From Lachnospiraceae bacterium (GTDB taxonomy: Bacteria > Bacillota > Clostridia > Lachnospirales > Lachnospiraceae): 40,394 nt of DNA. The stretch is taken from positions 1 to 40,394 of the forward strand of contig JAFWRC010000115.1 in NCBI GenBank assembly GCA_017508825.1, given 5' to 3'. The position numbers and the translations under genes are program-made. Shown here piece after piece: positions 1 through 40,394 of the stretch. The notes below the pieces were generated by a model, which saw only the letters and a list, made by a program, of their open reading frames with translations, searched no databases and was not told the DNA's origin. Positions within the stretch are counted from its first letter, which is position 1, and the number at the start of each line of letters is the position of its first letter.

Positions 1-19
1 CGTTCTGCTTGCAGAACGC
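1..19 (-). terminator. Probable rnpB terminator hairpin, cut by the window edge
   Basis: A near-perfect palindrome (CGTTCTGC, two-base centre, GCAGAACG) lies about 15 bases beyond the 3' end of the RNase P RNA. The T-tract that would complete an intrinsic terminator on the minus strand would lie outside the window. The same palindrome followed by five T residues occurs at 21070-21094, which supports the terminator reading. Confidence 0.55.
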
Positions 20-33
20 ATTTTTATATAAAT

Positions 34-387
34 ACCAAGACAGACTATAAGCCGGGTTATGTCGTAGTCCTTGCGGACCGGGATGATCATCTTTCTAGGC
101 CGTATGTTACCACACGGCTCGAGCGACCTACCTGAAAGCACGCCGGGCAAGCGTATCGCTTTACGTTTGGTCTTGCTTCGGATGGGGTTTACATCTGCCC
201 CCTCCGTTACCGGAGGGGCGGTAGTCTCTTACACTGCCATTTCACCATTACCGGCAAAAGCCGGCTGTATCATTTCTGTTGCACTGGCCTGGGAGTCGCC
301 TCCACCGGACGTTATCCGGCATCCTGCCCTGTGAAGCCCGGACTTTCCTCGTGACGCCTGCGCGCCCCGCGACCATCCGTCTGTCTT
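34..387 (-). ncRNA. rnpB: RNase P RNA, bacterial class A
   Basis: RNase P RNA is the catalytic subunit that removes 5' leaders from tRNA precursors. Read on the minus strand, the universal element GAGGAAAGTCCGGGC is at about 332-346, near the 5' end. The 3' part carries the conserved ACATAACCCGGCTTATAG block at about 47-64. The 5' end (AAGACAGACGG) and 3' end (GTCTGTCTTGG) pair to form helix P1, which fixes both ends to within a few bases. The length, about 354 nt, is normal for a class A molecule. It lies downstream of the nucleoside kinase gene on the same strand and has its own weak promoter. Confidence 0.95.
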
Positions 388-392
388 AGTAT

Positions 393-421
393 GTTATATT
401 TAGGTTTAATAATTAATAAAC
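393..421 (-). promoter_or_regulatory. Putative rnpB promoter
   Basis: A TATAAC hexamer at 393-398 sits 5-10 bases upstream of the inferred 5' end of rnpB, in an AT-rich stretch. A poor -35 match (GTTTAT) lies 17 bases further upstream at 416-421. The position is convincing; the -35 is weak. Confidence 0.45.
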
Positions 422-456
422 ATATGGAACCTGTTGATTTTTTCCAGCCACATGAA

Positions 457-2130
457 TTATACATTAAAGCATGAACCGCCGACAAATTCGCGTACAATGG
501 AATTGTTCGGCAGATGCTCGCTGCTCACGCCCAGGAAATATTCCAGGAACTTGAGCATACGCTTTGCCTCGTAATACTCCGGCTCATCCGGTTTTACCGA
601 GAACAGCAGCGGTTCTGCAAACTGCTTAAGTACCGCCAGCTCATAGATCAGAGCCGAGTTGAAGGTCGCATCCGCACTCTCCTGGAACGGGAAGATATTC
701 TCTTCCTCACCCTGCCGCACCGAAGGCCACATACCGATCGTCCGCTGTGCCGATGCGCCTCTTGTGCGTGCATCTCGCACCATACGGCGGAGCAGTCGTC
801 CGTCCGTGGTCGGAATACGGTTGTGCTCATCAATATTCAGGGACGTCAGTGCGCTGATATAGATCTTGTACTTGCTCTCCACCGGCAGTGCATGACTCAT
901 CTTGTCATTCAGTCCATGGATACCCTCGATCACCAGGATATCATCTTTTCCGAGCGTCTTTTTGTTTCCCTTATACTCTCTGGTTCCGGTGATAAAGTTA
1001 AAGGTCGGCAGTTCAACGGTCTCTCCGTTTAAGAGCGCCACCATATCTTTATTGAAAAGTTCCACATCGATGGCTTCCAGGCACTCAAAGTTGTAGCTGC
1101 CATCCGGATGCTTCGGTGTATCCACACGATTCTTGAAATAATCGTCCACGCCGATCGGATGCGGCCGCAGACCATAGGAAGCCAGCTGCACGGAAAGCCG
1201 GTGTGAAAATGTTGTCTTTCCGGAAGAAGACGGGCCTGCGATCATGACAAACTTCACGCCTCCCCGCTCCACGATCTCACGGGCGATCTCCGCAATGCGC
1301 CGCTCCTGCAGCGCCTCCTGCAACAGGATCAGATCCCCGATCCGGCCGTCACAGATGCATTCGTTCAGATCGCCGACGGTATCCACGCCCAGCTTGTTGC
1401 CCCATTCATCGGCTGTCTTCAGGGCACCGAACAGCTTCTTGCGCGGAACAAATTCCTCCAGCTGATCCGGATTGGCCGCAGTCGGCAGGACCAGCATAAA
1501 GCCGTCCTCATACGGCTCCAGACGGAAGTGTTGAATATAGGATGTATCCGGCAGCATATAGCCGTAGTAGTAATCCCGGTAACCGTCCAGTTCATATACA
1601 TTGACGGAAGATCCGCGGCGGAAACGGAACAGTCTGTCCTTATCCCGCATCCCGGCTTCCGCAAACATCTTTCTTGCATCATCCGTCGGTATGGAAAACT
1701 TACGGATCGGCATCTTTGCATCCACCAGCTCCCGCATACGTGCATCCAGCTTCTGTAAAAACGCTTCATCAACCTTCAGTCCCAGCTTTGGGCTAATGTA
1801 ATAACCGTTGCCGATGGCAAATTCCACCTTCACCAGCTTGCTCTTGTCGTGGCCGCAGATATCGTCGATTGCTTTGACCATGATCAGGATCGCGGTACGC
1901 ACATATGACTTGTGACCGCTCGAGCGCTTCACGGTAATGAACTGCAGCTCCGCATCCTTCTTGGCGCTTTTGCTCAGCTCACGTATCTTGCCGTTTTCCA
2001 GCACCAGCGCGATCTGTGCATCGTAATCCTTCTGATAGCGCTTTGCCAGTTCTTCAAACAGCGTCCCGCGTTCTGCCTGAATAGTTTCTTCGCCGTTATC
2101 CTTTTTGATCTTCAATGTAACCTCTGCCAT
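457..2130 (-). CDS. Nucleoside (uridine-like) kinase with TGS and ThrRS-like N-terminal domains
   Basis: This 557-residue protein begins with a TGS-like domain (about residues 1-65), followed by a segment like the second additional domain of threonyl-tRNA synthetase. It ends with a uridine kinase/phosphoribulokinase-type P-loop domain whose Walker A motif GPSSSGKTT is at about residues 299-307. The family is widespread in Clostridia and is annotated as nucleoside kinase; phosphorylation of a nucleoside such as uridine is inferred, and what the N-terminal domains bind is unknown. I chose the ATG at 2130 because GGAGG lies 8 bases upstream; an in-frame start 15 bases earlier would overlap that ribosome binding site. 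It follows nif3 by 17 bases and is the last gene of the purL-to-kinase unit. The C-terminus (CFNV) is intact. Confidence 0.85.
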   Translation of the reverse strand: MAEVTLKIKKDNGEETIQAERGTLFEELAKRYQKDYDAQIALVLENGKIRELSKSAKKDAELQFITVKRSSGHKSYVRTAILIMVKAIDDICGHDKSKLVKVEFAIGNGYYISPKLGLKVDEAFLQKLDARMRELVDAKMPIRKFSIPTDDARKMFAEAGMRDKDRLFRFRRGSSVNVYELDGYRDYYYGYMLPDTSYIQHFRLEPYEDGFMLVLPTAANPDQLEEFVPRKKLFGALKTADEWGNKLGVDTVGDLNECICDGRIGDLILLQEALQERRIAEIAREIVERGGVKFVMIAGPSSSGKTTFSHRLSVQLASYGLRPHPIGVDDYFKNRVDTPKHPDGSYNFECLEAIDVELFNKDMVALLNGETVELPTFNFITGTREYKGNKKTLGKDDILVIEGIHGLNDKMSHALPVESKYKIYISALTSLNIDEHNRIPTTDGRLLRRMVRDARTRGASAQRTIGMWPSVRQGEEENIFPFQESADATFNSALIYELAVLKQFAEPLLFSVKPDEPEYYEAKRMLKFLEYFLGVSSEHLPNNSIVREFVGGSCFNV

Positions 2131-2147
2131 ACCCCTTACCTCCATAA

Positions 2148-2930
2148 TTATAAAACAATGTATGGTTCTTTCTGCGATGCACTGTGTACTTCCAGTTCCG
2201 GAAAGCGGCTCCGCAAAAAGTCTTTCATATACTTAACAAACAGTTTCTCAATCCCGTAATGCCCGCCGTCAATGATGGTCAGTCCCGCCGCCGCGGCATC
2301 GATCCCGGCATGGTGACCGATATCGCCGGTGATCAGCACTTCCGCTCCGGCCTGCAGAGCATCTTTGATCATATCTTTTCCGGAGCCCGGTGAAACCGCC
2401 ACCTTCCGGATCATGCGGGAAAGATCCCCGAAGACATTTACGTGTTCCAGAAGAAACACTTCCTTGACCAGCTCGGCACAGTCCGAAACGCTCATCTCCT
2501 GCGGCAGCATCCCGACACGTCCGATCCCTTCTTTGGATATGGAATCCTCAAAAGTCACCTGCAGCACTTCCCGGTCAGAAAGCCCCAGCCGGTCCGCCGC
2601 TTCATCGGCCATTCCCATCACATCGAAATTGGTATGCATCGCGTAACACGCCACATCCGCGCCGATCAGCTTCAACAGACGCCGTCCGGTGATATCATCC
2701 TCCGTGATATGGGAGATGGAAGGAAAGATCAGCGGATGATGCGTCAGCAGAAGATCCGCTTCCGAAAGCACTGCTTCTTCCACCACTTCATCCGTTGCGT
2801 CTACAGACAGCAGGATACTCTTTACTTCCTTCTTTTTCCTGCCGCACATCAGACCGCTGTTATCCCACTTCTCCGCAAAGGAAGGCGGAGAAAGCTGCTC
2901 CAGTTCTTCGATGATCTCGCCAAGTGTCAT
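2148..2930 (-). CDS. Nif3-like dinuclear metal centre protein (YbgI/YqfO family)
   Basis: At 260 residues this matches the short form of the Nif3 family (like E. coli YbgI), lacking the central insert of longer Bacillus homologues. Family metal ligands are visible: THHPLIF near residue 63, a histidine in MHTNFD near 100, and a C-terminal DIGHH...DGGHYGIE region. Members form toroidal hexamers with two metals per subunit; the biochemical role is unsettled, and the old GTP cyclohydrolase label is uncertain. The ATG has the ribosome binding site AGAGGAGG 7 bases upstream. It follows trmK by 61 bases, an adjacency very common in Firmicutes. Confidence 0.9.
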   Translation of the reverse strand: MTLGEIIEELEQLSPPSFAEKWDNSGLMCGRKKKEVKSILLSVDATDEVVEEAVLSEADLLLTHHPLIFPSISHITEDDITGRRLLKLIGADVACYAMHTNFDVMGMADEAADRLGLSDREVLQVTFEDSISKEGIGRVGMLPQEMSVSDCAELVKEVFLLEHVNVFGDLSRMIRKVAVSPGSGKDMIKDALQAGAEVLITGDIGHHAGIDAAAAGLTIIDGGHYGIEKLFVKYMKDFLRSRFPELEVHSASQKEPYIVL

Positions 2931-2991
2931 GTGGTATCCTCCTCTTAGGAAACACTACTTTCAGCACTTGTCTTCCCCACAAAGGGAAGCC

Positions 2992-3819
2992 TTAGTATAG
3001 AGCCATCGCTCTATATATCAGCTCCTTCTCCTGCTGCAATTCTTCCATACGCTGTGCGCGCCGTTCGTCACTGCCTGCACGCTGCGCTTTGTCTAATTGA
3101 TCCAATGCTTCAGATACAAAGCCGTCACGCTGCTTTAAGTATTCCAGCAAAACCGGATGCCGCTGTATCAGCAAAAGCGGCCCGAAAGCATCCGCCAGTT
3201 CCGGATCTGTGTCCTGCTCCGGAGAAACATTTTCTTTCTCCGAACCTATCCTCTCCGGCGCCCCCGTAACTGTCCGCATCATCGGATAATACTTCCCATC
3301 CTCAAACACGATATCCTCGGCAGCGATCACAAAACCGTTTTCCCTCAGCCAGCGGCGAAACTGCGCAATATCCGACTGCGGCTGCAGTACGAGCTGTTTC
3401 ATCTGCCGCACCTTATCAATATCCTGCTCCAGGATCCGCTGCATCAGGGGACCGCCCATACCGGCGCAGATCATGCTGTCGGCTTCGCCGGGGCGCATTG
3501 CCCGCAAGCCATCCGAAAGCCGGCACTCGATGTGTTCTGAAAGCCCCGCTTCCGCCACATGCTCTTTGGCCGCCGCCAGGGGACCTTCCCGCAGATCCAT
3601 CGCCAGCATCTTTTCAAATCGACCTTCCTGGATCAGACGGATGGACAGATAGCCATGATCACACCCCACATCAGCGGCTACTGAGCCGGCAGATTCGGTA
3701 GATTTGCCTGACGGCAAATCCCTGAAGCGCCTCAAAGCCGGCGCGGGCTCCCCCACGCTCTGCGTGGGGGCAATACATAACCGGCACAGTGCCTCCAATC
3801 GTTTTGATAACTTTATCAT
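2992..3819 (-). CDS. trmK: tRNA (adenine-22-N1)-methyltransferase, with an in-frame insertion
   Basis: TrmK methylates N1 of A22 in tRNAs using S-adenosylmethionine. The N-terminus (LSKRLEAL) and the SAM-binding motif (ADVGCDHGYLS) are typical, as is the following NPPY-like region with GMGGPLM. Between them, about residues 16-43, is a segment rich in Ala, Pro, Ser and Arg that I do not expect in this family, where the two motifs normally lie close together. Its DNA holds two perfect hairpins (see the repeat at 3701-3770). The frame is kept, so the gene may still work. The ATG overlaps the rpoD stop codon (TAATG), which implies translational coupling. The C-terminal coiled helical part is present. 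Confidence 0.88.
   Translation of the reverse strand: MIKLSKRLEALCRLCIAPTQSVGEPAPALRRFRDLPSGKSTESAGSVAADVGCDHGYLSIRLIQEGRFEKMLAMDLREGPLAAAKEHVAEAGLSEHIECRLSDGLRAMRPGEADSMICAGMGGPLMQRILEQDIDKVRQMKQLVLQPQSDIAQFRRWLRENGFVIAAEDIVFEDGKYYPMMRTVTGAPERIGSEKENVSPEQDTDPELADAFGPLLLIQRHPVLLEYLKQRDGFVSEALDQLDKAQRAGSDERRAQRMEELQQEKELIYRAMALY
3701..3770. repeat. Palindromic element inserted in frame in trmK
   Basis: Two perfect hairpins lie 29 bases apart: GATTTGCC/GGCAAATC (3701-3708 and 3713-3720, 4-base loop) and CCCCCACGC/GCGTGGGGG (3750-3758 and 3762-3770, 3-base loop). The sequence between them is GC-rich. It coincides with the extra residues of TrmK, which suggests a small mobile palindromic repeat that landed inside a coding region without breaking the frame. 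Confidence 0.6.
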
Positions 3820-5327
3820 TACTCCAGATAATCCTTGATCCGTTTGCTTCTGGTCGGATGACGCAGCTTACGCAGCGCCTTTGCTTCAATCTGACGGATA
3901 CGCTCACGGGTAACATTAAACTCTTTTCCTACTTCTTCGAGTGTACGTGCTCTGCCGTCGATCAGACCGAACCGCAGTGTCAGCACCTTGCGTTCCCTGT
4001 CAGTCAGGGTATCCAGGATCTCATCCAGCTGTTCACGCAGCATGGTAAATGCCGCTGCATCAGCCGGTACCGGCATATTGTCATCCGGGATGAAATCGCC
4101 CAAATGACTGTCTTCCTCTTCACCGATCGGGGTCTCCAGAGAAACCGGCTCCTGGGAGATCTTTAAGATCTCACGCACACGGTCTTCCGGCATATCCATG
4201 CGCTCCGCGATCTCGGACGGAGACGGCTCGCGCCCCAGCTCCTGCAAAAGCTGACGGTTGATACGGATGATCTTGTTGATCGTCTCTACCATATGTACCG
4301 GGATACGGATGGTTCTTGCCTGGTCCGCGATGGCTCTGGTGATGGCCTGACGGATCCACCATGTTGCGTATGTGGAGAACTTATACCCTTTCCGGTAATC
4401 AAACTTTTCTACCGCTTTGATCAGACCGAGATTGCCTTCCTGGATCAGATCCAGAAACAGCATGCCTCGTCCTACATATCGCTTTGCAATACTTACTACC
4501 AGACGCAGGTTTGCCTGGGACAGATCCTGCCCGGCGCGCTTGCCGATATCGATCTTGCGCTGGTTCTCCGCAATCTTCTTATCCAGCTCTTCGATCTTCT
4601 TTTTGGTTTCCTGCACTTTCTTGCCGTCATCCACCTGCTTCTGCAGTGCGGCGCGCTTCTCCGCAAACTCTTCGTTCTTCTGCGCGGCTTCGAAACCGGC
4701 CTCCATTTTCTTTGCCAGCTCGATCTCTTCTTCTGCGGAAAGCAGCGGCACACGTCCGATCTCCTTTAAGTACATACGTACCGGATCTTCCATGTTCACG
4801 TTGCTGTCGATGACGCCTTCTTCAAGGCTTTCCATATCCAGTGCGATCTCTTCCTCTTCTTCCAGAGCAAGCTCATCCTCAGGGATATCGTCGTCATCCA
4901 TTTCCTCGACGCGCAGCACGATGCGGTTCTTGTCCAAAGCATCCCAGATGCGGTCAAACTGCTGTGCATCCAGATTAAACTCGGAAAATGCATCAATTAC
5001 CTGCTTGTACTCGACATAACCGTTCTTCTTGGATTTGTTCAGCAGGTTCTTCAGGCGCTCATCGATCTGCGCCTGGATCAGCGCCTCGTTTTCTTCTGCC
5101 TGTGCCTGCTCATCCTTCTCATCCGCATGCTTTTTCGCTTCTGCGGGTTTCTTTGCTGCCTTCTTCTCTGTATCTTTCGCCGTCTTCTTTTCTTCTGCTT
5201 CCGCCTTCTTAACGGCTTTTTCTTTCGTGTCGCCCGTCTTCTCTGCCGCCTTCTTCGCTGTTGCCTTCTTTTCTTCCTTCATTTCCGTCTTTTCAACCTT
5301 CTTTTCCGTAGTTTTCTTTGCTGCCAT
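3819..5327 (-). CDS. rpoD: Primary RNA polymerase sigma factor (sigma-70/SigA)
   Basis: The 502-residue protein carries all sigma-70 regions: 1.2 ([16 protein letters not shown], about 181-196), 2.1-2.4 ([18 protein letters not shown] through [17 protein letters not shown], about 272-336), region 3, and the region 4 helix-turn-helix ([20 protein letters not shown], about 462-481). It directs transcription of housekeeping genes. It is about 130 residues longer than B. subtilis SigA. The extra length is a Lys/Ala/Glu-rich N-terminal tail (about 1-80) and a charged, probably coiled-coil insert between regions 1.2 and 2.1 (about 211-265). I chose the ATG at 5327, with AGGAGG 13 bases upstream, over a TTG 27 bases earlier that lies before the ribosome binding site. 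It follows dnaG and precedes trmK, the macromolecular synthesis operon arrangement. Confidence 0.96.
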
Positions 5328-5364
5328 AGTTTTGTAAAAACCTCCTAATAGCAATTTAGATCCG

Positions 5365-7140
5365 TTAAATCCGTTCGATCCTTCGCAGTTTTTCGAGGAT
5401 ATGTTTTCCTTCTACCACGCGGTTCAAAGCGCTCACATCTGATCCCAGACTGCCCGAAAGCCGGTCAAAGCTGTCCTGCTTTACACGCAACACAATGTCA
5501 CGCAAAGCCTTTTCTTTATCTTCCTTTGCCACTTCCGTCGCGAGCTTGGTCTGAAACACTTCGCTTGCCGCCTCCTGATCCTCGACCTCATCAAACATGC
5601 CAATGATCTCAACCGGCCGGAACACCCCCGCTTCCAGATCCGCGAACATTTTTTCCGCGATCTTACGATACAGGGGATCGGTAAAATCTTCTGCGGAAAT
5701 ATATTCCCGCACGCGTGCGAAACAGCTCTTATCCTCATTCAGCCATGTCAGCAGTAATCGCTGGGCGTACCTTGCGTGTTCTTCCGCACCGGACTTTTTC
5801 TCCGCATTCACCGGACGGATCTGCACCCGTTCCTGCGCGGTCTTCAGTCCCCCTCTTGCCGCCTCGCTGATCACCCGCTTCTTTAAGCTGTCTTTCGGAA
5901 TGCCGTATTGTTCCGCTACCGCATTCAGATAATTTTCTCTCTCCAGTTCTTCGGAAAAGACACAGAGTTTTTTTGCCACTTCCGTCTCAAACTTCGTCTT
6001 CTCCGCAGGATCATCGATCCTGTAATCCCTTCGCAGAATACGGATCTCAAACAAAAATCCATTCTCCGCTTCATCGATCCGTTTCTGATATTCCTCCGCT
6101 CCGAGATTTTTGATAAACTCATCCGGATCCTTATAGGGCTGCATGCTGATCACTCTGGCCACCATTCCGGTCTGCCGCAGGATCCCGATGGCGCGCAATG
6201 CCGCTTCGGTACCCGCGCCGTCACTGTCATAGGCCAGATAGATATCCCGCTCAAAACGCTTGAGCAGCATCGCCTGTTCCGGAGTAAAGGACGTTCCGAG
6301 AGAAGCGATCGCCTGTGTAAAACCGGCCTGATGCATGGAAATCACATCCATATAGCCCTCGCAGAGGATAAACTGTTTGGCCTTGGATGATCTCGCCAGC
6401 TGCAGGCCGTACAGATTCTTTCGTTTTTCAAAAAAAGCGGTTTCCGGGGAGTTTAAGTATTTGGGTTTTGCATCCCCCATCACACGTCCGCCGAAACCGA
6501 TCACCTTGCCCGCCTGATCATAGATCGGAAACATCACGCGGTTGGTAAATTTATCATACAGCCCGTCGCGTTCCGAAAAACCCGCCAGGCCGGCGTCTAA
6601 GATGATATCATCCGGAAACCCCTTTTTCCGCAGGTAATTGACCAGCGCGTCACTGTATTGCAGCGAATATCCCAGATGAAATCTATGCAGTGTCTCTTCC
6701 GTCAGCTGCCTGGAATCAAAATACTTTTTTCCCAATTCACCGCGTTCGGAGCGCAGCTGCTGGTAAAAGAAGTTTTCTGCTGCCTTCAGTGCATCAAAGA
6801 TCCGGTTTTTCCGGCTTAAATTCCGCTTCATTTCCTCGGTCATCTCGACCTCGGGAAGCGTGATCCCCGCCCGGTCCGCCAGGAACTTCAGCGCCTCCGG
6901 GAACGTCATATTCTCGTATTTTTGCAAAAACGTAAATACATCGCCGCCTGCGTGGCAGCCAAAACAATAGAAATACTGATCTCTCTGATTCACGGAAAAC
7001 GACGGCGTTTTCTCATTATGGAACGGGCACAGTCCCGTATAATTGTTTCCATGCCTCTTCAGATGTACATACGAAGAAATGATATCCACAATATCATTCC
7101 GGTCACGCACTTCGCTTTTTATATCGGGCGAAATCATCAT
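5365..7140 (-). CDS. dnaG: DNA primase
   Basis: DnaG makes the RNA primers for DNA replication. Visible domains are an N-terminal CHC2 zinc finger (CPFHNEK...CFGCHAGGD, about residues 38-65), the RNA polymerase core with the TOPRIM motifs LCEGYMD (about 260) and [12 protein letters not shown] (about 310), and a C-terminal DnaB-interacting helical region. The 591-residue length is normal. I chose the ATG at 7140 (MMISPDIK); a TTG 21 bases upstream is possible but less likely. It sits 23 bases after dgt and 37 bases before the rpoD start. Confidence 0.95.
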
Positions 7141-7163
7141 TTTCTTAATACCTACCGTCAATA

Positions 7164-8168
7164 TCAGCCATGCCAGGATTTCGGGATATAAATCTCCTCA
7201 TACTTTGCGATGGCGAAATGATCCGTCATGGATGCGATATAATCGCAGGCTACGCGTTCCACGCTCTCTCCGCGCTCCATCAGATGCTGGAATTCTGCCG
7301 GCATTTCGTTATGATGGCTCACAAAATACGCATAAAGCGTCTTTACCAGTGATTCCGCCTTACTCTCTTCGGCCTTTACAATTTGATTCTGATAGACACG
7401 CTCAAACATAAACTCGCGCATCTCCGTCATCGCCCACTCCACTTCCGGCGTCATCAGGATATCATTCTTATCCCGGCTGGTAGAGATCACATTGTGGATC
7501 AGGTGGTCCAGCCGTTCCCTGGTGGTATAGCCCAGCACGTTGCCGATGGCTCTGGGCACATCCGCATCCGTGAGCACCTGTGCCCGGATGGCATCGTCCA
7601 TGTCGTGATGAATATAAGCCAGTTTATCCGAATACCGTACGATCTTGCCCTCTAAAGTGGAAGGCTTGCCGCGCAACTGGTGATGCTCCATGCCGTCGCG
7701 CACTTCCCAGGTCAGGTTCAGTCCCTCACCGTCACGCTCCAGCACGTCTACCACACGTACGCTCTGCTCATTGTGCCGGAAGCCAAGCGGACACACTTCC
7801 TGGAGTGCACGCTCGCCCGCATGTCCGAAAGGCGTATGCCCCAGGTCATGGCCCAGGGCAATAGCCTCCACCAGTTCCTCGTTCATACGAAGCGCTCTGG
7901 CAATAGTCCTGGCAATCTGTGCCACCTCTAAGGTATGCGTCAGACGCGTGCGGTAATGATCCCCTTCGGGATTCAAAAATACCTGTGTTTTATCTTTTAA
8001 TCGTCGGAAGGCTTTGGAATGCACGATCCTGTCACGGTCACGGGAAAAGACAGGACGGATGTCGCACTGCTCTTCCTCCCGCTCTCTTCCTTTGGAATTT
8101 TCACTGAGCGTCGCATAAGGACTTAAATTCTCACGCTCCGCTTTTTCCAGTTCTTCCCGAATCAGCAT
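7164..8168 (-). CDS. dgt: Deoxyguanosinetriphosphate triphosphohydrolase-like protein (HD domain)
   Basis: This 334-residue HD-domain protein belongs to the dGTPase family, which hydrolyses dGTP or other dNTPs to the nucleoside and triphosphate. The N-terminal family signature (FSRDRDRIVHSKAFRRLKDK) is followed by metal-binding histidines and aspartates in LTHTLEVAQIARTIAR (about residue 78) and GHDLGHTPFGHAGE (about 105-118). It is the short type typical of Firmicutes. The ATG is preceded by GGGGGTGA. It lies 24 bases after purL and 23 bases before dnaG, so it is very likely cotranscribed with both. Substrate preference cannot be read from the sequence. Confidence 0.9.
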   Translation of the reverse strand: MLIREELEKAERENLSPYATLSENSKGREREEEQCDIRPVFSRDRDRIVHSKAFRRLKDKTQVFLNPEGDHYRTRLTHTLEVAQIARTIARALRMNEELVEAIALGHDLGHTPFGHAGERALQEVCPLGFRHNEQSVRVVDVLERDGEGLNLTWEVRDGMEHHQLRGKPSTLEGKIVRYSDKLAYIHHDMDDAIRAQVLTDADVPRAIGNVLGYTTRERLDHLIHNVISTSRDKNDILMTPEVEWAMTEMREFMFERVYQNQIVKAEESKAESLVKTLYAYFVSHHNEMPAEFQHLMERGESVERVACDYIASMTDHFAIAKYEEIYIPKSWHG

Positions 8169-8192
8169 TCCGTCACCCCCGTCATTCAGTTT

Positions 8193-11100
8193 TTATAAAA
8201 AGTATGCCACACCGGACTCGAAGATCTTCAGATCCTGCTCGCCGTAGATGTTGATCGCCACGTGGTCGTCACGACGCTCTGCGTGCGCCATCTTGCCGAA
8301 GCATCTGCCGTCCGGCGAAGTGATACCTTCCACAGCGCCGATGGAACCGTTGATGTTCCACTCTTCGTCCATGGTCACACGGCCTTCCGGATCACAGTAT
8401 CTCGTCGCAATCTGTCCGTTCTCATACAGCTTCTTCAGTACATCGGCCGGTGCCACGAAACGTCCCTCTCCGTGGGATGCTGCCGAGGTGTACACCCCGC
8501 CCAGCTCTGCCTTCTGCAGCCACGGGCTCAGGTTCGATACCACTCTGGTATACGCCATCTTGGAGATGTGGCGGTTGATGGTGTTGAAGGTCAGTGTCGG
8601 GCTCTCTTCCGTCTGTCCCACGATCTCACCGTAAGGTACCAGTCCCAGTTTGATCAGCGCCTGGAAACCGTTGCAGATGCCCAGTGCCAGACCGTCACGC
8701 TCCTGCAACAGTGCGGTTACCGCTTCCTTCAGCTTCTCGTTTCTAAATGCCGTAGCAAAGAACTTCGCGCTGCCGTCCGGCTCATCACCTGCAGAGAAGC
8801 CGCCCGGGAACATAATGATCTGCGCCTGCGCGATCTCTTTTGCAAAAAGCTCTGCCGATTCGCGGATATCTTCTGCGCTGCGGTTCTTAAATACTCTTAC
8901 CACCGGCTTTGCCCCGGCTCTCTCAAAGGCTCTTGCGCTGTCGTATTCGCAGTTCGTACCCGGGAATACCGGAATGAATACGGTCGGTTTCGCCACTTTA
9001 TTCTTGTAGACATGGATCTCTTTCGCTGCAAAGTCCTTAAACTCAACTTCTTTATCTTCTGCCTCACCGGAAACTGCCGGGAATACGCGGTTCAACGGCT
9101 CTTTCCAGTTCTGCAGTGCTTCTGCCTGCTCTACCTTTACGGCACCGTGTACAAACGCGCCGTCAGTCACCTTACCGATCTTCCAGATGTTTGTGCTGAT
9201 CTCGTCGTAAGCATCGTCTGCTGCCAGAGCATCGGCATCTGCTTCTGCCATTTCCACGATGATATCGCCGATGCGGTTTGCAAACAGCTCCTCGGTCGTT
9301 ACTTCATCGGAGATTTCTGCGCCCAAGCCGTTACCAAAGCCCATCTTGGCTACCGCTGCCGGGATACCGTTGGCATCCAGCACATACGCAGCCTTTACCT
9401 TACCTTCGCGGATCAGCCTGGTCACCGCGTCAAATACTTCCATGGTCTCTTTGTAGACCGGGATATCATATTCATCCTTCGGTACGGAGAACAGTACCAG
9501 TGCATCGCCTGCGGTCTTAAACTCCGGTGTGATGATCTGATCCTGCGTTGCCACATCTACCGCAAAGCTTACCAATGTAGGCGGTACATCGATGTGATTG
9601 AAGGTACCGGACATAGAATCCTTACCGCCGATGGATGCCAGACCAAAGCCGAGCTGTGCGTCAAAGGCACCCAGCAGTGCCGCAAACGGCTGGCTCCAGC
9701 GTGACGGATCCTCGGTCATTCTGCGGAAGTACTCCTGGAATGTGAAGTGGATCTTCTTGTGCTCACCGCCGGCTGCCACGATCTTGGCGATCGAAGACAG
9801 TACTGCGTAGATTGCTCCGTGGTACGGGCTCCAGCTGGACAGATACGGATCAAAACCGTAGCTCATCATGGTCACGGTATCGGAAGAATCCGTGCCGGAC
9901 ATAGGCAGCTTCGCCACCATGGTCTGGGTCTCGGTCAGCTGATATTTACCGCCATACGGCATAAATACACTTGCAGCGCCGATGGAAGCATCAAACATTT
10001 CCACCAGGCCCTTCTGGGAGCAGACATTCAGATCAGAGATGACATCCAGCCATGCTGCCTTCTCATCACCCTTCTCCAGATCTTCTGCTGCCTTTTCGGA
10101 GGCCACTTTCTTCAGCGGGTTCTCATCCTCTTCCGGAATATCCACGGAAACGGTGCACTCCTGATGTGCACCGTTGGTATCCAGGAACGCTCTGGAGAGA
10201 TTTACGATATCCTTGCCTCTCCACTGCAACACCAGACGCGGCTCCTTGGTCACAACGGCCACTTCCGTTGCCTCCAGATTTTCCTCGTCTGCATATTTCA
10301 TAAATTCCGCAACATCCTTCGGATCGATGACCACTGCCATACGCTCCTGGGATTCGGAGATCGCCAGTTCCGTACCGTCCAAACCGGCATATTTCTTCGG
10401 CACCTTGTCCAGATCTACGGTCAGACCGTCTGCCAGCTCACCGATGGCAACGGATACACCGCCGGCACCAAAGTCGTTACATTTCTTGATCAGTTTGCTC
10501 ACTTCCGGTCTGCGGAAGAGTCTCTGCAGCTTACGCTCCGTCGGCGCATTACCCTTCTGCACCTCAGCGCCGCACACTTCAATGGACTGCTCGGTATGTA
10601 CCTTGGAAGATCCGGTAGCACCGCCACAGCCGTCACGGCCGGTACGGCCGCCAAGCAGGATGATGATATCCCCCGGATCGGAAGTCAGACGCATTACATT
10701 CTTTCTCGGAGCAGCGCCCATAACGGCACCGATCTCCATACGCTTTGCCACATAGTTTGGATGGTATACTTCCTTAACATAGCCCGTTGCCAGACCGATC
10801 TGGTTACCGTAGGAAGAATAGCCGTGAGCCGCGCCGCGCACCAGTTTCTTCTGCGGCAGCTTGCCCTTTAATGTATCTGCTACCGGCACACGCGGGTCTG
10901 CCGCGCCGGTAATACGCATGGCCTGATATACATAGGAACGTCCTGACAAGGGATCGCGGATCGCGCCGCCAAGACAGGTCGCAGCGCCACCGAAGGGCTC
11001 GATCTCGGTCGGGTGGTTGTGCGTCTCATTCTTAAAGCTGATGAGCCACTCTTCGGTGTACGGATTGGTGCCGTCTCCCGGGGTGATCTCTACCGGTACC

Positions 11101-12020
11101 ACGATGGAGCATGCGTTGATCTCGTCAGACTCTTCCATATCGGTCAGCACGCCGTCGTGACGCAGCTTCTTCATAGCGATCAGCGCCAGATCCATCAGGC
11201 AGACAAACTTGTCATCCCTGCCCTTGTACAGCTCTTCTCTGGTGTCCAGGTAGCTCATATAGCTGGTCTCCAGCGGGGTGCGGTAATAACCGTCCGCAAA
11301 GGAGACATCCTTCAATTCCGTTGCAAAGGTGGTATGACGGCAGTGGTCGGACCAGTAGGTATCCAGCACACGGATCTCGGTCATGGACGGATCTCGGTGC
11401 TCCTCCCCTGCGAAATAGTTCTGGATGTGCTGGAAGTCCTTGAAGGTCATAGCCAGCCCCAGAGAATCATACAGGTCTTTTAAGTCGCTCTCGTTCATCG
11501 TCGAGAAGCCGTCAAAGATCTTGACATCTGCCGGCTCGTCGTATTCCGTTACCAGTGTGGCCGGCTTTTCCAGACCGGTCTCACGGGAATCCACCGGATT
11601 GATGCAGTGCGCTTTGATACGCGCAAACTCATCATCCGAAATATCGCCGGTGATCACATAGGTCACCGCCGTGTGAATGATCGGCGCTTCATCTTCCTTT
11701 AAGAAGCGGATGCACTGTTCTGCAGAATCGGCACGCTGGTCGTACTGGCCCGGCAGATACTCCACACCGAATACCCTGCCGCCTGCCGGGATCTCGATCT
11801 CTTCCCGGTACAGGAGATCAACAGGCGGTTCGGAAAAGACAGTCTTGCAGGCCTGTTCCAACACCTCATCGGAGATATTCTCCACATCATAGCGGATATA
11901 GACCTTTACACTCTCCAGGCCCTTGATGCCGAGATAGCCTTTGATCTCGTGCTTCAGTTCCTTGTCCTTTACCGCATACTCCGGTTTCTTGGTTACGTAG
12001 ATACGCTTAACGCCGCTCAT
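8193..12020 (-). CDS. purL: Phosphoribosylformylglycinamidine synthase, single-chain PurL/PurQ type
   Basis: FGAM synthase performs the fourth step of purine biosynthesis, converting FGAR to FGAM with ATP and glutamine. The 1275-residue chain includes the N-terminal PurS-like region, two AIR-synthase-like halves, with SDHCRHTTFATEL at about residue 227 and FKNETHNHPTEIEPFGGAA at about 335, and a C-terminal class I glutaminase domain. The glutaminase nucleophile is in LGICNGFQALIKLG (about 1117), with a histidine in MAHAERRDDH near the C-terminus. Bacillus splits these functions among PurS, PurL and PurQ; the fused form occurs in Proteobacteria and many Clostridia. The ribosome binding site is AAGAGGAA just before the ATG. 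A promoter lies at 12143-12171 and a long inverted repeat is in the leader. Confidence 0.96.
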   Translation of the reverse strand: MSGVKRIYVTKKPEYAVKDKELKHEIKGYLGIKGLESVKVYIRYDVENISDEVLEQACKTVFSEPPVDLLYREEIEIPAGGRVFGVEYLPGQYDQRADSAEQCIRFLKEDEAPIIHTAVTYVITGDISDDEFARIKAHCINPVDSRETGLEKPATLVTEYDEPADVKIFDGFSTMNESDLKDLYDSLGLAMTFKDFQHIQNYFAGEEHRDPSMTEIRVLDTYWSDHCRHTTFATELKDVSFADGYYRTPLETSYMSYLDTREELYKGRDDKFVCLMDLALIAMKKLRHDGVLTDMEESDEINACSIVVPVEITPGDGTNPYTEEWLISFKNETHNHPTEIEPFGGAATCLGGAIRDPLSGRSYVYQAMRITGAADPRVPVADTLKGKLPQKKLVRGAAHGYSSYGNQIGLATGYVKEVYHPNYVAKRMEIGAVMGAAPRKNVMRLTSDPGDIIILLGGRTGRDGCGGATGSSKVHTEQSIEVCGAEVQKGNAPTERKLQRLFRRPEVSKLIKKCNDFGAGGVSVAIGELADGLTVDLDKVPKKYAGLDGTELAISESQERMAVVIDPKDVAEFMKYADEENLEATEVAVVTKEPRLVLQWRGKDIVNLSRAFLDTNGAHQECTVSVDIPEEDENPLKKVASEKAAEDLEKGDEKAAWLDVISDLNVCSQKGLVEMFDASIGAASVFMPYGGKYQLTETQTMVAKLPMSGTDSSDTVTMMSYGFDPYLSSWSPYHGAIYAVLSSIAKIVAAGGEHKKIHFTFQEYFRRMTEDPSRWSQPFAALLGAFDAQLGFGLASIGGKDSMSGTFNHIDVPPTLVSFAVDVATQDQIITPEFKTAGDALVLFSVPKDEYDIPVYKETMEVFDAVTRLIREGKVKAAYVLDANGIPAAVAKMGFGNGLGAEISDEVTTEELFANRIGDIIVEMAEADADALAADDAYDEISTNIWKIGKVTDGAFVHGAVKVEQAEALQNWKEPLNRVFPAVSGEAEDKEVEFKDFAAKEIHVYKNKVAKPTVFIPVFPGTNCEYDSARAFERAGAKPVVRVFKNRSAEDIRESAELFAKEIAQAQIIMFPGGFSAGDEPDGSAKFFATAFRNEKLKEAVTALLQERDGLALGICNGFQALIKLGLVPYGEIVGQTEESPTLTFNTINRHISKMAYTRVVSNLSPWLQKAELGGVYTSAASHGEGRFVAPADVLKKLYENGQIATRYCDPEGRVTMDEEWNINGSIGAVEGITSPDGRCFGKMAHAERRDDHVAINIYGEQDLKIFESGVAYFL

Positions 12021-12055
12021 TTTTTTCCTCTTTCTTTAATGTTGATACACTATTG

Positions 12056-12126
12056 TTGAGCCATGGGGACGGTTCTTGTGGCTCGTTTTGCAAAAACCTG
12101 CCACAAGAACCGTCCCCGTGGCTCAA
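12056..12126. repeat. 71-base inverted repeat in the purL leader
   Basis: Two 27-base arms (12056-12082 and 12100-12126) match except for one base, which still allows a G-U pair in RNA, and enclose a 17-base loop. The arms run from TTGAGCCA through GGGGACGGTTCTTGTGGC. It has no T-tract on the minus strand side, so it is not an ordinary terminator. I recall similar GGGGACGGTTCTTGTGG palindromes as dispersed repeats in Clostridia, possibly mobilised by REP-associated tyrosine transposases; that link is recollection and inference. It lies between the promoter and the start codon of purL, so it would be part of the mRNA leader. Confidence 0.85.
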
Positions 12127-12142
12127 CAGACACACAGAGTTT

Positions 12143-12171
12143 ATTATATCCCCTTTTTCAATGCATGGCAA
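12143..12171 (-). promoter_or_regulatory. Promoter of the purL-dgt-dnaG-rpoD unit
   Basis: On the minus strand TTGCCA (12166-12171) and TATAAT (12143-12148) are separated by exactly 17 bases, a strong sigma-A promoter. Transcription would start near 12136, about 115 bases before the purL ATG, which places the whole 71-base inverted repeat in the leader. Confidence 0.8.
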
Positions 12172-12209
12172 GGGGACTTCTTTCTCCCTCTGTCCGGCAT
12201 ATTTTTTTC

Positions 12210-12662
12210 TTATGCCGTCCAGAAGTCCACCAGCTCCTTCATTTTACTGACCGTATGCCAGAGCACGCCGTTCTGCACACCCTCGTTCCATACGGTTCCC
12301 TTTGTCATTCCGCGCAGAACGTAACTGGAAAGGATGGCCCCCAGGTTCTCGATCTCCATGATCTGCGTCCTGTCGATCAGCTTATGCTCGTCTTCCGGCG
12401 TCTGCAGATGATACCGCCGGTAGACATAGACATAATTTTTCGTCACAAATGCCGTCTTCTGCGCCTTTTTGATAAAGCCCAAAAGCGTAGAATCATAGAC
12501 CGGCACCTTGATCGTATTGCCCTTGCCTTCCGTGGGATCCACCGAACGGGTCATATCCTGGCCCTTCTTCGATTCCAGCCAGCCCAGATATCGTGAGAGT
12601 TCTTCCACATCTGCCCGGTACTTGTTCAGTTTTTCCGTTACGCTTTCCTTGGAATCCTGCAT
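12210..12662 (-). CDS. Conserved-looking protein of unknown function
   Basis: I do not recognise this 150-residue soluble protein. It begins with a charged helical segment (about residues 1-35, heptad-like) followed by a mixed alpha/beta region rich in aromatic residues (NYVYVYRRYHLQ) and ends in FWTA. There is no signal peptide, membrane segment or cysteine cluster. The ATG has a strong ribosome binding site (AAAGGGGGA). It lies 26 bases after the hybrid histidine kinase and is probably the last gene of the superoxide reductase operon. I see no clear terminator between it and the purL promoter. Confidence 0.75.
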   Translation of the reverse strand: MQDSKESVTEKLNKYRADVEELSRYLGWLESKKGQDMTRSVDPTEGKGNTIKVPVYDSTLLGFIKKAQKTAFVTKNYVYVYRRYHLQTPEDEHKLIDRTQIMEIENLGAILSSYVLRGMTKGTVWNEGVQNGVLWHTVSKMKELVDFWTA

Positions 12663-12688
12663 GTCTTTCCCCCTTTCGAATGTTCCTA

Positions 12689-15481
12689 TTAATACAGCAG
12701 TCTGATCAGTTCCATCGCCTCATCATATTCAAAATCCGCAACCGCCTTCTTCACCTCCAGCAGCTGCCGGCGGATACCGGTATCCAGCGGGTAGGTGAGC
12801 AGGTTGTCGATCTTGCGCGCCGCCTCCGACTGCTCGAGCAGTTCCAGACTGCCCTGCAGGGAATGCAGCATGTTGGAAAATTCCTCCCAGGTCAGTTCCT
12901 CTTCACGGATTTGTATGATCTCCTCGCGCAGCATGCCTGCATTATCCAATGCCTCCCGGATAGACTCGAGCATCTTTTCGTACTGCGAGATCAAAAACTC
13001 ACCTTCCCGCTCGATGATCTCGATCTTGCCGTCACGCCCTGCGTATTCCTGCAGACGCGCCAGCTCGGAAAGCTGCCCTGCGCCGATCCCGGCCATCAGG
13101 CCCTTCAGTGCATGCACCTCAAAAATATACTGCCGGTAACTCTGGGATTCCAGGCAGTCCCGGATGCGCTGTACGTGCCCCGGTCCGTCGTCGCAGATGT
13201 ACTTTAAGATCTGCAGGTACCGTCCCTTGTCACCGCCATAGTTCTTAAGTCCCGCTGCCACATCCACATTCGGCAGATCGATCTGTACATCGCTGTAGTC
13301 GAACTCATCGCTTTCTTTATCCACATAGTGGATGATCTCCGGCGGCAGGAATTTCTTCAGGATTGCCTCCATGCTGGAGAGCGCGATCGGTTTCGAGATA
13401 TACTCCTGAAAGCCGTTCTGCAGGAACATCTCCCGGGTGCCGCTGATCGCATTTGCCGTAAGCGCGATGATCGTCAGATTACGGATGCCCGGATCCTTGT
13501 GCTTGCGGATCAGCGCCGTCGTCTCGATACCATCCATCTCCGGCATCATCTGGTCCATCAGGATCATATGGTAATTGTTCTTTTCGATCTTCTCCAGGCA
13601 CTCCTGCCCGCTCATCGCCGTATCCACACGCACCTGGTACATGGTCAGGATACCGCGCGCCACCTTGATATTTGTGATATTGTCATCGACCACCAGGATC
13701 TTTGCCAGTGGCGCAATGAAACTCTTGCGTTCATGCTCCGGCTGCGCCGGCAGTTCCAGATAGTCATAATTCCCCATCGGGGTATCGTCTGCCACCTTCT
13801 GATAATAGGTAAAAGAAAACACGCTGCCGATCCCATAAGTACTCTTAACGGAGATCTGACCGCCCATTCCTTCCACCAGACGCTTGCAGATGGCCAGTCC
13901 GAGTCCCGTACCTTCAATGGTACGGTTCGTGATCATATCCGCGCGCTGGAAACTGTCAAACAACGTCGGCAGGCTTTCCTCGCGGATACCCTTACCGGTA
14001 TCTTCCACGGAAACCTTCACAAAGGCCTGCCCGTTCCTGGCCTCCCAGCCCACATTCAGCCGGATGTATCCGCGGCTGGTGTATTTTGCAGCATTGGTCA
14101 GGATATTGGAGTAGATCTGCCGCACCTGTGTCTCATCTCCCAGAAACATCCGGGGAAGATCCTCCTCCACATGCACAATAAGTTCCACATTCTTATCCGC
14201 CAGACGCACGCCCACCATGTTGCAGATATCCTTCAGCACCAGCCCCAGGTTGTATTCTGTCTCGGCCGATTCCACCTTGCCGGTCTCGATCTTGGAAAAG
14301 TCCAGGATCCCGTTAATGATGGAAAGCAGCGTATTGCTGGCGCTGCGGATGTTGTTGGCGTTTTCCTCCACCTTACTGTTGATGTTGTCGTTTAAGATCA
14401 GCTCCGTCATACCGATGATGGCGTTCATAGGCGTACGGATCTCGTGACTCATATTGGCAAGGAAAACCGATTTTGCCTGGTTGGCTTTTTCTGCTTCTTC
14501 CTTCAGTTCGATCAGCGTGTTGGTGAACTCATGCTCCTCAGTTTTATCGTTGATCCAGATCGTGGTACCTTTGTAGGTCTCCTTGTCATAAAAGGGTACC
14601 AGTGAGATCTGGTACTGCCGTCCGTTTGCCTCGATCTCCGTCTTGTCCGAACGCTGCAGCCGGGAGACGATCGCCTCCTGGTAGCCTTCCATGCTCAGCT
14701 GCGGAAAGATCTCCTTGGCCCGCTCGTTGACAAACAGGATGCGTTCCAGGGCATCGATCACGACGAACCCCTCTTCGATCGTCTCGATGATATCGTCCCG
14801 CGCCATCTGCAGGGAGTCAAACATGCGGTAACGGTAAACGATCACCACAACCGCGATCCATGTCGCCGCGATCACCACCGGCAGCAGGGAATACGCCGGA
14901 AGCAGCTGCCGTACCAGAAACAGAAGCAGGATCCCGAATGCCGGGATCAGGTTGCTTACGGCAATCCACTTGGCGCCCTGATTGGTCTCCAGTTTTTTGT
15001 TGCAATAATTGTTGAAAGTGATGTGAAAAGCAAGCTCGCAGATCAAGGCATTACAGATCCCCGTGTAGTAGTACAGCACGCCGAAGGCTCCGTTCTCCTG
15101 CTGCCGGAAATAAAAAACAGCCCCGGTCTCCATGGACCGTCCCAAAAACAGGAGCAGGTTCACATTCAGCACCAGGTAAGCCAGCAGCGCCACCTCCGCT
15201 GTGCGTCCCATCTTCATTCCGCAGGATCGTATCGAAAAAAAGGCAAGGGCCACAACAAACATGGTCTGGCCGGCTCCTTCCAGTATAGCCGACACTTCCA
15301 TAGTTCCCGTATCCTTTGCCCCCAGACCGATCAGGGCGCTGCCGATCACCACGGCAGCTGCCAGTCCGGTAAAATTTAATCCCTTTTGAATGGGAGATGT
15401 CTCCCGACGATTGATCGCGATCAGCGATGCGATCAGAAACGCAGACGCCAATATGCAGATCACACGTAATACGATCACCAT
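12689..15481 (-). CDS. Hybrid sensor histidine kinase with receiver and Hpt domains
   Basis: The 930-residue protein begins with about seven hydrophobic helices (to about residue 217), like the 7TM sensor modules of Clostridia. A PAS domain follows (about 230-310), then the phosphoacceptor helix (SHEIRTPMNAIIGM, His near 345), an ATPase domain with EDTGKGI and GTGLGLAICKRLV, a receiver with VVDDN and the acceptor Asp in LMDQMMPEMDG (about 640), and a C-terminal Hpt domain with HALKG (about 790). A complete internal phosphorelay is therefore encoded, but no DNA-binding response regulator is next to it. It starts 3 bases after the ExbD-like gene and is very probably cotranslated with it. The sensed signal is unknown; the context suggests envelope energy or redox state. 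Confidence 0.93.
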   Translation of the reverse strand: MVIVLRVICILASAFLIASLIAINRRETSPIQKGLNFTGLAAAVVIGSALIGLGAKDTGTMEVSAILEGAGQTMFVVALAFFSIRSCGMKMGRTAEVALLAYLVLNVNLLLFLGRSMETGAVFYFRQQENGAFGVLYYYTGICNALICELAFHITFNNYCNKKLETNQGAKWIAVSNLIPAFGILLLFLVRQLLPAYSLLPVVIAATWIAVVVIVYRYRMFDSLQMARDDIIETIEEGFVVIDALERILFVNERAKEIFPQLSMEGYQEAIVSRLQRSDKTEIEANGRQYQISLVPFYDKETYKGTTIWINDKTEEHEFTNTLIELKEEAEKANQAKSVFLANMSHEIRTPMNAIIGMTELILNDNINSKVEENANNIRSASNTLLSIINGILDFSKIETGKVESAETEYNLGLVLKDICNMVGVRLADKNVELIVHVEEDLPRMFLGDETQVRQIYSNILTNAAKYTSRGYIRLNVGWEARNGQAFVKVSVEDTGKGIREESLPTLFDSFQRADMITNRTIEGTGLGLAICKRLVEGMGGQISVKSTYGIGSVFSFTYYQKVADDTPMGNYDYLELPAQPEHERKSFIAPLAKILVVDDNITNIKVARGILTMYQVRVDTAMSGQECLEKIEKNNYHMILMDQMMPEMDGIETTALIRKHKDPGIRNLTIIALTANAISGTREMFLQNGFQEYISKPIALSSMEAILKKFLPPEIIHYVDKESDEFDYSDVQIDLPNVDVAAGLKNYGGDKGRYLQILKYICDDGPGHVQRIRDCLESQSYRQYIFEVHALKGLMAGIGAGQLSELARLQEYAGRDGKIEIIEREGEFLISQYEKMLESIREALDNAGMLREEIIQIREEELTWEEFSNMLHSLQGSLELLEQSEAARKIDNLLTYPLDTGIRRQLLEVKKAVADFEYDEAMELIRLLY

Positions 15482-15484
15482 TCT

Positions 15485-15952
15485 TTACTTTTCCTCAGAA
15501 TAGCTCAGGCCTGCCGCATCCAGCACTGCTTTTACACTGCTGTAATCCGCTACCACCGCATGCTCATCCTTCAGTACCAGCTCTGCCCCTTCCGGCAGAT
15601 TGCCCACTGCCTCGGTGAGTTTCTCGATCGTCACGGCCTCACCATCCAGCGTGATGCCGTTCTCACCCACAGCGATCACATACGGTCCGGTCGTCTCCCC
15701 GGAGCCCAGTGCCTTCGTCTCCGGTGTCGGCTGTTCCTGTTCTGCCGGCGTCGGCTGCTCCGCCTGCGACTGCGCCGGTACTGTCGACGCACTCCCCGGT
15801 AAAAGACCACCGAGACCGCCCAGCCCAAAGTTCAGTCCCAGCCCGATCAGTAATAAAATCAGAAGCAGGATAAGCAATAAGCCCGCTTTGCTCTTTTTCT
15901 TCTTTTTATCCCTTTTTGCCTCTTTCTTTTCGGCTTTTTCCTGATCTGCCAT
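15485..15952 (-). CDS. Membrane-anchored protein with ExbD-like extracellular domain
   Basis: This 155-residue protein has a Lys/Glu-rich N-terminus, one transmembrane helix (about 24-46), a Gln/Pro/Glu-rich linker, and an outer domain of about 60 residues. That domain reads like the periplasmic domain of ExbD/TolR (ENGITLDGEAVTIEKL... VLKDEHAVVADYSSVKAVLD). Unlike the neighbouring ExbD-like protein, its helix lacks the proton-carrying aspartate. It may be a partner or sensor subunit formed by duplication. It lies 24 bases after the ExbD-like gene and 3 bases before the histidine kinase. The ExbD resemblance is my reading of a weak pattern and would need a structure-based comparison. Confidence 0.75.
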   Translation of the reverse strand: MADQEKAEKKEAKRDKKKKKSKAGLLLILLLILLLIGLGLNFGLGGLGGLLPGSASTVPAQSQAEQPTPAEQEQPTPETKALGSGETTGPYVIAVGENGITLDGEAVTIEKLTEAVGNLPEGAELVLKDEHAVVADYSSVKAVLDAAGLSYSEEK

Positions 15953-15976
15953 GTTACTATCCTCCCCTGTTATAAC

Positions 15977-16507
15977 TTATTGTGCAACCGTCTCGCGGTA
16001 TTGCACAAACACATTATCTTTGTGGCCGGCCGTCTTCAACACTTCCGACACCATCTCAAAATCACTCTGGTATAGTTTCGTCCCGTCATAGGTAAATACC
16101 AGAAAGATCTGCTTCCCTTCCCCTGCACGCTCCGTCTTTGCACCCACACTTTCCTGCAAAAACTGCCATGCCGCATCGGTACTGTCCCAGTCATAATGAA
16201 AACTTTCCGTACTGTTGTCGCGGATCACCTGAATGGTCCGCCCGTTTTCCTCCGGCAGGATGCTGATATAAAAGACTTCGGCATCCGCAAGCAGGGACTC
16301 ATATTCCGTCAGCTGCCCCTGTAATGCCTCCTGCATCGCCTCTGCTTCCGCGATCTGTGCCTCCGCTTCTGCGATCTTTTCTTCCGCTTCCGCCGCTTTC
16401 GCATCCACTGCTTCGGCATTCCGGATCAGGATCAGAAACAGCAGGATAAAGATCACGTCCAAAAGAGGTGTCAGATCTGCAGTTATGGACCGGTTACGCT
16501 TCTTCAT
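15977..16507 (-). CDS. ExbD/TolR-like biopolymer transport protein
   Basis: The 176-residue protein begins with a short basic segment and the hallmark ExbD/TolR helix DLTPLLDVIFILLFLIL (about residues 10-26), which contains the conserved aspartate that carries protons in ExbD, TolR and MotB. A long Ala/Glu coiled-coil stalk (about 30-75) follows, then an extracytoplasmic domain with FYISILPEE and IFLVFTYDGTKLYQSDFEMV. It overlaps the ExbB-like gene by 14 bases. Together they should form an ion-driven channel of the ExbBD/TolQR/MotAB type. Classical ExbBD and TolQR energise the outer membrane, which this organism is not expected to have, so the partner is unknown. Confidence 0.85.
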   Translation of the reverse strand: MKKRNRSITADLTPLLDVIFILLFLILIRNAEAVDAKAAEAEEKIAEAEAQIAEAEAMQEALQGQLTEYESLLADAEVFYISILPEENGRTIQVIRDNSTESFHYDWDSTDAAWQFLQESVGAKTERAGEGKQIFLVFTYDGTKLYQSDFEMVSEVLKTAGHKDNVFVQYRETVAQ

Positions 16508-17270
16508 CCCCGCTCTGCGCCTCCGCCGCCTGTACTGTCTCCGTTACCGCTGCATTATCGGGATCCGCCGTACCGGCATCCGATGCAGCCGCATCCGGCT
16601 CAGTCGCCGCTTCTGTAGTCTCCTCAGTATCTTCTGCAGCAGCCGTCTTCTCCTGCGCCTCCTCGGTCGCCCGCTCTGCCACCGGGACGTTTTCCGCATC
16701 CGTTACAGCTTTCTCCGGCGCCGGTGTTTCGTGCTTCTTGACGCATTGTACTGCCTGCACCATCTCCGTTTTGCTTTCCGCTTTTTTCTGCGTCCCCTCG
16801 TATTCCCGCATCTGGATCAGTTCCGTGATGCGCTCCCCCATATCCAGATGGAAGGAAATACCGGAATCTACCAGCTTAAAAACGATCGTAAAAATAATAC
16901 CCCACAGTGTAGAAGTCAATGCTCCCATAAACTCGCCCGTCAGATCCGCGCTGCTGTCTACCAGATGCAGCAGGGAGATCACGGTTCCGAGAATCCCCAA
17001 CAGGGTAAATATCCCGGTCAGATTGCAGAACAATGTATAAAAGAATTCCGCTTTCTGCCACTTCTCATACAGACTGAAATAGGTACTGTTTTCCTGTGCC
17101 TGTGCGATCGCTGCCTCTGCATTTCCCGAGGAGATATTGATCCTGGGCGCCACGCTCTCATACAGGGCACGCGCCTTCTTCCAGGCAAGAAAAAAGACCA
17201 CGGCATTCACTGCCGCCATCACAAAGATGATCCAGTCATAACTCAAAAAGTTCGAAAATAGTATTTTCAT
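16494..17270 (-). CDS. MotA/TolQ/ExbB-like proton channel protein
   Basis: The 258-residue protein has an N-terminal membrane helix (about 10-28), then the two-helix core of the MotA/TolQ/ExbB family: FTLLGILGTVISLLHL (about 93-108) and ALTSTLWGIIFTIVFKLVD (about 120-140). It ends in an Ala/Glu/Thr-rich acidic tail of about 80 residues. In the family five such subunits surround two ExbD-type subunits and convert proton or sodium flow into rotation. It starts 6 bases after the superoxide reductase stop codon and overlaps the next gene by 14 bases, so the proteins are almost certainly made together. The tail is not usual for ExbB and could be a cytoplasmic interaction region. Confidence 0.85.
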   Translation of the reverse strand: MKILFSNFLSYDWIIFVMAAVNAVVFFLAWKKARALYESVAPRINISSGNAEAAIAQAQENSTYFSLYEKWQKAEFFYTLFCNLTGIFTLLGILGTVISLLHLVDSSADLTGEFMGALTSTLWGIIFTIVFKLVDSGISFHLDMGERITELIQMREYEGTQKKAESKTEMVQAVQCVKKHETPAPEKAVTDAENVPVAERATEEAQEKTAAAEDTEETTEAATEPDAAASDAGTADPDNAAVTETVQAAEAQSGDEEA

Positions 17271-17276
17271 ATCCTT

Positions 17277-17651
17277 TTAAAGTTCCTTCACCCACAGTCC
17301 ATGCAGATTGCAATACTCATATACCGCCACGGCAGCATCACCATCAGTCAGCGCAAATTCCGCTGCCGGCTTCTCCTCCGGTTTCAGATATTTGATCTGG
17401 CAGCCGTTTTTGCTTTCCAACGCAACGAACTGGATATAATGAGCCTCGATCATCGGGTGTTCCACCTCACCGATCTGCACCTTCACTGTATTCCCATCCA
17501 CAGTAACCGCAGGCACATGCTTTTCAAAAGCCCCGTCCGTCGCACCGGGTACCAGTTCCTTCATCGGTGCCCCACAGCATACCACAGGCACTTTGCTGTC
17601 GTTTACTTTGGTGATGATGTTTCCACAGGTTTCACAACGATAGAATTTCAT
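17277..17651 (-). CDS. dfx: Superoxide reductase (desulfoferrodoxin, two-iron type)
   Basis: Superoxide reductase reduces superoxide to hydrogen peroxide without releasing oxygen, suiting anaerobes. The 124-residue protein has the N-terminal desulforedoxin Cys4 iron site (CETCG...VVCCG, about residues 6-29). The catalytic centre II ligands are histidines in EKHVP, EHPM and EAHYI and the C-terminal CNLHGLW. I chose the ATG at 17651 with AAGGAG 9 bases upstream; an in-frame TTG 18 bases earlier overlaps that site. It is the first gene after a clear promoter and is followed after 6 bases by the ExbB-like gene. Confidence 0.94.
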   Translation of the reverse strand: MKFYRCETCGNIITKVNDSKVPVVCCGAPMKELVPGATDGAFEKHVPAVTVDGNTVKVQIGEVEHPMIEAHYIQFVALESKNGCQIKYLKPEEKPAAEFALTDGDAAVAVYEYCNLHGLWVKEL

Positions 17652-17701
17652 GATCCTGACTCCTTTCAATCTGTGACAAGAATTCGATAAACAACGTTAT
17701 C

Positions 17702-17730
17702 ATTATAGCACAGAATCCGGCCCGCTTCAA
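17702..17730 (-). promoter_or_regulatory. Promoter of the superoxide reductase-ExbBD-kinase operon
   Basis: On the minus strand TTGAAG (17725-17730) and TATAAT (17702-17707) are 17 bases apart, about 50 bases upstream of the dfx ATG. The later genes of the operon show no comparable promoter and lie within 0-26 bases of each other. No obvious PerR-type operator was seen. Confidence 0.78.
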
Positions 17731-17736
17731 TGCAGA

Positions 17737-17765
17737 AAACCACTGTGAACGTATCACAGTGGTTT
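17737..17765 (-). terminator. Hairpin after the zinc-ribbon protein gene
   Basis: A perfect 12-base stem (AAACCACTGTGA with TCACAGTGGTTT) with a 5-base loop lies 26 bases beyond the stop codon of the gene at 17791. Only a short T-rich tail follows on the minus strand, so termination may be partial. It overlaps the approach to the dfx promoter. Confidence 0.6.
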
Positions 17766-17790
17766 CCGATCCGGGTGTCCGCCCCGCCTT

Positions 17791-18360
17791 TCAGTCGCTG
17801 TTTTTCTTTATAAACCCGCGCAGTGAATCCGGCCCGGTAAAGATCCGGTGGTCATTCCCCGTTTTTTCCGAAACATACGCCGTTCCTTTTGCGATATATC
17901 TGGTATACGGATAAGGGCCGTCATACGACCTGTCATCATAGTAAATATCGATGACCGTATCACAGTGATGAAGGACTGCATTGATCTTCAACTGGTACAA
18001 AGCGTCTTCCTCCGATGTCCCCTCACTGTCCAGTGTGACCGGTACTTTACCTGTGATCCGCTCTGCATATTCATCCCCTTTATATCCGATCGGATATGCC
18101 TCTACATCTTCCACCTTCTTTAACACGATCTTGTAGGTCTCTTCGATCAGCTGGCCGCACTTTTTACAGATCGGATCATGTTTGCGGAGCCAGTAGTTCG
18201 CAAAACGCTCCTCTCTTGCTCCCATAAACTCATAACGTTCAAAATTCTTATTCCTGCTTTGCTTCCCGCAGCAGGAACAGGTGACGATCCTGTTCTCATG
18301 AAATCTTTTTGCCGCATATCCCGCTCCCGCGATCGCCATCGGAACAACAAACCATGCCAT
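17791..18360 (-). CDS. Zinc-ribbon-like protein of unknown function
   Basis: I do not recognise this 189-residue protein. It has a short hydrophobic N-terminus (WFVVPMAIAGAGYAA), then paired cysteines CSCCG and CKKCG (about residues 29 and 69), which look like a treble-clef or zinc-ribbon site. A mixed domain with ADP-like aromatic and charged patches (DVYYDDRSY type, KGTAYVSEKT) follows. I chose the ATG at 18360 with GAGGTG 6 bases upstream; a GTG 9 bases earlier overlaps the stop codon of the hydrolase. Close spacing implies translational coupling to the hydrolase. Confidence 0.7.
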   Translation of the reverse strand: MAWFVVPMAIAGAGYAAKRFHENRIVTCSCCGKQSRNKNFERYEFMGAREERFANYWLRKHDPICKKCGQLIEETYKIVLKKVEDVEAYPIGYKGDEYAERITGKVPVTLDSEGTSEEDALYQLKINAVLHHCDTVIDIYYDDRSYDGPYPYTRYIAKGTAYVSEKTGNDHRIFTGPDSLRGFIKKNSD

Positions 18361-18365
18361 ACCAT

Positions 18366-19106
18366 TCACCTCTTCCTGAAAAATTCGTAGATCGCCGTAT
18401 ACAGTTCATCCAGATATCCGCCGTAACAATGATCGGCTCCGGAGATGGCCACCAGCGTCGCATTTTTATACAGGGATACCGCTTTTTCCACATACCCATA
18501 AGGAACCACACTGTCGGATGCGCCGTGCACGATCAGTACCGGCCCGTTGTATCTTGCGATCTCATCTTCCACATGGATCGTCTGGGCCACCCGGATATAA
18601 TCGCCATCCAGTGTGTGCTCCCAGGTCTGCAGCACATCCGGAATGTGCTGCGGATCAAACTCCGTTCCCAGCAATGTCCCCTGTCTCGCAAATTCCGGGA
18701 TCATCCATGCCGGCGACATCGGAATGATCGCCTTCAGATCATCCGCGCACATACCGCCGACCAGCATCGTCAGCAGACCGCCCTGCGAATGCCCGCACAG
18801 ATACAGGTCTGTCACAAAATCCAGTTTCTTTGCATACGCAACGACTGCCAATGCATTCGTCACCCATTTGTACAACGTGTGGCTGCGAAACTCCCCGTCA
18901 CTGCCTCCGTGCCCGTACATCTCTGCCCGCAGCACCGCAACGCCCGCATCGTTCATCGCCTTCTGCGTAGTCGTCAGGTGTTCTTCTTCCATATTCCCGG
19001 TAAACCCGTGGATCAGAATGCACAGCGGACATTTTTCCGCACCGTCCGGTTTATCCAGCTTTGCATGCAACCGGATCCCGTCACAATCAATGTAAAATTC
19101 TTCCAT
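18366..19106 (-). CDS. Alpha/beta hydrolase, esterase-like
   Basis: The 246-residue protein has an alpha/beta hydrolase fold with HGFTGN near the N-terminus (oxyanion region), nucleophile Ser in GHSQGG (about 104), the acid Asp in GASDSVVP (about 199) and catalytic His in DHCYGG (about 225). It most resembles cytoplasmic cinnamoyl/feruloyl-type esterases of gut Firmicutes and lactobacilli; the natural substrate is not known. There is no signal peptide, so it acts inside the cell. It follows the transpeptidase-phosphatase gene by 53 bases and is followed directly by the zinc-ribbon gene. Confidence 0.88.
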   Translation of the reverse strand: MEEFYIDCDGIRLHAKLDKPDGAEKCPLCILIHGFTGNMEEEHLTTTQKAMNDAGVAVLRAEMYGHGGSDGEFRSHTLYKWVTNALAVVAYAKKLDFVTDLYLCGHSQGGLLTMLVGGMCADDLKAIIPMSPAWMIPEFARQGTLLGTEFDPQHIPDVLQTWEHTLDGDYIRVAQTIHVEDEIARYNGPVLIVHGASDSVVPYGYVEKAVSLYKNATLVAISGADHCYGGYLDELYTAIYEFFRKR

Positions 19107-19159
19107 CTTTCTTTCCCCTGAAATCTTTATTTGAGCTGCCCTTCGGTATACAGCTCAGC

Positions 19160-20977
19160 TCAGGCAGCATCTTTAAGATCCGCCGTTCCCGAACCTCCGA
19201 TTGCCTGCGGTTCGATATACTGCACACCCGATTTGGTTATGCCTTCCGGATAGATGCGCAGGAAATCATTTTGCATCGAGATCGGGATGTATCCCTGCTT
19301 CACATATTGCGCCGCTTTTTCTTCCCAATTCTGCATGCCCCATTCCCGCGCGTTATCATCCGCAACCACCATAAATGCCGCAGAAGGATAGGGATTTTCC
19401 GAATCCAGCACATAATTCATCATGCTGGTATCGCTCCCGCTGTTTCCGAATGCCAGCACCGGACGCTGTCCGATCTCGCGCTCGATCCAGATTGCTTTAT
19501 TTGCATTCAGGTTCTTTTGAACAAAACCTCCGGTCAGCACAAGCTCATCACCATCGTTATACTTAAAGTCCATATTGGAAGCGACATTTTCGTAGCCGCG
19601 TACCTTCACCTCAAATTCCGTACCGATCACATGTGCCGGCGAAACATAGGGTGCGATCGGTGAATTTGCCACGATGGCTCTGGTAGTAGTCCGTTCCGTT
19701 CCGCTTACAACATAGATCGTGAAGCCGTTATCATACAGGTATTTTACCACTTCAACCATCGGAAGGTAAAAACCGTCGATATAGCGCATATTGTTGAAAC
19801 TGTCCGTCGGCTTCTTTCCGAATTCCACGGCATAATCATAAAGCTCGTCCACTGTCATCCCCGCATAGGCTTTTGCGAAATTTCTGGCAAGCTCCTCTCC
19901 GGCCGTATATCCGGGTTTGATCTCCAGAGCAGCTGCTTTCAGTTCATCCGATACCCTTTCCGGATGATCCTTCAGACAATAGTCTATAAACATGCAGGTA
20001 TCATAATAGGTAAAATAGGTTTCGCATGTAAGCGTCCCGTCCATATCAAATACGGCAATACGGTCCTGCACCGGGATAAAGTCCTTTGAACGCACATCTG
20101 TTACCGCATTAACATAAGCTGTCAAAGACTGCATCGCAACCGAAGACGGGTTCCATTCCAGGATATAATTCGGATCCGCCGCTGCCGCAGATGCCGGATT
20201 CATCAGATGCTCCTTGGTATCGATGACCACAACGCAATCTGCCTTTACTCTCTGCATGATCAGTTTCATAATGTTCTCAGGCACAGCCACACAGCCACCG
20301 GTATACGGATTTTCCGGGCCAAAGCAATGCAGGAAGATCGCTGATCCCCTGCCCGCCGTACCATCTGCATTAAAGCTGATGTTCAGGCAATACTGGTATT
20401 GATACTTATAGTCAATGATATGCTCGCTGTTCGCCATATCCAGATCCGGATAATCCCGGATATCCACCATCTCATTATAGTGTCTGCCGTTACGCATATC
20501 CCCGGACCAATAGGTATTTTGATCTACCTGTACATAGGGGATCGCGCACCCCGGATCTGCAGCGATGCCAAACGCTTTATTAAATCTATAGGTGCCGACC
20601 GGTGTCTGGCCGCAGCCTTCTTTATGATCCGCATCCAGACAAAGTCCGTTTTTCCCAACATATCCGGGCGTTGACAGTACTTCTTTCCAGGTGCCGTCCG
20701 CAGCCCGTTCATGCATCGATATCGTTGCCGTTGTCTTATCCGCGCCTGCACCTGCCACGATAAAAAGCTGCGTCACATCTCCACTCTGCGCCGAAGGCAG
20801 AGCGCTTACCCATTCCGGAGAATCCTTTATCTCCTGACCGGATGCATAGAGTCCGTCTGTCCCTTCGGACCGCACCGTTTCTTCGCCGGCTGCTTCCGTC
20901 CGCAGCGCAGGACTGCCAAATGCCCCGACCAGCAGCAGCATTGCCAAACCGTTTACCATACAGTTTCTCATCTTCAT
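19160..20977 (-). CDS. Secreted fusion of L,D-transpeptidase (YkuD-like) and HAD phosphatase domains
   Basis: The 605-residue protein starts with a signal peptide (hydrophobic core NGLAMLLLVGAFG, cleavage near residue 30). Residues about 60-250 are an L,D-transpeptidase-like domain of the type with an HCF...PYTGGCVAV motif: His near 219, Cys near 228. Such enzymes form 3-3 cross-links or attach proteins to peptidoglycan. Residues about 305-540 are a HAD hydrolase with FDMDGTLT, VVSGTE, a motif III lysine and FGNSGSDTSM, resembling phosphoserine-phosphatase-like members. Both domains keep their catalytic residues. The ATG has AAAGGA 9 bases upstream. Two catalytic domains, one normally cytoplasmic, secreted as one chain is unusual. 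I cannot name the phosphatase substrate. Confidence 0.85.
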   Translation of the reverse strand: MKMRNCMVNGLAMLLLVGAFGSPALRTEAAGEETVRSEGTDGLYASGQEIKDSPEWVSALPSAQSGDVTQLFIVAGAGADKTTATISMHERAADGTWKEVLSTPGYVGKNGLCLDADHKEGCGQTPVGTYRFNKAFGIAADPGCAIPYVQVDQNTYWSGDMRNGRHYNEMVDIRDYPDLDMANSEHIIDYKYQYQYCLNISFNADGTAGRGSAIFLHCFGPENPYTGGCVAVPENIMKLIMQRVKADCVVVIDTKEHLMNPASAAAADPNYILEWNPSSVAMQSLTAYVNAVTDVRSKDFIPVQDRIAVFDMDGTLTCETYFTYYDTCMFIDYCLKDHPERVSDELKAAALEIKPGYTAGEELARNFAKAYAGMTVDELYDYAVEFGKKPTDSFNNMRYIDGFYLPMVEVVKYLYDNGFTIYVVSGTERTTTRAIVANSPIAPYVSPAHVIGTEFEVKVRGYENVASNMDFKYNDGDELVLTGGFVQKNLNANKAIWIEREIGQRPVLAFGNSGSDTSMMNYVLDSENPYPSAAFMVVADDNAREWGMQNWEEKAAQYVKQGYIPISMQNDFLRIYPEGITKSGVQYIEPQAIGGSGTADLKDAA

Positions 20978-21055
20978 AAGCCATATTCCTTTCTTTGTTA
21001 TTTCACTTTATTGTATCGTAAAATCCCGATCTTTGCATTCCCAAATGATAAATTA

Positions 21056-21094
21056 GCGTTCTGCTTGCAAAAAGGCGTTCTGCAAGCAGAACGC
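21056..21094 (-). terminator. Terminator of the 30-residue microprotein gene
   Basis: On the minus strand GCGTTCTGC/GCAGAACGC (21075-21094) forms a 9-base stem followed by C and five T residues. A second half-site at 21056-21068 can instead pair perfectly over 13 bases with 21082-21094. It lies about 37 bases downstream of the microprotein stop codon. The same palindrome is found at position 1-19. Confidence 0.75.
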
Positions 21095-21130
21095 CCGGCA
21101 TGGTTGCAGCAGCAACACGCTTCTATTCAT

Positions 21131-21223
21131 CTACCCCACGCAGACCATCAGCGGACCATAATAGTGCAGGAATGTCATTACCAATACCATCACGCAAAAG
21201 AGCTTTTTCTTCGTCTTTGCCAT
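21131..21223 (-). CDS. Candidate 30-residue hydrophobic microprotein
   Basis: The reading frame encodes a short basic head (MAKTKKK), a hydrophobic stretch of about 12 residues (LFCVMVLVMTFL) and a tail rich in Tyr, Met and Val with a second cysteine near the end. The ATG is preceded at 7 bases by AGAGGGGGA, one of the strongest ribosome binding sites in the window, and an intrinsic terminator follows. The architecture fits a small membrane peptide, toxin-like peptide or secreted signal. No known family is recognised, and no immunity or processing gene is evident beside it. An overlapping 61-codon frame in another phase lacks such a ribosome binding site. Confidence 0.5.
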   Translation of the reverse strand: MAKTKKKLFCVMVLVMTFLHYYGPLMVCVG

Positions 21224-21560
21224 CGTCAGATCCCCCTCTCTTACACTGCCCCCCTTCGGGTCTGCCACTGTTCTGTTGTATGGCATCACAGTGGTATGCC
21301 ATTAACAATATTATATATGAAACAGCCCTTCCATACTATGCGTAAAAACGTATATATAATAAAGCTCCGTTTGTACATCATGTACAAACAATTATTTTCT
21401 GAATATTTACTGCCGTTTTTTCTGCGATAATTCCGCCGCTTTCTGATATTAACCTATATCGATCTCACTTAACCCTGCAGTTCTTCTCTTACGCTGTTTA
21501 TGGTCCGTTTTATGTTTCTGCGGATCTGTTGCCATAACCTCTCACTTTTCATTTATAACA
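21224..21560. other. Intergenic region between the microprotein and the zinc-ribbon gene terminator
   Basis: The 21224-21366 part is the leader of the microprotein on the minus strand, with a TGGCAT/ATGCCA hairpin (21281-21301) and a TATAAT-like hexamer without a convincing -35. A 21-base palindrome lies at 21369-21389. A 28-codon minus-strand frame (MATDPQKHK...), with a GAGAGG only 2 bases before its ATG near 21534, is too weakly supported to call. Nothing else was recognised. Confidence 0.4.
21369..21389. promoter_or_regulatory. 21-base palindrome, possible operator
   Basis: Ten-base arms GTTTGTACAT and ATGTACAAAC surround a single central base. The site lies 146 bases upstream of the microprotein ATG, next to TATTAT/TATATA sequences (about 21351-21361) that could serve as -10 elements. 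Such symmetry fits a dimeric repressor site (for example TetR or GntR type); no regulator gene is adjacent. Confidence 0.5.
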
Positions 21561-21561
21561 T

Positions 21562-21586
21562 AAAAACGGCGGCCTGAAAAGCCGCC
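21562..21586 (-). terminator. Terminator of the c-di-GMP-controlled gene
   Basis: On the minus strand GGCGGC/GCCGCC with a 7-base loop (21568-21586) is followed by G and five T residues (21562-21566). It lies about 38 bases after the stop codon of the zinc-ribbon membrane protein. Confidence 0.8.
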
Positions 21587-21623
21587 ACCCCTGCATCCGC
21601 AGCTGTATAGACAATGGATCGCA

Positions 21624-22178
21624 TCAGTTCTTCTTTTTCTCCATCAAAATAAAGCCTGCTGTGATCATCCCGATACTCGCAAGAACGATCAGGTAAAATC
21701 CGATTCCCGGCTGCAATACTCCGCTCAGATTTATTTGACCAAATCTCGTATCATAGCTTGAAAGCCTTTTGGAATTGTATACATACTGCAGGATTATATC
21801 AACAATAAACAAAATCCCAAGAATGATAGTATCTCTTGCCACACTTTTATTCTTCAGCGTAATTTCGATCAGTTCCGCTGCCAACAGCACAAAACCAAGG
21901 ATCGTTAATCCGATAACACCTTCGTGCCAGAAACTGATGCTTCCTTCGCTCCCTAATATACGATAAGAGAAAAAGGGCAAAAACGTAGAAACTGCCACCA
22001 CAATACAGGATATTACCACAACCAGAATTCCTGCCATAGAATACGGTTCCGTATTCTTTATTACAGGCTGCTCTTCCATATGTTCATTTGCTCTTGCAAT
22101 CGGATAACCACATCCCGGACAGCTTGCCGCCTGATCTGATACCTGTTTTCCACACTCCGGACAATCGATTAAAGCCAT
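21624..22178 (-). CDS. Zinc-ribbon membrane protein under c-di-GMP riboswitch control
   Basis: The 184-residue protein begins with a zinc ribbon (CPECGKQVSDQAASCPGCG, residues 6-24) and then has four predicted transmembrane helices (about 45-70, 80-105, 115-132, 152-178), ending in a basic tail. It belongs to the large group of zinc-ribbon membrane proteins of Firmicutes whose function is unknown. The ATG has a strong AAGGAGG 8 bases upstream. Its leader contains a cyclic-di-GMP-I riboswitch and an intrinsic terminator, and it is a single-gene unit with its own terminator. This ties it to lifestyle switching such as adhesion or motility, but nothing in the protein itself says how. Confidence 0.85.
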   Translation of the reverse strand: MALIDCPECGKQVSDQAASCPGCGYPIARANEHMEEQPVIKNTEPYSMAGILVVVISCIVVAVSTFLPFFSYRILGSEGSISFWHEGVIGLTILGFVLLAAELIEITLKNKSVARDTIILGILFIVDIILQYVYNSKRLSSYDTRFGQINLSGVLQPGIGFYLIVLASIGMITAGFILMEKKKN

Positions 22179-22217
22179 AGTTTTTCCTCCTTTTCTGTTT
22201 TGTAAAATCTATATACT

Positions 22218-22253
22218 AAAAATGGCATTATGAAATTGCTTCCATAATGCCAT
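22218..22253 (-). terminator. Intrinsic terminator in the riboswitch expression platform
   Basis: On the minus strand ATGGCATTATG pairs with CATAATGCCAT (11 bases, 22222-22253) around a 10-base loop and runs into five T residues. It lies between the c-di-GMP aptamer and the ribosome binding site, the standard place for ligand-controlled termination. Confidence 0.85.
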
Positions 22254-22278
22254 ATCAAGTCGGTCTCGTAATAATTAT

Positions 22279-22376
22279 GATCGCAACTGGCTGACATTGA
22301 TGTATGCAATCGCATTTCATCATTAGTCCCTATAGCTTTGCGCCGCCACCTTTCGATGGCTTTGCCCTTTATACAT
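22279..22376 (-). ncRNA. Cyclic-di-GMP-I (GEMM-I) riboswitch aptamer
   Basis: Read on the minus strand, the aptamer shows the conserved GEMM-I elements in order: AGGGCAAAGCC, a GAAA tetraloop (CATCGAAAGGTGG), GCGCAAAGCTA, AGGGACTAA, a second stem with a GAAATGC-type loop, and finally TGTCAGCCAGTTGC. The first stem's GAAA loop would dock into the tetraloop receptor of the second. This class binds cyclic di-GMP. Transcription from the promoter at 22380-22408 would start within a few bases of the aptamer. The downstream terminator suggests transcriptional control; whether c-di-GMP turns the gene on or off is not certain from the sequence. Confidence 0.88.
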
Positions 22377-22379
22377 GAT

Positions 22380-22408
22380 ATTATATGCGTTTGTCCGAAA
22401 AAAATCAA
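22380..22408 (-). promoter_or_regulatory. Promoter of the riboswitch-controlled gene
   Basis: TTGATT (22403-22408) and TATAAT (22380-22385) on the minus strand are 17 bases apart, placing the start site at the beginning of the aptamer. Confidence 0.85.
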
Positions 22409-22741
22409 CCGGGTTCTCTGTTCAGATATGTAGATTTTACCTGTAGATATTTGTTAAATCTGTACACCCTTAGATTACAGACATACAATCTGAAAGCCCC
22501 CCGAAACTTACAGAATCCATATTCCTCTCCCAAATATACTATTATAACACCTAAAACAAAAAAATCTCTTTTCCTTTGCATCCAATACGATCTATCATCG
22601 TCCCAGAATACGATGTTAAAGTATTCCCCATCACTTCCCGTTTCCAAATTAGCTTCCGCAGAATGGAGATAAACTTCCTTGTCTATTCCGATATAAAGAA
22701 TAAAGCCAAAAAACTTTTTTTCTTTGATTGAATTGTTTCAT
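22405..22741 (-). pseudogene. Short frameshifted gene after the acyltransferase
   Basis: An ATG at 22741, 10 bases after the acyltransferase stop codon, starts a frame (MKQFNQRKK) that soon stops. Removing one base from the seven-A tract at 22715-22721 joins it to a 100-codon open frame (FFGFILYIGIDKEVYLH...) giving about 111 residues and ending at 22405. The product is rich in aromatic residues, with a DDDRSYW segment and a hydrophobic FFVLGVIIVYL stretch. I do not recognise it. It could be a pseudogene, a phase-variable gene, or a base-call error in the homopolymer. Confidence 0.4.
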
Positions 22742-22751
22742 TTTCCGGCTC

Positions 22752-23879
22752 TTACTTTTTCCGTACAACAGACGACACTATCTTATCATATAATAGTTTC
22801 AAAACCAGCGGTCCAAATAGGCCAAAGACAACGTAGATCGATCTTACATTGCTGTTGATTTCCCAATAATACCATTCGGATTCCATAAAGTATTCAGAAT
22901 TAAAGTATGGTAAAGTAATAAGGTTCTCATTAATCGCCATAAGTATGCAGTTCAGCACATTGAAGAACGCTATTTGAAATCCCATTATCCAGAACGTATT
23001 ACATGAAATATAGTTAACGAGCCTGCTCTCCTGCAAAGGTTTGCCGAGAAGATCTACAATCGTCAGCCAGAATGCTATTCCGATAATGGAAGATATCAGC
23101 GGAGTAATGATATAGGGGCTCGTAAATCCCGACAGATCATCAATTCTGTCAAAAGCGATATCGTATGCCAGCGGCATATAGTTGGAACGCACCACATTGA
23201 CGATAAGAAGTGCAAACAGCAGACCGACCTTCCATCCTCCCGAGAGTTTCTCGTGCTTCCCTTCAAGATACTCCCTATAGAGTATACCGAGCTCTATAAA
23301 CGGAAGCAGAAACAACACCTTTAAAGGAAGCAAGATGTTCTCCAGAGTGACCGGATCCATATTCTTCGCCAGATATACTACCAGCAGGTTAAGACAGGCA
23401 AATATTGGGAACATGATGTAACTGTGCCAGATCCTGAAAAGGCGTTTCTTCATGACTGCATATACCATAAGAACTGAGAATAACGATATCACGAACCACA
23501 TGGGCGTTACAAGTGCATAGGGTGCACCTATAGTCACTACTCTCTGTAGCATATACACAAGATACCCCGGCGGATAGGAAGGTACTTCTCCAAGCTTATA
23601 GAGATCGATCAGCCACTGTAGCCCGAATACAGCCACGGATATTCCCAGATACGGCAGGAGCAGTGTTCTTATCTTTCTCCGCAGAAAAGCCGAAAGCTTA
23701 GTAGAAGAGTCCACCTTATTAAAATATCCGGATATGAATACGAACATCGGCATAAAGAACGAGTTATATGGGATGTAATTACCAAACAGGTTAAAAGCCG
23801 TGAATGTATGCGAATCAACCACCATAAAGATACCTATAGCTGATAACAACATAAATTTCTTATTGGACTTGTTTCGCAT
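22752..23879 (-). CDS. Membrane acyltransferase (acyltransferase 3 family)
   Basis: The 375-residue protein is almost wholly hydrophobic, with about ten predicted helices, and fits the OafA/OatA-like acyltransferase 3 family that O-acetylates surface glycans, teichoic acids or peptidoglycan. The N-terminal helix carries a candidate catalytic His (VVDSHTF, about residue 23) and FVFISGYF follows (about 46-53), a family hallmark. A basic RRKIR loop comes after helix two. It lacks the extra SGNH domain of larger members. The ATG has TGGAGT 8 bases upstream. It is more AT-rich than the 1-20 kb genes. No polysaccharide cluster is nearby, so the acceptor is unknown. Confidence 0.88.
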   Translation of the reverse strand: MRNKSNKKFMLLSAIGIFMVVDSHTFTAFNLFGNYIPYNSFFMPMFVFISGYFNKVDSSTKLSAFLRRKIRTLLLPYLGISVAVFGLQWLIDLYKLGEVPSYPPGYLVYMLQRVVTIGAPYALVTPMWFVISLFSVLMVYAVMKKRLFRIWHSYIMFPIFACLNLLVVYLAKNMDPVTLENILLPLKVLFLLPFIELGILYREYLEGKHEKLSGGWKVGLLFALLIVNVVRSNYMPLAYDIAFDRIDDLSGFTSPYIITPLISSIIGIAFWLTIVDLLGKPLQESRLVNYISCNTFWIMGFQIAFFNVLNCILMAINENLITLPYFNSEYFMESEWYYWEINSNVRSIYVVFGLFGPLVLKLLYDKIVSSVVRKK

Positions 23880-23959
23880 AGTTTTTTACTCCATATATAA
23901 TTGGTCTACAAGGGCAAATTTTCACTTAACTTGCGATTCGTTTTCGGCGTTCATATCGT

Positions 23960-24544
23960 CTAACGCCTTTGCATTACTGCGTTACGTATCTCATCATACG
24001 CTGCCCAGGAATTTAGCATAGGCAACCTGCAAATGAGAAATGACATACTGCCGTTCGTATCATTAACAGTAACGTTCAAACCCACACCCGAACGAGTTGC
24101 TATCCTTACTACATCAACAATGCTGTCAAGCTTGAGCACAGCTCCGTTTCTGATATACAGATAATATCTGCCAAGCCTAAACTGGTCGTTCACAAAAGGC
24201 TGAGCAACGGCAAAGTCGCTGATCATCATCCGCCCGCCGTCTTCAGCAAGGAACGAGTTAAGCCTTTTTGATGCTCCTGCACGATATCTGTAGGCGAGCC
24301 AGAAAAGAAACGCAAACACAGCAATTACTATGGCGCCTACGGCCACAGCCAACAATAAGCTCTCCCCGAGAGCTGCAAGAAGAAGAGTTATTATCCCCCC
24401 CGTAAGAACAGTGATCACAACCGGGGCGGCTCCCAGTTTAGGCACACTCATTACTTTACAGTAGTTATATAAGGCTTGACTTAACTGATTAAACTGTTGC
24501 TCGTTCATCATCCCGGTGGCATAGGATTTCTCAAATTCACTCAT
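23960..24544 (-). CDS. Small membrane protein, possibly YcxB-like
   Basis: This 194-residue protein has an N-terminal soluble part, two adjacent transmembrane helices (about 43-62 and 64-88) and a C-terminal cytoplasmic domain of about 100 residues with DQFRLGRYYLYIRNGAVLKLDSI. The layout resembles YcxB-like proteins of Firmicutes, whose function is unknown; the match is by pattern only. The ribosome binding site GGAGG is 10 bases before the ATG. An extended -10 promoter lies 65 bases upstream. It is followed after 80 bases by the acyltransferase and could be cotranscribed with it. Confidence 0.75.
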   Translation of the reverse strand: MSEFEKSYATGMMNEQQFNQLSQALYNYCKVMSVPKLGAAPVVITVLTGGIITLLLAALGESLLLAVAVGAIVIAVFAFLFWLAYRYRAGASKRLNSFLAEDGGRMMISDFAVAQPFVNDQFRLGRYYLYIRNGAVLKLDSIVDVVRIATRSGVGLNVTVNDTNGSMSFLICRLPMLNSWAAYDEIRNAVMQRR

Positions 24545-24608
24545 ATTATCTTATCCTCCACAATTAATTATCTTGTAAAAAATCTTTCCACATTCAGACT
24601 ACTGCCCG

Positions 24609-24617
24609 ATTATATCA
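24609..24617 (-). promoter_or_regulatory. Extended -10 promoter element
   Basis: TGATATAAT on the minus strand (TG-n-TATAAT) lies about 65 bases upstream of the ATG at 24544. No good -35 is visible, as is common for extended -10 promoters. Confidence 0.5.
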
Positions 24618-24680
24618 CGTAACCAGAGTACGGTCTATGAGTATTTCCTTATGTATGTGCATTGCTTTTATAGAGGACTC

Positions 24681-24718
24681 AAAAAAGACTACAGATCACA
24701 TAGAACCTGTAGTCTTTT
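24681..24718 (-). terminator. Terminator of the leucine-rich repeat surface protein gene
   Basis: A perfect 12-base stem (AAAAGACTACAG with CTGTAGTCTTTT, 12-base loop) runs into six T residues on the minus strand. It lies about 48 bases after the stop codon. The stem sequence is shared with the terminator of the paralogous gene at 32444-32480. Confidence 0.88.
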
Positions 24719-24765
24719 CATTAATGATTCGTATGCGTATTTACTTAGCTTACACCTTATCTAAA

Positions 24766-27700
24766 TCAATCAGTAAACATCTGCGTCCAATAGATCCGTC
24801 CATTTTCCGCCAGTATCTTACCAACACCAATATGTCGGCATTTCTCATTAAGAATATTTGCACGATGCCCGTCTGAGTTCATCCAGTCTTCAACTACTAT
24901 CTGTGCTGTATTCTGCCCGTAGGCAATGTTTTCAGCAGCCCAATTGTATTTCACTCCATACACATCAAGCATTGTAAAACAAGACTCACCGTTCGGTCTC
25001 TGATGCGCGAAAGACTCAGGCAATTCCCCGGAACGCGCCTGTGCTGCCGCAGTCAGTTCTTCGCCTTTTTCCATCAGGGGCAGATCTCTGGTTCTTCGTT
25101 CGTTATTGCACAAAGCGATAACGGCATCAGTTTCGTTCAGGCTGTCGAAGTCCTTTATCATACCGTATACACTGCAGAACGTACTGCCGTCATAATCAAC
25201 CAGAGTGATGTATTCTACAGCCAGTCTGCCCTTCTGTACATAGAACCATTCACCGTCATACTGTGCAAGTCCGGTGTATTGCGTTTGTACCTGTCCATTT
25301 GCCAGATAATACCAGTCACCACCATTGGGATCCTGGGCAAGACCATTCACCTCTGTCAGAATACGTCCTGCTGCAACAAAGAACAATCCTCCGTCATATT
25401 CTACATAGGCCGCAAGATTTGTATCCAGCCCGCCTTTGTTTACGTAGAACCATTCCCCATCATACTGTACCAGACCGGTATACTGCGTCTGTGCCTGTCC
25501 TCCGGAAAGGAAGTACCAGTCCTCAGGATGATCCGGATCCTGCACCAAACCGTTTGCCGTATTCTCCAGCTTACCGTCTACTACCAGGAATTTACTACCG
25601 TCAAAGTCTACATAGCCTCGCTTGTTTTCTGCAAGAACACCCTTTTCCACATAGTACCAGCTGCCATTATTTTCTGCCAGACCGCTGTAGTTTGTCTGTG
25701 CCTGGCCATCCTTATAGTAGACCTTTTCACCATTTTTATTTTCTACCAGTGCTGTTCCCTTTGCAGGAATAGACTTCAGTCTTGCATATTCATCTTCTGC
25801 ATCTGTCAGGACGTTCAGATTGGTCACCAGTTTCTTTTGGGCATCCGTCAGCTGGTCATATGCCGTTCTGGCTGCATCGATCTTTGATTTACTCTCATCC
25901 GTATTCGCTACGGTACCGATCCCCTTGATCGCGTTCACAACAGCGGCTGCAGCTTCCTTATCTGCCGCGTCCTGACCTGCAGCTGCCTGAAGATTTGCAT
26001 ATTCCTCTTCTGCTTTGGTCAGCACTTCCAGATTCGTAACCTGCTCTTTCTGTTCATCAGACAGTGCATCATAAGCTGTTCTTGCGGCATCAATCAGCGC
26101 CTTGCTTTCTTCTGTATACGCAACCGTTCCAATTGCGCTGATCGCATCCTCTACAGAAGATATCACTTCTTTTTCAGCAGCGGCTTTCAGTTCAGCATAA
26201 GCTCCTTCAGCTGCAGTCAATACTTCCAGGTTCGTAACCTGCTCTTTCTGCGCATCCGTCAACTGATCATATACCATTCTTGCCTCGTCAATCTTCGCTT
26301 TACACTCTTCTGTATACTCTACAGTTCCGATTGCTGTAATAGCTTCCTCCACTGCAGAAATGGCCTTCTTTTCCTCATCCTGCTCCGCTGCTTCTTTCAG
26401 TCTTGTATACTCTTCTTCTGCCGCGGTCAGAGTTGCAATATTACTTACCAGTTTCTGCTGTGTTTCCGTCAACTTATCATATGCCGTTCTGGCCGCATCA
26501 ATCTTTGCCTTGCTTTCTTCTGTATACTCTACTGTACCGATTGCCTTGATTGTTTCTTCGACAGCCGCTGCCGCTTTCTTGTCAGCATTATTTGCATCCA
26601 ACTTCGCATACGCAGCCTCAGCATCCGTTAATGCAGTATAGTTACCTACTAATGCTTTTTGTTCTGCATTCAATGCGTCATATGCAGTTCTTGCTGCATT
26701 GATCTTTGCCAGGCATGCTTCAGTATACTCGACCGTTCCGATTGCATCAATTTCCGCTTCTACTGCTGATGCTGCCCGTTTATTTTCTATATCCTCTTCG
26801 GAAGGTGCAGATGAATTGAAATGTATGGTTATACCGGTCAGCCAATCATCGCCGCTTTTATTTATCTCGTTCCACTGCTCCTGCGTACCGGCATAATAGA
26901 TATCCGTTAGATCACTACACTCATAAAAAGCTTCTTTTCGGATTTCTGTAACGGATACCGGGATCGCTACTCCTTTTATAGCCCCCAAATGTGCATAGAT
27001 ATATGTATACATGGCCGTTTCTTCTTCGGATACTTCTATGATTCCATTACGAAATACATTACCATCAATTTTTATTACGTTCTCTGGCACCTTGACTGTT
27101 GATAAGCTGCTGCATCCTGCAAAAACACATCTTCCTATCGCCTTAACACCGGACGGGATCTGGATATCAGTAAGCTTACTGCATGCGTCGAAAGCACTTG
27201 TCCCTATGTTTGTAACAGTTGAAGATATCTTAACACTTTTCAGATTGCTGCAGCACCAGAAAGCATGCTCACCTATGCTTGTAACACCTTCAGGTATTTC
27301 AATACTCTCCAGTCCTTCACAACCGGAAAATGCCCAGTCTTCAATTTCCTTCATGCCGGACGGAATATTGATCGTCCTCAAACTGTTGCATCCTGAAAAT
27401 GCTATTCCCTCTATTCTTGTAATGCTCATAGGAAGATCAATATCCGTTAGACTTTCACACATAGCAAAGGCATATGTTCCGATACCAAGCACACCAGACG
27501 GCATGTCGACATATACAAGATTTGAGCAACCATAAAAAGCAAAATCTCCTATATTTGTGACGCCTTTCTTTATAATAACACTGGATATCTGTTCTTTATA
27601 CTGTTGCCATGGAGATGAATTCATTTCGTAATCATCCATCTCACCATTACCGCTGATCGTCAGTAAGCCTTCATCATCCATCGTCCATGTCAGGTTTTCT

Positions 27701-30700
27701 CCGCATGTTCCGGCTGCAATAACCGAGACTTGGGACGGAATCTTACATTCTGCATAATCTGTCATTAATCCATGATAATCTCCAAAAACCTCCATCACGC
27801 GGAAACGATAAATATCATCGCGGATCGGAATATCAATCTGATATGACAACGAATTCTTGGTCGTAGAAGCGATCAAAGTCCACTCCGGTGTACCATCACT
27901 CCATTGTGTTTCGATAGAGTCCTGACCGGAGTGATTCATATATACCATGTAGCGAGTAGGAGATACGCTTATTCCTGACACCTGTCGTGTCACTTCATCC
28001 CAACTGATCTTAATAGTATTATCTTCGAAGATGGTATCTACATTAGAAGCAGCGGGACAACTCGGATCTGTTTCATAATATATTGTTAATTTATAATCAT
28101 CATCACCTGTCGTCCTGATCAGACCGTTATAATCACCTATAATTACCGACGCCCAATCACTTTCAGAGCCGCCATAATAAAGATCCATCAATCTCATAGC
28201 AGCTTCCATACCATCGCAGGAAAAACAACCTGTTCCTATCGTTTGCAACGTTTTAGGAAGGTAGATACTTTCCAGGGCTTTATCGTTATAAAATGCATAC
28301 TCGCCAATACTTTGAATGGTTTCCGGCAAAATAACGTTTCTGAGTGATGTGCAATCTCTAAATGCGTTATTTCCGATTCTAACCAGATTTCCCGAGAATC
28401 TTATACTCTTTATCTTTTCTCTTTCTGCATACCACGGTGCCCGAAAACCATCCGCATGAATATAATCTTTTATCTCAACATTACTTCCTTCTGCAATAAT
28501 ATGGAGTTCCCCTGTTTCTTCATCAAAATCCCATGTCAAAGTATTTACATTTTCAGGGATGATCGTACTGGTATACGAGCTTAGATATGCGCCATCATCA
28601 CCAAAGTATGCACGAATACGATAGTTATAAATATCACCGGCTTCTGCCTCATCCATTGTCCACGTCAAGCTGTTAACCGTAGTTTTTCCTATTACTTTCC
28701 ATGTCGGCGACACAGTCTCCCACTGTTCGTCCAGCTCAACCCCTTTTACGTTATTTACATATACCGCATAATAAGTCGGATCGATATTCCTTCCATTCCA
28801 GTTCCACTGTACCGGGTCCCACTGTATGGTCATCTCCCCTTCTTCCTGATCATATACAGCGCTTACATTTTCAACTACCGGATAATCCAAATCAGTATTA
28901 TAATGCCTGTTTGCTTTATATTGAGAATTTGCGTCCGCTGTAATCAGCTCATTCCCCATAGAAATGCCATTTGCAGCCAAACTATCCCATTCTTCCTTTG
29001 TTCCACCATAATACAGATCCATCAGGCGCATAGAACTGACACCTTCTCTCGCGTAGAAACAGTCTGCGCCAATACGAGTCACTGACACCGGAATATAGAA
29101 ATCTTCCATAGCCATATCATTATAGAACGCATTACTTCCAAGCTCTTCTGTGGTTTCTGCAAGGACTACATGATTCAATCGTACATCATTGCGGAAAGCA
29201 GAATTTCCAATAGTCAGGGTATCTATCGGAAAATCGAACCGTTCCAGCGCAGAACAGCCTCGAAACGCATTATCGCCAATAACGGTCCATGTCCTCTTAT
29301 CTGTTTCATCATAATACTTCCAGTTAAACAGTTCCGGTGTGAGAACCACTTCTTTTAAAGCCGAACAATCGTTAAATGTTCTGTCACCAATCTTTTGAAC
29401 AGAACTCCAATATCCTGTCTTTTCTTCTTCGTTCCATAGACCTGTTTCATATGTTCCGAATACTACTTTTGTTAAAGATGTACACATTTCAAATGTACCA
29501 TATAATTCTTGAAGGCCGCCATCTTCGATATAGACATTCACAAGTCCGGTACAACCAGCAAACGTGTACTTGCCCATTTCCGACAGACTTTCGGGAAGTG
29601 TAAGTTCTCCAAGGCTCGTACAGCCATAGAATGCAAAATCTTCTATACTATTGACGCCGCGAATCTCTTCACCATTTTCCTCATCAATAAGATAATTAAC
29701 AAACTTTACACTCGTCAACCCGGTGCATCCGGTAAAAGCCCCCCATTTTCCCTCAATATCATCATAATTACATGCTACATCTGCACTGTCAAAGGTCCGT
29801 ATACTCCAATCATATACACCGGTTCCGCCACTATATCCACCGCCTATTCTTGTAATAGAATAAGGTAAAACAACCCGAGTGATACTCTGGCAGTTCCAAA
29901 ATGCGCCCTGTCCGATCTCTTCCAGTGTTCCGGGCAATGAATCCATATTACTTGGTGCCAGTTTCTGACAATTGTAAAAAGCAAAATCATCAATGATCTC
30001 AACTCTCTTCGAAATATCCATTTGTTCCAAAGCCTTGCAATTCATAAAAGATGCAAAACCATATTTTGTTACTGCTGTTTTTGAGGAATCCTCAAATACA
30101 ACTTTTTTCAATGATTGACATTCAGCAAATGCAAAATCGTCTATTGTATATACATCCGGGGACAAAACAACTTCTTCAACATTGTAGCAGTCCTTGAACG
30201 CATATGCTCCAATATTACGCACGTTATCGCCAACTACCACCTTCTTGATCCGCGGAATATAATCTGTCCATGGCGATTCTGATGATGTATAATCCGCCAT
30301 ATAACTGTCATTTAATGTGCCGGTCAATGTTAGAACGCCTTCTTCCAATGTCCAATTGACATCACCACTTGTCCCCTCTCGAACCGGTGCTGAAGGTCCA
30401 TCCGAATTGAAATGCATAGTTACATCATCAAAGCGATTATTGCTTCCCTTAGTAACATCATCCCATTCCGACATACTGCCTTCATAGTATATATCTGTAA
30501 GATCTTTACATTTATGAAACGCATTATCGCCGATCTCTGAAACGCTTTTCGGGATAATAATATTCTTAATTGCCCCATAACGTTCAAATTCCCCTTCTAT
30601 TATAGAAGACGTCCCATCCGTTATTGTTAAAGTATTTTCTTCAAACACATATCCACCTACAACGTTTGTGCTATATGGAATAATACTATTATTGACCACC

Positions 30701-32205
30701 GTTCCGCCTATACTGGTCACACTAGAAGGAATCTCTACACAATTTAATAAATCGCATTCCGCAAAGATCTGAACTCCTATATTCGTAACTCCTACAGGTA
30801 TCTCTATATCAGTTAATGCATCGCAGGAAGAAAAAACCTTTTTACCAATCCTGCGGACACTCTCAGGTATTTCAATACTTGACAAACTTGTACACAAGCA
30901 AAAAGCGTAGTCTTCGATAACTACTATACTGTCCGGCAATTGAACACTCGTTAATTTTTTGCATCCATCGAAACAATAATCGGGTATATAGCTTAAACCA
31001 CGGTTTATCTTAACGCTTTGCAGATTTGACGCTGACGAGAACGCACCCGTCCCGATTTTTCCTACTCTTGATGGTATCTCAACACTCGTCAACCCTGACT
31101 GAGAAAAAGCATAGCTTTCTATATAGAATAATCCTGAAGGTAAATCAATACTTGTTAAACTATTACAATACTTAAATGCGTATGTTTCTATATCTGTTAA
31201 GTCAGATGGTAATTCTACATGTGCTAATTTGTAGCAACCATTAAATGTATTATACTCAATACGCGTCACACCAGAAGGTATTACAATGCTTTCAATGCCG
31301 CTTTGCGCAAAAGCGGCAACCCCTATACTGGTCACGCTCTCAGGTATATCTATACCTGAAAGTTTCTGACAATTATAGAAACAATATGTTCCTATAGAAG
31401 TTAACGTTGAAGGTAACTCAATATTTGTTAAATCCGTACATTCATAAAAAGCATAATCCGCTAAGGTAGTTATACCTTCACCGATCACAACCTTTGAAAT
31501 ACCTTGATTCAGATATTCTGCCCAAGGTCTTTCTGTCATCTCGCCGGATCCTGTAATCGTTAATACAAAGTCATTATCATCGTTAAGTTCAACAACCCAT
31601 TCAAGGTCTCCGGATTTTCCCGAATCATAAACACCATCATCTACGACATAAATATATGTGTATTGGGGATAGCCATTATGATAAACAGCGATACGATCCT
31701 GTCCGGTTGTTGTTCCTGTAACAGTGATACTCGTGTTATCTGACGATACCGACATTTCCGAGTGCACTTCATCATCTTCGTTCGCATATTCATAACGCAA
31801 TGCAGCCACATCATCATCTTCAAGATTGTAATCAAGATTTACTGTAATACTCTGTCCGACTCTAAGACAGTATCCATTATGTTCAAAACGGAGATATGGC
31901 CCGCCTTCAAGTTCTTTATCATCTGTTTCATCCGACACTTCTTGTTCCGGCATTACATCATCAACGGACTCACATTCCTCCTCATAATCTTCCTCATATT
32001 CTTCTTCTGATTCAGTTTCAAACTTATCTTCAAATATATCTGTAAATTCGGACTCATCTCCTAAATTTTCCGCAGACGCTTCCCAATCCCCTGCTCCATC
32101 TTCGTCACTTTCCGGAGCAGCAAAAACCATCATTCCGCTCATCTGGGAAACGGTCATGATCACTGACATACCTAAACCTAATTTTCTCATCCATTTGTTA
32201 GCCAT
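24766..32205 (-). CDS. Giant BspA-like leucine-rich repeat surface protein with wall-binding repeats and CAP domain
   Basis: The 2479-residue protein has a signal peptide (1-29), an acidic linker and an Ig-like segment to about 190. Three blocks of BspA-type leucine-rich repeats (about 233-600, 650-1050, 1535-1790) follow, separated by two fibronectin III-like segments and a short repeat block. Next come five helical repeats of about 65 residues with a TEESKAKIDAARTAYD core (about 1803-2145). Aromatic wall-binding repeats (GLAQYDGEWFYV type, about 2150-2360) precede a C-terminal CAP/SCP domain (about 2365-2479) with conserved His and Glu in AHQRPNG, AENIAYGQN and HRANILN. No LPXTG anchor is present, so attachment is probably non-covalent. 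BspA-type proteins bind host matrix or other bacteria. The N- and C-terminal modules match the gene at 32504-37909. Confidence 0.92.
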   Translation of the reverse strand: MANKWMRKLGLGMSVIMTVSQMSGMMVFAAPESDEDGAGDWEASAENLGDESEFTDIFEDKFETESEEEYEEDYEEECESVDDVMPEQEVSDETDDKELEGGPYLRFEHNGYCLRVGQSITVNLDYNLEDDDVAALRYEYANEDDEVHSEMSVSSDNTSITVTGTTTGQDRIAVYHNGYPQYTYIYVVDDGVYDSGKSGDLEWVVELNDDNDFVLTITGSGEMTERPWAEYLNQGISKVVIGEGITTLADYAFYECTDLTNIELPSTLTSIGTYCFYNCQKLSGIDIPESVTSIGVAAFAQSGIESIVIPSGVTRIEYNTFNGCYKLAHVELPSDLTDIETYAFKYCNSLTSIDLPSGLFYIESYAFSQSGLTSVEIPSRVGKIGTGAFSSASNLQSVKINRGLSYIPDYCFDGCKKLTSVQLPDSIVVIEDYAFCLCTSLSSIEIPESVRRIGKKVFSSCDALTDIEIPVGVTNIGVQIFAECDLLNCVEIPSSVTSIGGTVVNNSIIPYSTNVVGGYVFEENTLTITDGTSSIIEGEFERYGAIKNIIIPKSVSEIGDNAFHKCKDLTDIYYEGSMSEWDDVTKGSNNRFDDVTMHFNSDGPSAPVREGTSGDVNWTLEEGVLTLTGTLNDSYMADYTSSESPWTDYIPRIKKVVVGDNVRNIGAYAFKDCYNVEEVVLSPDVYTIDDFAFAECQSLKKVVFEDSSKTAVTKYGFASFMNCKALEQMDISKRVEIIDDFAFYNCQKLAPSNMDSLPGTLEEIGQGAFWNCQSITRVVLPYSITRIGGGYSGGTGVYDWSIRTFDSADVACNYDDIEGKWGAFTGCTGLTSVKFVNYLIDEENGEEIRGVNSIEDFAFYGCTSLGELTLPESLSEMGKYTFAGCTGLVNVYIEDGGLQELYGTFEMCTSLTKVVFGTYETGLWNEEEKTGYWSSVQKIGDRTFNDCSALKEVVLTPELFNWKYYDETDKRTWTVIGDNAFRGCSALERFDFPIDTLTIGNSAFRNDVRLNHVVLAETTEELGSNAFYNDMAMEDFYIPVSVTRIGADCFYAREGVSSMRLMDLYYGGTKEEWDSLAANGISMGNELITADANSQYKANRHYNTDLDYPVVENVSAVYDQEEGEMTIQWDPVQWNWNGRNIDPTYYAVYVNNVKGVELDEQWETVSPTWKVIGKTTVNSLTWTMDEAEAGDIYNYRIRAYFGDDGAYLSSYTSTIIPENVNTLTWDFDEETGELHIIAEGSNVEIKDYIHADGFRAPWYAEREKIKSIRFSGNLVRIGNNAFRDCTSLRNVILPETIQSIGEYAFYNDKALESIYLPKTLQTIGTGCFSCDGMEAAMRLMDLYYGGSESDWASVIIGDYNGLIRTTGDDDYKLTIYYETDPSCPAASNVDTIFEDNTIKISWDEVTRQVSGISVSPTRYMVYMNHSGQDSIETQWSDGTPEWTLIASTTKNSLSYQIDIPIRDDIYRFRVMEVFGDYHGLMTDYAECKIPSQVSVIAAGTCGENLTWTMDDEGLLTISGNGEMDDYEMNSSPWQQYKEQISSVIIKKGVTNIGDFAFYGCSNLVYVDMPSGVLGIGTYAFAMCESLTDIDLPMSITRIEGIAFSGCNSLRTINIPSGMKEIEDWAFSGCEGLESIEIPEGVTSIGEHAFWCCSNLKSVKISSTVTNIGTSAFDACSKLTDIQIPSGVKAIGRCVFAGCSSLSTVKVPENVIKIDGNVFRNGIIEVSEEETAMYTYIYAHLGAIKGVAIPVSVTEIRKEAFYECSDLTDIYYAGTQEQWNEINKSGDDWLTGITIHFNSSAPSEEDIENKRAASAVEAEIDAIGTVEYTEACLAKINAARTAYDALNAEQKALVGNYTALTDAEAAYAKLDANNADKKAAAAVEETIKAIGTVEYTEESKAKIDAARTAYDKLTETQQKLVSNIATLTAAEEEYTRLKEAAEQDEEKKAISAVEEAITAIGTVEYTEECKAKIDEARMVYDQLTDAQKEQVTNLEVLTAAEGAYAELKAAAEKEVISSVEDAISAIGTVAYTEESKALIDAARTAYDALSDEQKEQVTNLEVLTKAEEEYANLQAAAGQDAADKEAAAAVVNAIKGIGTVANTDESKSKIDAARTAYDQLTDAQKKLVTNLNVLTDAEDEYARLKSIPAKGTALVENKNGEKVYYKDGQAQTNYSGLAENNGSWYYVEKGVLAENKRGYVDFDGSKFLVVDGKLENTANGLVQDPDHPEDWYFLSGGQAQTQYTGLVQYDGEWFYVNKGGLDTNLAAYVEYDGGLFFVAAGRILTEVNGLAQDPNGGDWYYLANGQVQTQYTGLAQYDGEWFYVQKGRLAVEYITLVDYDGSTFCSVYGMIKDFDSLNETDAVIALCNNERRTRDLPLMEKGEELTAAAQARSGELPESFAHQRPNGESCFTMLDVYGVKYNWAAENIAYGQNTAQIVVEDWMNSDGHRANILNEKCRHIGVGKILAENGRIYWTQMFTD

Positions 32206-32280
32206 ATGTGCACCTCACTATACTTTTTACAAAAATGTGTTTCTATTTTTTGTAACAAACTGCTCAAAAACAACATTGAT

Positions 32281-32309
32281 ATTATAACATTTTTTATATA
32301 TATTTGACA
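32281..32309 (-). promoter_or_regulatory. Promoter of the leucine-rich repeat protein gene
   Basis: A perfect TATAAT (32281-32286, minus strand) lies 75 bases upstream of the ATG, with a weak TGTCAA 17 bases further. The block from here to about 32355 is conserved at 39748-39820, including the element ACTGTTGATAATACAT just upstream, which may bind a shared regulator. Confidence 0.65.
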
Positions 32310-32443
32310 TCATGTATTATCAACAGTATGTATATTTTTAAATTGTGCAACTTTTCAACGAATGCCAGTTAGAGATATGGTGACTTTTCTGTTTTTTCTA
32401 AAACTTCCCTTTTAAGGATAACAGCTCACAGAAACAGAATCGC

Positions 32444-32480
32444 AAAAAGACTACAGCACCGTAGTGATACTGTAGTCTTT
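32444..32480 (-). terminator. Terminator of the transglutaminase/Ig-like surface protein gene
   Basis: An 11-base stem (AAAGACTACAG with CTGTAGTCTTT, 13-base loop) runs into five T residues on the minus strand, 24 bases after the stop codon. The stem is nearly identical to the terminator at 24681-24718. Confidence 0.88.
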
Positions 32481-32503
32481 CCAATAATGATCCGTATGTG
32501 TAT

Positions 32504-35500
32504 TTACTTCACCATACCATTTACTACGTCAAATGTAGATCCATCGTAATCTACAGGGCCGGTATAATCCTGCGCCAGTTTACCCTTGACTACATAGAAC
32601 CATACATTATCGTACATTGCTAATCCTGTGTACTGTGTCTGCGCCTGGCCACCAGCAAAGTAGTACCATTCACCAGTCACCGGATCCCGGGGATCCTGCA
32701 TAAGTCCGCTGTATTCGCTTACTATACGGCCTGCAGCTACTGCAAACAAACCGCCGTTATACGCAACAAATGCATTCATTGACGTAGCGACCTTGCCGTT
32801 TTCGATATAGAACCATTCACCATCATACAGCGCCAGACCTACATGCTGCGTCTGTACCTGCCCATTGGAATTGAAGTACCATACAAGCGGATCACTGTGC
32901 GGATCGATCATCACTCCGTTCAATTCAGTATTCAGAGTGCCACCGGATACATAGAACTTGGATCCGTCATAATCCACGTAACCGGTATATTTCTGGTTAC
33001 GCTTGCCGTTTTCCATATATACCCAAGGCGCATTTTCTTCGGTTCCAAGCATCGCGATGCCGGTATAGTCACTCACCGGTTTATTGTCGACATACACCAC
33101 GGTACTTCCGTCTTGCTCTGCGATGGCCCGCGGTGCTTTGCCGTAATCCACCGTTTCGCTTACCTCCACGATACAGCTTGCCAAAGCTCCGTTTTCTGCC
33201 ACCACATCGATCTTTGCCGTTCCGGCCTTTACTGCCGTTATCTCAGCAGTCTTCCCGTCTTCCGAAGCCTTCACTGTAGCTACCACTTCATTATCACTGC
33301 TCCAGATAACCTGCGAGATCTCTGCATCTTCCGGAGATACACTCAGCGTCAGTTCCGCCTTCTCTCCCTCCTTCAGCTGCAGTTCTTCCTGATTCAGTCG
33401 GATCTCAGGGATCACTACTGTTCCGGTCGTAACCACTACTTTGCACGAAGCCGTAAACGCACCGTCCACCGTTGTTACCGTGATGATTGCGTTGCCTTCC
33501 GCAACTCCCGCGACCACACCGTTTTCACTCACCGAAGCCACAGCCTCTTCACTGCTGCTCCAGATAACGCTCTTATCGGCAGCGTTCTCCGGTACTACGA
33601 TCGCAGTAAGAGCCGCGCTCTCCCCTACCTTCAGTTCCAGTGTTTCCAACTCCAGGGCTACTCCGGTAACCGAAACAATATCCTCCTGAGCCTCCACTAC
33701 GGTCACTTCACAGGACGCTATCTTATTTCCATCTTCTGTGGTTACCGTAATCGTTGCTGTTCCGGCTGCTACTGCCGTCACCTTTCCGTTGGCATCCACT
33801 TTTGCAACCGCTTCTTTGTTACTGCTCCAGCTTACATTCTTATTGGTTGCGTCCGTAGGACTTACTGTTGCAGTAAGGGTTTCGTTTTCGCCTTCTGTCA
33901 GTTCCAGATTGGTCTTATTCAGGCTTACACTTTCTACATCTACCGTTATCGGCGGTGCTTCCACTACGGTTATTTTACAGGTGGCCGTTTTATTTCCATC
34001 CTCTGTCGTTACCGTGATCGTTGCTGTTCCGGCAGCCACCGCCGTCACCTTTCCGTTGGCATCCACTTTTGCAACAGATTCTTTATTACTGCTCCATGTT
34101 ACATTCTTATTGATCGCATCTGCCGGGCTTACTGTTGCAGTAAGGGTTTCGTTTTCGCCTTCTATCAGTTCCAGAACCGTCTTGTTCAGGCTCACCGAAG
34201 CTACATCTACCGTTACCGGCAGCACTTCCACTACGGTTACTTTACATGTAGCCGTTTTATTTCCATCCTCTGTGGTTACCGTGATCGTTGCTGTTCCGGC
34301 AGCCACCGCCGTCACCTTTCCATTGGTATCTACTTTTGCAACCGCTTCTTTGTTACTGCTCCATGTTACATTCTTATTGGTCGCATCTGCCGGGCTTACT
34401 GTTGCAGTAAGGGTTTCGTTTTCGCCTTCTGTCAGTTCCAGATTGGTCTTGTTCAGGCTTACACTTTCTACATCTACCGTTACCGGCGGTGCTTCCGTTA
34501 CGGTTACTGTACATGTCGCCGTTTTATTTCCATCTTCTGTGGTTACCGTGATCGTCGCTGTACCGGCTTTTACTGCTGTTACCTTTCCATTGGCATCCAC
34601 TTTTGCAACCGCTTCTTTATTACTGCTCCAGCTTACATTCTTATTAGTCGCACCAGTCGGCCTTATCGTTGCTACCAGCGTTTCATTATCGCCCTCTGTC
34701 AGCTCCAGTTCCATCTTATTCAGGCTCACCGTAGTCACATCTATCCTATCGCAATACGTTATCCCACTCAATGCATCTGACCATTCGCTTGTTGTTCCAT
34801 CATTTTTAGCTGCTCTTACTGATATCGAAAACTCTCCTGTTGTCCCACTAAAATGGCATGATTTATATAACCTTTCTATACCCTCCGCTAAATTAATCGA
34901 TATATCCTCTGTTTCAGTATCGTTACTAACAGTTGTACTATATGAACCATTTTCACATTTTATCATTATATAATAAAAGTCTGCATCTTCTACCTTATCA
35001 AAGGATAATACATAGCTCTCTAAATCTATAGCTAAATTCTTAGGATATTCCAGCTCTTCCACTTCTTGACAAAAGGCTATACCACCTAATTCTTCCGACC
35101 ATTCACTCGTTGTTCCATCATTTTTAGCCGCTCTTACTGATACCGAAAACTCTTCTGTTGTCCCGTTAAAATGGCATGCTTTATATAAGCTTTCTATATC
35201 CTCCGCCAAATTGATCGATATATCTTCTTTTTCAATATCATTGCTAACGGTTGTGCTATGTGAACCATTTTCACATTTTATCATTATATAATAAAAGTCT
35301 GCATCTTCCACTTTATCAAAGGATAATACATAACTCTCTGAAGCTATTGATAAATTGGTTGGAGTAGCTAAAGATGTTCTAAGTGAGTACGCGTACCCAT
35401 CAGATACTTCATACTCAACCAATATAATCTTATCTCCTGTCTTATTCGTTTTTTTCGCAATAATTTGAGCTTTTACAACAACCTCATAGTATTCTTCTTC

Positions 35501-37909
35501 TCCCACTATATCGTGGATTTCCTGTTGTACATCGATTGTTGTTTCAGATGTTCCGGTTTCCTTGCTTCCAATCAATTCCCCCTTATCATATACATAAACA
35601 CATACGCTATAATAATCTGCGCCTTCATATGCATCCCACTTTAACGAAGCCGAACTTCCATTTATCCATACTGGTGCTGCCATCAACTCAGGTACGACCG
35701 TTACTATGCAACTTGCCGTTTTGCTTCCATCCTCTGTGGTTACCGTGATCGTCGCTGTACCGGCTTTTACTGCCGTTACCTTTCCGTTGGCATCCACTGT
35801 TGCAACCGATTCTTTGTTACTGCTCCAGCTTACATTCTTATTGGTCGCACCTGTCGGTCTTATCGTTGCAACCAGTGTTTCATTATCGCCCTCCGTCAGC
35901 TCCAGTTCCGTCTTGTCCAGGCTCACCGAAGTCACATCTATCCCTGTTACCGTCACCGGGACCGACTCTGATAACGTACCATCCTCTGTCTGCACGGTGA
36001 TTGTTGTTGTTCCCGGCGCAATCGCTGTAACCATTCCGTCACTTGATACTGTCGCTACCGCTGTATTGCCGCTGCTATATACAAATACCGGTGTTGTTTC
36101 CGGGGCAGGACTTACCTCCGCTATCACAAACATTTTCGCGCCGACAGCTAACGATATGCTGGTAATATTCAATGTTATATGCAGTTCTTCCGGCTCACTG
36201 ACTGTCACGGCACATGTCGCCGTCTTTGCGCCGTCTTCTGTCGTTACCGTAATCGTTGCTGTTCCGGCAGCTACCGCTGTTACCTTTCCGTCAGCATCTA
36301 CCGTGGCAACAGCTTCGTTGCTGCTGCTCCAGCTCACATTCTTATTTACAGCACCTGCCGGTGATATCGTCGCCACCAAAGTAACGGTTTCACCTGTTTC
36401 CAGTTCTGCGCTCTCTCGGTCAAGGCTGACAGATTGCACTTTCGTGCTTACGATACCGCTAAAGTATCCTTCCATTACAGTATCGGTATCCGGAGATGTT
36501 GCAATTTCATACAGTAATTTCCCATTCTCCTGCATCAGGCCATACATACGTCCTGCTGCTTTTTCTTCATCGGTGATCGTATATACTCTATCCGTAACAC
36601 CATCCGAAGTCATACTGTATATGCCATCCGGTACCAGATAATATCCGACTCCATTTAATATCGTAAAACAGGGAAACTCACTCATCCAGGTATATCCCGC
36701 CTGATCCAGCACCGGCCATGCAGCCTGCTGATAGTTATAAGATGCCGTCTCCTGCATAGTCGCAAAATCATAGATATGAACCTTACCACCATTACAGTAT
36801 GCTGTTTTAGTGCCGTCCAAAGGCAATGCAGAATTTACACCATTCCAGAAGAAGTCGTGATAATCATTTCCGCCTCTTACATTATCGTATACGTTGCGAT
36901 CGGTTTTTGCTCCATACCAGTCCGATCCATAATGCCCTGCTTTTTCAAGATCACTTCTGTTCAACAGAAAGTTATCATGATCACAATATGCACATCTTGC
37001 ATAACAATTGCCATGATCATCCCAGGTGGTGTCTACATAGTAATACTGTTCATCTAACCGCACTATATTCCATGCATGGCACATTGTATCACTTACCACC
37101 ACTTCCGAATCAAAACCCGCAAGTGAAAGCAGATATGTATAAGCAAGCGCATATCCGTTACATACAGCCTCTTTACCGATCAAGGCATCATATGCATTAT
37201 ATTTAGAATATGGTTCCGTTTTTTCATACTCCACATGCTGCACGATATAGTCGTGAAGAAACAGGACTTTTTCCAGATCTGTCCAGTCCTCATCTAGCAT
37301 CGCTACGATTTCCCGGCCTTTTGCCCGAAAAACATCACTGTCTGCTTCGCTGTACTGATCCGCATCATACGCCGGGAGCAGCTTGGATATATATCCGTTC
37401 GATGTAACAGAGATCCGAAAAGTTCTTTCGACATAGAAAAGTTCCGGATCTGTGTTAAGCACACTGGTATATAACAAATCGATTTCGTCCTCGGTAATAT
37501 TATACGCAGAAATACTTATGCTTTCTTGCCGGTTTAATAACGCTTCATGTATCGTATTTTTAGCCGCTACATAACTATCCGATGAACTATTATACAATCC
37601 CACAGTGGCTGTCCGTCGCTTCTCCGGCGCCCTATAACCACCGGCCTGGATAACTGCATCCCCCAGATCGATTTCAATATATTCATCTTCGTCATAGTTC
37701 TCTTCAAATTCCTCATTTATACCGGATTCTTCATCAGCACAAGGATCTTCTTCATATTCCGATCCTGCTTCTTCCTGAAATCTGGTCTCAAGGAAATCAT
37801 CAAAATCATCCTCGCCCGGTGCAGCAAAGCTTACCATTCCACTCAGCTGTGAAACCGTCATAATGACCGACATACCCATTCCCAGTTTTCGCATCCATTT
37901 ATTAGCCAT
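32504..37909 (-). CDS. Giant surface protein with transglutaminase-like, Ig-like (Big_2) and wall-binding domains
   Basis: The 1801-residue protein starts with a signal peptide (MANKWMRKLGMGMSVIMTVS) nearly identical to that of the gene at 24766. A transglutaminase-like domain has Cys in KEAVCNGYA (about 248), His in CHAWNIV (about 276) and Asp in YYVDTTWDD (about 291). Nine bacterial Ig-like domains (from about 490 to 1583) are split by three fibronectin III-like segments (about 740-1050). Domains 4-7 are nearly identical. Aromatic wall-binding repeats fill about 1593-1801. The transglutaminase-like domain may act as a protease or cross-linker. I chose the ATG at 37909 with AGAGAGG upstream; the open frame continues further upstream but only into IS sequence. 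The IS in its leader probably alters its expression. Confidence 0.92.
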   Translation of the reverse strand: MANKWMRKLGMGMSVIMTVSQLSGMVSFAAPGEDDFDDFLETRFQEEAGSEYEEDPCADEESGINEEFEENYDEDEYIEIDLGDAVIQAGGYRAPEKRRTATVGLYNSSSDSYVAAKNTIHEALLNRQESISISAYNITEDEIDLLYTSVLNTDPELFYVERTFRISVTSNGYISKLLPAYDADQYSEADSDVFRAKGREIVAMLDEDWTDLEKVLFLHDYIVQHVEYEKTEPYSKYNAYDALIGKEAVCNGYALAYTYLLSLAGFDSEVVVSDTMCHAWNIVRLDEQYYYVDTTWDDHGNCYARCAYCDHDNFLLNRSDLEKAGHYGSDWYGAKTDRNVYDNVRGGNDYHDFFWNGVNSALPLDGTKTAYCNGGKVHIYDFATMQETASYNYQQAAWPVLDQAGYTWMSEFPCFTILNGVGYYLVPDGIYSMTSDGVTDRVYTITDEEKAAGRMYGLMQENGKLLYEIATSPDTDTVMEGYFSGIVSTKVQSVSLDRESAELETGETVTLVATISPAGAVNKNVSWSSSNEAVATVDADGKVTAVAAGTATITVTTEDGAKTATCAVTVSEPEELHITLNITSISLAVGAKMFVIAEVSPAPETTPVFVYSSGNTAVATVSSDGMVTAIAPGTTTITVQTEDGTLSESVPVTVTGIDVTSVSLDKTELELTEGDNETLVATIRPTGATNKNVSWSSNKESVATVDANGKVTAVKAGTATITVTTEDGSKTASCIVTVVPELMAAPVWINGSSASLKWDAYEGADYYSVCVYVYDKGELIGSKETGTSETTIDVQQEIHDIVGEEEYYEVVVKAQIIAKKTNKTGDKIILVEYEVSDGYAYSLRTSLATPTNLSIASESYVLSFDKVEDADFYYIMIKCENGSHSTTVSNDIEKEDISINLAEDIESLYKACHFNGTTEEFSVSVRAAKNDGTTSEWSEELGGIAFCQEVEELEYPKNLAIDLESYVLSFDKVEDADFYYIMIKCENGSYSTTVSNDTETEDISINLAEGIERLYKSCHFSGTTGEFSISVRAAKNDGTTSEWSDALSGITYCDRIDVTTVSLNKMELELTEGDNETLVATIRPTGATNKNVSWSSNKEAVAKVDANGKVTAVKAGTATITVTTEDGNKTATCTVTVTEAPPVTVDVESVSLNKTNLELTEGENETLTATVSPADATNKNVTWSSNKEAVAKVDTNGKVTAVAAGTATITVTTEDGNKTATCKVTVVEVLPVTVDVASVSLNKTVLELIEGENETLTATVSPADAINKNVTWSSNKESVAKVDANGKVTAVAAGTATITVTTEDGNKTATCKITVVEAPPITVDVESVSLNKTNLELTEGENETLTATVSPTDATNKNVSWSSNKEAVAKVDANGKVTAVAAGTATITVTTEDGNKIASCEVTVVEAQEDIVSVTGVALELETLELKVGESAALTAIVVPENAADKSVIWSSSEEAVASVSENGVVAGVAEGNAIITVTTVDGAFTASCKVVVTTGTVVIPEIRLNQEELQLKEGEKAELTLSVSPEDAEISQVIWSSDNEVVATVKASEDGKTAEITAVKAGTAKIDVVAENGALASCIVEVSETVDYGKAPRAIAEQDGSTVVYVDNKPVSDYTGIAMLGTEENAPWVYMENGKRNQKYTGYVDYDGSKFYVSGGTLNTELNGVMIDPHSDPLVWYFNSNGQVQTQHVGLALYDGEWFYIENGKVATSMNAFVAYNGGLFAVAAGRIVSEYSGLMQDPRDPVTGEWYYFAGGQAQTQYTGLAMYDNVWFYVVKGKLAQDYTGPVDYDGSTFDVVNGMVK
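33667..34735. repeat. Four tandem 267-base repeats (Ig-like domains 4-7)
   Basis: The marker CTACATCTACCGTTA recurs at 33934, 34201 and 34468, exactly 267 bases (89 codons) apart, and a further, slightly diverged unit flanks the array. Long stretches are identical between units, so slipped-strand or recombinational copy number change is possible without loss of frame. Confidence 0.85.
34755..35370. repeat. Tandem 318-base duplication (fibronectin III-like segments)
   Basis: The marker CATTTTTAGC occurs at 34801 and 35119, 318 bases (106 codons) apart, inside two nearly identical protein segments (SYVLSFDKVEDADFYYIMIK). This is a recent in-frame duplication within the surface protein gene. 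Confidence 0.8.
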
Positions 37910-38042
37910 ATACGTACCTCTCTTTACTATAAAGAATATATTTAACCTGAGTTCCCGACAGTTTTTTAGTCTACAACTAGTTTTATAGCTACACAAAACA
38001 CCTTGAAAAGCTTGTAAATACTGTATTTTCCGGCATTTTCTC

Positions 38043-38071
38043 TTGTAATATATCATTGATTCTGTTATAAT
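38043..38071 (+). promoter_or_regulatory. Transposase promoter
   Basis: TTGTAA (38043-38048) and TATAAT (38066-38071) are 17 bases apart, about 45 bases before the transposase ATG. A perfect 9-base inverted repeat (TAATGTAGA, 38068-38076; TCTACATTA, 38095-38103) overlaps the -10 and the start region and could be an operator or an mRNA leader hairpin. Confidence 0.8.
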
Positions 38072-38120
38072 GTAGATATAAATAATTGATTTAGTCTACA
38101 TTATCAATCAGGAGAAGTCA

Positions 38121-39686
38121 ATGTATATCAACTACAATGTAGTAAACGGTATAGAGTACGGAACAGCAACGCACTCAGTCCGAAAAGGTTCCAATGTTGG
38201 CAAAGGAGATCAAATATACCTTGGCCGGGTTGTTGACAAGGAAAAGGGCATATTCAAAAGCCGTGAACGAGGGCTGTTTGTATATGATGTTGAAACAAAC
38301 AGTTTCAGCCCAGTTCCTGCCGATTTTGAAGAACCCAAAAGGAAACGGAAAACGAAGTATCCTGTTCGTCCGACATTGATCGTATCTTTCGGCGATGTAT
38401 TCCTGCTGGATAGCTTTCTCAACAAAAGCGGTCTTATGAAAGCCGTGGATGCCATCAAGTACAGGAATAGTGATACCCTGCATGCGCTTCTATCGTATTA
38501 CATACTAACATCATACGCAAACTGTCATGCAGAGGATTGGTGGGAGCTTACATATGCAAAATATCTCTATCCCAAGGCGCAGCTTGCATCACAAAGGATA
38601 AGTGATGCTCTTGCTGATATAGGCAGTGAAGATGCTAAACGGAACTTCTTCAAGGAATATTTCCGGTTCCTTGAAAAAAACAATGTAACGGATTCTAAGG
38701 ATGTGCCTGAAGGAATTGATGATGGTGTTCTGATCGATAGTTCGGGATTACCTAATTCCGTCAGATTCCCGCTGACTGCCGTTAACAATCATAACGGGGT
38801 TGTCAGTGAAGAAATCCGTCTCATCTATGTTGTGCAGCAGCATACCGGCATGCCTTTATTCTTCCGCTATGTTGCAGGTAATGTAATTGATGTAAGCACC
38901 ATAACACGTACAATAGCTGAACTAAAAGCAAATGGAGTCAACACAAAATTTGCTATCCTTGATGCCGGATACTACACTGGTAAAAATGCAGATGCCCTGC
39001 TTGATGCAGGAGTATCTTTTATGGCTCGAATGAAAAGCAATTTCAAGGTTTATCAGAATGCAATAAAGAAGCATCTGAAGAATCTTGTATCCAAAGCTAA
39101 TGCAGTATTGTACAACAACAGGCTTGTATATATCAAATGCATTTCCTGTAAAATCGGTGAAAAGGAAAACAGGCCAGCGTACGCATATCTCTGCAAGGAT
39201 ATGACAATGCACAACGAAGGGCAAAAACACGCCATCGAACGTGCAGGGGATGAGAACCTCACCGGAGCAGATATATTTGATGATCTGCAAAAACAGGGAG
39301 TATTCGTTCTTATAACCACACGCAAAGTTGCAACAGATAAACTTCTCCCTCTTTATTACATGAGGGATCAGGTGGAGAAAATCTTCGAAATCTGCAAGCA
39401 AGGTGGAAAGATACTTCCTATAAATATCGAAAAAGAAGATACACTCCGTGGACATCTCATGATGACATTCATAGCCGCGGCAACACTAAAGATGATGTCT
39501 GATAAGCTCAGCAATACATCGCTTACGACGGAATCTATGTTCATGAATCTGCATGAACAGCATGCCATTGTGTATGATAAGGAGTTCATAACCACGGAAC
39601 CCGTCAAAAAAATGAATGAGGCGTATAAAGCTTTCAAGGTGCAATGCCCGGTAACTATACCACGTCAGGTGGAAAGTGTAGACTAA
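38121..39686 (+). CDS. DDE transposase, IS4 superfamily (IS1634-like)
   Basis: The 521-residue transposase moves the surrounding element. The DDE catalytic residues are visible: Asp in LIDSSGLP (about 210), Asp in AILDAGYY (about 275), and Glu in the exact IS4 signature Y-x2-R-x3-E-x6-K (YYMRDQVEKIFEICK, about 413-427). The ATG has AGGAGA 6 bases upstream. The last codons run into the right inverted repeat. The frame is uninterrupted, so the element may be active. It is the only clear plus-strand gene of the window. Confidence 0.95.
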   Translation: MYINYNVVNGIEYGTATHSVRKGSNVGKGDQIYLGRVVDKEKGIFKSRERGLFVYDVETNSFSPVPADFEEPKRKRKTKYPVRPTLIVSFGDVFLLDSFLNKSGLMKAVDAIKYRNSDTLHALLSYYILTSYANCHAEDWWELTYAKYLYPKAQLASQRISDALADIGSEDAKRNFFKEYFRFLEKNNVTDSKDVPEGIDDGVLIDSSGLPNSVRFPLTAVNNHNGVVSEEIRLIYVVQQHTGMPLFFRYVAGNVIDVSTITRTIAELKANGVNTKFAILDAGYYTGKNADALLDAGVSFMARMKSNFKVYQNAIKKHLKNLVSKANAVLYNNRLVYIKCISCKIGEKENRPAYAYLCKDMTMHNEGQKHAIERAGDENLTGADIFDDLQKQGVFVLITTRKVATDKLLPLYYMRDQVEKIFEICKQGGKILPINIEKEDTLRGHLMMTFIAAATLKMMSDKLSNTSLTTESMFMNLHEQHAIVYDKEFITTEPVKKMNEAYKAFKVQCPVTIPRQVESVD

Positions 39687-39747
39687 AAAATACTTGGGAA
39701 CTCAGGTTTAATAGTTTTTATGGTAAACTATCCAAAATAGCATTTAT

Positions 39748-39776
39748 ATTATAACATTTTATTTATTTTTAAACAT
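39748..39776 (-). promoter_or_regulatory. Ancestral promoter of the surface protein gene, now cut off by the IS
   Basis: A TATAAT (39748-39753, minus strand) lies in a block of about 75 bases that matches the promoter region of the paralogous gene (32281-32355). Without the IS and one copy of its target duplication it would be 72 bases from the ATG at 37909, against 75 in the paralogue. The -35 (ATGTTT) is poor. Confidence 0.6.
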
Positions 39777-39883
39777 TATGTACTATCGACAGTATATATA
39801 TAGTTGAATTGTGCATCTTTTTATCCTTCCGTGATTATTTATTTTCGTATCCGATTCACTCGAAAATCCACTCTAAGTAAAAA

Positions 39884-39908
39884 CAAGGCCGGATCTTCTC
39901 CAACCTTG
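39884..39908. terminator. Terminator after the small membrane protein gene
   Basis: CAAGG and CCTTG pair, with an inner GG/CC, and the hairpin is flanked by T-runs in both directions, so it may work on both strands. On the minus strand it ends the gene at 39976. Confidence 0.65.
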
Positions 39909-39975
39909 CTTTTTTGTCAAATCCTTTTTTCAAACGCCCTCTTGTTCCCGATGGCTCCGGCTCTCATCCTTCCTG

Positions 39976-40341
39976 TTATTCTTCATTTCTCATAGCATAA
40001 ACCGACGGATAAAACACCTTGATCAGATTATTCCATTTTCTCATAATATTGCCTGCGGCCGCAAACCAGCTTACCGCCCCAATGATCACCATAATGGGAA
40101 TAAAGGAAAGAATGATCGGAAGTGCCTGCGGAAAACCGATCGTTTTCTTCAACACAAACGTTCCATATCCGAAAAAGAGTACTGCTACAATGATCATTGT
40201 GATCCAAAATGCCTTTTTCTTCTTTTTCGTATCTGCCTGTATCTTCTTATTCAGTTCTGCGACCTGTTCTTCACTGTATTGCTTATTTCTGATCGCCCGT
40301 TCGGTATTTACGTCCAACGACAAAATATGGATCACTGCCAT
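39976..40341 (-). CDS. Small two-helix membrane protein of unknown function
   Basis: I do not recognise this 121-residue protein. It has a charged N-terminal helix (about 15-40, ending in a run of lysines), two transmembrane helices (about 45-64 and 73-95), a short loop with KKTIGFPQALP, and a basic C-terminus. A ribosome binding site (AGGAG) lies 11 bases before the ATG. No functional clue comes from its neighbours: an IS-disrupted leader on one side and the window edge on the other. Confidence 0.72.
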   Translation of the reverse strand: MAVIHILSLDVNTERAIRNKQYSEEQVAELNKKIQADTKKKKKAFWITMIIVAVLFFGYGTFVLKKTIGFPQALPIILSFIPIMVIIGAVSWFAAAGNIMRKWNNLIKVFYPSVYAMRNEE

Positions 40342-40394
40342 ACAGATTATATCTCCTCATACGATTTATATACACATCAATCCAACCGTGAGCA

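Follow-up and report, generated by a model that had tools for sequence, protein, structure and literature searches.

Six genes lie in one tight row in the genome of a rumen Lachnospiraceae bacterium, and they encode a superoxide reductase (SOR), an ExbB-like protein, two ExbD-like proteins, a hybrid histidine kinase and a small protein. Motors of the ExbBD type are mostly treated as a means of reaching the outer membrane. The locus raises two questions: whether the six genes form one system, and what such a channel could do in a cell that lacks this membrane. We analyzed the window, which is the whole stretch of 40,394 nucleotides studied here (contig JAFWRC010000115.1, assembly GCA_017508825.1). 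An earlier note, made from the same DNA, had described the row of six genes. Inspection of the ORFs in the window confirmed all six on the minus strand, from 12210 to 17651, with the tight spacing described there (Table 1). SOR and ExbB are separated by 6 bases, ExbB and ExbD1 overlap by 14 bases, and the following gaps are 24, 3 (ExbD2 to kinase) and 26 bases (kinase to small protein). The pattern search detected no terminator-like site between the six genes. Within genes, six terminator-like sites were found on the minus strand, and the ExbB and kinase genes contain three promoter-like sites between them. Over both strands, the region 11000-19000 had totals of 10 promoter- and 10 terminator-like sites, against 6.3 and 6.2 in shuffles. 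Since these totals are only slightly above the shuffles, all such sites are weak evidence. The terminator-like hairpin after the last gene belongs to an arm of a longer palindrome (12054-12128) that is nearly perfect. The Rfam search of 8000-21500 gave no match.

Table 1. Features of the six-gene row in the window
Feature	Position	Strand	Basis and remarks
Two-iron superoxide reductase (SOR, desulfoferrodoxin)	17277..17651	-	PF06397 and PF01880 over Pfam cut-off
ExbB/TolQ/MotA-like subunit, 258 aa	16494..17270	-	MotA_ExbB family matches; profile against solved structures
ExbD1	15977..16507	-	PF02472 matches in family; channel Asp D17
ExbD2	15485..15952	-	Profile comparison with ExbD; C-terminal ExbD-type domain about 15488-15706
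Hybrid histidine kinase, 7TM-PAS-HisKA-HATPase-REC-Hpt	12689..15481	-	Pfam domains
Small protein, 150 aa	12210..12662	-	Without credible family; genus-core partner of kinase
Promoter-like site TTGAAG-17-TATAAT, TG before -10	17702..17730	-	Consensus match only; in front of SOR
Second, weaker promoter-like site, over SOR start codon	17679-17650	-	Consensus match
Terminator-like hairpin after small protein gene	12100..12122	-	Pattern search

The six-gene set is a composite and not one unit. The stable unit is a three-gene cassette, ExbB-ExbD1-ExbD2. ExbD1 follows ExbB in all 48 cassettes collected, the two genes either overlapping or lying no more than 27 bases apart. ExbD2 comes next in 46 of the 47 determinable cassettes, the exception being L117, and in the 44 loci with a measured distance it lies no more than 112 bases after ExbD1. 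Of 295 genomes sampled from the order, 37 have the cassette (E ≤ 1.1e-15), and these belong to six families. Weaker matches in the order (38/75 genomes, best E 5.6e-7) were left out as probable flagellar MotA, judged collectively by score and length. A match in genome G045 (E 9.8e-4, 60 residues, internal stop) was also left out. Within the genus, 10 of 35 genomes carry the cassette, five beside the kinase and five elsewhere. Its carriers stand at four places in the genus tree, which would fit mobility. No conserved neighbour hinting at a substrate was noticed when the neighbours at the order loci were read by eye. A viral copy was looked for in 11 pattern stretches, and no confirmed relative was found.

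The four places in the tree, together with the common ancestry of MotA and ExbB, could also point to a Zorya-like anti-phage defence. However, PADLOC gave no match for ExbB, ExbD1 or ExbD2, and Zorya identity was rejected on this result. No defence-like neighbour was noticed by eye either, and we give a defence role hardly any weight.

The ExbB-like protein possesses three hydrophobic stretches and, after about residue 165, a variable acidic tail. The window protein scored 21.2 bits against Pfam MotA_ExbB when searched alone (cut-off 22.9) and 23.3 bits in the genome search. All 14 family members searched matched MotA_ExbB at E ≤ 1 (best 1.1e-14), and the family profile matched solved MotA, TolQ and PomA (best E 4.1e-7). 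These results establish the homology of ExbB. T96, T121 and a G-x-x-G-T motif are invariant in 48 of 48 proteins, and we take the two threonines, judging from their positions, to be the ion-path Thr of TM2 and TM3. A conserved Pro in TM3 of ExbB/TolQ is a suspected channel gate according to the available text of one report (PMC12905483). None of the 48 proteins has a Pro at residues 112-137 (TM3). The host genome also contains a separate, much stronger MotA_ExbB match, which is probably the flagellar MotA.

ExbD1 possesses one hydrophobic stretch with the channel Asp, followed by a coiled-coil-like stretch. Against Pfam ExbD, the window protein alone scored 17.9, below the cut-off of 25.4. In the family, PF02472 was matched by 14 of 14 members at E ≤ 1 (best 1.1e-7) and by 28 of 48 at E ≤ 0.01. 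The motif T-x-[LF]-[LF]-D, which includes the channel Asp, is present in all 48 ExbD1 proteins. The Asp helix of the ExbD1 profile aligned with canonical ExbD (hhalign probability 93.7%, E 1.8e-7), and the profile matched solved ExbD/TolR structures in the helix region (E 0.009-0.05). Thus, the homology of the pore helix is established. The C-terminal part of ExbD1 gave an hhalign score of 14.3 against ExbD, within the range of the shuffles, and three other choices of rows gave at most 17.3. The comparison leaves room for a much diverged ExbD fold in this part.

ExbD2 begins with a Lys-rich N-terminus and a hydrophobic stretch in which the mid-membrane Asp is absent. A Gly-rich and then Pro/Glu-rich linker leads to the C-terminal domain. 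The window ExbD2 did not match Pfam ExbD, and only 3 of 49 ExbD2 members did at E ≤ 0.01; the likeness to ExbD rests on profile comparison. Against the periplasmic portions of 12 canonical ExbDs, the domain profile of 37 sequences scored 36.0 with a probability of 90.6%. The best of 300 column shuffles reached 18.0, the reversed profile 14.7, and six unrelated control domains 8.8-12.9, although the SOR control has just three sequences. Compared with solved structures, the domain profile (A9) listed no ExbD up to E 10, which taken alone speaks against the assignment, whereas the full-length profile (A3) listed ExbD 8pek (E 0.65) and 7ajq (E 1.8). Taken together, we regard the homology of the ExbD2 domain as established.

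The alignments behind these comparisons were composed as follows. The 49-row ExbD2 alignment (A8) lacks the four ExbD2-like rows from L029 and L031, which A3 includes. The 37 rows of A9 omit 12 of the 49: near-duplicates, second copies, and the two rows from each of the divergent loci L129, L139 and L140. The ExbD alignment (A10) covers the 12 of 18 phylum loci that yielded an ExbD ORF. The ExbD2 rows of L025-L031 were initially chosen by position and shape and placed in the A3 profile; when they were held out of training, all 10 were found again. Profiles made only from the window and six close loci found 42 of 42 other ExbD2 rows and 41 of 41 other ExbD1 rows, with weakest E-values of 0.0026 and 0.0012, respectively (set of 1000).

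Because the ExbD periplasmic domain is on ExbD2 and the channel Asp is on ExbD1, the two functions of ExbD look, as judged from these sequences, to be divided over two proteins. This is a new point. The Asp-less second ExbD-like protein beside an ExbB/ExbD-type channel had been recognized in the earlier note, and this part of its reading was borne out. The host genome (89.69% complete) gave no match for the TonB C-terminal domain (PF03544) or Omp85 (PF01103).

The earlier note had further proposed that SOR, channel and kinase act together as a redox- or tension-sensing circuit. SOR is of the two-iron type, as both desulfoferrodoxin domains, the N-terminal Fe(Cys)4 domain and the catalytic Fe domain, were detected; against NCBIfam TIGR00320 it scored 122.8 bits, below the cut-off of 146.9. 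It is present in 19 of 35 genomes of the genus and adjoins the cassette in 2 of the 10 carriers; none was noticed at the 34 order loci when their nearest neighbours were read by eye. In G006 and G022 it is on other contigs, and it was not found in G010. The link between SOR and the channel was rejected on these counts. SOR is probably an adjacent gene that does not belong to the motor unit, and the cassette is independent of it.

The kinase possesses HisKA_7TM, HisKA, HATPase_c, Response_reg and Hpt domains over the Pfam cut-off, and PAS_8 just below it. For the small protein, searches of Pfam, NCBIfam and PADLOC did not give a credible family. Each of the two is present in 33 of 35 genomes of the genus. 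The position of the second ExbD-like gene directly before the kinase agrees with the earlier note. If SOR, channel and kinase were one module, the kinase would sense wall tension, redox state or the activity of the channel. The tight packing in the window fits this, and so does one clade in which the order cassette-kinase-small protein is kept in 5 of 5 genomes (kinase 79-96% identical, ExbB 65-76%) although most of these genomes have different genes upstream of ExbB. However, 20 further kinase loci, taken from the 28 genomes of the genus in which no cassette adjoins the kinase, have no ExbB match upstream in 20 of 20 cases. Five of the 10 carriers have the cassette apart from this kinase, and the gap between cassette and kinase is 161 bases in G010. 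When nearest neighbours were read by eye, 33 of 34 order loci had no kinase. We consider one common module quite improbable, and the kinase was rejected as a conserved partner. Thus, the neighbourhood of the channel is conserved neither for SOR nor, outside the one clade, for the kinase; within that clade, kinase adjacency holds. From the earlier reading, the channel, the Asp-less ExbD-like protein and the kinase adjacency stand, and the joint system is not supported.

At one order locus, L129, a response regulator and a kinase directly follow the cassette. A haem-NO-binding chemoreceptor lies directly upstream in L027, and in L117 a chemoreceptor lies about 2.2 kb upstream. These signalling neighbours slightly favour the signalling link proposed earlier.

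In the five-genome clade alone, cassette and kinase might be co-transcribed and functionally linked, without SOR. The retained order, despite the diverged ExbB and the turnover of the upstream gene, speaks for this. Slow rearrangement can also explain the retention: kinase, small protein and purL genes lie together in 19 of the 20 further loci, although no link to purL is obvious. We think such a link unlikely. The kinase is downstream of the cassette because, in our reading, the cassette settled before the genus-core kinase-small protein-purL block in this clade, where the kinase may be read through from the cassette promoter. SOR and kinase both look like later neighbours of the cassette.

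The best explanation, to which we give a probability of roughly 0.6, is that the cassette encodes an ion-driven membrane motor, similar in kind to ExbBD, TolQR and MotAB, and that it does so in a cell lacking the outer membrane. ExbB would form the ring, and ExbD1 would supply the pore helix, the Asp of which would carry the ion. ExbD2 would contribute, at the end of a flexible tether, the extracytoplasmic domain of ExbD type. As this domain has a peptidoglycan site in ExbD and TolR, the motor would exert its power stroke on the wall or on a surface protein. Assembly, ion flow, rotation and wall contact are predictions of this explanation.

Two arrangements of ExbD2 can be considered. ExbD2 may be a TonB/TolA-like force transducer outside the ring, with an ExbD-type head, while two ExbD1 helices occupy the pore (5:2 plus transducer). 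This arrangement is compatible with the motor explanation. The gene order of ring, axle and third protein fits, as do the single TM, the Pro/Glu-rich linker and the small head. SHLS is the TM motor-binding motif of TonB and TolA; no His is present in the TM core of any of the 49 ExbD2 proteins, and hence the motif is absent. The head, moreover, is of the ExbD type. We regard the transducer as a real contender, though we lean against it. TonB/TolA-like transducers with an unrelated head domain are described in the available part of one study (PMC12204202). The other arrangement, which we hold as tentative and rather doubtful, is that ExbD was split in evolution and that one helix of ExbD1 (with Asp) and one of ExbD2 (without Asp) pair inside the ExbB pore as an obligate heterodimer. 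The stoichiometry would then be 5:1:1, with a single ion-carrying Asp, and the motor would drive a wall process in single-membrane bacteria. For MotAB and TolQR, by contrast, the proposed mechanism alternates between two Asp.

A decayed or non-functional Ton system would also account for a host genome without TonB_C or Omp85. The accessible text of PMC12204202 calls the monoderm Ton systems, which are occasional and are complete in Clostridia, likely non-functional. In contrast, the Asp and Thr residues are invariant in 48 of 48 cassettes, and the gene order is constant over six families. Decay therefore receives very little weight.

According to the available part of a 2022 review, ExbBD is considered a Gram-negative property, and Gram-positive ExbB-family annotations, noted there without ExbD, remain to be tested (PMC9389320). 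The cassette recurs across one order, keeps its presumed ion-path residues invariant, and lies here in a genome that gave no match for outer-membrane markers, which suggests a yet undescribed powered process at a wall of this kind. With the Asp helix on one protein and the ExbD domain on another, the cassette is also a natural test of whether two Asp are needed in this motor class, and of whether the pore helix and the anchoring domain need a direct link.

The generic ion transporters resemble the cassette as non-flagellar MotAB relatives with diverse appendages and an A gene beside a B gene; a two-protein B subunit is not described in the available text (PMC12505986). The TonB/TolA and vWA transducers in the accessible part of PMC12204202 resemble ExbD2 in TM, linker, small head and a gene after ring and axle, whereas ExbD2 differs from TonB/TolA in motif and head type as described above. 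The MotA-MotB flagellar stator shares the MotA_ExbB superfamily and a conserved pore Asp; the cassette differs in scores and size, and its partners have no OmpA-type domain in the Pfam results. From the Ton and Tol systems it differs in the missing TonB_C and Omp85, for which the host genome only was searched. With ExbB-ExbD and TolQ-TolR the cassette shares a ring subunit with three stretches, Thr in TM2 and TM3, an Asp helix, an ExbD-type domain, and a ring gene directly before the axle gene. The cassette ExbB differs from ExbB/TolQ in lacking the TM3 Pro. In ExbD and TolR, the Asp helix and the ExbD domain are in one protein, whereas the cassette carries the Asp helix and the recognisable ExbD domain on two.

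The genes for superoxide reductase (SOR), an ExbB-like protein, ExbD1 (with the channel Asp), ExbD2 (Asp-less, with an ExbD-type C-terminal domain), a 7TM-PAS hybrid kinase and a small protein lie on the minus strand of the window, where the earlier note had placed them. Their successive spacings, from SOR to the small gene, are 6, -14, 24, 3 and 26 bases. The gene names were backed by Pfam family scans; in the single-protein scan, the ExbB-like protein and ExbD1 scored under their own Pfam cut-offs, and no Pfam ExbD match was obtained for ExbD2. A pattern search detected promoter-like sites 5' of SOR and a terminator-like hairpin 3' of the small gene, such matches being barely commoner than in shuffled sequence.

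The earlier note read these genes as one operon and suggested redox or tension sensing. The ExbB protein search gave matches in 13 of 60 relatives, own genome counted in. Six loci came from one contig-collection scan. Four of them, L014, L015, L016 and L017, are contigs of the genus genomes G018, G022, G006 and G010, respectively, as judged from the length of the contig and the position of the match. The order ExbB-ExbD1-ExbD2-kinase-small was found in the window and these four loci, and, as far as the sequence was read, a gene that we take to be purL follows the small gene in the window and L014-L016. Among these five, SOR adjoins ExbB only in the window and L014 (G018).

In the profile search, 10 of the 35 genus genomes possess the cassette (ExbB, ExbD1 and ExbD2). 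It adjoins the kinase in five, lies on a different contig in four and is about 72 kb off in one (G015); many genomes are draft assemblies, and contig-based adjacency may miss links at contig ends. The small protein was detected in 33 of the 35 genomes, and the kinase N-terminus likewise; neither was matched in G012 and G025, and the kinase match of G008 is a 66-residue fragment only. From the 28 genomes with a kinase and no adjoining cassette, 20 further loci were taken. Kinase and small gene are present at all 20, with purL within range at 19. No nearby match to the window's ExbB/ExbD proteins was obtained there with tblastn, which detects close relatives only, and the profile search likewise put no cassette at these loci; four of the 20 genomes have it at another site. 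SOR was found in 19 of the 35 genomes and adjoins ExbB in two; in G006 and G022 it lies on different contigs with different neighbours. Thus, the six-gene operon is not borne out as one unit. SOR is variable, the cassette is separable from the kinase block, and the apparent operon is a composite: a cassette with a variable gene on one side and, on the other, a kinase block that is core to the genus. Genes for a 140-aa protein and an ABC-F ATPase (named by eye) occur some 2 kb upstream of the G010 cassette, and the same genes precede the kinase in several cassette-free genus genomes. This arrangement is compatible with insertion of the cassette.

When 295 genomes from the order Lachnospirales were searched with the ExbB profile, 75 gave a match. 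Strong matches (E<=1.1e-15) were found in 37, including own genome, from six families. In the other 38, the best E was 5.6e-7 or weaker and the frames were mostly longer; these were taken as probable flagellar MotA on the basis of score and length. A set of 398 phylum genomes, in which this order is sparsely represented, yielded no further genome with a strong score; 18 weak matches (42.8-47.7 bits) were obtained, and 12 of these loci contain a canonical ExbB-ExbD pair. The 37 strong order loci (all read), nine further genus loci and the contig-collection loci L018 and L019 gave 48 cassettes. ExbD1 follows ExbB in all of them and ExbD2 follows in 46; L117 has no ExbD2, and L134 reaches the contig end. 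Hold-out profiles, built solely from the rows of the window and of L014-L019, recovered all of the remaining rows, 42 of 42 for ExbD2 (weakest E 0.0026) and 41 of 41 for ExbD1 (weakest E 0.0012; set size 1000 for both). The Asp-less partner can be doubled in tandem while ExbB and ExbD1 remain single, as at seven loci (L026, L029, L031, L129, L133, L139 and L140). On the ExbB tree (n=48), the genus label requires four changes (shuffled mean 9.3), and the starred branches force four; long branches join at these changes, and the details are uncertain. Since four changes are forced, the genus holds several cassette lineages, via transfer or old duplication and loss.

The neighbours at 34 order loci (up to three per side, judged by eye from first residues) were mixed, mainly housekeeping genes, and SOR was not among them. 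At L129, whose family differs from the window's, a response regulator and a histidine kinase start 32 bases after the cassette. A chemoreceptor lies about 2.2 kb upstream of the cassette at L117, and another lies about 0.1 kb upstream of ExbB, on the same strand, at L027; the latter would be a possible gas or redox signal adjoining the cassette in another family. Each case comes from a single locus and the kinds differ, so signalling neighbours are not taken as a rule, though a signalling link is possible.

The palindrome beside the small gene, which presumably resembles a REP-type element, folds as single-strand DNA at -39.2 kcal/mol (z -11.4). The palindrome has a 14-base core that occurs in four of 199 loci, all being the window or the same site in G018.

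Features of the window and of two comparison loci
Sequence	Positions	Feature	Size (aa)	Remarks
Window	12054-12128	Near-perfect long palindrome		Between small gene and purL
Window	12210-15481	7TM hybrid kinase and small gene	150 (small)	Genus-core pair, also at L141-L160 (the 20 further genus loci); small protein of no known family
Window	19160-20977	YkuD L,D-transpeptidase-like region and HAD hydrolase domain	605	YkuD-like region 23.3 bits, marginally below cut-off 23.4
Window	24766-32205	Giant surface-type protein 1	2479	LRR_5, choline-binding repeats, CAP; adjoins protein 2, similar N-termini
Window	32504-38056	Giant surface-type protein 2	1850	Transglutaminase core, nine Big_2 stretches
Window	38121-39686	Transposase		DDE_Tnp_1 domain; adjoins giant surface genes
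L129	3289-5480	Response regulator and HAMP histidine kinase		Immediately follows a cassette in which the ExbD2-like gene is doubled
L027	5380-7161	Haem-NO-binding (HNOB) chemoreceptor

The ExbD1 profile matched canonical ExbD only in the Asp helix (columns 3-41), and the Asp motif is present in 48 of 48 ExbD1 proteins. The C-terminal domain of ExbD2 scored 36.0 against the periplasmic part of canonical ExbD, compared with a maximum of 18.0 for 300 column shuffles, 14.7 for the reversed profile and 8.8-12.9 for unrelated profiles (REC, PAS, HATPase, Hpt, small and SOR). The C-terminal part of ExbD1 scored 14.3 against ExbD, within its own shuffles (maximum 17.9). Because its strand-helix-strand end is similar by eye, a strongly diverged ExbD fold is possible there. 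In 49 ExbD2 proteins, the TM contains no mid-membrane acidic residue and no His; in nine, one of the three final positions of the 19-residue TM segment is acidic. A hydropathy plot of ExbB shows three hydrophobic stretches. The presumed ion-path residues T96 and T121 are present in all 48 ExbB proteins, and Pro is absent from their TM3.

No description of an ExbB-ExbD1-ExbD2 cassette was found in the literature searched, a scope outside which most subscription journals and preprints fell. In excerpts of PMC9389320, ExbBD is regarded as Gram-negative, and Gram-positive ExbB-family annotations, without ExbD, are still to be tested. Passages of PMC12204202 report complete, likely non-functional Ton systems in some Clostridia, and some of the 48 cassettes may belong to those named there. 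Non-flagellar relatives are put broadly into the GIT class in part of PMC12505986.

In the known family, as outlined in parts of PMC12905483, a ring of five ExbB/TolQ subunits encloses a dimer of Asp-bearing helices, protons are translocated via the Asp, and the ExbD/TolR domain bears a peptidoglycan site. By homology, the ring and the ion path would come from ExbB plus ExbD1, whereas the domain that faces the wall would come from ExbD2, which may share the pore with ExbD1 or lie outside the ring. Omp85 and the TonB C-terminal domain were not found in own genome, the only carrier examined; the same searches were positive in seven and four of 14 control genomes, respectively. Therefore, the cassette's target should be the wall itself or a surface protein. 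TonB and TolA carry the motor-binding SHLS motif in their TM, as defined in an excerpt of PMC12204202, whereas ExbD2 does not, which argues against a docking mode like theirs for the putative ExbD2 partner.
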